Origin: Syntrophaceae bacterium
Lineage (GTDB): Bacteria > Desulfobacterota > BSN033 > UBA1163
Reading direction: 5' to 3'
Assembly (NCBI GenBank): GCA_013388635.1
Contig: JACAEX010000028.1
Coordinates: forward strand, 1 to 49,194
Length of the DNA stretch: 49,194 nucleotides
In this document: in pieces, positions 1 through 49,194 of the stretch
Position numbering within the stretch: position 1 is the first letter of the stretch
Layout: every line of letters begins with the position of its first letter
Notes under the pieces: generated by a model
Seen by the model: the letters and a program-made list of their open reading frames with translations, nothing else
Database searches by the model: none
Told to the model about the DNA's origin: nothing
Program-made: the position numbers and the translations under genes

Positions 1-212
1 CCCAGTCCAATGCGGCCAATGCGGAGGAGTCTGCCTCGGCCAGCGAGGAGCTCAATGCCCAGGTTGAGCAGGTCAATGCGATGATCCAGCAGTTGATTGC
101 GATTGTGGGAGGATCGAACAGCGCTCAAGATGGCCGCCGGTTATCTCAGTATATGGCTGGAAATGTGAAATCGGAAGGAGAATTGAGGGAATCCGAAGCC
201 ATTCAGCGTTGA
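1..212 (+). CDS. Methyl-accepting chemotaxis protein, C-terminal end (partial)
   Basis: Only the last 69 or so codons are present; reading frame 3 is open from the window edge to TGA at 210-212. The visible residues (NAEESASASEELNAQVEQV) are the alanine/glutamate-rich coiled coil at the membrane-proximal end of an MCP signalling domain, followed by a short tail. The tail has no CheR/CheB-tethering pentapeptide (NWETF type). It is the first gene seen of the chemosensory operon, 81 bp upstream of cheR. The sensory domain lies outside the window, so the ligand cannot be guessed. Confidence 0.85.
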   Translation, partial: QSNAANAEESASASEELNAQVEQVNAMIQQLIAIVGGSNSAQDGRRLSQYMAGNVKSEGELRESEAIQR

Positions 213-293
213 GCGCAGCCAGATCTGCCTCTCTTTCAATCTCCCCATCGGATCTTCCGGGGTTATTCGAAACATCCAGGGAGGATTTGAGGA

Positions 294-1115
294 TTGGATA
301 CGGGATTGACACCGGTCAAATTAGAAAAGGAACAATTCGAAAGGATCAGTCAGCTGGTCTATCATCTCGCCGGGATCCACTTGCATGCTGGCAAACAGGA
401 GCTGGTCAACGCCCGTCTGACAAAGCGGCTGCGCGCGCTCGGGCTGAAGAATTTCGATGCCTATATGGAGTACTTGGAGTCCGGCAGCCATCAAGGGGAA
501 CTGGTCGCCATGATTGAGGCCATGACCACAAATAAGACCAGTTTCTTCCGGGAGTCCCAGCACTTCGACTACCTGCGCGAACGGATACTGCCGGAATTAA
601 AGGCTCGGAGGATCCGAATCTGGAGCGCAGGCTGTTCCTCCGGCGAAGAACCGTACTCCATTGCCATCGTGCTCAATGAGGCGATCCAGAACATCAGCCT
701 GTGGGACATCAGCATCCTGGCAACCGACCTCTCAACCCGGATGCTTGCAAGGGCCAGAAAAGGTGTCTACGAGATAAACCAGCTCCGGGAAGTACCGGCC
801 GTGCTCGTTTCCAAATATTTCACCTGCGTTGAGACCAATCCAGTGCGTCGCTATCAGGTGAACGAATCCATACGTCGACATGTGCACTTTGCCCGGCTGA
901 ATTTGATGGAGGCATGGCCCATGAGAGGCCCCTTCGATCTGATCTTCTGCCGAAATGTGATGATCTATTTTGACAAACCCACTCAGGGCCGACTGGTGAA
1001 CCGTTTCTGGAAGCTGTTAAAGCCCGGGGGCTATCTTTTCGTTGGCCATTCTGAAAGCCTAACAGGCTCCCCACATAAGTTTCGTTATGTGCAGCCTGCC
1101 ATCTATATGAAATGA
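294..1115 (+). CDS. cheR: CheR-type chemoreceptor methyltransferase
   Basis: A 273-residue SAM-dependent glutamate methyltransferase that would methylate MCP adaptation sites. An N-terminal helical CheR domain is followed by the catalytic domain: the SAM-binding stretch RIWSAGCSSGEEPYS is near residues 107-121, and FCRNVMIYFD is near residue 216, both hallmarks of CheR. The length is normal for a one-domain CheR. The start is a TTG at 294 preceded by GAGGATTTGAGGA; TTG at 306 is an alternative, so the exact N-terminus is uncertain. It is followed after 25 bp by cheD, so methylation and deamidation are encoded together. A second CheR carrying TPRs lies at 11.3 kb. Confidence 0.95.
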   Translation: MDTGLTPVKLEKEQFERISQLVYHLAGIHLHAGKQELVNARLTKRLRALGLKNFDAYMEYLESGSHQGELVAMIEAMTTNKTSFFRESQHFDYLRERILPELKARRIRIWSAGCSSGEEPYSIAIVLNEAIQNISLWDISILATDLSTRMLARARKGVYEINQLREVPAVLVSKYFTCVETNPVRRYQVNESIRRHVHFARLNLMEAWPMRGPFDLIFCRNVMIYFDKPTQGRLVNRFWKLLKPGGYLFVGHSESLTGSPHKFRYVQPAIYMK

Positions 1116-1140
1116 GAGCTGATCTGTCAAGGGGTGAGGA

Positions 1141-1623
1141 GTGATCCATACAGTGGGCGTTGCGGATATGAAGGTTTCTGGCACCAGAGGCGATCTGATC
1201 ATCACCCACGCCCTGGGAAGCTGTCTGGGCATTGCGGTATACGATCCGGTGGCCTGTGTCGGCGGGCTGCTCCATGCCATGCTCCCGCTTTCAACGATCG
1301 ATCCGGCCAAAGCCCAGAAAAATCCGTTCATGTTCATAGACACAGGCTTCCCGAGGTTGCTCGTCGAATGTTTCATGAACGGTGCCCAGAAGCAAAGGTT
1401 GGAGGTAAGGGTAGCAGGAGGCGCAAATTCCCAGGAGAGAGGGCAAGACGATTTCTTTCAGATCGGCAAGAGAAACCTGATCATATTGAGAAAACTTCTT
1501 TGGAAAGATGGGCTGCTCTTGAAGTCCTATGACGTGGGCGGCAGCAATTCGAGGACCATGTCACTCGAGATCGGAACAGGTAGGGTGACGATTAAGAGCG
1601 GGGGACAGACAAAAGATCTTTGA
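1141..1623 (+). CDS. cheD: CheD receptor glutamine deamidase
   Basis: CheD (160 aa) deamidates glutamines in MCPs and, in many bacteria, binds the phosphatase CheC/CheX. The catalytic triad expected for the family is visible: Thr22 and Cys28 in THALGSCLG, and His45 in GGLLHAMLP. The start is GTG at 1141, preceded by GGGGTGAGGA. Its place between cheR and the cheY-cheX pair suggests the classical CheD-CheC/X feedback on adaptation, although that partnership is inferred from the family. Confidence 0.95.
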   Translation: MIHTVGVADMKVSGTRGDLIITHALGSCLGIAVYDPVACVGGLLHAMLPLSTIDPAKAQKNPFMFIDTGFPRLLVECFMNGAQKQRLEVRVAGGANSQERGQDDFFQIGKRNLIILRKLLWKDGLLLKSYDVGGSNSRTMSLEIGTGRVTIKSGGQTKDL

Positions 1624-1661
1624 GCGAGGTCGCATAGGCACCCCCCTTAAAGGAGTGAGTC

Positions 1662-2045
1662 ATGGCATTGAACGTTCTTGTTGTGGATGACAGTTCGGTG
1701 ATGCGGCAGATCATCATCAAGACCCTGCGCCTCAGTCAATTGCCTCTGGGCGAGGTTCACGAGGCTCCTAATGGTCAAGAAGCATTGAAGGTCCTGGACA
1801 GCAAATGGATCGACCTCGCCCTGGTCGACATCAACATGCCCGTGATGGATGGGGAGGAGATGATCAATAGGGTGAGGCAGAATCCGGCGACTGCAGATCT
1901 GCCGGTCGTCATCGTCTCGACCGAAGGCAGCGAAGCCCGCAAGGAGGCGCTGATTCAAAAAGGGGCCGCTTTTGTCCACAAACCGTTCACGCCAGAGACC
2001 CTTCGGGATGCCATCCTGAAGACCTTAGGAGGATTGGATGAGTAG
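1662..2045 (+). CDS. Single-domain response regulator, CheY-like
   Basis: A stand-alone receiver domain of 127 aa. The acidic pair D9/D10, phosphoacceptor D56 (LVDINMP), conserved Thr in IVSTEGS and Lys in VHKPF are all present, so it should be phosphorylatable, probably by the CheA at 7.4 kb. No output domain is attached. AAAGGAGTGAGTC precedes the ATG. The stop overlaps the start of the CheX-like gene by 8 bp (2038-2045), suggesting translational coupling of a regulator with its phosphatase. Confidence 0.93.
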   Translation: MALNVLVVDDSSVMRQIIIKTLRLSQLPLGEVHEAPNGQEALKVLDSKWIDLALVDINMPVMDGEEMINRVRQNPATADLPVVIVSTEGSEARKEALIQKGAAFVHKPFTPETLRDAILKTLGGLDE

Positions 2046-2493
2046 AAAGCTTGAGACGGAACTCTACAAGGCAGCGGTGCTCACCTTCGAGGAACTGGGC
2101 TTTTTGCTCCCCACGCCGGAGATCGATGAGCAGCAGCTGAATGCCGAGGTCGAAGCAGCAGTGAGCGTCGATTTCGAAGGACCCTTCTCGGGAAAACTGC
2201 TGCTCAGGCTCTGTGGTGGACTTCTTCCTGTGATCGCCGCGAATATGCTGGGTGAAGAGGTAGTGCCCTCTAAAACCCTTCAGTATGACGCCTTGGGGGA
2301 GATTGCTAATGTGATATGTGGCAACATGCTGCCGAGCATTGCCGGCTCGAAGCACGTATTTCATGTCAGCGCACCCAAGATCAATGACAGCGTCGACCTG
2401 GTCCCTGTCGCAGAGGTACAGGTGGGTTTGGGTGCAGGCCGGGCAGATCTCCTTCTTTTCGTCTCGAAGTATCCGGCCCTTATGGAGGAATAG
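2038..2493 (+). CDS. CheX-like CheY-P phosphatase
   Basis: A 151-aa protein of the CheC/CheX/FliY fold group. The ExxN phosphatase signature is visible once, at E88-I-A-N91 within GEIANVICGNMLP. One signature, rather than the two seen in CheC, fits the CheX type, which works as a dimer on CheY-P. It starts inside the preceding cheY gene and is followed by cheB after 5 bp. Family assignment rests on the motif and gene order; calling it CheX rather than CheC is moderately certain. Confidence 0.82.
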   Translation: MSRKLETELYKAAVLTFEELGFLLPTPEIDEQQLNAEVEAAVSVDFEGPFSGKLLLRLCGGLLPVIAANMLGEEVVPSKTLQYDALGEIANVICGNMLPSIAGSKHVFHVSAPKINDSVDLVPVAEVQVGLGAGRADLLLFVSKYPALMEE

Positions 2494-2498
2494 TCGAA

Positions 2499-3572
2499 GT
2501 GATTCGAGTATTGATCGTAGATGATTCGGCGCTTGTGCGAAAAGTCCTGACCGCGGAGTTATCCAAGTATGGAGATATCGAGGTCGTCGGCAGCGCCGTT
2601 GATCCTTATGTAGCGCGAGACAAGATCGTTCGACTCCGTCCTGATGTGATCACCCTGGACCTTGAAATGCCGAGGATGAACGGCCTGGCGTTCCTGGCCA
2701 AGTTGATGAAATACTATCCCCTTCCTGTGGTCGTGGTCAGCTCGTTGACCCCAAAGAACAGTGAAAATGCCATCAGGGCACTGGAGCTGGGCGCGGTGGA
2801 GGTCATCTGTAAACCTGGATCAGCCTTCCGCACGCCCGAAATCTCGAACCAGCTGATCCATGCTGTCCGGGCAGCAGCCTCCGCACGGATCACCAAACAC
2901 CGGATGGACCTGGAAACGAAAGCCGGAGCAGGTGATTTACATCTACAGGCCACGGACCGGATCGTTGCGATCGGAGCGTCAACCGGCGGCACCCAGGCCA
3001 TCGAGTCCTTGCTAAAGGGCCTGCCCCGCAGTTGCCCGGGGATGTTGATCGTCCAGCATATGCCGGAGCAGTTCACCACGACCTTTGCCCGCAGGCTGAA
3101 CCAGATTTGCGAAATGGAGGTGCGCGAAGCCGAGGACAATGACCAGGTGATGCCAGGCGTCGCCCTTATCGCTCCGGGTAATCGGCACATGCTCCTTCAG
3201 CAAAGCGGATCGCATTATCAGGTGAGAATCAAAACCGGTCCTCCCGTAAACCATCAACGCCCCAGTGTCGATGTCCTGTTCCAATCCGTGGCACGCTATG
3301 CCGGCGCCAGCGCGATCGGCGTGCTCCTCACGGGAATGGGGGCTGACGGAGCAAAGGGGCTGCTCGCCATGCATGAGAGAGGGGCCTACACGCTCGCCCA
3401 GGATGAGGAAACTTCGGTTGTCTTTGGCATGCCGAAAGAGGCGATCAAGCTTGGGGCTGTCGACGAAGTCCTTCCGATTCAGCAGATTCCCCAAGCCATC
3501 GTCACTTTTCTGCAAAAACAGGGAAAGGGGAGAAACACCTATGCGGACCGAAAGGAGGTTGGCCATGCTTAA
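2499..3572 (+). CDS. cheB: CheB protein-glutamate methylesterase (first copy)
   Basis: A two-domain 357-aa CheB: an N-terminal receiver (D8/D9, phosphoacceptor D54 in [10 protein letters not shown]) and a C-terminal methylesterase/deamidase. The esterase catalytic residues are visible: Ser161 in GASTGGTQ, His in VQHMPEQF and Asp in [11 protein letters not shown]. It would remove methyl groups from MCPs when phosphorylated by CheA. The start is GTG at 2499 just after the preceding stop codon. The 3' end overlaps the next MCP gene by 8 bp. A second complete CheB lies in the same operon at 9.76 kb. Confidence 0.96.
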
Positions 3573-6500
3573 ATCGGGGCCGTTCTCAAGATTGAGAGAT
3601 AAGTTTATCTTCTATTTCCTCATGGGGGCCCTGCTGCCTTTGATAGGCATGAGCCTCTTCACATACAGCATCAGTAAGCCCATCTCTCTCCTGGGGCTCA
3701 AGATCGTCCTCATCATTCTCATCCTCATGGGTTTGATTTCAGTGGCAGCCTATCTGATCTCGAAGAGGATGTTTGATCCTCTTCGGAAATTTATCACCTC
3801 CGTGTCGACGATAGTTAGAACCGGGGATCTCGCGCAGAGAATTGAGGTCGAGAGGAAAGATGAAATCGGCCAGCTCTCACAGGCCTTTCAGGATATGATG
3901 AACTGGATGAATGAGATGGCAGGGGTCGTCTCCCGCATGGCCGAGGGAAATTTAGAACAGAAAGTGGAGGTGAGATCGGAGAACGATACGTTCGGCCAGG
4001 CCCTTCAGTCTATGATGGCAAGTTTAAAAAGTTCACAGAGGGCATTTCTGGAGTCAGAAGAGAAGTTTAGAGGTCTGGTCACCCGTGCCCCCATTGGGCT
4101 GAGCCTGATCGATAAGAGCGGTAGATATGAGTACGTCAATCCGAAGTTCACGGAGATATTCGGATACAGTCTGGAAGAGATTCCCATGGGTGAGAAGTGG
4201 TTTGAGAAGGCATATCCAGACCCGGAGTACCGCCGGAAGGCTATGGCCTCATGGAAAGAGGATTTAAGTCTCGCCAAGGCGGGTAAGTTGCGGCCCAGGG
4301 TCTTCACGGTGGCCTGTAAGGACGGCTCGACCAAGGAGATCCTCTTCACCTGCGCCGGCTTGAACGATGAGAGGTACCTGGTCACCTACGAGGATATCAC
4401 CGAGCGCAGGCTGGCAGAGCAGGCGCTGCGGGAATCGGAGGAACAATATCGCACACTGTTTGACACCTCCAAGGAGCCGCTCTTCATCGTTACCAAAGAT
4501 GGGAAATTTATTGACCTGAATGCGGCCGCCGTTGAGCTTTTGGGCTACGACAACAAAGAAGAGCTCATGAGAATTGGATCGATAGCCCAACTCTATTTCA
4601 ACCCGGAAGACCGAAGCAAGGTTCAGGAGATCCTGTCAAAACAGGACTACGTGAAGGATGTGGAACATGAGCTGAAAAGGAAAGATGGGAAGAAAATTTA
4701 TGCCCTGCTAACGGTGAACGCGAGGAAGGATCGTAAGGGGAATATCGTTGGCTATAAATTAACGATCCAGGACATCACCGAGCGCAGGCTGGCAGAAGAA
4801 GCCCTGCGCCAGAGCGAGGAAAAATACCGAAACATTCTTGAAAGTATGCAGGAGGGCTATTTTGAGGTTGACCTTGCTGGCAATTTTACCTTCGTTAATG
4901 ATGCCGAGGCCAGAAATCTTGGATATACTAAAGAGGAATTGATCGGAATGAACAACCGGCAGTATACTGATAAGGAGACTGCAAAGAGATTATTTCAGGT
5001 TTTTAATCAAGTCTTTAAAACGGGGGAACCGATTAAGGCATTTGATTTTGAAATTATCAGAAAAGACGGGACCAAAGGGGTCACCGAAGTCTCAGTGGCA
5101 CTTATAAGGGATCCAAAAGGGAAACCGATCGGATTCCGGGGCACTACTCGGGACATCACAGACCGAAAGCGTGTAGAACAGGCTTTATTAAAGAGTGAGG
5201 AGACGGCGAGAAAGCTGGCTCAAGAAAATGCAGCCGTGGCTGAGATTGGCCGAATCATCAGCTCAACCCTTAATATCGAAGAGGTCTACGGACGTTTCGC
5301 TGACGAAGTTCATAAAATTATCCCCTTTGACCGGGTCTCTGTAAATATCATCAATCCAGACCGAGCCTCGATCACCATCGCTTATTCCTCGGGAATTAAA
5401 GTGGGAGACATCCCGGCAGGAACGGTTCTCCCTTTGGATGACCCCTTGAGCGAAAGCATCATCAGCAAGAGATCGGGTTTCCTCCTCCAGCCGGAGGACG
5501 AAAAAGAGGTCGCTTTATATTCTCCCAACTTTGTCAGGCATTTTCGAGTCGGACTCCGATCGATGATGGCGGTTCCTTTGATCTCCAAGGATCAAGTCAT
5601 CGGGATTCTTCACCTCCAATCGCTCAAACCCAAGGCTTATACCGAATCGGATGTGAGGCTCGCTGAAAGAGTAGGCAATGAGATCGCAGGAGCGATTACC
5701 AATGCGCATCTCTTTGCCGAAAGCAAGCGGACAGGGGAGGCATTACGGGCAAGCGAGGAGAAATACCGCGCATTGTTTGACGAAGCGCCAGTCGGTTACC
5801 ATGAAATTGATACGGAGGGGCGAATCGTACAGGTCAACCGGACCGAGTTGGAAATGTTGGGCTACACCGCTCAGGAGATGTTGGGCGAGCCCGTATGGAA
5901 GTTCGTCGGCGAAGAGGAGAAATCCCGCCAAGCGGTCCTGGCCAAGTTGGGCGGAGCTTTGCCGACTTCTAAAGCCTTTGAGCGCGTTTACAGACGGAAG
6001 GATGGGTCGACATTTCCGGCGCTGATAGAAGACCGCGTCCTAAGGGATCGTGAAGGAAAGATCACGGGAATTCGCTCGACAATCAGGGACATCACCGAAC
6101 AGAAAAGATCGGAGGAGGCAGTAAAGCGGCTGGCCCAGGAGAATGCGATCGTGGCCGAGATCGGCCGAATTGTCAGTTCGACATTGGACATCCACGAGGT
6201 GTTCGAACAATTCAGCAAGGAAGTCAACAAGGTCATCCCCTTCAACTGGATCGCCATTTCGATTATTGATCACAACCAGGGCACTTTCCAAAATTCCTAC
6301 ACCTTCGGAGACGACATCCCGGAACGCCGCTCCGGGAAGGTGATCCCTCTGGCCGGTTCACTGACGGAAAAGGTCAGTCGGACACGGACGACCCAGCTCA
6401 TCCATATCGGGGACAGAAAGGAGGTCGGGGCCCAGTTTCCGGCACTCCTGCCTTTTTTCGACGCGGGATTTCGCTCGTTCATGTCAGTCCCCCTGATCTC

Positions 6501-7452
6501 CAAAGACGAGGTGATCGGAGTCCTTCACATTTACTCACACAAGGCCAACGCCTATACAGAGACAGACATGAACCTGACCAGGAGCATCGGTTCCCAGATT
6601 GCCGGGGCGATCGCCAACGCGCAGCTCTACGAAGAGATGACTCGGATGGTCAGACAGATCCGAGATGCAGGCCTCCAGGTCAGCACTGCCTCAGCTCAGA
6701 TTCGCGCGGCCTCTGAAGAGCAAGCCACAGGCGCAGCCCAGCAGTCCTCAGGGATCAGCGAGGTGACCACGACCATTGAAGAGCTCAGCACCACAGCCAC
6801 CCGCATTGCCAAAAACGCTGAAAATGTGGCGAAGATTGCGGAGGACACACTCGCCGGAATGCAGGAGATCAACACCAAGGTGAACGAGACCGCCAGAAAG
6901 ATTCTCTCTCTGGGTGAGAAATCCCAATCGATCGGCCACATCACCAAACTGATCGACGATATCGCTGACCAGACGAATCTCCTGGCTCTGAACGCAGCGA
7001 TTGAGGCTGCCCGGGCCGGAGAGGTGGGAAGGGGTTTTGCCGTGGTCGCGCAGGAGGTGAGGAAGCTCGCCGAACGTTCCTCTGAATCGACCGAGGAGAT
7101 CCGTCAGCTGATAAACGAAATCCAGGGGGAAACCAACTCCACCATTATGAGCATCGAGGGTTCGACCAAATGGGTCAAAAAGGGACTGGAGATGATGGAG
7201 GAGACAGCAAAGGCTGCAAAGGAGATCTCCATCGCGACCCAGCAGCAGAAGTTCGCATCGGATCAGGTGGTGCAGGCGATGCGGGAGATCGACTCTGTGA
7301 CCAAACAGTTTGTCTCTTCAACGAAACAAGCGGCCGCATCCGCAGTCCAGCTCAATACCCTATCCGAGGAGCTCAAGAGCGCGATAGCCAAATTTAAGTC
7401 AGAGACAGAGGAGATCCAAAGAACGAGGGGGCTTGAAGCATGCCTGAAATGA
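3565..7452 (+). CDS. Large multi-PAS/GAF methyl-accepting chemotaxis protein
   Basis: A 1295-residue chemoreceptor. From the N-terminus: two adjacent membrane segments (about 14-35 and 44-66), with almost no periplasmic loop; a HAMP-like linker (70-150); three PAS domains (about 165-285, 292-410, 418-540); GAF 1 (about 555-715); PAS 4 (730-850); GAF 2 (862-1020); and the MCP signalling coiled coil, whose hairpin tip is in [20 protein letters not shown] near 1133-1152. With so little periplasmic sequence, sensing should be cytoplasmic. The ATG at 3565 is chosen because AAAGGAGG lies seven bases before it; the frame is open further upstream and an ATG at 3541 lacks this site. It overlaps cheB by 8 bp and cheA by 13 bp. 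Confidence 0.94.
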
Positions 7453-9737
7453 AGGATCTGATCGCGATTTTCAAGGCGGAGACTGAAGAGCACCTGACCA
7501 AACTGGATAATGGGCTCGTGGAGTTGGAGAAACAACCGGACAACGTGGACCTCGTCACCAGTCTGAACAGAGAAGTACATACCTTGAAGGGCGCGGCCCG
7601 GGTCTTCGGCTTTTGTGAGATCCAGGACATCGCACACAGGATCGAGGACATATTCGAAGAGGTTGCCGCGAAAAGGGCCGTTTTCAGCTCCTTCATCGCA
7701 GAGAAGATATTTGAGGGACTCGATGCCATCCGGACGATCCTGGCACGTATTGTCCAGGAGGGGGCGATCGATATCGATGTCTCTGAGATATGCCGGGAGC
7801 TCGAGGCATGCATCACGGGAACAGAAGGGCTGAGACCGCAGAAGAAGCCAGAGGAGCAAGCCAGGGGAGAAGAAGAGGTCAGTAAGACTCAATTCCGAGC
7901 GGTAGACACATCGGAGAAAGAGGCAAGGGAGAAGACCCGTGAAAGGGTCATGGATCGCTTCAAAGAGGTGGGAGCCCCTCCCCTCTCCGGACAGGTCGAG
8001 GAATATATCCGCGTTCCCCTCAGCCGCGTGGATAAGCTCCTCTATCTGGTTGGGGAGGTGGTCGTCAACAAGATGAAGGCCTCGGCCGTGAGCGCCCAGG
8101 TAAAAAGACTTTCCAAACTCAGCAGGGAGGTGCAGAAAAGCATTTCCGGTTTAAGCGAGGCGATGAAGAGGGATCTCCCTTCCCAGAATGGAGAGATTGC
8201 CAAATGGCTCAGCCAGTGCGACGCCCTGGTTCAGAAGCTCAGGGAACATACGATCAAGCTATATGACGAGGTCTCCACAGAGGCATTTCATCTCGACCCG
8301 GTGATCGATGAGTTGCAGGCCAGGATGAAGGAGATGAAGATGCTCCCCCTGTCGACGATCGTGGAGGGCTTTCCCCGTATGGTGAGGGATATCGCCTCAC
8401 AGCAAGGAAAAGAGGTCAATCTGGTGATCTTTGGAGAGGAGACCGAGCTTGATAAGAAGGTGCTCGAGGGGATCAAGACCTCTCTCATCCACCTCCTGCG
8501 GAACTGCATCGACCACGGCATTGAGGAGCCGGAGTTGAGGATGCTCCTTGGCAAACCGAGGTACGGGACCATCAAGATCTCCGCCTCCCATGAGGCGGGC
8601 AATGTGGTGATCACCGTTGAGGATGACGGAAGGGGAATGGACATCGACCAGATCAGGCAGACCGCCTTAAACAAAGGCCTTTTGTCGAGCCATGACCTGG
8701 AGCAGATGACAGAAAAAGAGATATTGAACATCGTCTTCATGAACGGTTACTCCACGAGCCCGGTCGTCACAGATGTCTCTGGAAGGGGGATGGGGCTGGA
8801 TATCGTCAGGCGCGACATCACCAATCTAAAAGGCCAGGTAACCCTGGATACCCAGAAGAGTAAGGGAACCAGGTTCACGCTGGTTTTGCCGTTGACCATT
8901 GCTATTATTCAGGTACTGCTCGTAAAGGTCCAGAACATGCCCTTCGCCATTCCGATGCTCTCCATTACGGAGACCGTAAAGGTGAACATGGACGAGGTGG
9001 CGACGATTGAAGGAAGGATGGCCATCCATTTCCGGGAAGAGATCCTGCCGCTTGTCAGATTGAGCGAGGTGCTGGAACTGCCGGCGACGAGCCGCGAAGA
9101 GGAGAAGGTGAAAAAAGAGGTGCCGGTGGTAATTTTGACCTACCTCGATAGACGGGTCGGGTTTATCGTCGATGAGATCGTCGGCGAGGAAGAGGTTTTC
9201 ATAAAGGGTTTGGGCAAACATTTGGGCAAGGTGAAAAATGTGAGTGGCGCCATGATCATGGCCTCAGGAGAGGTGGTCGTGGTCTTGGACACGGCAGATC
9301 TGATCGCTCATAGCGCCCTCAGCCTTCGTCTCTCAAGGGAGAAGCCCCGTACGGATAGGAGAAAGCGCAAAGAGACCAGAATCCTGATCGTGGAAGACGC
9401 CTTCTCGGCGAGGGAGCTGGAGAAGAGCATCCTGGAGACCCATGGCTACGTGGTCGATACAGCGGTCGACGGTCTGGATGCCCTGAACAGGATGGCAGGG
9501 ACCCGGTACGACCTCATCGTCAGCGATGTGGAGATGCCGAGGATGGATGGATTCGAACTCTGCAGGACCTTGAAGAAGAAGGAAGGATACAAGGACATCC
9601 CGATCGTGATGGTCACCTCCCTGGAGAAGGAAGAGGATAAGAGGCGGGGCATGGAAGCCGGGGCTTCGGCTTACATCGTCAAAAGCGCCTTTGAGCAGAC
9701 AAATCTTCTGGATACCATTCAGCGATTGGTAGGATGA
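7440..9737 (+). CDS. cheA: Hybrid chemotaxis histidine kinase CheA with receiver domain
   Basis: 765 aa. An HPt domain (residues 1-110) carries the phosphorylatable His47 in HTLKGAA. No clear P2 (CheY-docking) domain follows, only a charged linker (about 140-180). A dimerisation region is at about 185-300, and the HATPase domain at about 305-455, with N box LLRNCIDHG and G boxes DDGRGMD and [10 protein letters not shown] CheW-like domain (about 470-610) and a C-terminal receiver (about 635-760, phosphoacceptor D696 in [11 protein letters not shown]) complete it. This hybrid layout occurs in chemosensory systems controlling motility or other outputs; the receiver may act as a phosphate sink or an additional output. 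The start overlaps the preceding MCP gene. Confidence 0.95.
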
Positions 9738-9759
9738 TGTCGAACAAGGAGTCAGAACC

Positions 9760-10797
9760 ATGATACGGGTATTGGTGGTTGACGATTCTCCGCTGATGTG
9801 CAAGATCCTAACCAATATCATCAACTGCGATCCCCAGATTCTGGTGGCAGCGGTTGCGACCAATGGGAAAGAGGCGGTCGATCTCGTACCCCGCCTCAAA
9901 CCGGACATCATCACCATGGATATCGATATGCCGGTCATGGACGGATTTGAGGCGACCAAGCAGATCATGGCCTATCACCCGACCCCGATCCTGATCGTCT
10001 CCTCCACGGTCTTCAAAGCAGGGATGGAGAAGGTATTCAAGGCGATCTCCCAGGGCGCACTGGATGTGATTGACAAAAGTGACTTAGAGGTCATGGGAGA
10101 TAGAAAGTCCGGAGAGGCCCTGATCGCAAAGATAAAATTCTTGACCGGGGTCAGGGTCACCCATCGCCCCTCAGCCAAGTTGCGACAGGAGCGGCCCGTT
10201 CCGGACCTGAAGGTTCCCAAGGAGAAGATCTCCGATCGGATCGTAGCCCTCGTGGCCTCAACCGGCGGCCCACAGGCACTTCTCGAAATACTGAAAAGAC
10301 TTCCTGAAGATTTCCCCTGCGGCATCGTCATCGTTCAACACATCACCAATGGTTTTCTGCCCGGCCTGGTGGACTGGCTTGGCAAGGAGTGCAAGATCAA
10401 GGTAAAGATCGGTGAGGATTCGGAAGAGATACGACCTGGAGTGGCCTACATCGCTCCGGACAACCTCCAGATGAGGGTGGCGGATGGCGGAAGGATCACC
10501 CTCTCGGATGAACCCCCTTGTGGAGGCCACCGACCTTCTGGAGATGTCCTGCTGGAATCCGTCGCCAGGACGTACGGAAAAGGAAGCGTGGCCGCGATCC
10601 TGACCGGAATGGGTCGAGACGGAGCCATGGGAATGAAGGCGATCAAACAATGCGATGGCAGGACCCTTGCCCAAAATGAAAAGAGCTGCGTCGTCTTTGG
10701 AATGCCAAGCGCCGCCATCGAAATGAACGTGGTCGATAAGGTCCTCCCGGTGGAAAGAATGGCGGAAGAGATTCTGCAGATGGTGAGACAGACATGA
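9760..10797 (+). CDS. cheB: CheB protein-glutamate methylesterase (second copy)
   Basis: A 345-aa receiver-methylesterase. The phosphoacceptor is D54 (TMDIDMPVMDG). Esterase residues are in VASTGGPQ (Ser167), VQHITNGF (His) and LTGMGRDGAMG (Asp). AAGGA precedes the ATG. It differs clearly in sequence from the CheB at 2.5 kb, so it is not a recent tandem duplicate; it may serve a different receptor set or the second CheR. Its stop overlaps the cheW start by four bases (ATGA). Confidence 0.95.
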   Translation: MIRVLVVDDSPLMCKILTNIINCDPQILVAAVATNGKEAVDLVPRLKPDIITMDIDMPVMDGFEATKQIMAYHPTPILIVSSTVFKAGMEKVFKAISQGALDVIDKSDLEVMGDRKSGEALIAKIKFLTGVRVTHRPSAKLRQERPVPDLKVPKEKISDRIVALVASTGGPQALLEILKRLPEDFPCGIVIVQHITNGFLPGLVDWLGKECKIKVKIGEDSEEIRPGVAYIAPDNLQMRVADGGRITLSDEPPCGGHRPSGDVLLESVARTYGKGSVAAILTGMGRDGAMGMKAIKQCDGRTLAQNEKSCVVFGMPSAAIEMNVVDKVLPVERMAEEILQMVRQT

Positions 10798-11321
10798 AGC
10801 CCTGGCTTCAGGCGGAGAGACGATCGGTCCAACGAGCGGTACAGCCGGAAGGCCGCGAGAGAAGAGGGGAGAGACAGATCCTGGTCTTTGACCTATCCTC
10901 CGAGGAACTGGGGCTGGATCTCTCCTGTGTGCGAGAGGTCTTGAGGCCTCAGGAGATCTTTCCCCTTCCCAGAACCCCCGGCTTCATTGAGGGGGTGATC
11001 AATTTGAGAGGACACATCGTGGCCTTGATCGATCTGCAGAAAAGGCTGAGCGCCAAACCGATAGAAGAGAAGGCCAACAGGAGGATCATCGTCTGCAAGG
11101 TGAACCGGTTCATCGTCGGACTGATCGTCAACAACCTGAGGGAGATCATCACCCTATCCGGAGAGGATATTCGGCCAGTCCCCGAGGTGGTATCGATGCA
11201 GATGGATGCGGAGGTCCTCTCGGGCGTGGCAAAGGTCAAAGAAAAGATCATCCCCATCCTGGATCTGGAACGTATCCTGACGAAGAAGGAAGTCAGCGAA
11301 CTATCGAGGCTTGGAGAATGA
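10794..11321 (+). CDS. cheW: CheW coupling protein
   Basis: A 175-aa single CheW domain that would bridge MCPs and CheA in the signalling array. A short basic N-terminal tail (about 28 residues) is followed by QILVFDLSSEELGLDL, the INLRG segment (GVINLRGHIVALIDL) and a C-terminal PILDLERIL, all typical of CheW. It is coupled at both ends by four-base ATGA overlaps with cheB and with the TPR-CheR gene, implying a single tightly coordinated translation unit. Confidence 0.94.
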   Translation: MKPWLQAERRSVQRAVQPEGRERRGERQILVFDLSSEELGLDLSCVREVLRPQEIFPLPRTPGFIEGVINLRGHIVALIDLQKRLSAKPIEEKANRRIIVCKVNRFIVGLIVNNLREIITLSGEDIRPVPEVVSMQMDAEVLSGVAKVKEKIIPILDLERILTKKEVSELSRLGE

Positions 11322-12898
11322 AGAATATCCTTCCCCTTTCAGCCGAAGACTTCGCCCTCTTTCAGGAGCTGCTCATCGGAGCAAGCGGCCTCTACTTTGA
11401 AGAAAGCAAGAGCCAGTTCCTCCAGCTCGCTCTCTATCAGCGCTTACAACACCGCGGTTACGATTCCTATCGGGAATATTACAACCTTCTCAAATTCCAT
11501 CCCGAGGGCCGCCTTGAGATGCGGGAGCTCCTCGATCTGATCACGATCGGGGAGACCTATTTCTTCAGGAATAAGCCTCAGTTTGACGTGCTCATGAAGT
11601 TTGTCCTGCCCGAGATCGTGCAGAGAAAGATGTATTCGCGGGATAAGTCCATACGCGTATGGTCCGCCGGGTGCTCGGCCGGGGATGAACCCTATTCCAT
11701 CGCCATTGCCATTATGGAAGCGGTCCCCTTCTACGAGGAATGGAAGATCTCCATTCTGGGCACGGATATAAACCGAAATGCACTGGCCTGCGCAGAAGAG
11801 GCCCGCTATGGAGAGAAGAGCATCGCCCATCTCCCAAAGGAATACCTGGAAAAGTATTTCGAGATCCGGGGTTCAACGTATCGGCTTAAGGAGAACGTCA
11901 AGGAGCTGGTCCACCTGGAATATCATAATCTGGCCAAAGATCCGTTTGTCCACCAAGGGATGCAAAACGTAGATATTATCTTCTGCAGAAATGTGATCAT
12001 ATATTTCGATCCCCAGACCACCCGGCGAGTGATTGAAAATTTCTATGACTGTCTCCTCCAGGATGGATATCTCTTTCTCGGCCATGCGGAAACGTTGTGG
12101 CAGGTGACCAACAAATTTGAGGGAATCGAGTTTCCTCAAACCTTCACCTATAAGAAGCGATTGGGGCCGCTTCAGGAGGAGGCGATGAGGCCATTTATGG
12201 CCGTTCCGGAGATCGGGTTCGAAGCCCTGACCTCTGTCACAAAAACAGAGGCAGAAAACCGCCTCCTCCCCGAGTCCTTCAGGATCCAGCCTCAGGGGAA
12301 ACCCGGGTTCCTTGAGGGAGCCCAAACCCCTCCTCCACGGGCTGAAAGAGAGCCCGACTTTCAGGAGAAAATTGAATCGGCCTACTATAAGGCGACCCTC
12401 TGTTTAAGAGAGATCAAGGATCAGTCCCCTCTCTCCCAGGCCGATCGCTTGATGGTGCAAGATGAGAACGACATCCGCGCCTGCTTGAACCAGGCGACCC
12501 TCTTGGCCAACGAGGCAAAATATAAGGAGGCGGCAGAGATTCTTGCAAAGGTCGTCGAGGTGGACAACCTCAGTGTGGAGGCCTATTATCTCCTCGGTGT
12601 TCTGTCATATAAGAGCGGCGACCTGGAGGGCGCACAGACCCATTTCAGGAAGGTGATCTATGTGGACCCCGATTCAGTCCTTGCCTATTTTAACCTCGGA
12701 AACATCTACCTCTATCAGAAGAGATTCAGCGAAGCGGCCAGGGAATTCAGGAATGCGATCCGGCTGCTGGAAAGAAGGCCGAAGGATGAGCAGGTGAAGT
12801 TTTGCGAAGATTTCACGGTGGAATTTCTTTTGAGGGCGTGCAGGAATACTCTCGTGGAGATCTCCAAAAGAGGAGAAGGATATGAACGAACAGGATAA
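11318..12898 (+). CDS. CheR methyltransferase fused to C-terminal TPR repeats
   Basis: 526 aa. Residues 1-275 are a full CheR methyltransferase (SAM site VWSAGCSAGDEPYS; FCRNVIIYFD). After a proline/glutamate-rich linker (about 285-380), at least two to three TPR units follow (for example AYYLLGVLSYKSGDLEGA and AYFNLGNIYLYQKRFSEAA). TPR-bearing CheRs are known from alternative chemosensory systems such as Frz and Wsp, where the repeats mediate partner binding; that role here is inferred. It overlaps the next gene by 17 bp. Confidence 0.92.
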   Translation: MKNILPLSAEDFALFQELLIGASGLYFEESKSQFLQLALYQRLQHRGYDSYREYYNLLKFHPEGRLEMRELLDLITIGETYFFRNKPQFDVLMKFVLPEIVQRKMYSRDKSIRVWSAGCSAGDEPYSIAIAIMEAVPFYEEWKISILGTDINRNALACAEEARYGEKSIAHLPKEYLEKYFEIRGSTYRLKENVKELVHLEYHNLAKDPFVHQGMQNVDIIFCRNVIIYFDPQTTRRVIENFYDCLLQDGYLFLGHAETLWQVTNKFEGIEFPQTFTYKKRLGPLQEEAMRPFMAVPEIGFEALTSVTKTEAENRLLPESFRIQPQGKPGFLEGAQTPPPRAEREPDFQEKIESAYYKATLCLREIKDQSPLSQADRLMVQDENDIRACLNQATLLANEAKYKEAAEILAKVVEVDNLSVEAYYLLGVLSYKSGDLEGAQTHFRKVIYVDPDSVLAYFNLGNIYLYQKRFSEAAREFRNAIRLLERRPKDEQVKFCEDFTVEFLLRACRNTLVEISKRGEGYERTG

Positions 12899-13829
12899 AA
12901 TAGAGGCCTACCTTTCGTCTGTGAGGCACGACCTGCGCAGCCAGCTCATGGTCGTTCGGGAGGGGACAAGCATGATCCTGGACGGCATCGGAAACTCAAA
13001 CTGCGAGACCTGCTTCACCCTCTTGAGGCCTGCGCTTGAGAGCACGGATGAGCTCAATAAACTGATCGGGGAACTGCTCAGCACCTCCCGCTTCAACGCC
13101 ATGCTGAAGCCGGCCCTCTCCACAAAAAAAGAGCAACCCCTGGAGGAAAAGAAGGAACCGCCCGCGGGTGAACTCGAGATCCTGAAGTATGAACTGATGG
13201 GGATGATCTCCCATGTCGTCCGCACCCCGCTGGCCGTGGTTAAAGAGAGCCTCTCCCTGGTGCTGGACGGAATCCCTGGAAAACTGAACGGCAAACAGAA
13301 TGAACTGCTCTCCATTGCAAAACTGGAGGTTGATGGTCTGATTCAATCGATTGAAGAAATATTCCAGAAATCATGGGATGAGGTCGTGGGTGGTGCGCGG
13401 ACCGAGTTTCCCACTGAGGCAATCCCCGTCAAGGAAGCGGAGAAGCCAAAAAAGAAGGAGAGGGTACTGATCGTGGAAGACCAGCCGGTCATTCTCAACA
13501 TGCTCAAGATGAGACTGGAGGCAAACAATTATGAGGTGATCACCGCCCTCGACGGTCAGGAAGGTTTGGACAAGGCCCAAAAGGAAGGGCCGAATCTGAT
13601 CATTCTGGACATCATGCTCCCCAAAATCAATGGGTACAAGGTCTGTCAGCTTCTCAAGGCCGATCCAAAATATCGTGCGATTCCCATCATCATCTCCTCT
13701 GGAAGGACCCCTCAGGAGATCAGGAAGGTGGGACAAGAGGTGGGAGCGGATGCGTACGTATCCAAACCCTTCGAGGCCGAAGAACTGCTTTCAAAGATGA
13801 GGGAGCTTTTAGAAAAGAGGGAAAAGTGA
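12882..13829 (+). CDS. Double-HisKA/receiver protein without an ATPase domain
   Basis: 315 aa with an unusual layout. Residues about 5-75 resemble a HisKA dimerisation helix pair with an H-box at His16 (RHDLRSQL). Residues about 98-170 resemble a second one with His111 (SHVVRTPLAVV), lacking the acidic residue usually next to the His. No HATPase N, G1 or G2 box is visible. A complete receiver follows (about 193-312; phosphoacceptor D243 in LIILDIMLP; Lys in VSKPF). It cannot autophosphorylate by itself as far as can be seen, so it may be a phosphorelay intermediate, a CheA target or a scaffold. It is embedded in the che operon by a 17-bp overlap with the upstream gene. Confidence 0.8.
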   Translation: MNEQDKIEAYLSSVRHDLRSQLMVVREGTSMILDGIGNSNCETCFTLLRPALESTDELNKLIGELLSTSRFNAMLKPALSTKKEQPLEEKKEPPAGELEILKYELMGMISHVVRTPLAVVKESLSLVLDGIPGKLNGKQNELLSIAKLEVDGLIQSIEEIFQKSWDEVVGGARTEFPTEAIPVKEAEKPKKKERVLIVEDQPVILNMLKMRLEANNYEVITALDGQEGLDKAQKEGPNLIILDIMLPKINGYKVCQLLKADPKYRAIPIIISSGRTPQEIRKVGQEVGADAYVSKPFEAEELLSKMRELLEKREK

Positions 13830-13845
13830 GGAGAATGGAGAAGTG

Positions 13846-14616
13846 ATGGCAAAAAGGATGGCCAAGAAGAAAATCTTGGTAATCGATGATATGCCGAACG
13901 TCGTGACCATGCTAAAGGCCAGACTGGAGGCAAGCGGATACGAGGTGATCGCTGCTTTTGACGGACAGCAGGGCCTGGCCCATGCCTATGCAGAGAAACC
14001 GGATCTGATCATTTTGGATATCGTCATGCCTGCGGGCGGAGGTTATTCGGTCTATTCGAGACTCAAGATGTCTCCCAAAACCCGCTCTGTCCCGGTTATT
14101 TTCCTCACCGCCAAGGATAGGCCGGAGGATGTGGCAAGGGCTTACAAGTTAGGTGCCCAGTACTATGTGAAGAAACCCTATAAGCCAGAGATGCTGCTGG
14201 AGACGGTCAAGAAGGTATTGGAACCCTCCGTGCATCCGGAGCAGCCGCGGGGACTGCGGAAGAGAATCATGGTGATAGCCGAAGACCCGGAGATCACCGA
14301 GCTCGAGAAGTTGGGCGAAATGGGTTACGACGTGACGATTGTGTCGAGCATCAAAGAGGGATCCGATGAGGCCAGAAAGGAGAGCCCGGACGTGATCATT
14401 GTGGATGGCGCACTGGTCAAGGCGAACAACTACGATGGTTTTTATCAACTGAAACTGGAATTCGCCCTGACCAAAATACCCATCATCATATCTGTCACAA
14501 AGGAAGAGTCGGAGGAATTTCAAAAAAGGCTCGGGGATTTTAGCAGCTATTGCCTCAAGCCCTTTAACACCATCGACCTCTTGGGACGAATCCGCGTCGC
14601 CCTGCAAAAAGATTGA
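13846..14616 (+). CDS. Tandem receiver-domain protein
   Basis: 256 aa with two receiver folds. The first (residues 8-125) is intact: ILVIDDMP acidic pair, D58 in LIILDIVMP, Thr in FLTAKD and Lys in VKKPY. The second (about 138-255) is degenerate: the expected acidic pair is replaced (MVIAEDPEITEL, offset), although an Asp in IIVDGALV and a Lys in CLKPF remain. There is no DNA-binding or enzymatic output. ATG at 13846 was preferred over the adjoining GTG at 13843 because GGAGAATGGAG precedes both. It is probably the last gene of the che operon. Confidence 0.85.
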   Translation: MAKRMAKKKILVIDDMPNVVTMLKARLEASGYEVIAAFDGQQGLAHAYAEKPDLIILDIVMPAGGGYSVYSRLKMSPKTRSVPVIFLTAKDRPEDVARAYKLGAQYYVKKPYKPEMLLETVKKVLEPSVHPEQPRGLRKRIMVIAEDPEITELEKLGEMGYDVTIVSSIKEGSDEARKESPDVIIVDGALVKANNYDGFYQLKLEFALTKIPIIISVTKEESEEFQKRLGDFSSYCLKPFNTIDLLGRIRVALQKD

Positions 14617-14654
14617 GACCTTTCGTGATGGAAATCTGAGCATCAGGTGACCTT

Positions 14655-17384
14655 TTGGACAGAGGAAAGCTGACAGAACCATTACCCACCCCCACTGCCG
14701 GAGCAACCTGGCATCGCCTCGACCTTCATCTGCACAGTCCGGGTGTGCTGCCTTTTGTACCGCCCAAGGGGATGAAGCGTGAGGATGTGAGAGGCCTGGC
14801 CGATACCTATGTGGAACAACTTGCATCTCAGGGGATCTCCGTCGGTGCCATAACAGATTACAACGGAGTCAACATCGAATGGTTTGAGGTGACCGCTGCA
14901 AAGGCCACGAACCGGGGCATGACGCTTCTTCCCGGCGCTGAGATGACATTCAAAATGGGAAAGGCAGCGCTCCATCTGTTAGCCATCTTCTCAGGCGATA
15001 CGGATCTCAGCGGCCTGAACAACTTTCTCCGCTCGCTCGACAAAGACCCGGCTAACCCCTTACTTGACAGCCGGGGTTCTCATCGGGACATTGACCTGAA
15101 GGTCAACCTGACAGATGCCCTTAAAGATCTCAGAACCCGGTTCAACTGTCTACTGATCTTCCCTCACCCGGATCAGACGAATGGACTGAGCAAGAGTCTG
15201 ACAGATGAATTGGCTGCCAAACTCCTCGACGAGATAAGACCGGATGCCATCGAATCCTTTCCGGAGAAGGAGAGAAAGAGGCTCCAGGCCACAGGCGTGC
15301 TACCGGCGAACTTCTGGGACCATCTGGCCTATGTCGAATTCTCCAACCCGAAGCGTGTGGAAGAGATTGGAACCCGATCCCGAGCCACCTACCTCAAACT
15401 GAGCGCAACCCATTTAGACGCCCTCCGGCTGGCGTTCCATGACCCAGAGACCCGCCTGTCGGTCGGAAATATTCCGAGAGCTATCCATCCGAGAATCCGA
15501 AGCCTGACCATCACCGGATCAGGCTTCTTGAGAAATCTGAACATCTCCTGGAACCAGGATTTAAATGTGATCGCAGGAGGCAGAGGCGCAGGCAAATCTG
15601 CGATTCTCGAAAGCCTCCGGTATGCCTTCGCCACCCAACCCTTCTCGGACCGATCTTACCATGAGGAACTCGTCCGCCATGCCCTGGGCAGAGGAGGCAG
15701 AATCGAGGTGATCCTGGACAGGCCTGGCCAGGACGGTAAGGTCCGTCAGTATCGGATCGTCCGGGTTTGGGGTGAGGAACCCCGCACCTTTCAACTCAGT
15801 CCTGAAAAACCCCTTTTGGTGGCTCCCTCTGATCTTCTCGGCCCGGGTGCCGGGCCCACTATTTTTGGCCAGCGAGAGATCTATGCGGTCTCAGAAAGCG
15901 AAGAGTATCGACTCGCATTCCTCGACGAATTGATTGGCGAAGAGGCCCGCAAGCGTGCAGATGCGGTAAGCAAAGCCATGGAATCGCTTAACGCGAATGC
16001 AAGCGCGATACTGGACCTGCAGGCAAAGCTGGCGAAGCGAGAAGAGTACAGCCAGAGGCTCAGAGCCATTGAACAGGAGATCGAAACCCACAGAAAGCAG
16101 GTTGCGGAGAGGCTGAAGGAAGTGGCCGATCTTCGGAGCGTGGGCGAAGGCATCCGGGATGCGACCAATGCGGTCAGAAATGCCCTGGCCGAAGCAGGAA
16201 AGAGACGTCCTGTTCTTCTTTCCTCTCTTGAAAAGGCTTACCAGAACCTCCTTCATGCAAAAAGCAGGCATCCTGCCGTCGTTGAGGAAAGCATAAAGGT
16301 TCTCGGCGTTCTCCAGGAAAGCCTCAAGGTTGTCCTCGACGATGAAACCACCCTTTATGAGCAGGCCGTACAGAATCTCACACGGGTTGAGATGCGCTGC
16401 CAGGAGAAGCTCCGTCTTCTGGAAGAAGAGACCAAGCGAATGGAACGAGAGGCGAAGAAAGAATCGGCCGGCCAGGATCGAATGCTGAGATTGACAGAAG
16501 AAAGAGACTCCCTCTCATCTTTCATGGCAGAATTTAGCGGAATCGACAGCCGTCTGAAAACCCTCAGACAGAAACGTCAGGACCTTCTTCAACAGATCCG
16601 AGATTGCAGGGAGGCTCAGAACAGATTAAGAAGGGAAAGGGCCGACGCCATTGCAGGATCTCTCAACGGTCGGCTCCAGATACAGGTGGAATTGAAGGGG
16701 CAAAAAGGGAACTATAAGGAACAGCTCTCTCTGCTCTTAAATGGATCGGACCTCTCTCAGGAGGCGATCGATCAACTCGTGCTTCCCGAGGCGACAGATG
16801 GGATTGCGCTCGCCGAAGCGGCCCGTGCAGGAAGCAAGGAGGTGCAGGTGCGTTTCGGCCTCAAACCTGAAATGGCGGACCACTTGGTCCGCTGGCTCAC
16901 CGCTGAGGAATCTCGCCTCTTCGAGCTGGAAACATTGATTCCTCAGGATGCCCTACGACTGAAACTGAGGATGGACGGTCAGTACCGTTCTCTCGAACAT
17001 CTCTCAGTGAGTCAGGGAGCTGCAGCCATTCTACTTCTTCTCTTCGGGCTTGAGAGCCGGATCCTTATCGTCGATCAACCGGATGATTACCTCGACGACC
17101 GTTTCATCCGTGAAGAGATCGTTCAAATTCTGAGAGAACAGAAAGGCATGAAAGACCAGAACCCGGGACGTCAGATCATCCTGGCAACCCATGATGCTAC
17201 GATTCCTGTGATGGCCGATGCCGAGCTTGTGATGCCTCTCGAGGTGCGGGACGATTGCGCTCAGATCATCGGCCGGGCATCGATTGACGACCGGTCCATC
17301 AGGGAGTTTATCAAAACCGCTATGGAGGGCGGAAAAGAGGCTCTTAAACAGCGCATGGAAAAATACGGTGGATTGCCGCTTTAG
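14655..17384 (+). CDS. PHP-domain / SMC-like ATPase
   Basis: 909 aa. The N-terminal PHP phosphoesterase-type domain (about 19-270) has HxH at H25/H27 (LDLHLHSPG), ITDYNG where the family usually has TDHN, PGAEMTF, and FPHPDQTNG. An SMC/Rad50-like ATPase then begins with Walker A GGRGAGKS (about 308-315). A long coiled coil rich in Glu/Arg/Leu spans about 430-700. A signature-like LSVSQGAAAILLLL lies near 783, and Walker B ILIVDQPDDYLDD near 803. This architecture resembles the TrlF-type AAA-like ATPases. A role in nucleic-acid processing or defence is possible but inferred. The start is TTG at 14655 after AGGTGA, 38 bp downstream of the che operon; no better start is visible before the PHP motif. 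Confidence 0.85.
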   Translation: MDRGKLTEPLPTPTAGATWHRLDLHLHSPGVLPFVPPKGMKREDVRGLADTYVEQLASQGISVGAITDYNGVNIEWFEVTAAKATNRGMTLLPGAEMTFKMGKAALHLLAIFSGDTDLSGLNNFLRSLDKDPANPLLDSRGSHRDIDLKVNLTDALKDLRTRFNCLLIFPHPDQTNGLSKSLTDELAAKLLDEIRPDAIESFPEKERKRLQATGVLPANFWDHLAYVEFSNPKRVEEIGTRSRATYLKLSATHLDALRLAFHDPETRLSVGNIPRAIHPRIRSLTITGSGFLRNLNISWNQDLNVIAGGRGAGKSAILESLRYAFATQPFSDRSYHEELVRHALGRGGRIEVILDRPGQDGKVRQYRIVRVWGEEPRTFQLSPEKPLLVAPSDLLGPGAGPTIFGQREIYAVSESEEYRLAFLDELIGEEARKRADAVSKAMESLNANASAILDLQAKLAKREEYSQRLRAIEQEIETHRKQVAERLKEVADLRSVGEGIRDATNAVRNALAEAGKRRPVLLSSLEKAYQNLLHAKSRHPAVVEESIKVLGVLQESLKVVLDDETTLYEQAVQNLTRVEMRCQEKLRLLEEETKRMEREAKKESAGQDRMLRLTEERDSLSSFMAEFSGIDSRLKTLRQKRQDLLQQIRDCREAQNRLRRERADAIAGSLNGRLQIQVELKGQKGNYKEQLSLLLNGSDLSQEAIDQLVLPEATDGIALAEAARAGSKEVQVRFGLKPEMADHLVRWLTAEESRLFELETLIPQDALRLKLRMDGQYRSLEHLSVSQGAAAILLLLFGLESRILIVDQPDDYLDDRFIREEIVQILREQKGMKDQNPGRQIILATHDATIPVMADAELVMPLEVRDDCAQIIGRASIDDRSIREFIKTAMEGGKEALKQRMEKYGGLPL

Positions 17385-17725
17385 TCCAGAACCCGAACGA
17401 TTTTAGAACCAACCTCTCCTCTATCTCTCCGATCGATCATCAAACCTGATCAGGCCAGATACGTTTGCCGGGTGAACAAGAATTATTCACTCAATGATCA
17501 ATAACTATTCATCGGTGCCACAAATTTAGCTCCTTACCTTCCTGTTCAAAAGCCTCAAACTTGAAAATAGCTCAATTATTCCAAAGAGTTATACTTTTAT
17601 TAACCGATTTGGCATTGGAGATGCAAATTCAGGGGTGAGCCTTTCAAACCTCCTGGCACGAAGGCCTGGGCTGGTTGAGGGTCGATCCAGAGCAACCCGA
17701 TGGAAATTGCTCGAAGGAGGAGATT
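17385..17725. other. Non-coding interval before the W-rich peptide genes
   Basis: The 341 bases between the PHP/SMC gene and the first small W-rich gene hold no convincing gene. The first 200 bases are AT-rich and look unstructured. From about 17605 a sigma-54-like promoter candidate is followed by a G/C-rich leader of about 90 bases ending in a strong Shine-Dalgarno (AAGGAGGAG). No clear terminator for the upstream operon is visible. Confidence 0.6.
17609..17626 (+). promoter_or_regulatory. Candidate sigma-54 promoter for the W-rich small genes
   Basis: TTGGCA at 17609-17614 and TGCA at 17622-17625 place GG (17611-17612) and GC (17623-17624) exactly ten bases apart, the -24/-12 spacing of RpoN promoters. 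Transcription would start near 17636, giving a leader of about 90 nt before the ATG at 17726. Several less conserved positions deviate from consensus, and no enhancer-binding protein gene is adjacent, so this is a candidate only. Confidence 0.35.
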
Positions 17726-17926
17726 ATGGCCAATCACTTGGAAGATGCGATGAACTCTAACAATGGTTCCGGTTGGAAGCACAAACTGGAAAAATGGATT
17801 GTCTCTTTTCACACCGAATCAAGAGCGGATCAGGATAATGGGAATAATGGGACCGGCCAAACAGACTCGAATGGGAAGTCAGAAAATCTGGATTTGAAAG
17901 AAAAGATCCCGGAATGGTGGTGGTAA
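17726..17926 (+). CDS. Small W-rich protein, copy 1 (unknown function)
   Basis: 66 aa, not recognised. The ATG at 17726 follows AAGGAGGAGATT. The N-terminal third (MANHLEDAMNSNNGSGWKHK...) is shared with copy 2. A central Asn/Gly/Asp-rich low-complexity stretch follows, then a short charged segment ending in EWWW at the stop codon. Two similar elements can be seen, GWKHKLEKWI and LKEKIPEWWW, that is [W/L]-K-x-K-[L/I]-x-x-W, separated by a disordered linker. There is no signal peptide and no cysteine. Synonymous differences relative to copy 2 show it is translated. It could be a peptide precursor, a membrane-active amphipathic peptide or a small adaptor; none of these can be chosen from sequence. 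Confidence 0.75.
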   Translation: MANHLEDAMNSNNGSGWKHKLEKWIVSFHTESRADQDNGNNGTGQTDSNGKSENLDLKEKIPEWWW

Positions 17927-18016
17927 TCACCGCTTCGAGCTCACGTCTGAACTCCCGGACGGGTTGAGGATGGCTTGACGAAACCCGACGGAAACCGCTC
18001 AAAAAAGGAGGGGATC

Positions 18017-18205
18017 ATGGCCAATCACGTGGAAAATGCGATGAATTCTAATAATGGCTCCGGTTGGAAGCACAAACTCCAAAAATGGATCGCTTCTATT
18101 CCCGCCGCACCAGAAGAGGACCGGAATGAGGAGACCGGTTTAAAAGGCTCAAATGGAGATTCACATTGGAAGGAGAAGATCGAGCGGTGGGGATGGCAGC
18201 AGTGA
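18017..18205 (+). CDS. Small W-rich protein, copy 2 (unknown function)
   Basis: 62 aa, paralogous to the gene 90 bp upstream. The ATG at 18017 follows AAAAAAGGAGGGGATC. The conserved block contains AMNSNNGSGWKHKLQKWI; the middle is shorter and richer in Glu/Asp; the end reads HWKEKIERWGWQQ. The W-K-x-K-[L/I]-x-x-W element thus occurs twice, more clearly than in copy 1. It is convergent with the MoaD-like gene (23 bp gap), with no visible terminator between them. No function is assigned. Confidence 0.75.
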   Translation: MANHVENAMNSNNGSGWKHKLQKWIASIPAAPEEDRNEETGLKGSNGDSHWKEKIERWGWQQ

Positions 18206-18228
18206 AATGCTGAGAAGATCGGTCCGCT

Positions 18229-18501
18229 TCATCCTCCCGCAAGCAATATGACCAGGTGGATTTCATCTCCTTCCTTTACGGGTCTGGCGAGCTCATTCGG
18301 GTGCGCGCTGGTATGATTCACATAAACCTCGACGACATTGTGAAGCTTATCCTTCCTGGCAAAGAGCGCCTTCTCCATTCCAGGGTACTGCCTGATGAGA
18401 TCCTTCAGACATTCTCCCACCGTGTTTCCTCGTACCTCCACCACCTCCAGGCCATTGGTGTACTGTCGATGGGTGGCATGAATATGCACCTTAATCGCCA
18501 T
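18229..18501 (-). CDS. MoaD/ThiS-family ubiquitin-like sulfur carrier
   Basis: 90 aa with a beta-grasp pattern: IKVHIHATHRQYTNG at the start, a helix VGECLKDLIRQYPG, VEVYVNH, and the C-terminal EGDEIHLVILLAGG ending in the diagnostic Gly-Gly. That tail is what an E1-like enzyme adenylates or thiocarboxylates in molybdopterin or thiamin biosynthesis. The start at 18501 is set by GGAGCAAGAG immediately upstream; the frame is open to 18564 without a better site. The gene lies directly downstream of, and partly over, a broken ThiF-type gene, so its original activator appears lost locally. It would need an E1 from elsewhere. Confidence 0.85.
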   Translation of the reverse strand: MAIKVHIHATHRQYTNGLEVVEVRGNTVGECLKDLIRQYPGMEKALFARKDKLHNVVEVYVNHTSAHPNELARPVKEGDEIHLVILLAGG

Positions 18502-18712
18502 CTCTTGCTCCTTTAATCCGGTTACAGATGTAACGAGTCGGGAAGTTCTTGAGCGCATCGACAATCACGTCGCAGCCATCGATCAGCTCGGAAATATTGG
18601 TCTCCGTGATCTTCTCCGCGATCGCCTCGATCTTTACGGTTCATTTCAGCCTCCTCAGCTTCGTCTCAACAGAGTCAACCTTCTTTCTCCCGATATCCTC
18701 CTTTTGATAGGT
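18491..18712 (-). pseudogene. Decayed ThiF/MoeB/HesA-type E1 enzyme fragment
   Basis: The minus strand read from 18712 to 18491 gives about 73 codons aligning to the middle of ThiF/MoeB-type adenylyltransferases: YQKEDIGRKKVDSVETKL, then VKIEAIAEKITETN, then DGCDVIVDALKNFPTRYICN. These match the family's EDIG..K, 'N-E/T-N', and DVVVDALDNFxTR segments. The frame is interrupted by TGA at 18641-18643, just where the family usually has 'LNP', and by TAG/TGA before the fragment. The ATP-binding glycine-rich N-terminus and the cysteine-containing C-terminus are missing. The 3' end runs into the SD and start of the moaD-like gene. It is seen directly in the sequence and is not in ordinary gene predictions. 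Confidence 0.8.
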
Positions 18713-18735
18713 TCACTATTATGAACACTTTTTAA

Positions 18736-18764
18736 TTTTTAGCAAAACTCAAACCGCTTGTCAA
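18736..18764 (-). promoter_or_regulatory. Candidate sigma-70 promoter for the moaD-like gene
   Basis: On the minus strand TTGACA (18759-18764) is followed by a 17-base spacer and TAAAAA (18736-18741). Transcription from it would pass through the E1 remnant and into the MoaD-like gene, leaving a leader of about 230 nt. It is back-to-back with the plus-strand promoter at 18786. Confidence 0.5.
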
Positions 18765-18785
18765 CAGAATTTGTCCAATTTCTAC

Positions 18786-18813
18786 TTGACAGAAAGGCAT
18801 TCTATGGTATGAT
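18786..18813 (+). promoter_or_regulatory. Sigma-70 promoter for the nrfD-ferredoxin pair
   Basis: TTGACA (18786-18791), 16-base spacer, TATGAT (18808-18813): a near-consensus promoter. Initiation near 18820 gives a leader of about 85 nt to the ATG at 18907. No operator-like palindrome is obvious. Confidence 0.65.
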
Positions 18814-18906
18814 TTTAGCTAAATTGGCCGTTCATTATGAAGAACTGATCACCGGTTCTACGCCCGATCAGACCCGGGATCTCGGACATATCCGGAGTGG
18901 AAAAAG

Positions 18907-19923
18907 ATGAGCCTTGCGTCAAAGCCTTCCACCAAGACCCTGAAACGGATACGGCCCCAGAGGGAGTGGCGATGGGAGATTGCCATCTACCTCTATCTCG
19001 CAGGTATGGGAGCCGGATCTTTTATCGTCGGTCTCTTTACCCACTGGAACGGATTTGGGCTCTCCTTACCTCTTAGAACCTTCACCTTCTGGGGAGTTCC
19101 CTTAGAACTCTCGAAGCTAGCCCTTCTCTGGGGACCCATCCTGGTTGCGATCGGTGCCCCATTTCTCATCTTAGACCTGGGTAAAAAACTGAGATTCTAT
19201 ACCGCCTGTTTCAATCCGAGAACCTCCTGGCTCGCCCGGGGTTTTTTTATCCTCTCGGGCTTTATCTTAGCCGGGTTGATCGTTCTGGGAGCGCTCTCTT
19301 TCCAGCAGATGAGTCACCCTCCCCTTCTGTGGCGCCTCTTTGAAATCATCAGCATGCTCCTCGCCTTTGCAACAGCCATTTATACAGGCATCCTCTTAAA
19401 GTCTGTCAGGTATATTCCGATCTGGAACACACCTCTTCTTCCAGCCCTTTTCCTCCTCTCCGCACTCTCTACCGGCTCCATGGGAGTGATTCTATCAACG
19501 ATGGGGTACGGGCTTCTCTTTCCTGGAGGAGGTCTGCCCCATCTACTGATCTCCAGACTGACCCGGATCGAGCAGATCCTCGTTCTCATCGAAGGCCTGA
19601 TCCTCGCCACCTACCTGATCTCCAAGTATCGGGCCAAGGATCAGGGAGAGGATTCTGTTCGTCTGCTGATCTCCGGAGATCTGAGGTTTCTGTTCTGGGG
19701 AGGGATCGTCGCGGTCGGCTTCCTCTTTCCGATCGTGCTGGAGTATCTCTATTCCCATTTTCCTCAATACCCGGGCCTTCTCTTCGCCACGGGCGCACTC
19801 CTATTGGCGGGTGGCTTTTTTCTCAGACTGGGCCTGCTCGCCTCGGGAGTAAAGGAACGACTGCCGATGTATAAACTGATCGAAATGAAGATCAAAATGA
19901 GTGCCTTCCAAAGAGGGGAATAA
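18907..19923 (+). CDS. NrfD/PsrC-family membrane quinol-interacting subunit
   Basis: 338 aa and strongly hydrophobic, with about eight to nine predicted membrane helices. The N-terminal EIAIYLYLAGMGAGSFIVG and FILDLGKKLRFYTA followed by NPRTSWLARG are typical of NrfD/PsrC/polysulfide-reductase membrane subunits, which exchange electrons between a periplasmic iron-sulfur protein and the quinone pool. The downstream ferredoxin at 20.0 kb is the expected partner. No molybdopterin or other catalytic subunit is in the neighbourhood, so the substrate is unknown. The start is the ATG at 18907, preceded by GGAGTGGAAAAAG. Confidence 0.88.
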   Translation: MSLASKPSTKTLKRIRPQREWRWEIAIYLYLAGMGAGSFIVGLFTHWNGFGLSLPLRTFTFWGVPLELSKLALLWGPILVAIGAPFLILDLGKKLRFYTACFNPRTSWLARGFFILSGFILAGLIVLGALSFQQMSHPPLLWRLFEIISMLLAFATAIYTGILLKSVRYIPIWNTPLLPALFLLSALSTGSMGVILSTMGYGLLFPGGGLPHLLISRLTRIEQILVLIEGLILATYLISKYRAKDQGEDSVRLLISGDLRFLFWGGIVAVGFLFPIVLEYLYSHFPQYPGLLFATGALLLAGGFFLRLGLLASGVKERLPMYKLIEMKIKMSAFQRGE

Positions 19924-20036
19924 CGTGACTGGTGATTCGTGATTTGTGAATCGCAAGAACCTACGATTCACGCCTGCGTGCCGAAACGCTCCGGCGTACA
20001 GGCACGCTTCAAGATCCAAAAATAAAGGAGGAAGCG

Positions 20037-20519
20037 ATGCAGGGCAAGGTGATTGTGGTGGATCATGAGAAGTGCACGGGATGTAGACTGTGTGAGATGG
20101 TCTGTTCTGTCTTCCACACCGGGGCCAGCAATCCCAGCCGGTCGCGGATCAAAGTGGTCAAATGGGAGAGTGAAGGGTTCTATCTCCCGACGACATGCCA
20201 GAATTGCGAAAAGCCTTTCTGTGTGGAGGTCTGCCCGACAAAGGCCTGCCATCAGGATCTCGAAAACCAGCGGGTAATCATCGATAAGGATAAATGTATT
20301 GGGTGTAAGACATGTATCGTCGCCTGTCCTTTCGGAGCTCCCTCATTCGACCATGTCGAACGGGTCTCCATCAAGTGTGATTACTGTGACGGTAATCCAC
20401 AGTGTGTGTTTTTCTGCGACACCAAGGCAGTAAATTACGTCGATAGCGATCGGGTCGGAGTGAGTAAAAGGCGTGAATTCTCCCTCAAATTCTCTGAATT
20501 GTTGAGACAGACAAGATAG
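20037..20519 (+). CDS. Four-cluster ferredoxin-type subunit (DmsB/PsrB/HybA-like)
   Basis: 160 aa with sixteen cysteines in four motifs: CTGCRLCEMVC, CQNCEKPFCVEVC, CIGCKTCIVAC and CDYCDGNPQCVFFC. These would bind four [4Fe-4S] clusters, as in the electron-transfer subunit of molybdopterin oxidoreductases. No Tat or Sec signal is visible, so it may be cytoplasmic or co-transported. AAAGGAGGAAGCG precedes the ATG. It lies 113 bp behind the NrfD gene; the gap contains small inverted repeats (GATTCGTGA/TGTGAATC type) but no gene. It could equally accept electrons from the AOR at 45 kb; that link is a guess. Confidence 0.88.
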   Translation: MQGKVIVVDHEKCTGCRLCEMVCSVFHTGASNPSRSRIKVVKWESEGFYLPTTCQNCEKPFCVEVCPTKACHQDLENQRVIIDKDKCIGCKTCIVACPFGAPSFDHVERVSIKCDYCDGNPQCVFFCDTKAVNYVDSDRVGVSKRREFSLKFSELLRQTR

Positions 20520-20570
20520 CGAAGCCCCTCACCGGGTGAACCGAAATTCAAAGACCAGAAATCTCGCTAT

Positions 20571-21719
20571 TTAAGCCTTCGACTTCAGGAGCGAATGGGC
20601 CACGACCATCCTCTGGATCTGATTCGTCCCTTCAAAGATCTGAATCACCTTGGCATCTCTCATCATCCGCTCAACAGGATGGCTTTGAACAAGACCCTCC
20701 CATCCTAAAATCTGGACGGCATTGGTCGTCACTTCCATGGCCACATCCGAGGCGAAATACTTTGACATCGCGGAATACATCTGGACCGGTATCCCCTTCG
20801 CCTTCTCATCCATCATCGTTGCAGCTCGGTAGACCAATGCCCGTGCCGCCTCAATTTCGATGGCCATGTCGGCCAGCATGAGCTGAACATCCTGGACATC
20901 GCCCTTTCCTCCGGGCCAGCCCCTCTCCTGGCCGAATCGAATGACATAGTCCAGGGCGCCCCTTGCCAATCCAAGTGCCAGGGCGCCGATGGCTGGTCTT
21001 GAGCGGTTCAGGGTTCTCATCATGAGCCACCAGCCCACGCCCTCATCGCCGATCCTCTGGGCAACCGGAACCCTCACGTCTTCCAAGACCACCTCTGTCG
21101 TATTCGATCCCCGAATTCCCATCTTCTCCTCTTTCTTGCCGATGGAAAGACCAGGGGTCCCCTTCTCGACCACAAAACCTGAAATTCCCTCCAGCCTCTT
21201 GTCCGGATCGGTCACGGCAAAAACGGTGTAAAAATCGGAGATGCCCCCGTTCGTAATGAAACATTTTCTTCCGTTCAGGAGATAATGGTCACCCTGAAGC
21301 GTGGCCTTCGTTCGAATCGAAGCTGCATCTGAACCCGCCTCCGGCTCGGTCAAGCAGAAACATAGCAAGGCTCTTTCTCCGACAACCCTTCGAAGGACCT
21401 TCTCCTTAAGCTCTCTCGCCTCTCCCAAGACAATAGGCATCAGTCCCACCGTATGGGCGATGATCAGAAGGGCCGAAGAGACGCAGTAATAGGAGATCTC
21501 CTCAACGACGATACAGAAGGAGGTGACATCCGCGTCTTCTCCCCCGTACTCTCTCGGTATGAAAAGGCTCAAAAAACCGCTCTGGCCGAAGACGTCAGCA
21601 ATGTCCCACGGGAATTCGCCCTTGGCATCGATCTCGGCTGCCCGGGGAGCGACCACCCTCTGGGCCACCTCCCGAGCTTTCTTTCGCCACCCTTCCCTTT
21701 CCTGTTCGGTCTTATCCAT
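20571..21719 (-). CDS. Acyl-CoA dehydrogenase (ring-degradation cluster, distal)
   Basis: 382 aa FAD-dependent acyl-CoA dehydrogenase. Conserved blocks are FCLTEPEAGSDAASI (FAD/substrate contact), FITNGGISDFYTVFAV and the C-terminal VIQIFEGTNQIQRM, whose Glu is at the usual MCAD-type catalytic-base position. It would oxidise a CoA thioester to the 2-enoyl-CoA and pass electrons to ETF. The start at 21719 has AAGGAG nine bases upstream; the frame continues to 21743 without a site. It is convergent with the ferredoxin gene and is the last gene of the aromatic cluster. Confidence 0.92.
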   Translation of the reverse strand: MDKTEQEREGWRKKAREVAQRVVAPRAAEIDAKGEFPWDIADVFGQSGFLSLFIPREYGGEDADVTSFCIVVEEISYYCVSSALLIIAHTVGLMPIVLGEARELKEKVLRRVVGERALLCFCLTEPEAGSDAASIRTKATLQGDHYLLNGRKCFITNGGISDFYTVFAVTDPDKRLEGISGFVVEKGTPGLSIGKKEEKMGIRGSNTTEVVLEDVRVPVAQRIGDEGVGWWLMMRTLNRSRPAIGALALGLARGALDYVIRFGQERGWPGGKGDVQDVQLMLADMAIEIEAARALVYRAATMMDEKAKGIPVQMYSAMSKYFASDVAMEVTTNAVQILGWEGLVQSHPVERMMRDAKVIQIFEGTNQIQRMVVAHSLLKSKA

Positions 21720-21857
21720 CGATTCGCACTCCTTCCTTCTCAATGCAGTATATCAAAAACCCAAATTTTAATTCCATCATTTGGGCTTCTTTCGGATTGA
21801 TCCATGCGGGATGCTCTGCCCGTGCTTCGGATTTAGAACTTCCTCCCTTGGGAGGAT

Positions 21858-22598
21858 TTACATGCTCGATCCTCCTGACACCTCCACCGTCGCTCCGGTC
21901 ATAAAACTTGCCTCATCCGATGCCAGGAAGGCAACCACGTTGGCCACCTCTTCAGGCTGGCCGATCCGTCCGAGAGCGGTCCGCTCGATAATCATATTCC
22001 GGTATTTCTCTGCCATCTTTGCTATCGTGGGAGTGAGAATCAATCCCGGAAGAACCACATTCACATTGATTTGATAGCGACCCAGTTCTCTGGCCACGCT
22101 CTTTGTCAAACCGATGATCCCTGCCTTGGCAGCGCTATAACTGATCGCCGCAATGCCTCCGCTCTTTCCGTAAATGGACGAGATGTTGACGATCTTTCCA
22201 TATCGGTTCTCGATCATATGAGATGCCACAGCCTGAATGCAATTGAGTGTCCCTTTCAGGTGGACACTTAGTACCGCATCCCAATCTTCCTCTTTCACTT
22301 TTAGAAGCGTTGCTCCCCGATCAAACCCGGCATTGTTGACCAGGATGTCAAGCCTTCCCCAGATTTTTAAAACCTCTGCAACCATCTCCCGAACCTGTCT
22401 CTGGTCCGCTACGTCCACGGCAAAGAAGAGGGCCTTTCTGCCCAAAGTCTCGACCTCTCTCTTCGTCTGATCGCCGGTCTCCGCGTTCCATTCCGCAATG
22501 ACGACATCAGCTCCCTCTCGGGCCATCTTCAGGGCAATGCTCCGGCCGATCCCCTGGCCTGCACCTGTGACCATTGCCCTCTTCTCTCTCAATCTCAT
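21858..22598 (-). CDS. Short-chain dehydrogenase/reductase (FabG-like)
   Basis: 246-aa classical SDR: TGAGQGIGRSIALKMAREG cofactor site, NNAG motif, Ser in VNISSIYGKSG, and catalytic YSAAK. The C-terminal VNVVLPGLILTP and MTGATVEVSGG are typical of 3-oxoacyl-ACP/3-hydroxyacyl-CoA reductases. In this cluster it may oxidise a 3-hydroxyacyl-CoA such as 3-hydroxypimelyl-CoA, an inference from position. It lies 9 bp after dctM, so it is probably cotranscribed with the transporter. Confidence 0.9.
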   Translation of the reverse strand: MRLREKRAMVTGAGQGIGRSIALKMAREGADVVIAEWNAETGDQTKREVETLGRKALFFAVDVADQRQVREMVAEVLKIWGRLDILVNNAGFDRGATLLKVKEEDWDAVLSVHLKGTLNCIQAVASHMIENRYGKIVNISSIYGKSGGIAAISYSAAKAGIIGLTKSVARELGRYQINVNVVLPGLILTPTIAKMAEKYRNMIIERTALGRIGQPEEVANVVAFLASDEASFMTGATVEVSGGSSM

Positions 22599-22607
22599 CC
22601 CCTACCC

Positions 22608-23909
22608 CTATTTTGCAAGAGCTGGCAATATGAGAGCGATCTTAGGAAAAGCCATCAATATGCCTGTATTGATCAGTATCGCTATCAAAAATGGAAATAT
22701 ACCCTTAAAAATGGTTTCGAGAGGAACCTCCGGAGCGATTCCCTTAATCACATATACGTTGACTCCCACAGGCGGGGTGATCACGCCCATCTCGCTCACC
22801 AGCACGATCATCACGCCAAACCATATGGGATCAAATCCGAGACGGACAACCACTGGGTAGATCACAGGAACCGTGAGCACGACCAATGCCATGGCATCCA
22901 TGAAACAACCGCCGATCAGATAGATCAGGACGATCACTCCCATGATCGCCATGGCGGGCAAAGGAAGACCTCCCACCCAATCGGCCAGAATAAAAGGGAT
23001 GGTGGAGACCGCCATGAAATGGCCAAATACGGTCGCACCGGCAATGACACAGAGAACCATGCACGAGGTCCTCAATCCATCCCTGGTCGACTCAATGAAT
23101 ACCCGCCAATTGAGTTCCCGTCTTGCCAGGCCGATCGCCAGAGCCCCAGCTGCTCCAATACCTCCGGCCTGGGTGGGCGTAAACCAGCCAAAGAACAATC
23201 CTCCGATGACCATGGCAAATAAGATCAGGGCCTCAACAATTCCCATCACGGCCTTTCCCTTCTCTTTGAGCTTGGTAGAACCTCCGGCCGGAGCACAGGC
23301 TGGATTACGCCAGCAGAGAAGACCAACCACCATAATAAATAGGAAGGTGAGGATGATCCCGGGAATAATACCGGCCACGAAAAGTTTGCCGATCGACTGC
23401 TCGGTCATGATTCCATAGACGAGAAAGATGGTACTTGGAGGAATGAGAATGCCCAGGGTGCCTGCGCTGGCCACACAGCCTGTGGCCAACGTCGTATCAT
23501 ACTTATATCTCTTCATCTCCGGCAAAGCGATCTTCCCGATTGTGGCTGCCGTGGCTGCAGTTGATCCGCAGATCGCAGCGAAGAAGCCACAGGCCACGAC
23601 CGTGGCCATGGTCAAGCCTCCGCGCAGCCCCCCCAGAACCGTATAGGCTGCATCATAGAGCCTCTTGCCAATCCCTGATGCAAAGGCAAAGGAACCCATC
23701 AGGATGAACATCGGGATCGCACTCAAAGGGAAGCTGGAGAACTGTTCAAAAATATCCCGGGCCAGAAGCTTGAGACCAGCCTTGAAAGAACAGAGGTAGG
23801 AAAAGCCGAGAAACCCGATGAAGGCCATCGCAAAGGCGACCGGCATTCTGATCAGAAAGAGGATGACGAGTAAGAGAATCCCGAGGATGCCTACGTTAAC
23901 TGGATCCAT
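22608..23909 (-). CDS. dctM: TRAP transporter large permease (DctM)
   Basis: 433 aa and extremely hydrophobic, about 12 membrane segments, with the DctM signature regions IPMFILMGSFAFASG, GGLRGGLTMATVVACGFFAA and GTLGILIPPSTIFLVYG. It forms the ion-coupled transport channel of a tripartite ATP-independent periplasmic transporter with DctQ and DctP. The start overlaps the dctQ-like gene. Context (aryl-CoA ligase and benzoyl-CoA-pathway genes in the same direction) suggests an aromatic or alicyclic carboxylate substrate. Confidence 0.95.
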   Translation of the reverse strand: MDPVNVGILGILLLVILFLIRMPVAFAMAFIGFLGFSYLCSFKAGLKLLARDIFEQFSSFPLSAIPMFILMGSFAFASGIGKRLYDAAYTVLGGLRGGLTMATVVACGFFAAICGSTAATAATIGKIALPEMKRYKYDTTLATGCVASAGTLGILIPPSTIFLVYGIMTEQSIGKLFVAGIIPGIILTFLFIMVVGLLCWRNPACAPAGGSTKLKEKGKAVMGIVEALILFAMVIGGLFFGWFTPTQAGGIGAAGALAIGLARRELNWRVFIESTRDGLRTSCMVLCVIAGATVFGHFMAVSTIPFILADWVGGLPLPAMAIMGVIVLIYLIGGCFMDAMALVVLTVPVIYPVVVRLGFDPIWFGVMIVLVSEMGVITPPVGVNVYVIKGIAPEVPLETIFKGIFPFLIAILINTGILMAFPKIALILPALAK

Positions 23910-24423
23910 GATTGAATACCTCCGTTAAGGATTTGAGGACTTCTAAGAGGAATACAAAACAGATAGGAAGACAACAGAAGGCGATGAAATAGGCAAAGGG
24001 ATAAAAAGGGATGCGTGAGGTTGAGCCGATCTCCCCTGCCTTTTGGAGGGATTGGCCATAAAGAAGGCTCTGCCAGAGGAGCAAAACGAAGAGAGCCAAC
24101 CCGAAAAAAGAACTGACCGCCCCGATGGTCGCCCGGATACGCATTGGAAATCTCATGATGATGAATTCCACCCGTATATGTCGGCCAACAATGAGTGTAA
24201 ATGCAATCGCAGGAGCGATGGCAACGATCTGGGAAAAACTGATGACCTCTATAGAACCTGGTAGAGGCCAGAGAAAGAGTTTCGCCCCCAGCACATCGAT
24301 CAGGTTGACCAGAAACATCAGGATGATACCGATGACTCCAACCCACTCGAGGGAATGACTGAATGACCTCGTAACCTTATCCATCTGATTTAGCCCTTTC
24401 TCGAACTTCATCCCCTCCCCCAT
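23896..24423 (-). CDS. dctQ: TRAP transporter small permease (DctQ)
   Basis: About 175 aa with four hydrophobic segments (WVGVIGIILMFLVNLIDVLG, IVAIAPAIAFTLIVGRHI and two more), the four-helix pattern of DctQ small permeases. The start is uncertain: in-frame ATGs occur at 24429, 24423, 24411 and 24384. 24423 is chosen because GGGGGAGGA lies at proper spacing, and that site is itself the 3' arm of a perfect hairpin. It overlaps dctM by 14 bp. Confidence 0.85.
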   Translation of the reverse strand: MGEGMKFEKGLNQMDKVTRSFSHSLEWVGVIGIILMFLVNLIDVLGAKLFLWPLPGSIEVISFSQIVAIAPAIAFTLIVGRHIRVEFIIMRFPMRIRATIGAVSSFFGLALFVLLLWQSLLYGQSLQKAGEIGSTSRIPFYPFAYFIAFCCLPICFVFLLEVLKSLTEVFNHGSS

Positions 24424-24425
24424 GG

Positions 24426-24454
24426 CCATTCCTCCCCCTGCGGGGGAGGAATGG
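24426..24454 (-). promoter_or_regulatory. Perfect 13-bp stem-loop between dctP and dctQ
   Basis: CCATTCCTCCCCC (24426-24438) and GGGGGAGGAATGG (24442-24454) pair perfectly around the triloop TGC. In the dctPQM mRNA this hairpin lies just after the dctP stop and contains the probable SD of dctQ. No T-run follows, so it is not a standard terminator. It probably protects the dctP 3' end and/or reduces translation of the permease genes relative to the abundant binding protein. Confidence 0.7.
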
Positions 24455-24466
24455 AAATAGCATTGG

Positions 24467-25534
24467 TCACTTAATTCGAACCTCGGACGGACCCGTAGAC
24501 GATTTGACCCCTAACTCTCTCTGCTTCTTCGTCCAGAACTCGGTTCGGATCCTTGCATAATTGATCAGTTCCCTGACCTCTTTCTCGCGATACCCTGCAG
24601 AGACCATCGACTTCACATACTTATCCAGCACTGGCTCCACAGCCCTCTTCCATTTGGTGATCTCGTCACGGGGCAGTTCGATGAATTTCAATCCCTTCTC
24701 CATGCCGAGCTTCTTGCCATCAATATCGACCTCGTTCCACATGGTGGCCAACTTCTCTTCAAAAGGATATTCGTTAAAGATCTTCTGAATATGGGGGGGG
24801 AGCTTGTTCCAGGTCTCTTTGTTCATGATCAGATAAAAGGTATAGACCTGGCCGATCGGCCAGCATTCTGTTGCATACTTGGTCACCTCAGCCAATCTGA
24901 AAGCACGAAGGGTCTCCATCGGGATCATCAGCCCGTCGATCACCCTCTTCTGGACCGCCTCATACGATTCTGGCATCGGGATGGATCGTGGTGTTCCACC
25001 CAATGCGCTCACCACTTCCGCGATAAAACCAAGTCCTCTCAGCGTCATCCCTTTCAGGTCTTCCATCCGGTTCACCGGTTTTGTGGCTGAAAGAACCACA
25101 TTGACCGGGCTGGTATGCATGGAGAGCATATGGATCCTGTCCCACTCCTTTGGCTTGAACTCTCTGAAGAAGTCGTTGGCCACATGATTCGCCACCCATG
25201 CGTTTGGAAAACCGAGGGGGAGGTCGAGGGCCTCTGTCATCCGGAAGCGTCCAAATGTATAACTGATATTCGAAAAGCCGATGTCCGCAATCCCTTCGAC
25301 CACTCCATCGTAGATTTTTGGAGCGCTCAGTAAGGTGCCAGCCGGGAAGAAACGAATCTTTAGCTCGCCTCCGGATCGGGCCTCCAGATCCTTAATGAAT
25401 TCCTCACAGATTTTGGACTGTCGGGCAGGAACCGGGAAGTAATTGCAGAACTTCAATTCGATGGCTCCCCATACGATCGAAGGCACCAGTGCAACCATTA
25501 AGATCAAACCGATTAACATCCCTTTCCTTTTCAT
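24467..25534 (-). CDS. dctP: TRAP transporter substrate-binding protein (DctP)
   Basis: 355 aa. A signal peptide of about 22 residues (MKRKGMLIGLILMVALVPS) is followed by the mature DctP-type binding protein (FFPAGTLLSAPKIYDGVVEGIADIG; MEDLKGMTLRG; GTPRSIPMPESYEAVQ; VIDGLMIPMET). It would capture the acid in the periplasm for DctQM. The conserved Arg in TLRG usually contacts the ligand carboxylate. AGGAGGTGAAATCGT precedes the ATG. It is first of the three TRAP genes in transcription order, downstream of the ligase gene. Confidence 0.94.
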   Translation of the reverse strand: MKRKGMLIGLILMVALVPSIVWGAIELKFCNYFPVPARQSKICEEFIKDLEARSGGELKIRFFPAGTLLSAPKIYDGVVEGIADIGFSNISYTFGRFRMTEALDLPLGFPNAWVANHVANDFFREFKPKEWDRIHMLSMHTSPVNVVLSATKPVNRMEDLKGMTLRGLGFIAEVVSALGGTPRSIPMPESYEAVQKRVIDGLMIPMETLRAFRLAEVTKYATECWPIGQVYTFYLIMNKETWNKLPPHIQKIFNEYPFEEKLATMWNEVDIDGKKLGMEKGLKFIELPRDEITKWKRAVEPVLDKYVKSMVSAGYREKEVRELINYARIRTEFWTKKQRELGVKSSTGPSEVRIK

Positions 25535-25646
25535 ACGATTTCACCTCCTATTTAGAATTAAAGAGTCAGGAAACCATTTCAGCCTACTCTCACCTCCTTT
25601 CCCCCGTTTTCCCAGAGCAAAAGGCTCAAGCATCCCATAACCGAGA

Positions 25647-27317
25647 TTAAACTCTTCCCTCCCTTCTTAGTTTCTCCTTGATCTCTTCTCTCAGCCGTAT
25701 CTTATCCACCTTTCCGACATTGGTCAAGGGCATCTCTTCGATCATCTCAATCCGTTCAGGAAGATAAAAGACCGATGTCTTCTTTTCTTTCAAATAGGAG
25801 AGGATTTCCTCAAAGGTGATGATTTCTTCTCCCCGCGGTTTGATGAAGGCACAGACCCTTTCTCCGAGGATGGGATCCGGCATCCCTACAGCAGCCACCT
25901 GCGCCACCTTGGGATGGCCGCTGATCAGCTCCTCGACCTCCTTGGCACTGATCTTCTCTCCTCCCCGGATGATGATATCCTTCCTCCTTCCGGTGATGAT
26001 CAGGCGGCCCTCGGGATCAAATTTCGCAATATCACCGGTCCGATAAAAACCATCTGGGGTAAAGGCCTCGCGATTTTCAGCCTCAGACTTATAGTATCCC
26101 CGAAAGATACAGGGGCCTCTCGCCACCAGTTCGCCCTCCTCTCCCGTCGGGAGCTCTTTGCCATTTGCATCGACGACCTTAAACTCATCATACGGGCAGA
26201 TAGGCCATCCAACGGTATGAAGGACGATCTCCTCCGGATCTTCATAACGGGTCTGGGCACAGGGCCCTTCCGAACTGCCATAGACATTGTAAAACCTGCA
26301 ACCCAGCCTATCGTAGATCTTCCTGACCAGCTCTGCCGGGACATGGGAACCCGCACCCGCGATCACCCGGAGCGATGAAAGATCGTATCGTTCAAGGTCC
26401 GGGTGATCGACGATCTGCTGGAGCTGGGCCACGACGAGGATCGTCGTCGTCACCCGTTCTCTCTCAATGGCTTCAAGAATCTCTTTAGGCTGCGTTGAAG
26501 GGATCATCACCACCTTTCCTCCTGTGAGGAAGGAGGGGTTCATCGAGACCTCAATCGCCATATTATGGGTGACCGGGGTTGCGATCAGGGTGATGTCCTG
26601 AGGGCTTCGCTCCCACGACCTTGCACGATACTCGACATTGCAGAGGAAGTCATTGTGCGTCCTCGGGACCAGCTTGGGAAGGCCCGTCGTTCCCCCTGTG
26701 GGCATTAAGTGGCAGACCTCATTCGGATCCGGTCTAAAGCGTTCGAGATAATCCTCCGGATACTGGCTCAGGTTCACTCTCTTCAAAAGGTCGTTAAATG
26801 GAAGCGTCCCCTCAGGCCATGGTTCATCTTTATGTCCGGATGGTTCAATCACGAGGATATGTTTCAGGAAGGACCGGGATCTGAAGAATTGAATCATCGG
26901 GCCGTAATCTATCTTTTCAAATCGGAGGGGAACGACCCAGGCCTTGGCCCCGGTGACCTCGCAGAAGTGTTCCATCTCCCTCTGCGAAAAACGGGGAATG
27001 CACATCACAGGGATGGCCCCAATCTTATGAAGTCCGTAATAGGCAAAGACAAACTCCGCCCGGTTCGGAACCTGGAGAAGCACCCGGTCCAGTTTCCCGA
27101 TCCCAAGATCGAGGAAGGCAATGGCTGCACGATCTGTCCACTCCCTGAGCTGTCGGTAAGTCAGCCTGACCTCTCCAGCCACTAGGGCTTCTTTGTATGG
27201 GTAGAGGTCGCAGGTTCTGTCCAACATCTCTCCGAAAGTGATCCCTGACCACCAGTGCTTTTGGTAGTACCGATCGACGAACTCTTTCGGAAAAGGAGTC
27301 GCCCCTTCGAGCACCAT
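25647..27317 (-). CDS. Acyl/aryl-CoA ligase (AMP-binding, DhbE-like)
   Basis: 556 aa ANL-superfamily adenylating enzyme. The A3 motif MPTGGTTGLPKLVPRTHND, A5 YGSSEGPCAQTRYED, A7/A8 YRTGDIAKFDPEGRLIITGRRKD and the A10 lysine in NVGKVDK are all visible. The sequence is closest in feel to 2,3-dihydroxybenzoate-AMP ligases and benzoate/aryl-CoA ligases. With the TRAP transporter and dch/had/oah beside it, the likely reaction is acid + ATP + CoA to acyl-CoA + AMP + PPi. The start is uncertain: ATG at 27317 (after GGTGAAG) is preferred to TTG at 27335. There is no carrier-protein domain. Confidence 0.87.
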   Translation of the reverse strand: MVLEGATPFPKEFVDRYYQKHWWSGITFGEMLDRTCDLYPYKEALVAGEVRLTYRQLREWTDRAAIAFLDLGIGKLDRVLLQVPNRAEFVFAYYGLHKIGAIPVMCIPRFSQREMEHFCEVTGAKAWVVPLRFEKIDYGPMIQFFRSRSFLKHILVIEPSGHKDEPWPEGTLPFNDLLKRVNLSQYPEDYLERFRPDPNEVCHLMPTGGTTGLPKLVPRTHNDFLCNVEYRARSWERSPQDITLIATPVTHNMAIEVSMNPSFLTGGKVVMIPSTQPKEILEAIERERVTTTILVVAQLQQIVDHPDLERYDLSSLRVIAGAGSHVPAELVRKIYDRLGCRFYNVYGSSEGPCAQTRYEDPEEIVLHTVGWPICPYDEFKVVDANGKELPTGEEGELVARGPCIFRGYYKSEAENREAFTPDGFYRTGDIAKFDPEGRLIITGRRKDIIIRGGEKISAKEVEELISGHPKVAQVAAVGMPDPILGERVCAFIKPRGEEIITFEEILSYLKEKKTSVFYLPERIEMIEEMPLTNVGKVDKIRLREEIKEKLRREGRV

Positions 27318-27449
27318 CGACTTCACCACAGACAAGTCAGGATGGGATTCGAGATAAGTCAGGAAGTATATTAAATTCTCTTAACGCCACGGTCAAGAAA
27401 AAAGTTTCCTGATTAGTGGGGAATGACTGGCTGATCCTGCTGGGGTTAC

Positions 27450-27478
27450 GGGGCTGGCGAGAGGATCAAACCAGCCCC
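27450..27478 (-). promoter_or_regulatory. Intercistronic hairpin between dch and the ligase gene
   Basis: GGGGCTGG (27450-27457) pairs with CCAGCCCC (27471-27478) around a 13-base loop, in the 157-bp gap downstream of dch on the minus strand. It lacks a U-tract on that strand. It may be an mRNA-processing or stability element; no further gene is seen in the gap. Confidence 0.4.
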
Positions 27479-27492
27479 AGGTCTTTTCTGAA

Positions 27493-28260
27493 TTATTCGT
27501 CCTTCCATGCCGGTTTGCGTTTTTCTAAGAATGCGTTGAGCCCTTCGATGGCATCGTGGCTCTTCATCAATCGATCGAGATATATCTTCTCAATGGCTTT
27601 GAGCCCTTTCTCGGTATCGTCATTGAGGCCTGCGAGTGTGGCCTCTCTGGCCAGCTTCAAAACTATTCCGCTCAACTTCTTGAACCTCTCAATAAATCCA
27701 TTCACCTCGCCCTCAAGGGAACCTTCAGGGACCACCTTATTGATCAATCCCATGGCCAAGGCTTCCTGGGCACTGATCGTCTCACCCGAGAGGATCAATT
27801 CCATCGCCTTCTTTCTCCCAATTATTCTCGGAAAGATCAGGGCGGCAATCGGTGGAAAGACGCCGACCTGAATTTCCGGCTGTCCGAATTTCGACCTCTC
27901 CGTCGCAATCACCATGTCGCAATAAAGGGCCAGCTCACATCCCCCTCCGAGCGCTGCACCATTGACCACCGCAATCGAGGGAACCTTCAGCCCGTCCATC
28001 CGTCTGAACATCCCGTGAAAGACCTCGATCATCCTTTGAACCTGATCGCCGAGATGCTCTCCCACATCGACCCCGGCAGAAAAGGCCTTCCCCACGGCCT
28101 GGATGACCAGAAGTTTCAGAGACCTCTCCTGGCTCAGACCTTTTAGGTAATGATTGATCTCCTCCATCATCTCAATGTTGAGGACATTGAGAGGAGCCCG
28201 GTTCAGGGTCAGGAAAGCCACCCCATCCTTTATCTCCGTCTGGATATGTTTAAAAGTCAT
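27493..28260 (-). CDS. dch: Cyclohexa-1,5-dienecarbonyl-CoA hydratase (crotonase family)
   Basis: 255-aa crotonase. The oxyanion-hole regions AFSAGVDVGEHLG and NGAALGGGCELALYCD are present. The N-terminal LNRAPLNVLNIEMMEEIN resembles dienoyl-CoA hydratases of anaerobic benzoate degraders (Dch/BamR), which hydrate the product of benzoyl-CoA reduction to 6-hydroxycyclohex-1-ene-1-carbonyl-CoA. The residue pair usually used for general acid/base in simple enoyl-CoA hydratases is not clearly present (FGQPEIQVGVFPP), so a specialised reaction is plausible. Assignment relies mainly on adjacency to had and oah. AGGAGGTGCGAGC precedes the ATG. Confidence 0.8.
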   Translation of the reverse strand: MTFKHIQTEIKDGVAFLTLNRAPLNVLNIEMMEEINHYLKGLSQERSLKLLVIQAVGKAFSAGVDVGEHLGDQVQRMIEVFHGMFRRMDGLKVPSIAVVNGAALGGGCELALYCDMVIATERSKFGQPEIQVGVFPPIAALIFPRIIGRKKAMELILSGETISAQEALAMGLINKVVPEGSLEGEVNGFIERFKKLSGIVLKLAREATLAGLNDDTEKGLKAIEKIYLDRLMKSHDAIEGLNAFLEKRKPAWKDE

Positions 28261-28307
28261 GCTCGCACCTCCTTGGGCCCTGATTAAGCAATTCGTGATG
28301 ACACCTT

Positions 28308-28355
28308 AAAAAAACACCCCTTGGGTATGGAAGGTTTTTCCAGACCCAAAGGGTG
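28308..28355 (-). terminator. Rho-independent terminator between oah and dch
   Basis: On the minus strand CACCCTTTGGGT and ACCCAAGGGGTG (28344-28355 and 28315-28326) form a 12-bp stem with one mismatch, extended inward by GGAA/TTCC, and followed directly by seven T residues (28314-28308). This is a textbook intrinsic terminator facing the acd-to-oah transcript. dch and the downstream genes therefore depend on read-through or an undetected promoter in the remaining 50 bp. Confidence 0.85.
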
Positions 28356-28379
28356 CAGTCTTGAATATCCTGTTTCACC

Positions 28380-29528
28380 TTATTTGCTCTGAGGTTTGCC
28401 CAGGACCTCTTCAAAGAAGGCCTCGTCCATAAGCTTGCCTTCGGCAATGTTCTGGCGATACTTGATGAAATCGATCGTGTCCGTTCCGGTGATCTTTTTG
28501 GTGTTAAAGGCCCCGAAACCGAGGAAGGCCTCTCCCATCATATTGGCAGCCAGCCAGTGTCGGTTCGGGTTCTTCATCTGATCCCAGAAGAACTTCTTCT
28601 TGTTCCGGATGCCGTCGATGGACATCATCAAACAACCCGGGAAGAGATTCGCAAAGCTCCAGCAAATCTTCTCCACCTCTGCGTCGAGGAGGGAGAAGTC
28701 ATACTCATTATTCTTCAGCTTACTGTTCACCCACTCACGGGCCTTCTTGAATTCGTCTCCGGTTTTGAATTCTCCATAGACGATCTCGCCGTCTTTCACA
28801 TAGGTATCGGTGATGACTTGAGGATTTCGTACCCACTGCCCTTTGTCATCCTTCAAAACCGGAACACACTTTGTCAAAAGACCCTTGCGCCACATCTTAT
28901 AGGCTGACCACATCTCACAACTGATGCAGCTCCACATGGCATCCTCAATCGATAGGTAAAAAGGAAGAAAGTCAGAGGCACCCCCCACCGGAGCAGAGCC
29001 ATGACGGGGACCTGCCTGGCCTAAAATGGCAAGGTCAGAAGCAATGGAGAGATCGCAGGCCGTTCCGATCTCCTGCCCTCCTGCCACCCTCATGCCATTC
29101 ACCCTGCATATCACGGGCTTCTTGCACATCAGGATGGAGTCAACCATATTATTGAAGAGCTCCATATAAGCCCCATACTCCTCGGGTCTCATGCTGTAAT
29201 ACTCTGAGTACTCCTTGGTGTTCCCACCGGTGCAGAAGGCATAGGGACCTGTGCCGGTAAAAACCACCGCCACTACGGAGCGGTCGGTAGAGGCATTTTC
29301 GAACCCTGCGATCACCCCTTTTACCATCTCCGTGGTGTAGGAGTTGTACTGCGCTGGGTTATTGAGCCGTATCCAGACATTGTAAAGCCCCGGGATGACA
29401 TTGCCCTTTGGATCTTTCAAAGGTCTCTTCTCATAGACCGTGCATGGGGCTTCTGTACCCCAATGCTCTGGCCCATACCGGCTGTGGTTTTTCATCTCAT
29501 GTTCTCGTGGCATCCACTTCAATGACAT
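28380..29528 (-). CDS. oah: 6-oxocyclohex-1-ene-1-carbonyl-CoA hydrolase (Oah/BamA)
   Basis: 382 aa. This ring-opening crotonase-family hydrolase is the marker enzyme of anaerobic benzoyl-CoA degradation; it makes 3-hydroxypimelyl-CoA. The call rests on long stretches characteristic of the family: NPAQYNSYTTEMVKGVI, FCTGGNTKEYSEYY, VICRVNGMRVAGGQEIG and GQAGPRHGSAPVGGASDFLP. The length is standard for the family. AGGAGGTTTCGCT precedes the ATG. It lies 37 bp downstream of had and is followed by a strong terminator. Confidence 0.96.
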   Translation of the reverse strand: MSLKWMPREHEMKNHSRYGPEHWGTEAPCTVYEKRPLKDPKGNVIPGLYNVWIRLNNPAQYNSYTTEMVKGVIAGFENASTDRSVVAVVFTGTGPYAFCTGGNTKEYSEYYSMRPEEYGAYMELFNNMVDSILMCKKPVICRVNGMRVAGGQEIGTACDLSIASDLAILGQAGPRHGSAPVGGASDFLPFYLSIEDAMWSCISCEMWSAYKMWRKGLLTKCVPVLKDDKGQWVRNPQVITDTYVKDGEIVYGEFKTGDEFKKAREWVNSKLKNNEYDFSLLDAEVEKICWSFANLFPGCLMMSIDGIRNKKKFFWDQMKNPNRHWLAANMMGEAFLGFGAFNTKKITGTDTIDFIKYRQNIAEGKLMDEAFFEEVLGKPQSK

Positions 29529-29565
29529 AGCGAAACCTCCTTTCTTTTTATATGAGTCACCTTAT

Positions 29566-30678
29566 TTAAAAATCGGGGGTGAGGACGATTCGCTTGGCAG
29601 GGGAACCGGCTTTGTGAACCTCCTCGAAGACCGCCGCAATCTGACTCATCGGTCTGGTTTCAACAAAGGGTCCGATATCGATCTTCTTCGAGAGAACCAT
29701 ATCGAGAACAACGGGATAATACTCGGGCAGACATCCCCACGTTCCGATGATCTCTGCGTCGAAGGCCATCAGCCTTGAGATGCTGTATTCGTTCTTTGCC
29801 ATCCCGAAACCGATCACGATCAATTTCCCCGTGAAGGAGAGAAGTTCCAAAGCCATATCCTGTCCAGCCTTGGTCCCGGTCACCTCGAATATCTTCCAAC
29901 CAAAACCTCCTTCCAGCCCGTTCTTCTTACAGATCTCCCGAAATTCATTTCGGATATCTTTGATGGTCTTGTCCTGCGAACTGATGACGAAGTCAGCCCC
30001 GTACTTTAATGCCCTCTGCAACTTCTCCGGATTTCTTGCAATCCCGATCACCGCCTTCGCACCCAAAGCCTTTGCCGTCTGAGCCATATAAACGCCTACC
30101 CCTCCGGTCACTCCGATCACGATGACATGATCCCCGGGCTGAAGGTCCGCCCTCTTCGCAGCCTGGTAAGGCGTGGTCACTGCATCAGCCACCACAGCCA
30201 GGTGTTCCAAAGGCATGGTCCCGCGGTTCCTCACCTCGCAGAGATCGATGGAAGGAACTGGAATATGGCTCGAATACCCGCCATAAACCCCCAAGCTGTT
30301 TCCTGGCATCTTCTGGGCCAGGCAACGGTTCCCCCTCCCCGTTTTACAGAGGAGGCATTTTCGACAGGGCATCACGGCAGGGATGATCACTTCCTTGCCG
30401 ATCCACTTCTCATCCCCGGCCACAACCGTTCCGCTGATCTCATGTCCGAGGGTTAAAGGTGGTTTCTGTACGGTGGGAACGCCATCGTAAAAATAACCAA
30501 GGTCCGTGTGGCAGACACCGCATCCTGCCACCTTGACCAACACCTCTTCCGAGGAGAGAGATGGAACCGGAATCGACGTTTTCGCCAATTTCCCCGGCCT
30601 CACCTCTCCCGTATCCTTATCTTTGGTGGTCGGCTGGACCATCTGCCAAGTCTCAATCCTATCCGGTATAGATGCCAT
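29566..30678 (-). CDS. had: 6-hydroxycyclohex-1-ene-1-carbonyl-CoA dehydrogenase (Had)
   Basis: 370 aa zinc alcohol-dehydrogenase-family enzyme. Catalytic zinc ligands are in CGVCHTDLGYF and GHEISG. The structural-zinc lobe CRKCLLCKTGRGNRC and the NAD-binding VIGVTGGVGVYMAQTAKALG are present. The family member next to oah and dch oxidises 6-hydroxycyclohex-1-ene-1-carbonyl-CoA to the 6-oxo compound. ATG at 30678 is preferred because AGGGGGGTGA is correctly spaced; the GTG at 30687 lies inside that site. It completes the three-gene ring-processing set. Confidence 0.93.
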   Translation of the reverse strand: MASIPDRIETWQMVQPTTKDKDTGEVRPGKLAKTSIPVPSLSSEEVLVKVAGCGVCHTDLGYFYDGVPTVQKPPLTLGHEISGTVVAGDEKWIGKEVIIPAVMPCRKCLLCKTGRGNRCLAQKMPGNSLGVYGGYSSHIPVPSIDLCEVRNRGTMPLEHLAVVADAVTTPYQAAKRADLQPGDHVIVIGVTGGVGVYMAQTAKALGAKAVIGIARNPEKLQRALKYGADFVISSQDKTIKDIRNEFREICKKNGLEGGFGWKIFEVTGTKAGQDMALELLSFTGKLIVIGFGMAKNEYSISRLMAFDAEIIGTWGCLPEYYPVVLDMVLSKKIDIGPFVETRPMSQIAAVFEEVHKAGSPAKRIVLTPDF

Positions 30679-30687
30679 TTGATTCAC

Positions 30688-30797
30688 CCCCCTTTCTTAA
30701 TTTCAGATTTCAAATTTTAGATTTCAAATTGAACTTGTCAGGTAAGATATTCTTTTTCCAATTTGAAATTTGCAATTTGAAATTTAAAATGGTTACA
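30688..30797. repeat. AT-rich interval with repeated ATTTCAAATT-type words
   Basis: The 110 bp between the SDR gene and had contain five or so copies of TTTCAAATT or its complement (TTGAAATTT), able to fold into alternative hairpins. No gene, SD or terminator is evident other than the had SD at the edge. Base composition is much more AT-rich than the flanking genes. Confidence 0.55.
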
Positions 30798-31553
30798 TTA
30801 GGTCATTCCGAGTCCGCCATCCACGCAGATCAATTGACCGGTGATATAATTCGCCTCGTCCGAGGCCAAGAAGACAAAGGCTGGCGCCACCTCTTCGGGA
30901 TCTGCAAATCGGCCCAGCAGAATCCTGCCCGTATAAATCTCCTTGAGCTTTGGGTCTGTCCGGATCTTCTCGGTCATCTCAGTGCTGACATACCCAGGCG
31001 AGATCACGTTCACCGTAATCCCATAAGCAGCCAGTTCTCTTGCTGCCGATTTTGTTAAGGCGACGATTCCTCCTTTGGCAGAGCTGTAGTTGATCTGGCC
31101 TTTCGTCCCTCCCAGCCCGGCTGCAGAGGTCACGTTGATGATCTTTCCACTCCTCTGTTCCATCATATACTTGGACGCTGCCTGGATGCAGAGAAAAGGG
31201 CCCTTCAAATGGATATCCACCACCTCGTCCCACTGTTCCTCTGTCATCTTGTAAAGCATCGCTGGCTTTGTCGCCCCTGCATTGTTGACGAGGATGTCAA
31301 TCCTCCCAAAATGGTCGATCGCCGTCTGAATGATCCTCTCCGCATCCGCCTTTACTGCCACATTTCCCTTGACCGCCACCGCCTTTCTGCCCATCTCCTG
31401 GATCATCCGAACAACCTCCTGGGCTGGCTGATCCTTTGAGGCATAGTTGACAACCAGATCTGCTCCCTCCCTCGCATAGGCAAGACATATCGCCCTGCCG
31501 ATTCCCCTTCCTCCTCCTGTGACCACTGCAACCTTCCCTTCCAGTCTGCCCAT
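30798..31553 (-). CDS. Short-chain dehydrogenase/reductase (FabG-like)
   Basis: 251-aa classical SDR with VTGGGRGIGRAICLAYAREG, NNAGAT, Ser in VTSAAGLGG, and YSSAK. It shares the FabG fold with the SDR at 21.9 kb but is clearly a separate gene. A 3-hydroxyacyl-CoA dehydrogenase role (for example on 3-hydroxypimelyl-CoA released by Oah) is plausible from context; a biosynthetic ketoreductase is possible too. AAAGGAGGGATTGG precedes the ATG. Confidence 0.9.
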   Translation of the reverse strand: MGRLEGKVAVVTGGGRGIGRAICLAYAREGADLVVNYASKDQPAQEVVRMIQEMGRKAVAVKGNVAVKADAERIIQTAIDHFGRIDILVNNAGATKPAMLYKMTEEQWDEVVDIHLKGPFLCIQAASKYMMEQRSGKIINVTSAAGLGGTKGQINYSSAKGGIVALTKSAARELAAYGITVNVISPGYVSTEMTEKIRTDPKLKEIYTGRILLGRFADPEEVAPAFVFLASDEANYITGQLICVDGGLGMT

Positions 31554-31620
31554 CCAATCCCTCCTTTAGGGCCTTCGATCCATTAAAACCGTCCTCTCAA
31601 CTCTAAACCTCAGTCATGTC

Positions 31621-32079
31621 CTATTCGATTTTGAGTTCCAGGTTGATCATATCCCCGCCCCTTGTAAACCCCATGCCGCGGAAAAATTTGAGAAGATCCC
31701 AATCGTTCCAATTAACCAACGTATAAACCACACGGACTCCAATGGTCTTGAGATTCTTAATAAACTCCTGACCCAACCTCCTCGCCACGCCGCGGTGCTG
31801 GTAAACAGGATCGACCCCAATCGTGCTGATCCATCCGACCGTGTCGGGAACGCCGAACTCCCATCCGCTCACCTCTCCGACGATAAAACCGATCACCTTG
31901 CCCTCATACTCGGCGACCAGACAGGAGAAAGGGTATCGGGCATTGGGAGTTTCAATCTTCTTCTTCCAATAATCGCTCCTCGTCTTTCCCAAGATCTTAC
32001 GGTCAATCTCAACAATCGCATCCAGGTCCCCCATATTAAGAGGCCGGATGTTCAGACCTTCCAAAGGCCTTTCTTCCAT
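31621..32079 (-). CDS. GNAT-family N-acetyltransferase
   Basis: 152 aa. The acetyl-CoA binding motif A is visible in IGVDPVYQHRGVARRLGQEFI (Q/RxxGxG/A-like), with preceding beta strands FSCLVAEYEGKVIGFIVGEV. It resembles RimI-type protein acetyltransferases. Its place between a biotin carrier and an SDR in the aromatic cluster suggests post-translational control of a pathway enzyme, for example lysine acetylation of the acyl-CoA ligase as known for other acyl-CoA synthetases. That is speculative. Confidence 0.85.
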   Translation of the reverse strand: MEERPLEGLNIRPLNMGDLDAIVEIDRKILGKTRSDYWKKKIETPNARYPFSCLVAEYEGKVIGFIVGEVSGWEFGVPDTVGWISTIGVDPVYQHRGVARRLGQEFIKNLKTIGVRVVYTLVNWNDWDLLKFFRGMGFTRGGDMINLELKIE

Positions 32080-32099
32080 CTCTCCCCACCCTGTCGTCC

Positions 32100-32315
32100 C
32101 TACTCAATGACCGCAATGACCGCCTCTGCCTCAACCTCCTGACCCGGTGCCACACGAACCTCCTTGACGGTTCCGCTCACTGGAGCGACAATAGGCATCT
32201 CCATCTTCATCGCCTCTAATATAGCGACCTGGTCGTCCTCCTTGATCCGATCCCCCACCTTCACTGTCACAGAAACGATCTTTCCCACCATAGGTACTGT
32301 CACCGATGTTGCCAT
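32100..32315 (-). CDS. Stand-alone biotin carrier domain protein
   Basis: 71 aa, a bare biotinyl domain with the biotinylation motif EAMKM (Lys37) in AILEAMKMEMPIVAP and the matching half-domain VPMVGKIVSVTVKVGD. Such proteins serve as the mobile carboxyl carrier of acyl-CoA carboxylases or sodium-pumping decarboxylases. No carboxyltransferase or decarboxylase subunit is in the window, so its partner is encoded elsewhere. AGGAGGAGTCAGAC precedes the ATG. Confidence 0.92.
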   Translation of the reverse strand: MATSVTVPMVGKIVSVTVKVGDRIKEDDQVAILEAMKMEMPIVAPVSGTVKEVRVAPGQEVEAEAVIAVIE

Positions 32316-32431
32316 GTCTGACTCCTCCTGTCTAATTAATGTTGAGCTTCTCGGTCTCCTCCCTTCCCCATCCCTATCCTGGGGACAGGTGAACAGGGCA
32401 GAAAATCGCCCTTTCGAGGGGGTTTCCCAAG

Positions 32432-33577
32432 CTACTTCAAACCGAGGGCATGTCTCGAAATGATCACCTTTTGAATATTGGACGTTCCTTCAACAATCTG
32501 ATAGGACTTGGCATCGCGATAAAAACGCTCAACCGGATATTCGGTCGAAAAACCATACGATCCAAAGATCTTGACCGCTGTATTGGCCGCCCGAACAGCC
32601 ACCTCTGCGGCAAAATATTTGGCGCAGGAAACCTCGATGGTGTTCCGCATCCCCTGGTCACGGTTACAAGCTGCGCGGTAGACCAATAACCGGGCCGCCT
32701 CCTCCTCGACATACATCTCGGCAATCTGTTCCTGGATCATCTGGAAATTGGCAATCGGCTGGCCAAACTGCTCCCTTTCGTTGGCATAGCGAACCGAATG
32801 TTCCCGGCAGGCCCTGGCCACTCCAACCGCCCTGGCAGCAGAGGAAAGTCGAGTATTGTCGAGCATGGCCATACAGATTTTGAATCCGTCCCCCTTATTC
32901 CCCACCAGACTGTCCTTGGGAACCTTCACATTGTCAAAGACGATCTCCCCTGTGGGAGCGCAATAAAGCCCTAACTTTGTCTCAATCGCTTTTTGAGTGA
33001 CCCCCGGCAGGTGCATATCCACAATAAAGGCCGACATCCCCCGGTGTTTGGCCGCCTTATCGGTGTAGACATAGACGATTCCAAGATCAGCCACAGGGAC
33101 CCCGGAGATCCACATCTTCGTCCCGTTCAGAATAAATCCATCCTCAACCTCCTGGGCGGTAGATTTCATGGAGGCAACATCCGAGCCGGTATTGGGCTCG
33201 GTGATGGCAAAACAGCCAAGGAGGTCGGCATTGATCAATTTGGGGATCCACCTTTCCCTCTGCTCTTCTGTTCCGAAAGCGAGAAGGACCGACTGGATGG
33301 AGTTCATCTGGAGGTTAAACGGGAGTCCCCAAGAAGGGGAGATTCTTGCGATCTCCTCTGTCATCAATGTAGCGGCGAGATACCCGCTCTCATTTCCGCC
33401 ATACTTCTCCGGAGCGATACAGCCGAAAAAACCCAGTTTCGCCATCTCCTTCACAATTTCCCGGCGAAAACGATGCTCTTTTTCATCCTCTTCTAAGGTG
33501 GGCAGGATCTTCTTTTCTGCAAAATTTTTGGCCATCTCACGCATTGCCTCGTGCTCGTCTGTAAACTTAAAATCCAT
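32432..33577 (-). CDS. Acyl-CoA dehydrogenase (first gene of the ring-degradation operon)
   Basis: 381 aa. LLGCFAITEPNTGSDVASM and the C-terminal YQIVEGTSNIQKV are clear acyl-CoA dehydrogenase blocks; the catalytic-base Glu is present and is preceded by Val instead of the common Tyr/Phe. The first block resembles glutaryl-CoA dehydrogenase, but by my reading the Arg that binds the second carboxylate there is replaced (SWGLPFNL). An alicyclic or monocarboxylic acyl-CoA is therefore at least as likely a substrate. GAAGGAGGCGGTATTT precedes the ATG, and a consensus promoter lies 35 bp upstream. Confidence 0.9.
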   Translation of the reverse strand: MDFKFTDEHEAMREMAKNFAEKKILPTLEEDEKEHRFRREIVKEMAKLGFFGCIAPEKYGGNESGYLAATLMTEEIARISPSWGLPFNLQMNSIQSVLLAFGTEEQRERWIPKLINADLLGCFAITEPNTGSDVASMKSTAQEVEDGFILNGTKMWISGVPVADLGIVYVYTDKAAKHRGMSAFIVDMHLPGVTQKAIETKLGLYCAPTGEIVFDNVKVPKDSLVGNKGDGFKICMAMLDNTRLSSAARAVGVARACREHSVRYANEREQFGQPIANFQMIQEQIAEMYVEEEAARLLVYRAACNRDQGMRNTIEVSCAKYFAAEVAVRAANTAVKIFGSYGFSTEYPVERFYRDAKSYQIVEGTSNIQKVIISRHALGLK

Positions 33578-33611
33578 AAATACCGCCTCCTTCTTGGTTC
33601 AGATTGTGCAA

Positions 33612-33640
33612 TTAATAACAAACTCCCCATTTTTTGTCAA
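33612..33640 (-). promoter_or_regulatory. Sigma-70 promoter of the aromatic-degradation operon
   Basis: Minus strand: TTGACA (33635-33640), 17-base spacer, TATTAA (33612-33617). The start would be near 33605, leaving a leader of about 28 nt before the ATG at 33577. The -35 box lies inside a perfect palindrome (33633-33646). Confidence 0.7.
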
Positions 33641-33646
33641 GACAAA
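33633..33646. promoter_or_regulatory. Palindromic operator candidate over the -35 box
   Basis: TTTGTC-AA-GACAAA is a perfect 14-bp palindrome covering the -35 of the acd/had/oah promoter. Its position would let a dimeric repressor block RNA polymerase. The cognate regulator is not identifiable; the TetR gene at 42.4 kb has a different operator-like site upstream of it. Confidence 0.5.
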
Positions 33647-33743
33647 TTTAGTGCATCTAAACGGCATATAAGTTATTGTATTAATTGTTAAACTCGATAA
33701 GCTCCAAAAATGATGCCCGAGGCCCCTTGACAACTCGAACGGA

Positions 33744-34202
33744 ATGAGCGATAAAAAATTTATGAGAATCATGGGCTTAGACATCGGCTCCCATACGATC
33801 GGGATAGCGATCAGTGACGAATTGGGCCTGACAGCCCAGGCTCTCAAGACCCTTCGGCGTAGATCAATGGACGAGGATCTAAGGGAGTTATTAGAGATCA
33901 TCGCCCAATTCAGGATTGAGAAGCTCGTGGTCGGGCTTCCGAGGAACATGGACGGCACCCTAGGAAAACAGGCAGATGGGGTTCTCCAATGGATAAAGGC
34001 TGCCGAGAAAAGAATCAACCTTCCCACCCTGACATGGGACGAGCGTCTTTCCACTGTTGAGGCCTCCAGGGTCTTACTGCAGGCTGATCTTTCAAGAAAA
34101 AAGAGGAGAAAGGTGATCGACAAACTTGCAGCGGTTCTTATCCTTCAAGGATATCTTAATCAGATCAGGAAGCATCAGAATGGATCTCTTCCTTCGACGT
34201 AG
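33744..34202 (+). CDS. ruvX: RuvX/YqgF pre-16S rRNA nuclease (putative Holliday-junction resolvase)
   Basis: 152 aa RNase H-like fold protein. The family motifs are MGLDIGSHTIGIAISD (first catalytic Asp), VVGLPRNMDGTLG, TWDERLSTVEA (Glu) and DKLAAVLILQGYL (last Asp). The product matures 16S rRNA 5' ends in E. coli. The start is ATG at 33744; downstream ATGs at 33762 and 33771 are possible, and no good SD distinguishes them. It overlaps mltG by 23 bp, a common gene order. Confidence 0.94.
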   Translation: MSDKKFMRIMGLDIGSHTIGIAISDELGLTAQALKTLRRRSMDEDLRELLEIIAQFRIEKLVVGLPRNMDGTLGKQADGVLQWIKAAEKRINLPTLTWDERLSTVEASRVLLQADLSRKKRRKVIDKLAAVLILQGYLNQIRKHQNGSLPST

Positions 34203-35220
34203 AGCCCTCTTCGTTCTATCGGGTCTTGTCATTATCTCTTCCATCTTCTTCTATCTGTTTCTCTTCAGGCCTCCCTCTGGTCTCTCATCAACCAAAATCA
34301 TAACGGTCAAGAAAGGAATGAATCTTAAGAAGGTCTCCGCCCTGCTCGAAGAGGAGGGGATCATCAGGAGTCGACATCTCCTGATAGGAATGGCCACCCT
34401 TTTCAGGAAGAGAAACGAGATCAAAGCAGGAGAGTATGAATTCCATACGAAGATGCTTCCCACAAAGGTACTGACCATCCTGATCAAAGGTCAGGTGAAA
34501 CGGCATCTGGTCACCATTCCCGAAGGCTATACCCTCTCTCAGATCGCGCAGCACCTGGAGGATCTGAACATTGTCAAAAGGGAAGCCTTCCTTCAGAAGG
34601 CAACCTCCCCTGCCTTCATCTCCTCCCTGGGCCTCTCTCATCCTGGTCAGCCCGGATCTCTGTCCACATTAGAAGGCTACCTATTCCCCGATACCTACCA
34701 CCTGGTCAGGGAGATGGCTCCTGAAGAGGTGATCAGACTGATGGTCCATCAGTTCAAGAAGGTTTTTGGGACAGATCAGCAGAGCCAGGCGTCCCAGCTT
34801 GGAATCTCTCAGAGCGAGGCCGTGATCTTGGCTTCGATCATCGAAAAAGAGACCTCCTTATCTGAAGAAAAACCCCTCATCTCTGCGGTCCTCCATAATC
34901 GCCTGAGAAGGAAGATCCCTCTCCAGAGCGATCCGACCGTGATCTACGGGATCAAAAATTTCGACGGGAACCTGACCAGGGCCCATCTGCTTAAACCTTC
35001 CCCTTACAATACCTATCTCACCAGTGGGCTTCCGCCCACGCCGATCTGCAACCCCGGAAAGGACTCCATTTTGGCTGCCCTCCATCCTGCTCCAGTGTCC
35101 TACCTCTATTTCGTATCGAAGAACGATGGAACTCATCACTTCTCCTCAAGTCTCGTGGAGCATAACCAGGCGGTATGGAAATATCAAAAATCTAAAAAAA
35201 ACAACTTGACAAAAAGATGA
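34180..35220 (+). CDS. mltG: Endolytic murein transglycosylase MltG
   Basis: 346 aa. One N-terminal membrane segment (about residues 8-28), a LysM-like region (ITVKKGMNLKKVSALLEEEG), then the YceG/MltG catalytic domain with Glu in ILASIIEKETSL and the conserved LQSDPTVIYG and SPYNTYLTSGLPPTPICNPG. It cuts nascent glycan strands during cell-wall elongation. The start at 34180 follows CAGGAAGCATCAGA; the frame extends to 34126 without a comparable site. Confidence 0.95.
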   Translation: MDLFLRRRALFVLSGLVIISSIFFYLFLFRPPSGLSSTKIITVKKGMNLKKVSALLEEEGIIRSRHLLIGMATLFRKRNEIKAGEYEFHTKMLPTKVLTILIKGQVKRHLVTIPEGYTLSQIAQHLEDLNIVKREAFLQKATSPAFISSLGLSHPGQPGSLSTLEGYLFPDTYHLVREMAPEEVIRLMVHQFKKVFGTDQQSQASQLGISQSEAVILASIIEKETSLSEEKPLISAVLHNRLRRKIPLQSDPTVIYGIKNFDGNLTRAHLLKPSPYNTYLTSGLPPTPICNPGKDSILAALHPAPVSYLYFVSKNDGTHHFSSSLVEHNQAVWKYQKSKKNNLTKR

Positions 35221-35266
35221 ACTCTCATTAGTCTTTTAACTCCAAAGTAACCATCGGTTATCGTTG

Positions 35267-35290
35267 CGAAACTCGGTTGTCTCAGTTTCG
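35267..35290 (+). other. Small hairpin in the leader of the thiolase gene
   Basis: CGAAACT (35267-35273) pairs with AGTTTCG (35284-35290) around ten bases; a second CGAAAC and the palindrome TTTCGAAA (35293-35300) allow an alternative fold. It lies in the 140-bp gap between mltG and the thiolase gene, whose promoter is unclear (a TTGACA at 35206 inside the mltG end has only a weak -10). Confidence 0.4.
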
Positions 35291-35360
35291 GATTTCGAAA
35301 CGCGATTCGTCACCGTCAGACGATTAACGAACGGTGCTCTTCAACAGGAGGAGGTCATTC

Positions 35361-36518
35361 ATGAAAAAAGAGGTGGCCATTATCGGCGTGGGTCAGACCG
35401 CATTTGTCCGAGGCTATGAAGGCTCTATTCGCGAGTTGGCTTTCGATGCCTATAAGGAGGCGATGCTCGACGCTGGATTGACGGCGAAGGAGATCGATGC
35501 TTCTATCATCTGCTCTGCACCGGAGTATGACAAACAACGTTCCCCTTCCGGGACGATTGTCGAGTACCTCGGGCTCAACCCAAAACCAACCTTCTATATC
35601 GAAACCATCTGCTCCTCTTCCAGTTCCGGACTTCGGGTGGCCTACTCCCTGGTCAAATCCGGCCTCCATGAGCTCGTCCTCGTCCTGGGATTTCAGAAGA
35701 TGTCGGAGATCAGTTCTGCTGACTCTCAGGAACGAATGGGAAGAGGATCGGATATTATGTGGGAGGCCCCTTTTGGAACGATGATGCCCGCCTATTATGC
35801 CATGCATGCCAGGGCCCATTTCCAGCGATACGGAACAACAGAGGAGGACTTGGCTCTGATTCGGGTCAAGGCAGCCACCTATGGCATGATCAATAAGAAG
35901 GCGGTCTACCAGAAAGGGGTCACCCTTGAGCAGGTGCTCACCTCCGATATGATCGCCAGTCCGCTCAAACGCTTCGACTGTTGTGCCAATGCGGATGGGG
36001 CCTCCTGTCTCATTGTGGCGAATCAGGAGAGGGCCAAAGCCCTCTCCAAAAAGCCTGTCTGGATCATCGGCCTGGGGGCTGCCACAGCGCCGATCAATAT
36101 GAGCGGAAGGGAATCCCTGACCGGTTTGAGCTGTGCCCGGGAGGCTGCCAAAGAGGCCTATCAAATGGCTGGGGTGACTCCTCAGGATATCGATGTCGCA
36201 GAGGTCCACGATTGCTTCACCATCGCTGAGATGATGGCCTATGAAGATCTCGGATTTGCAGGGCCCGGCGAGGGAAAGGATCTGATTCGTGGAAAGGAGA
36301 CCTATATCGGCGGAAAAATACCGGTCAACGTCGATGGCGGCCTTCTCTCGAAAGGCCATCCGATCGGCGCCACAGGTGGGTCTCAGATTCGAACGATCGT
36401 CTTGCAACTCAGGGGCGAGGCAGGAGAGATGCAGGTCAAGGCTCCTGAGATCGGATTGATCCATAACATCGGTGGGGTGGGCCTTTACGGAAACGTCACC
36501 ATCTTGGGCAGAGACTAA
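35361..36518 (+). CDS. Thiolase-family acyl-CoA acyltransferase (SCP-x/BbsB type)
   Basis: 385 aa. Nucleophilic Cys84 in ETICSSSSSG, the His in VHDCFTIAEM and GHPIGATGGSQ define a degradative thiolase of the lipid-transfer-protein type. AGGAGGAGGTCATTC precedes ATG 35361. It is followed at once by a DUF35 zinc-ribbon/OB-fold protein; such pairs (for example BbsA-BbsB in anaerobic toluene degradation) form a joint thiolase. Here it could cleave a 3-oxoacyl-CoA from the ring-degradation route (for example 3-oxopimelyl-CoA), though it is on the opposite strand from that cluster. Confidence 0.9.
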   Translation: MKKEVAIIGVGQTAFVRGYEGSIRELAFDAYKEAMLDAGLTAKEIDASIICSAPEYDKQRSPSGTIVEYLGLNPKPTFYIETICSSSSSGLRVAYSLVKSGLHELVLVLGFQKMSEISSADSQERMGRGSDIMWEAPFGTMMPAYYAMHARAHFQRYGTTEEDLALIRVKAATYGMINKKAVYQKGVTLEQVLTSDMIASPLKRFDCCANADGASCLIVANQERAKALSKKPVWIIGLGAATAPINMSGRESLTGLSCAREAAKEAYQMAGVTPQDIDVAEVHDCFTIAEMMAYEDLGFAGPGEGKDLIRGKETYIGGKIPVNVDGGLLSKGHPIGATGGSQIRTIVLQLRGEAGEMQVKAPEIGLIHNIGGVGLYGNVTILGRD

Positions 36519-36581
36519 AATTCGTTTCGGATTTTGACATTAGGATTTCCGATTTCCCATCAATGGGAAAGGGAGGTATTT

Positions 36582-36995
36582 ATGGGTTTTGAGAAGTTTG
36601 GAATTGTCAGCTTTACGTCTCAGACCAAAGCAACGCCATTTATCGACCACCTCGAAAGGGGAGTATTAGCCGGCACGAAGTGTAAAGGCTGCGGCACCTT
36701 CTACTTTCCACCGAGACCGGATTGCTATCACTGTCTATCAAGCGATGTGGAGTGGCGTGAAATTACAGGAAAAGGAAAATTGATCTCCTACTCCACCCTC
36801 ATCTATGCACCAACCGGTTTTGAGGCTGACCTGCCGTATACCATCGCCCTTGTGGAATTTGATAATAAGGTGAAGGTCTTCGGCCGTTTGAGCAAAGAGG
36901 TCAAAGACGAAGAGATCAAGATCGGCATGGAACTGAAGTACTCGGTGGTCAAACTCCCGAACGATCGGATCACCTACGAATTTAAAAAGGCATAA
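36582..36995 (+). CDS. DUF35 zinc-ribbon/OB-fold partner of the thiolase
   Basis: 137 aa. Zinc ribbon CKGCGTFYFPPRPDCYHC (Cys34, 37, 48, 51) followed by an OB-fold (GKLISYSTLIYAPTGFE; YTIALVEFDNKVKVFGRL). Proteins of this family bind and stabilise thiolases and may shuttle acyl-CoA. ATG 36582 follows GGGAGGTATTT. The stop is 6 bp from the convergent radical SAM gene, with no terminator between. Confidence 0.9.
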   Translation: MGFEKFGIVSFTSQTKATPFIDHLERGVLAGTKCKGCGTFYFPPRPDCYHCLSSDVEWREITGKGKLISYSTLIYAPTGFEADLPYTIALVEFDNKVKVFGRLSKEVKDEEIKIGMELKYSVVKLPNDRITYEFKKA

Positions 36996-37001
36996 AAGGT
37001 C

Positions 37002-37952
37002 TTATTCTTTCTTAATTTCGGTCAAAATCTCGTAATAGATCAACTTGTCGTGGAGACGAGGTTGAATTTTTCCTTCCTGGGAGAGAGAGAGAATCTGTCC
37101 CTCTAATTCCCCCTGGGGGATTCCCATCCATTTCGAAAGGTCCAGAAGAGAAAGGGGCCTCCTTCTTAGAATTCTTAAAATCCCATCTTTAATATCTTCT
37201 TCCGTGACATAGGTCAGGTGCCGATCGAATTCGGAGATGATCGAGGCCTTCTCACCGAAGAACGACCTGATATCCTCCATCTCCCTCTCGCTTAATGGCT
37301 TGGCCCAGTCTTCCGAAGGAGGTCGGACGACCGTGTTGAGATGAACGAGATCGGGTTGGATTCGGTCAATCACTTCTTTCATCTTTTGAAGTTCATCCGG
37401 ACCATCGTTCACCCCTTTACAAAAAAGGATCTCGAGCCAGATCTTGCCACGATAAATCTTTCTGAATTCAACCATTCCCTCGATCACCTTCTCGATGGAT
37501 ACCTTTCGATGAGGTCGATTCATCCTGCCAAAGACCTCTGGAGATACTGCATCTAAGGAGGGAAGGACAACGTCTGCTTGAAGCAGATCCCTCCTCACCT
37601 CCTCCTCGAAGAGGAGTGATCCATTGGTGATCACAGCAACCGGTATGGAAGAAAGCTTTTTGATCCCTTCAATGATCGAACCGATCTGAGAGTGGAGCGT
37701 CGGTTCTCCAGCCCCTGAAAGGGAGAGATGATCGACCGAGGTGGTCTCCTTCTGGAGGAATTTTTTCACCTCTTCGAGAACTTCTCCTACGGGGACATAT
37801 TCCTTTCTGAGAACGGTCTTTTCTGCCGTCTTCCCGATCTGGCAATAGATACAGTCATAGGTACAGATCTTATGGGGAACCAGATCAATTCCGAGCGACC
37901 TTCCCAATCTTCTCGAAGGAACCGGACCGTAAAGATAACGATAGGATTTCAT
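37002..37952 (-). CDS. Radical SAM protein with C-terminal winged helix (COG0731-like)
   Basis: 316 aa. The radical SAM [4Fe-4S] motif is C30-TYD-C34-IY-C37, with the preceding VPSRRLGRSLGIDLVPHK block and LSGAGEPTLH. This combination marks the COG0731-type family, whose substrate is not established. The last 70 residues (DGILRILRRRPLSLLDLSKW...) look like a winged-helix. There is no SPASM cysteine cluster. The SD is weak (GGTGATTAG). A terminator-like CTCTCCTC/GAGGAGA hairpin lies upstream at about 38021-38039. Confidence 0.85.
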   Translation of the reverse strand: MKSYRYLYGPVPSRRLGRSLGIDLVPHKICTYDCIYCQIGKTAEKTVLRKEYVPVGEVLEEVKKFLQKETTSVDHLSLSGAGEPTLHSQIGSIIEGIKKLSSIPVAVITNGSLLFEEEVRRDLLQADVVLPSLDAVSPEVFGRMNRPHRKVSIEKVIEGMVEFRKIYRGKIWLEILFCKGVNDGPDELQKMKEVIDRIQPDLVHLNTVVRPPSEDWAKPLSEREMEDIRSFFGEKASIISEFDRHLTYVTEEDIKDGILRILRRRPLSLLDLSKWMGIPQGELEGQILSLSQEGKIQPRLHDKLIYYEILTEIKKE

Positions 37953-38117
37953 CTAATCACCGATTTCCAAACATCAATGACCAAATAATGACCAAGGGTC
38001 TAACCCCCCTCACCCAATCCCTCTCCTCAGAGAGGAGATGGGAACCAATTGATGATTGGATATTGAATGATCGGGATTTATTTGGAGCTTGGGATTTGGT
38101 TATTAGAATTTTTAATC

Positions 38118-39323
38118 TCAGGCTCCGAATTTCTTCAACCTCAGTCCGTTGGCTAACATCAAGGGCAGGACATCCACCGCAGGAAACCTTCCCAATTCTC
38201 CTCTCTGACAGTCCCTTTCGGTGAAGCGTCTGACGTTGTCCGGCCGTATGTATTTCGAATACAAAAGGAAAGGATTGGGGTGCCAGCTATGAGACTTCAA
38301 GAGAGATGGGGTGGCATGGTCTCCGGTGATCACCAGGACATCGGGTTTCAACCTGAGAATGGCCGGAAGGACTCGGTCGACCTCCTCAAGCGCCTTGACC
38401 TTTGCCTTAAAATCTCCATCCTCCCCAGCCATATCGGGCTTCTTGAAGTGAAGATAGAAAAAGTCATGGTCCCTAAAATGTCTCTTCAGCGTCTCCACCT
38501 CTTCTCTGATCGTCTCCCCTGTCTCCAAGATCTTCATCCCAACCAGTCTGGCCAGCCCCCGATACATCGGATAGGTTGCAATGGCAGCGGATCGGAGTTT
38601 GTAACGATCATCCATCATTGGAATCTCAGGAATCTTTGAAAAACCCCTGAGGAGGATCGTGTTGGCAGGATGAAATGGTTTAAGGACCTCTGTAACCTTC
38701 CGGATATAGCCGTTCACGATCTCGGCTGTCCTTTGAGCCTCCTGGGAGAGGGGGACCGTGCCTTTGGCCTTCAGCCCGTCCTTCTGCGGATCAGCGTCCG
38801 TGAGGTCATCCTTCAACCCCTGCCCGCGGAATACGGCGACGAAACGATGTTCTCTCCCGGGATGAATAAAGACCTCGGTTCCTTCAAACGCTCTGATCTC
38901 ACCCTGGAGAAATTGACAGATCTCCCGATTTCTGTCGGTCGAGATCCTACCCGCCCTTCGATCGACGATGATTCCCTCTTGATCGATGGTTGCAAAATTT
39001 CCTCTCACTGCCAGATCATCTTTCTTTAGCTCCAAACCGATGCCCAAGGCCTCCATCACCCCTCTTCCAATCTCATACCGAAATGGATCGTAGCCGAAGA
39101 GCGCCAGATGGGAAGGCCCGCTTCCCGGCGTGATCCCATAAGAAATCGGGTCGATCAACCCGCAGCTCGACTTTGAAGCCAACCGGTCAAGATTTGGAAT
39201 CTTGGCTGCCTCCAGTTCTGTCTTGCCACGGACTGGCAACCCACCCAAGCCGTCAATCACCACCATCAGCAACTTTGAGTCCGTCTGGACCACAAGAGAA
39301 CGAAGAATCTCTTCTGGAATCAT
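38118..39323 (-). CDS. apgM: Cofactor-independent phosphoglycerate mutase, archaeal type
   Basis: 401 aa of the alkaline-phosphatase superfamily: metal-binding VVIDGLGG, PNLDRLA, the active-site loop GITPGSGPSHLALFGYDP, VRGNFATID, and late metal ligands in VITGDHATPS with nearby His. It interconverts 2- and 3-phosphoglycerate in glycolysis/gluconeogenesis. The archaeal-type enzyme is common in anaerobic deltaproteobacteria. It lies 31 bp downstream of etfA and may be cotranscribed, with no evident functional link. Confidence 0.92.
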   Translation of the reverse strand: MIPEEILRSLVVQTDSKLLMVVIDGLGGLPVRGKTELEAAKIPNLDRLASKSSCGLIDPISYGITPGSGPSHLALFGYDPFRYEIGRGVMEALGIGLELKKDDLAVRGNFATIDQEGIIVDRRAGRISTDRNREICQFLQGEIRAFEGTEVFIHPGREHRFVAVFRGQGLKDDLTDADPQKDGLKAKGTVPLSQEAQRTAEIVNGYIRKVTEVLKPFHPANTILLRGFSKIPEIPMMDDRYKLRSAAIATYPMYRGLARLVGMKILETGETIREEVETLKRHFRDHDFFYLHFKKPDMAGEDGDFKAKVKALEEVDRVLPAILRLKPDVLVITGDHATPSLLKSHSWHPNPFLLYSKYIRPDNVRRFTERDCQRGELGRFPAVDVLPLMLANGLRLKKFGA

Positions 39324-39354
39324 CGCCTTTCTTCAACCCCCTCTTTCTTAGATC

Positions 39355-40353
39355 TTAAAACCCCTCCCTCTCGGATCTTCCTTTTTTGATCTCCTGGATG
39401 AGACAGGGGAGGATCTCCTTAAGATCTCCAACCACCCCGAAGTCGCACATCTTGAATATCTCTGCTTCGGGATCGGTGTTGACCGCAATGATAAATTCAG
39501 AATCCTGGATGCCTACCATATGATGCATCATTCCCGATATCCCGAAACCCATGTAGAGTGTTGGCCTTACCGTCTTTCCGCTCTGACCGATCATCTGATA
39601 TTCTCTGGCCCACCCCTCATCAACAGGAGGCCGCGTCGCACCCACAGCCCCTCCTAAGAGTTTGGCCAGATCTTCCAACATCTGCCAATTCTCCTTATTG
39701 CCTACACCCCAGCCCCCTGCAATCACAATCTCGGCCTTCTCGAGGGAGACCTCCATTCTCTCCTCTTTAACAGAGTCCAGAACCTTAACCCGTGACTTCC
39801 CATTCAAAGGCATCTCCCTTCTCAGGATCTTCCCGTTCCGGCTCTCATTCCTCCGGATCTTCATCACGCCCGGGCTGATCGTGGCCATCTGGGGTCTCTT
39901 TTCCGGACAGACGATCGTTGCCAAAACCCCTCCCCCAAAGGCAGGGACGACCTGGAGGAGGTGGCCTTGTTCATCGATCTTGAGATCATTGCAATGGGCA
40001 GAGAGACCGGTCTTTAGCCTGGCTGCCAGCTTAGGAGCAAGCTCTGCTCCAACCGATGTGGCACCCAGGAGGAGGATATCAGGATCATGTTCCTTCACCA
40101 GTTCAGTTAGGGCTTCAACCACGTGTACGCCGGGATAGAAATTGGAGTCAGGAGGTTCGAGCCAATAAACCTGGTCAGTCCCGAAACTGACCAGCTCCTT
40201 TGCCACGTCCATCAAATCCCTCCCCACCAAAACAGCGGAAAGGGAACCTCCCAGGCTATCCGCGATCTCTCTCCCTTTCGATAATATCTCAAGACTGACC
40301 TCGTGGAGGACTCTCTCTGTCGATTCAGCGTAGACCCATACCTCTCCCTTCAT
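39355..40353 (-). CDS. etfA: Electron transfer flavoprotein alpha subunit
   Basis: 332 aa. The C-terminal FAD-binding part has GQSGKTVRPTLYMGFGISG, followed by IIAVNTDPEAEIFKMCDFGVVGDL, standard for EtfA. The segment after GISG reads MMHHMVGI where many EtfAs have AIQHLAGM, so the FAD site is slightly divergent. No extra ferredoxin domain is attached. The start overlaps etfB by four bases (ATGA). With EtfB and the upstream acyl-CoA dehydrogenase it forms an acd-etfBA unit. Confidence 0.95.
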   Translation of the reverse strand: MKGEVWVYAESTERVLHEVSLEILSKGREIADSLGGSLSAVLVGRDLMDVAKELVSFGTDQVYWLEPPDSNFYPGVHVVEALTELVKEHDPDILLLGATSVGAELAPKLAARLKTGLSAHCNDLKIDEQGHLLQVVPAFGGGVLATIVCPEKRPQMATISPGVMKIRRNESRNGKILRREMPLNGKSRVKVLDSVKEERMEVSLEKAEIVIAGGWGVGNKENWQMLEDLAKLLGGAVGATRPPVDEGWAREYQMIGQSGKTVRPTLYMGFGISGMMHHMVGIQDSEFIIAVNTDPEAEIFKMCDFGVVGDLKEILPCLIQEIKKGRSEREGF

Positions 40354-41159
40354 ATCAATCCCCTCTGACGGATCTTCTCAAAGATCAGTTTTGAAGCCAT
40401 CTCCGGCTTCTCCTGAACCACCTCCCTTCTCCTCTTTACCTCGGGCATGAAGAGATCTGCCATCTTGGTTGGAGAACCTGCCAGTCCCACCTGAGACGGA
40501 TCGATCCGCAGATCTGAAGCGCTCATGACTTGAATCTCCTTCCTCTCTGCCTCCAGGATTCCGGAAAAGGTTACGTATCGAGGTGTATTGATCTCCTTCA
40601 CTACGGAGAGGAGCAAAGGTAGTCGTGCCTCTATTCGAACATAACCTCCTTCGGTCTTTTTTCTAACGATGGCCTTTGCTGTGCCATCCTCTTCAAAATG
40701 AAACCCTTCGATCATCTTGACGAAACTGATCCCTTCGATACCCAGGAACTCGGAAAGCTGCGGTCCAACGTGTCCGGTCCATCCGTCAATGGTCTGGTTT
40801 CCACAGAGGATGAGATCGAAGGGACCTATTCTTTTCACCGCCTCTGACAGGATGTGGGAGGTCGCCAAGGTATCAGAACCTGCAAACGCCTTATCGCTCA
40901 ACAGAACTGCACGGTCTGCGCCCATGGCGAGCGCCTCCCTCAAAATGCTGAGTGAGAAGAGGGGAGCCATGCTGAGAATCATGACTTCACCCCCGTATCT
41001 CTCCCTGATCCGTAGAGCTTCCTCAAGGGCATGACGATCCAATGGATTGACCACATTGGGGATGCCTTCTCTGACCAGCACCTTGAGCGTAGGATGGAGG
41101 CTCATCCTGTTCCAGTGCCTTGGATCGGGAACAGGTTTCACGCAAACGATGATCCGCAT
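40350..41159 (-). CDS. etfB: Electron transfer flavoprotein beta subunit
   Basis: About 270 aa. MRIIVCVKPVPDP at the start, NPLDRHALEEALRI, LAMGADRAVLLSD and CGNQTIDGWTGHVGPQLSEFLG are EtfB hallmarks. It forms the heterodimer with EtfA that accepts electrons from acyl-CoA dehydrogenases. Whether it is a bifurcating ETF cannot be told from what is visible. ATG at 41159 is preferred to 41168, because GAGGAG abuts the latter directly but lies nine bases before the former. Confidence 0.95.
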   Translation of the reverse strand: MRIIVCVKPVPDPRHWNRMSLHPTLKVLVREGIPNVVNPLDRHALEEALRIRERYGGEVMILSMAPLFSLSILREALAMGADRAVLLSDKAFAGSDTLATSHILSEAVKRIGPFDLILCGNQTIDGWTGHVGPQLSEFLGIEGISFVKMIEGFHFEEDGTAKAIVRKKTEGGYVRIEARLPLLLSVVKEINTPRYVTFSGILEAERKEIQVMSASDLRIDPSQVGLAGSPTKMADLFMPEVKRRREVVQEKPEMASKLIFEKIRQRGLI

Positions 41160-41172
41160 CCTCTTCATCTCC

Positions 41173-42315
41173 TCACTTGACCAGGCTTAACGCCTGTCGG
41201 GCCATCACAAGCCTGGCGACTTCTGCGGTCCCTCCGGCCGGAATGGTGACCAATGCATCCCGCAACAATCTCTGAACCGGGTACTCTCTCAGGATGCCAT
41301 AGGAACCGTGAATCTCAATCGCCTTCCGGGCTGAGCGGGCAGCGGCTTCACATGAAAACTGCTTGGCCAAAGCCGACTCGGCATCACATCTGATGTTTTG
41401 GTCTCGCATCCAACCGACCCGGTAGACCAGCAGTCGAGAGATCTCCAGGTCAGCATAGATATCGGCCAGGTGCGACTGAATCATTTGAAGGCTGCTGATC
41501 GGCTTTCCATAAAGAATCCGTTCGTTCGCAAACTTGACCGCCTGTTCTAAAACGGCATTGAGGATTCCCAGGGCCACGCTTGCCATTCCCGGACGCCCGG
41601 TTTCAACAATGTTTCGGATGGCAATGTTCATTCCATCCCCTTCGTGCCCGAGCAGATTGGCTTTGGGCACCTCACAATTCTGGAAGACAAGCTCTCCGGT
41701 AATCGCACCACGAAGTCCGACCTTGTTTTCCTTCCTTCCGAGTTTCGCTCCCGGGAAGCCTCTCTCAACAATGAAAGCAGAGAGCCCCTTCCCCCCTTCT
41801 CCAGTCCGAGCAATGACCACCCAGATATCTGAGGCATGGGCATTCGTAATGAAGCATTTTCTCCCGTTCAAAATATACCTGTCGCCTTCCAGCCTGGCCG
41901 ACGTCTTCATCCCGGCCACATCCGACCCTCCAGAGGGCTCGGTCACTGCCACCACTCCCATCGTCTCTCCCTTTGCCAGGGGAGGCAGGTACTTTCTCTT
42001 CTGCTCCTCATTGGCAAAGGCAGAGAGGGCATGAGTGGCCATATGATGGACCTGGAGAGCCATAGGGATAGCCGGGCAGACACGGCCCAGCTCCTCAAGA
42101 ATGATGATCCGGGCCAGATTTCCGAGCCCAACCCCTCCATATTCCGGAGGGGTGATCACTCCTAAGATCCCGATCTCTCCCATCTTCTTTAAAAGGTCGA
42201 CCGGAAACTCACCCGTCTCTTCCATTGCCTCCATCCGAGGGGCGATCTCTCTCTCGGCAAATTCCCTCACAGTCTTCCGAAGCAACTCCTCCCGTTCCGA
42301 TAGTTTGAAATCCAT
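41173..42315 (-). CDS. Acyl-CoA dehydrogenase lacking the usual catalytic Glu
   Basis: 380 aa. FAD and substrate blocks are normal (VVAVTEPSGGSDVAGM; CFITNAHASDIWVVIART; KVGLRGAITGELVF). The C-terminal motif is IPAGGTAEVARL, so the MCAD-type catalytic Glu position is Gly. The alternative Glu site used by isovaleryl- and long-chain enzymes is ETGRPGMAS, with Gly before the Arg. The base must lie elsewhere (an Asp is used in some alicyclic enzymes), or the chemistry differs. ATG 42315 follows GGGAGGTGGCC; GTG at 42321 is less likely. It is directly upstream of etfBA. Confidence 0.9.
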   Translation of the reverse strand: MDFKLSEREELLRKTVREFAEREIAPRMEAMEETGEFPVDLLKKMGEIGILGVITPPEYGGVGLGNLARIIILEELGRVCPAIPMALQVHHMATHALSAFANEEQKRKYLPPLAKGETMGVVAVTEPSGGSDVAGMKTSARLEGDRYILNGRKCFITNAHASDIWVVIARTGEGGKGLSAFIVERGFPGAKLGRKENKVGLRGAITGELVFQNCEVPKANLLGHEGDGMNIAIRNIVETGRPGMASVALGILNAVLEQAVKFANERILYGKPISSLQMIQSHLADIYADLEISRLLVYRVGWMRDQNIRCDAESALAKQFSCEAAARSARKAIEIHGSYGILREYPVQRLLRDALVTIPAGGTAEVARLVMARQALSLVK

Positions 42316-42357
42316 GGCCACCTCCCTTTAAGTTTAGTATGCGAAGCTAATCTTGAG

Positions 42358-42410
42358 CTAAATCCCGTCCTCGCGTTAAAACGCGGGGCATTGGGGTCTT
42401 CCGGATTTAG
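42358..42410. repeat. Nested inverted repeat between tetR and acd
   Basis: The outer arms CTAAATCC (42358-42365) and GGATTTAG (42403-42410) enclose an inner hairpin CCTCGCGT/ACGCGGGG (42369-42376 and 42381-42388, one G-T pair). It lies in the 100-bp gap between the TetR gene and the acyl-CoA dehydrogenase on the same strand. There is no T-run, so it may be a structural intergenic repeat, an mRNA element or an attenuator. Confidence 0.5.
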
Positions 42411-42424
42411 AGCATTGAAGCCTC

Positions 42425-43021
42425 TTACGCCTTCAAACTCTCCAAATAATCGATTAAGGAATTGATACAACGGTCTAAGTTCTCAGCCGATTTTCCTGTC
42501 CCGTAAATCACAGAGGCGCCCAGCATCCCGGAAAAGATCACTTCTGTAACTGCCTCTGTCTTCACATCCTCTTTCAACTCCCCCCTTTCTTTTCCTTCAT
42601 CGAGGTATCGTTTGATCATCGCCTTGAGACGGACAAATCCCTCATTGAGCTCACGAGAAAAATCGGGCCGCTGGTCATCCAGTTCCACGGATAGGGTGAC
42701 AAAGATGCAACCTCCTGGAAAGGTCTCTGTATCTTTCAAATACCTATCTCGATAGTTCTCTAATAGCCTCTTCACCTTCTCAACAGGCTTCTCAATTCCA
42801 TCCAGGCCTGTTAGGTTTCTCTCCCTCCATGCCTTCCTCGCTTCACTTAAGACAGCTAAAAAGATCTCGTCCTTGCACTTAAAATGATTGTAGAGACCCC
42901 CTTTGGATATGTTTGCCTCCCTCATAATGTCGCTGATCGATGTGCTCAATAAGCCTTTTTTCGAAAATAGCCTTAACGATTTCTGAACAACCCTATCTCT
43001 AAGCGACATCAGATTCTCCAT
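42425..43021 (-). CDS. TetR/AcrR-family transcriptional regulator
   Basis: 198 aa. N-terminal helix-turn-helix: ALRLFSKKGLLSTSISDIMREANISKGGLYNHFKCKDEIF pattern (residues about 14-55), the canonical TetR DNA-binding domain. The C-terminal domain resembles QacR/YcdC-type ligand domains. In this setting the ligand may be an acyl-CoA. Upstream lie a good promoter (43077-43105) and a palindromic operator (43046-43069), suggesting autorepression and probably control of the acd-etfBA genes behind it. The GGAGG is nine bases before ATG 43021; ATG 43009 is an alternative. Confidence 0.92.
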   Translation of the reverse strand: MENLMSLRDRVVQKSLRLFSKKGLLSTSISDIMREANISKGGLYNHFKCKDEIFLAVLSEARKAWRERNLTGLDGIEKPVEKVKRLLENYRDRYLKDTETFPGGCIFVTLSVELDDQRPDFSRELNEGFVRLKAMIKRYLDEGKERGELKEDVKTEAVTEVIFSGMLGASVIYGTGKSAENLDRCINSLIDYLESLKA

Positions 43022-43045
43022 TTAAAATAACCTCCTCATCCAGTA

Positions 43046-43069
43046 AAGGCCGACCGGTTGGTCTGCCTT
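43046..43069. promoter_or_regulatory. TetR-type operator
   Basis: A 24-bp imperfect palindrome with arms AAGGCcGACC and GGTCtGCCTT around a GGTT centre, one mismatched pair. It sits 24 bp upstream of the tetR start, directly downstream of the -10, at the expected transcription start. The GACC..GGTC core is typical of many TetR-family operators. Confidence 0.65.
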
Positions 43070-43076
43070 GCTCGCT

Positions 43077-43105
43077 CTTTTAACCCACTCAAAACAGAAT
43101 GTCAA
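43077..43105 (-). promoter_or_regulatory. Sigma-70 promoter of the tetR gene
   Basis: Minus strand: TTGACA (43100-43105), 17-base spacer, TAAAAG (43077-43082). The predicted start near 43070 coincides with the edge of the operator palindrome, a layout that would let a bound TetR dimer block initiation. Confidence 0.6.
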
Positions 43106-43176
43106 GGGTCTTTTCCTTTAAAAACGCTTCTAATTTAAACCTTTGTTATTGAAAGGAAAAATAGGCATGAATAATT

Positions 43177-43554
43177 TCAATCGTTGTCGTTATAGGTGTG
43201 ATGGAGCCCCTGATCCTTTTCTGTTGCCATGGCTTGGGCCATCTCTTCGGTCATTGTTGCGCCGTGTCGGTATTGGAATGGCCACATGCTCTTAAGATCA
43301 AAAAGGCCGATGCGGTCGCCATCATGCAGAATATGATTTAGGTCGGGTTGAAGACCTGGCATTGCACTCAACTGGCCGCTGATGAAAGTGACCCCGCGTT
43401 CCTTTGTGTCCATTCCAAGCCATACCAGAAGATCAGCCATGGTGCTCCCTTGAGCGAGTCTGACCCGTAAGTTGGCGAAATGGCCCTTGCTCGCCTTACC
43501 TCCATACCTTGCCAGCCGACCGTAGAGCCAAACATCGACGACGATGTCCGACAT
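43177..43554 (-). CDS. MoaD-like protein with C-terminal extension, no Gly-Gly tail
   Basis: 125 aa. The beta-grasp pattern runs from VVDVWLYGRLARYGG through VRLAQGSTMADLLVWLG to LHDGDRIGLFDL, where a MoaD would end in xGG. Instead it continues with KSMWPFQYRHGATMTEEM and a polar tail ending NDND. It therefore cannot be thiocarboxylated in the usual way. It starts one base after the stop of the canonical MoaD gene, with AGGAGG at proper spacing, so both are made from one mRNA with AOR and the maturase. A structural or tungstopterin-handling role is possible; the function is unknown. Confidence 0.8.
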   Translation of the reverse strand: MSDIVVDVWLYGRLARYGGKASKGHFANLRVRLAQGSTMADLLVWLGMDTKERGVTFISGQLSAMPGLQPDLNHILHDGDRIGLFDLKSMWPFQYRHGATMTEEMAQAMATEKDQGLHHTYNDND

Positions 43555-43555
43555 C

Positions 43556-43795
43556 TCATCCTCCTGCAATCAGCGGAAAAATACCCACCTCGTCACCAGA
43601 TCTCAGGGGCCAGTCACTGGAACGAGCACGACCATTGACAAAAAATACCTTCACTTCCTTCTGGGGCAATTTCAATTGATTCACAATATCGGCCACCGTG
43701 GCACCTTCGGGAAGTTCCATCTCAAAAGGGGTCCCTGGCCCCACCTTAGCGTACTGAGAGAGGGTGGCGAAAAGTTTTACAGTAACCTGCATCAT
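43556..43795 (-). CDS. MoaD-family small sulfur carrier of the AOR module
   Basis: 79 aa: VTVKLFATLSQYAK, a helix VADIVNQLKLPQ, VKVFFVNGRAR, and the C-terminal GDEVGIFPLIAGG with intact Gly-Gly. This is the form used by molybdopterin synthase (MoaD) after activation by an E1 enzyme, consistent with supplying dithiolene sulfur for the tungstopterin of the neighbouring AOR. The start at 43795 lies just past the maturase stop (43800-43802); ATG at 43792 is adjacent and possible. No moaE or E1 gene is in the module. Confidence 0.9.
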   Translation of the reverse strand: MMQVTVKLFATLSQYAKVGPGTPFEMELPEGATVADIVNQLKLPQKEVKVFFVNGRARSSDWPLRSGDEVGIFPLIAGG

Positions 43796-43799
43796 CTTC

Positions 43800-44987
43800 T
43801 CATGGGCAACGAACAATGTCCTGGGCCCATAGACAATCGGCGCAGGATGGATTCCATCCCCAGCACCCTTCATTCCGTTCACGGAGATCGCAACTCTCAC
43901 GCAGGTTGCAGTCAGGACAGGATGGAAAATGGAATTCCCTTACCTCACTTCGAAAGCGCACATACTCCTCAGACATCCATATCTCCGCAAGAGGATCCTC
44001 GTTCACGTTTCCCAGGACGTATCGGCTCACACCCTTTCTTCTACCATCGACCGTGAAATAGGTATAGTGATGCGACAGCGCATAACAGGGCGAGATCCCG
44101 CCATCCCATCCTACCACAACGGCCCGGTCCTGTATAAAACGGCAGCGCCTCTCTGCACCCCAGTGCATGCGGGGCAGTTCGAGAGTGCCCCACATCACCC
44201 ACGCATCGGTCTTGACCGGCCAGCCACCAGGGTTGAATGGAGCCCGTGGTTCAAAACCGAAGAGGACCTCGTTCCGCATCTCCTCAGTGTAAGGGAGGAC
44301 ATTGCTGACCAGGATCCGAGCCGCACTGAGCCTCGACGCTAAACCCGTCAGATCAGCCAGTTCAGAAACATTGCTCTTCAGGATGACAAATTCAATCCCC
44401 AGGGCAGGGTTCAGCGAGCCCATTTCATTTTTCACCCGGTTCAGGACACGGATGTTGTTCAGGACCTGGGAAAGCAATGCGCCGCGTATGCGAGCATAGG
44501 TTTCTGGCTTCACACCATCCACGGATACCACCAACCGATCCACGCCCAGCCTGACCAACTCAGAGGCTATTTCCGCGCTGAGTAAGAGGCCATTGGTACC
44601 AAGGGTTACGGACAGGTTGCGACCCCGGATCGCACGGATCATATCCAGGATGTTGGGATGGGTCAAGGGTTCGCCGAAACCGGAAAAGACCACACGGGTC
44701 AGGTCTGGCAAACCATCGAGACCTTCGACCAGTCGCTCGAAGGTGCTCATCGGCATCTGGCCTTCAGGGTCTTCCCAGACGTTGCGGATGCACGTGTGGC
44801 AGTTAAGGTTGCAACCCGTGGTTGGTTGAATATACAGTTTCCGGACGTCTGGCAAGCGGGGATGAAGGATCAGGTCGCCTTCACGTTCGTCGAGCCAGTA
44901 TTCCATGTCAGGAGAAAGATGGCGGCGTTGGAAGAAGGCGTCGGGAAGGACCAGCCGACCCTGCTCATCGGTTTTGACCTTGGACAT
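43800..44987 (-). CDS. Radical SAM/SPASM tungsten-oxidoreductase maturase
   Basis: 395 aa. Residues about 1-46 look like an AbrB/SpoVT-type beta domain (KTDEQGRLVLPDAFF...LILHPRLP). The radical SAM motif is C59-NLN-C63-HT-C66, with FSGFGEPLTHPN and TNGLLLSAE. The C-terminus is a cysteine-rich SPASM-like region (CPDCNLRESCDLRERNEGC; CADCLWAQDIVRC). This combination next to an AOR and MoaD matches the family annotated as tungsten cofactor oxidoreductase radical SAM maturase. Its exact reaction is not established to my knowledge. No SD precedes the ATG, and a strong hairpin lies just upstream, so it is probably made at low level. Confidence 0.87.
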   Translation of the reverse strand: MSKVKTDEQGRLVLPDAFFQRRHLSPDMEYWLDEREGDLILHPRLPDVRKLYIQPTTGCNLNCHTCIRNVWEDPEGQMPMSTFERLVEGLDGLPDLTRVVFSGFGEPLTHPNILDMIRAIRGRNLSVTLGTNGLLLSAEIASELVRLGVDRLVVSVDGVKPETYARIRGALLSQVLNNIRVLNRVKNEMGSLNPALGIEFVILKSNVSELADLTGLASRLSAARILVSNVLPYTEEMRNEVLFGFEPRAPFNPGGWPVKTDAWVMWGTLELPRMHWGAERRCRFIQDRAVVVGWDGGISPCYALSHHYTYFTVDGRRKGVSRYVLGNVNEDPLAEIWMSEEYVRFRSEVREFHFPSCPDCNLRESCDLRERNEGCWGWNPSCADCLWAQDIVRCP

Positions 44988-45002
44988 GTTCGAGAAGAAA
45001 AG

Positions 45003-45034
45003 GCGGGAAGGGCCAAACGAGCAGCCCTTCCCGC
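45003..45034 (-). terminator. Leaky terminator/attenuator between AOR and maturase genes
   Basis: GCGGGAAGGGC (45003-45013) and GCCCTTCCCGC (45024-45034) form a perfect 11-bp stem with a ten-base loop. On the minus strand it is followed by CTTTTCTTCTC, a broken U-tract. It lies 13 bp after the AOR stop and 15 bp before the maturase start, suited to partial termination that keeps the maturase below the AOR enzyme. Confidence 0.6.
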
Positions 45035-45046
45035 ATAAACTACCTA

Positions 45047-46810
45047 TTACAGCTCGCCAAAGACAGAATCGAGCGCGCTATCCGCGACATCGAAGACCTG
45101 GTTGTGGGGAGGAAGCGGTTCATACCTCATGAATTCGGGCACGCGGTCATCTGCCTTGGTCATGCCCGCTGCCTCATTAAACGCCCGTTCCTTTTTCAGG
45201 ATTTCTGCTCCGATCTTGGCTGCGTCCTCTGACTTCCAGCTCGTCCCCAAGACACCATTGCACTCTTCCATCATCCCCTCAAATCCGCTGGGGATGTCTA
45301 AAATGGGAAAGGCGATAAACAGACAGTGGCCGGTTGAGTCGATGAAAGCAGTGGTCGCCTGAAAAGCCCGGCTCAGCGCAGCCTTGCCTTCGGGGGTGAG
45401 CGGATCCACCTTTCCACCGACGCTCAGGATTTCAGGCCCGATGGTGTAACCAGCGGTATGATCAGCACCCATGGTTGTCGTAGCATAGGTAATGCCAATC
45501 CCTTTGACCGCCCGTGGCTCGTAAGCAGGCATGCTCTGCCCTTTCACGGTAGGTATCCGGGTCAAACCATAGGCTTTGCCTGTAAACTCTGTACCACCGC
45601 CCAGGATACGGCCTAACGCGGTTCCCTTGCCCATCTGCCGGATGAGCCCAATCGCCTTCTTCCCGTCGCCAAAGGGAATCACGCCAGCCTCCATGGCCAC
45701 TGCGAGGGTTGTGCCGGTCTCAATCGTGTCCAGACCATAGGCGTTGCACAGACGGACCATCTCAGCTATATCATCCAGCCTATCAATGCCGCAGTTTGCG
45801 CCCAGGGCCCAGTCGGATTCATACTCCACACAGGAGGTGTGCTCGGTCTTATCGCGCTTGTACCAAGTATTGGAGCACTGAATGATGCATCCAGGGCTGC
45901 AGGCATGGTTATAAAGCTCCTTGCCCAGCCTCTTCTTATTTCCTTCAAAGATTGCCTCCCCTGCTATCTTCGCCGCCCCCTCAAAGCGACCGCTGGAGAA
46001 GTTCCGGGTGGGCAAGCCACCAGCTTCGTTCATAATGTTGATCAGCACAGCCGTGCCATAGGTGTTGAGACCGCCTTTGGGCTGGGTCACCGAGTGCGTG
46101 CGCATCGCCTCAGCCAGTTTCTTCATCCCTTGCTCAAAAAGGGCTTTGTCAACGATATTGACACTGGGCGCACCCTGTCCATCGGTCACAATAAACTTCA
46201 GGCCTTTGCTGGCCATCACTGCACCAAGTCCCCCACGGCCGGCATACCGGCTGGGACGTTTGGCAAGGTCATTGAACACAATGCCGGAGTTGGCATAGCC
46301 GTATTCACCCGCCACACCACATCCCGCAATGGCAACTTTGTCGCCGAACCGTCTAAACAGCTTGGGGTAGACCTCATACAGGTCCTTACCCTTATACTGA
46401 TCAGCAGGGAAGAATTCCACCTTCGGTTTGCCAGCCTTGGCGTCCCACTTCAAAGAGGCCATCCAGCATTTGCCTTTCTCTTTGGGCTGGCCTTCGACGA
46501 CCAGTGCCTTAATCTGCATCCAAGCCAAATGTTGGGGCCAGGCAGAACCTGCATTGGCCTCCTTGATGCCGCCGGTGAGTGGAGATTTGCCGCCTACCGA
46601 AATACGGGCTGATGTTGGAGCTGCGGTGCCTGTGACAATGCCAGGAGCAAAGACGAGCTTGTTATTTGGACCAAGGGGATGACATAACGGGTTCACTTCA
46701 TCCCGGATGAGGGTGGACGTCATTCCGCGGCCGCCTAAGTTCTTGTAAGCTGCCGGAACCTCCTCCAGACGATAAGTTCGGTCACTCATATTCAGTCGCA
46801 AAATCCACAT
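45047..46810 (-). CDS. Aldehyde:ferredoxin oxidoreductase family tungstoenzyme
   Basis: 587 aa. AOR-family blocks are LGGRGMTS near the N-terminus, APTSARISVGGKSPLTG (pterin-binding), GVAGEYGYANSGIVFNDLAKRPSRYAGRGGLGAVM in outline, and ATTTMGADHTAGYTIG. Candidate [4Fe-4S] ligands are C304, C308, C312 (ACSPGCIIQC) and a later Cys in TGHCLF. The 4-residue first spacing differs from the CxxCxxxC of classical AOR. It would oxidise an aldehyde to a carboxylate with ferredoxin, or the reverse. ATG 46810 follows GGAGGAGAAGAGGCT; the frame runs to 46831. It heads the module with the maturase and two MoaD-like genes. The substrate is unknown. Confidence 0.9.
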   Translation of the reverse strand: MWILRLNMSDRTYRLEEVPAAYKNLGGRGMTSTLIRDEVNPLCHPLGPNNKLVFAPGIVTGTAAPTSARISVGGKSPLTGGIKEANAGSAWPQHLAWMQIKALVVEGQPKEKGKCWMASLKWDAKAGKPKVEFFPADQYKGKDLYEVYPKLFRRFGDKVAIAGCGVAGEYGYANSGIVFNDLAKRPSRYAGRGGLGAVMASKGLKFIVTDGQGAPSVNIVDKALFEQGMKKLAEAMRTHSVTQPKGGLNTYGTAVLINIMNEAGGLPTRNFSSGRFEGAAKIAGEAIFEGNKKRLGKELYNHACSPGCIIQCSNTWYKRDKTEHTSCVEYESDWALGANCGIDRLDDIAEMVRLCNAYGLDTIETGTTLAVAMEAGVIPFGDGKKAIGLIRQMGKGTALGRILGGGTEFTGKAYGLTRIPTVKGQSMPAYEPRAVKGIGITYATTTMGADHTAGYTIGPEILSVGGKVDPLTPEGKAALSRAFQATTAFIDSTGHCLFIAFPILDIPSGFEGMMEECNGVLGTSWKSEDAAKIGAEILKKERAFNEAAGMTKADDRVPEFMRYEPLPPHNQVFDVADSALDSVFGEL

Positions 46811-46886
46811 AGCCTCTTCTCCTCCTTTCATTAGAATTTTTTAAGGGTGAAACCTTCCTGCTCAGTTGAAAAAGAAGAAGAAAATG

Positions 46887-46918
46887 GATCAGGGGATTAT
46901 CGATCACACCCCTTGATC
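46887..46918 (-). terminator. Attenuator-like hairpin in the AOR 5' leader
   Basis: On the minus strand GATCAAGGGG pairs with CCCCTGATC (46909-46918 and 46887-46895, one bulged base), followed by CATTTTCTTCTTCTTTTT. It lies between the promoter (46929-46956) and the ATG at 46810, so it would end transcription early unless relieved. The tail resembles that of the hairpin at 45003. Confidence 0.55.
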
Positions 46919-46928
46919 TCTGTTCTCC

Positions 46929-46956
46929 ATTATTACACTTTTAACATTAAAGTCAA
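46929..46956 (-). promoter_or_regulatory. Candidate sigma-70 promoter of the AOR operon
   Basis: Minus strand: TTGACT (46951-46956), 16-base spacer, AATAAT (46929-46934). The leader to the AOR start is about 112 nt. The remaining intergenic bases up to 47060 show no other feature. Confidence 0.55.
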
Positions 46957-47067
46957 CAAAATAGTTTCTGTTTAAAAGAATCAACCTTGACCGAGGTACT
47001 CTTTCCTGCTCTTCAAATGATCGTTACGCAAAGATTTTTCAACCAGGACCCCCATTCATCTCAAAGG

Positions 47068-47097
47068 TTGACATCCCTCTTCTCTTTCTGGTAAGAT
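47068..47097 (+). promoter_or_regulatory. Promoter placing the peptidase start codon at +1
   Basis: TTGACA (47068-47073), 18-base spacer, TAAGAT (47092-47097). The expected initiation point is 47103-47106, that is, at or just before the ATG at 47106. No Shine-Dalgarno lies between the -10 and the ATG. Confidence 0.55.
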
Positions 47098-47105
47098 CGC
47101 CCCGA

Positions 47106-48122
47106 ATGAAAAGATTGAATGCGATTACAGATGTACCCGGGATCAGAGTCGGACATGCGACAAACCTCAAGGCTCTGACCGGATGTACGGTCATCCTTTG
47201 CGAGGAAGGAGCGATCGGAGGGGTCGATATCCGTGGGACTGCTGCTGGGACAAGGCAGATCGATGCCCTGATGTTTTCCCATCTCGTTGATAAGATTCAC
47301 GCCATTCTCTTAGCGGGTGGGAGCGCTTTCGGCCTCGATGCCGCAACAGGGGTGATGAAGTATCTGGAGGAGAGAGGAAAAGGGTTCGACGTCGGTAAGA
47401 CCAAAATTCCCATCGTCCCTGCTGCTGTGATCTTTGACCTTAACATCGGCGACTTCCGCGTGAGACCTGACCGCCTGATGGGGTACCAGGCCTGTCTGAA
47501 CGCCTCACGAAAAGTGGAAGAAGGAAGTGTCGGGGCTGGCACGGGGGCAACGGTTGGAAAACTTTTCGGAATAGCTCGGGCGATGAAAGGCGGAGTGGGC
47601 ACTTCAAGCGTTCAGGGGCCAAACGGGCTTATCGTAGGAGGTCTCGTTGTGGTCAATGCCTTTGGCGACGTTTTCGATCTTGGTTCAAAGAAGATCCTCG
47701 CAGGTGCCCGGAAATCAAAGGAAAGTCCTGCTTTTGCGGATTCATCCAAATGGATGAAGCAAGGGGCGACCCGAAAAGAGTTCCGCGGGACCAAATCCTC
47801 TGAATCCACGGCTTTCAACACCACGCTCGGAGTGGTTGCGACAAATGCTAATTTGACTAAGAAAGAGGTCCATCAGGTCGCTCAAATCGCTCACTCTGGT
47901 TTGGCTAAGGTGATCTCTCCCCTCCATACCACATTCGATGGGGACCTCGTCTTCGCCATCTCGTATGGAAAGAAAAAAGGTGATGTGAACACGATTGGAC
48001 TTCTCGGAGAAACGGCATTGACACAAGCTGTTAAAAGGGCAGTGACCCGAGCTAATGGGTTTGGAGAGATTCCAGCGCATAGGGATCTCTCTCAGAAAAT
48101 AGAAGTCTCTGGGCTAAGCTAA
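47106..48122 (+). CDS. P1/DmpA-family aminopeptidase
   Basis: 338 aa. The family start ITDVPGIRVGHATN, the block LLAGGSAFGLDAATGVM, EEGSVGAGTGATVGKL, and KGGVGTSSVQGPNG, where autocleavage and the nucleophile are expected (Gly-Thr/Ser junction). Related enzymes are self-processing N-terminal nucleophile hydrolases acting on L- or D-amino-acid amides and small peptides; the substrate here is unknown. The gene appears to give a leaderless mRNA from the promoter at 47068. Confidence 0.9.
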   Translation: MKRLNAITDVPGIRVGHATNLKALTGCTVILCEEGAIGGVDIRGTAAGTRQIDALMFSHLVDKIHAILLAGGSAFGLDAATGVMKYLEERGKGFDVGKTKIPIVPAAVIFDLNIGDFRVRPDRLMGYQACLNASRKVEEGSVGAGTGATVGKLFGIARAMKGGVGTSSVQGPNGLIVGGLVVVNAFGDVFDLGSKKILAGARKSKESPAFADSSKWMKQGATRKEFRGTKSSESTAFNTTLGVVATNANLTKKEVHQVAQIAHSGLAKVISPLHTTFDGDLVFAISYGKKKGDVNTIGLLGETALTQAVKRAVTRANGFGEIPAHRDLSQKIEVSGLS

Positions 48123-48252
48123 GGGCAAAGAGGCCGGTTTTGTGAATAGGTGAGGTCATTGGTTCGCGGGTGACGCGGCCGTCATGAAATATTACAGGGT
48201 AAATTCGTGACCCCTTTTTTTAATGCCCAATTAAAGATTTGAGGAACTTTCT

Positions 48253-48903
48253 ATGATCGATCTACATACCCACTCCCTCTTTAGCGATGGAGAACTCACC
48301 CCCGCGGAGTTGGCCCGAAGGTTTGAGGTGGCGGGCTATGGAACTGTCGCCATCACCGACCATGCGGATCAGTCAAATATCGACCTGATCATCCCCCGAC
48401 TTGTGGCCTTTTGTGAGGAGAACAACCGCCTGAAGGGAATTTGTGTGATTCCCGGGATCGAGCTGACCCATGTCCGGCCTGAGGTCATACCGGCGTTGGT
48501 CAGCAGGAGCAGAAAGTTAGGGGCAAGATTGGTAGTGGTCCACGGGGAGACGATTGTTGAGCCTGTGGCACCCGGGACCAATAGAATGGCGATTGAGTCC
48601 TCTGTGGACATTCTTGCCCATCCCGGTCTGATCACGGAAGAGGAGGTCTTACTGGCGAAGGAACACTCCGTATACCTGGAATTGACTTCGCGAAAAGGCC
48701 ATTGCTTGACCAATGGTCATGTGGCCCGGCTGGCGCAGAAGATAGGGGCTCCGATGATACTGAACAGTGACACCCATGCGCCTGGCGATATCTGGCCAGC
48801 GGCTCGCTTACACGAGATTGTCTTGGCCGCAGGCTTAACGGAAGGCGACTACCACACCGTAATGAGAAATGCCGAATCCATCATCAAAAGAGGCGGGATT
48901 TAA
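48253..48903 (+). CDS. PHP-domain phosphoesterase (histidinol-phosphatase-like)
   Basis: 216 aa, a complete small PHP domain: H5/H7 in DLHTHSLFSDGE, ITDHAD, IPGIELTH, VVHGET, LAHPGLIT and NSDTHAPGD. All metal-ligand positions are filled, unlike the PHP domain of the 14.7-kb gene. Family members hydrolyse histidinol phosphate or nucleotide/oligonucleotide phosphoesters; no his gene is nearby, so the substrate is open. It is 130 bp downstream of the peptidase; the start has only a weak SD (GAGGAAC). Confidence 0.9.
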   Translation: MIDLHTHSLFSDGELTPAELARRFEVAGYGTVAITDHADQSNIDLIIPRLVAFCEENNRLKGICVIPGIELTHVRPEVIPALVSRSRKLGARLVVVHGETIVEPVAPGTNRMAIESSVDILAHPGLITEEEVLLAKEHSVYLELTSRKGHCLTNGHVARLAQKIGAPMILNSDTHAPGDIWPAARLHEIVLAAGLTEGDYHTVMRNAESIIKRGGI

Positions 48904-49074
48904 AGGATCTTCCACTTTCAATCGCTCCACCTATCAGGTCGGGTGCCACTTATCTCACAATGAAACTTGAACGATGATTTTAAACTCTAATAATTCAGAT
49001 CGATACGATGCCGATTAAAGCAACGCGGTGTCCCCATTCCACTTCGGAATTGAAGGCGGGTTGAACGAAAAGGT

Positions 49075-49194
49075 TTAATGGATGATATGTCCTGGATCTT
49101 TCTGGATCCGAAAGGGCCCCTCCCAGGGATGCTCGATCTCGTCGACAAATCGATCCCGACAACTCTTGCACACGAACAGGGTGAATTCTTGATA
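49075..49194 (-). CDS. C-terminal end of a zinc-ribbon-like hypothetical protein (partial)
   Basis: The minus-strand frame is open from the window edge to TAA at 49075-49077, giving 39 residues: FTLFVCKSCRDRFVDEIEHP and a tail ending GHIIH. The CxxC with following aromatic/Arg residues suggests half of a zinc ribbon. The remainder lies outside the window. The 171 bases between this and the PHP gene show nothing identifiable. Confidence 0.5.
   Translation of the reverse strand, partial: YQEFTLFVCKSCRDRFVDEIEHPWEGPFRIQKDPGHIIH

Follow-up and report, generated by a model that had tools for sequence, protein, structure and literature searches.

Two tandem, tryptophan-rich small open reading frames in a Syntrophaceae bacterium as candidate orphan microproteins

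Whether two short open reading frames (ORFs) rich in tryptophan, which follow each other in the genome of a Syntrophaceae bacterium, are real genes, and what their products might do, is the question raised by contig 84 of a 3.4 Mb draft genome (GenBank assembly GCA_013388635.1, contig JACAEX010000028.1). The whole stretch of 49,194 nucleotides was analysed and is referred to here as the window. An earlier note on this DNA had singled out two ORFs of 66 and 62 codons, and both are found on the + strand, copy 1 (P0002) at 17726-17926 and copy 2 (P0001) at 18017-18205, each closed by a stop codon. The two proteins are 62% identical and detect each other in a whole-genome search with an E value of 1.6e-14, and their likeness is certainly beyond chance. 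The repeat exceeds the genes, as it starts inside the leaders at about 17660 and about 17949, and the units of leader plus gene are spaced by about 289-291 nt, with 80% identity across 130 nt. Judged from this layout, the pair represents one short unit, duplicated in tandem, that consists of a leader, a strong Shine-Dalgarno sequence and 60-odd codons. A 15-nt inverted repeat with one arm upstream of copy 1 (17636-17650) and the other in the linker of copy 2 (18137-18151) is 93% complementary and is probably due to chance.

The pair occupies a gap between a TrlF-like PHP/AAA ATPase gene (14655-17384; NF045780, 346 bits, below the cut-off of 350) and a MoaD/SAMP1-like gene (18229-18501), which lies on the - strand, is convergent with the pair and faces it with its 3' end. 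A chemotaxis-type operon ends with the TrlF-like gene. This large operon (294-14616) includes CheR, CheD, CheX, a PAS/GAF MCP receptor, CheA with a receiver domain, CheR-TPR and receiver-domain proteins, and the true start of the MCP receptor is probably the ATG at 3565, which follows AAGGAGG. Farther along the window, at 43177-46831, an aldehyde ferredoxin oxidoreductase-like gene adjoins a tungsten-cofactor radical SAM maturase (TIGR04317, 433 bits).

Among the 17 genomes of the family, only one (G003) carries an orthologue of the TrlF-like gene, which is preceded by the same response-regulator and kinase genes. A different ORF, nitroreductase-like by eye, stands downstream of this orthologue, and the locus contains no trace of the pair. 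A role of the pair as a peptide or accessory protein of the TrlF system is disfavoured by this one comparison. Of the 17 family genomes, 16 carry the MoaD gene, whose neighbours vary among them (ferredoxin, acyl-CoA dehydrogenase), and no copy of the pair lies near any of these loci. Since the surroundings of both the TrlF and the MoaD genes differ in relatives, the pair sits at a seam of two blocks that exists in this genome only, between the che-TrlF block and the MoaD gene.

Do the two ORFs look like genes at their starts? Each is preceded by a strong Shine-Dalgarno sequence, as had been claimed, with AAGGAGG ending 5 nt ahead of the ATG in both copies (17714-17720 and 18005-18011, + strand). 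Eight sites of the form AAGGAGG-N4-8-ATG occur in the 49-kb window; two of them belong to the pair and all six others open genes of 160-1295 codons. Farther upstream, the two leaders (17660-17725 and 17949-18016, + strand) can be aligned and share the motif AACCCGAYGGAAAYYGCTC, so that the common leader sequence described in the earlier note holds. This element, also written AACCCGAYGGAAA, stands as AACCCGATGGAAA at 17694-17706 in copy 1 and as AACCCGACGGAAA at 17982-17994 in copy 2, and no other site in the genome matches it at up to two mismatches.

A leader that is conserved along with the ORF raises the possibility that what is conserved here is an element at the RNA or DNA level, either a leader element or a duplicated regulatory RNA, and that the ORFs are incidental. 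Synonymous-looking changes are found in the leader too, and one relative contains a similar string. The latter is a 28/31 match to the copy 1 leader (L172, positions 109-138; E ~0.03 for the bases searched) in G010, a genome from a different genus of the family, where it runs antisense within a 125-aa ORF beside a REP-like palindrome, and no peptide ORF follows it downstream. The match is probably due to chance, although it may be a remnant. The equivalent hairpin that had been reported in the two leaders did not hold up, as their minimum-energy folds are dissimilar and neither exceeds dinucleotide shuffles in stability (z-scores of +0.25 and -0.24 for the leaders, +0.64 and -0.65 for the core). 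This absence of a fold signal, together with the lack of an Rfam match for the leader, speaks against a known structured RNA. Furthermore, the longest conserved block lies inside the ORF and the start sites are of the gene type, which makes an RNA or DNA element an unlikely explanation of the conservation.

The pattern of substitution was examined with a permutation test that retains the substitutions. The first 25 codons differ by five synonymous and three replacement changes, exactly as the earlier note had counted; its argument that these changes point to translated and selected peptides is weak when it stands alone (p ~0.09), and because the 10 leader codons directly before the ATG behave alike in the same frame (four synonymous, two replacement), the pattern is not specific to the ORF. 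Along the full protein-guided alignment, replacement changes are fewer than in the permuted sets (p=0.003), while the unguided DNA alignment gives p=0.07, or 0.02 if the absence of stops is also required, and the leader and the 25 codons together give p=0.025. The dN/dS ratio is 0.09 in codons 1-25 and 0.27 over the whole length, values that come from two paralogues only, as no homologue was found in the genomes searched. In a codon-blind DNA alignment, the ORF contains gaps of 9 and 9 nt, both in frame, and the leader contains gaps of 1, 2 and 3 nt. In addition, codon usage ranks the gene frame first of six in both copies, with scores at the edge between the real genes of the window and wrong frames. 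On these sequence features it is likely that both ORFs are translated, and the pair probably represents two real genes. The wider claim that the peptides are translated, under selection and without a known family receives moderate support from the start sites, the in-frame indels and the lack of family matches.

Relatives of the pair were sought at several depths. When a profile built from both proteins was run on 395 phylum genomes and on 23 class genomes, the latter including 17 of the family with the genome of origin counted, it retrieved only the pair itself, and single-sequence searches against relatives, class and phylum returned no homologue. The 25-residue block, for which the earlier note had suggested a homologue search, likewise found none in any of the genome sets searched. 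Scans for the conserved peptide and for the degenerate pattern WKHKxxKW across one genome per GTDB species and viral contigs yielded no relative, within the limits of a method that requires exact short matches and that a strongly diverged family would escape. A degenerate DNA scan for WKHK[LIFM]xKW in the GTDB genomes and viral contigs returned 52 and 44 stretches, and none of these is a relative. No relative was found among the plasmids and phages searched, and a 30-nt plasmid match across the start region (E 0.5) is attributed to chance. The same applies to the weak matches of the homologue searches, one of which is in the genome of origin (C51), as they are antisense to a gene or broken by stops, and the matches that remain for a looser motif in the family genomes are unrelated frames. 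Pfam, NCBIfam, PHROG and PADLOC contain no family that matches the pair, which agrees with the earlier failure to recognise one, and a PDB sequence search gave no match.

Since no relative appears in any searched genome, the pair is best read as lineage-specific orphan small proteins; within the profile and motif searches, no homologue was found outside the lineage. By kind, the two are orphan intergenic small ORFs, which are common in bacteria according to a survey (PMC11188072). They resemble the ORFs of that survey in being short, intergenic, lineage-restricted and mostly disordered, and may share their signs of purifying selection, whereas they differ in their tandem duplication with a leader, in their strong ribosome sites and in a Trp/Lys motif that is repeated within each protein.

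Such a setting also invites the reading that the ORFs are young and translated but functionless, in which case a spacer with a good ribosome site would have been duplicated and would be drifting, and the Trp/Lys motifs would be low-complexity accidents. The lack of a homologue in the genomes searched and the location at a synteny seam are both compatible with this, and lineage-specific small ORFs with high turnover were common in the survey of Enterobacteriaceae (PMC11188072). However, dN/dS is below 1 and the indels are in frame despite high synonymous divergence, and the motif is retained at 4/4 positions while the linker varies, which together render functionless ORFs a rather unlikely account, albeit one that keeps some weight.

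The architecture of the proteins carries the argument further. Each copy contains 5 W (7.6-8.1% of residues, where 20 proteins of the window average 0.9%), and the previously described arrangement of a conserved N-terminal third, a low-complexity middle and W-rich ends is evident in both. Each protein also contains the two [WL]KxK[LI]xxW elements that had been noticed, at residues 17-24 and 57-64 in copy 1 and at 17-24 and 51-58 in copy 2. In copy 1, the first motif is WKHKLEKW (17774-17797, + strand) and the second is LKEKIPEW (17894-17917, +), a decayed form. In copy 2, they are WKHKLQKW (18065-18088, +) and WKEKIERW (18167-18190, +). Only three sites in the genome carry the pattern TGGAARNNNAARHTNNNNNNNTGG, and all of them lie within the pair. 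The linker between the motifs is rich in N/G/S/E/D and poorly conserved. Copy 2 is internally repetitive, as NHVENAMNSNNGSGWKHKLQKW aligns with NEETGLKGSNGDSHWKEKIERW over 22 residues (score 50, shuffle p=0.0004), and the comparison of the halves of copy 1, where the second motif has decayed (LKEKIPEWWW), gives p=0.05. The internal repeat may descend from an ancient duplication within the gene, or a useful motif may have been reached twice by convergence, and two sequences are compatible with either origin. Structure models place a helix at residues 16-33 of copy 1, over the first motif, and helices at 16-27 and 49-60 of copy 2, over both motifs, with a disordered linker in each protein, at a low mean confidence (pLDDT 54.7 and 59.0). 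The hydrophobic moment of motif 1 is marginally above that of shuffles (p 0.07 and 0.03), and that of motif 2 is not above shuffles. Of the other proposals in the earlier note, a small adaptor or an amphipathic membrane peptide may each apply, with an amphipathicity that is modest in motif 1 and not significant in motif 2. The net charge is -4 and -1.

A conserved N-terminal third followed by a variable C-terminus had suggested exported or modified peptide precursors, in which the N-terminus would act as a leader and the W-rich C-terminus as the product. A GSG ahead of motif 1 and one peptidase-C39 gene elsewhere in the genome (G000:C91) would agree with this proposal, yet the conservation of the motif persists at the C-terminus, and neither export nor modification genes were recognised in the pair's neighbourhood. 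A RiPP precursor would be expected to have a maturation enzyme gene alongside, and none is found in the flanking genes: no maturase, exporter or protease lies beside the pair, and the one SPASM radical-SAM protein that was recognised in the window, 26 kb off, is identified as a tungsten-enzyme maturase by the NCBIfam equivalog TIGR04317 (433 bits). A typical double-glycine leader is also absent. The precursor reading of the earlier note is not supported by these results and is very unlikely.

Membrane-active peptides, such as leaderless bacteriocins, are another conceivable product. Some leaderless bacteriocins occur as tandem paralogues and form Trp/Lys amphipathic helices. The pair likewise consists of short tandem paralogues without a leader peptide, and motif 1 combines Trp and Lys with a raised hydrophobic moment. 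Leaderless bacteriocins (PMC6131525) are comparably small peptides that lack a leader, but the proteins of the pair are acidic overall and contain a long, polar, disordered linker. A peptide of that kind would be expected to be cationic, in contrast to the net charges given above, and to have transporter or immunity genes in its cluster, while no such gene adjoins the pair, whose neighbours are the TrlF-like ATPase and MoaD. A membrane-active peptide of this sort has only a faint likelihood.

The reading that we tentatively favour, at somewhat less than even confidence, is that the pair encodes orphan, duplicated intracellular microproteins in which a flexible linker would join two Trp/Lys helices that serve for docking. 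The two-motif layout of each product is evident from the sequence, the folding of the motifs as helices is weakly predicted by the models, and the docking, its target (a membrane face or a protein) and any role are what we infer. According to this proposal, the protein would stay in the cytoplasm, and both motifs would fold into short Trp/Lys helices upon contact. The flexible linker would then allow one molecule to reach two docking sites, either on the inner membrane face or on a repeated protein surface, which would make the product a small two-handed adaptor or tether. The paralogues would supply two versions of it, which differ mainly in the linker and the last residues, and the lineage-specific occurrence of the pair could reflect recent birth or strong divergence. 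The nearest analogy in mode of action is a multivalent linker with Trp stickers, such as EPYC1 or PYCO1 (PMC10288592), in which short Trp-containing helical motifs are repeated on a disordered linker. This is an analogy only, as the proteins of the pair have two motifs and about 60 residues, are far smaller and share no sequence homology with these linkers. A bolder version, in which the pair would found a new family of bivalent microproteins that carry the WKxK[LI]xxW docking helix twice on a flexible acidic linker, tether a membrane or partner complex, and have multiplied as neighbouring copies within a single bacterial lineage under a common leader control element, is improbable at present.

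For now, the pair is one further uncharacterised orphan, and it is more convincing than most orphans because of its start sites and its duplicated motif. If the two ORFs are translated and functional, they would offer a clear example, on a small scale, of how a lineage-specific protein is assembled by repeating a docking motif and is then duplicated once it has been born. Linker and motif would then evolve at different rates, which would bear on how orphan microproteins gain function.
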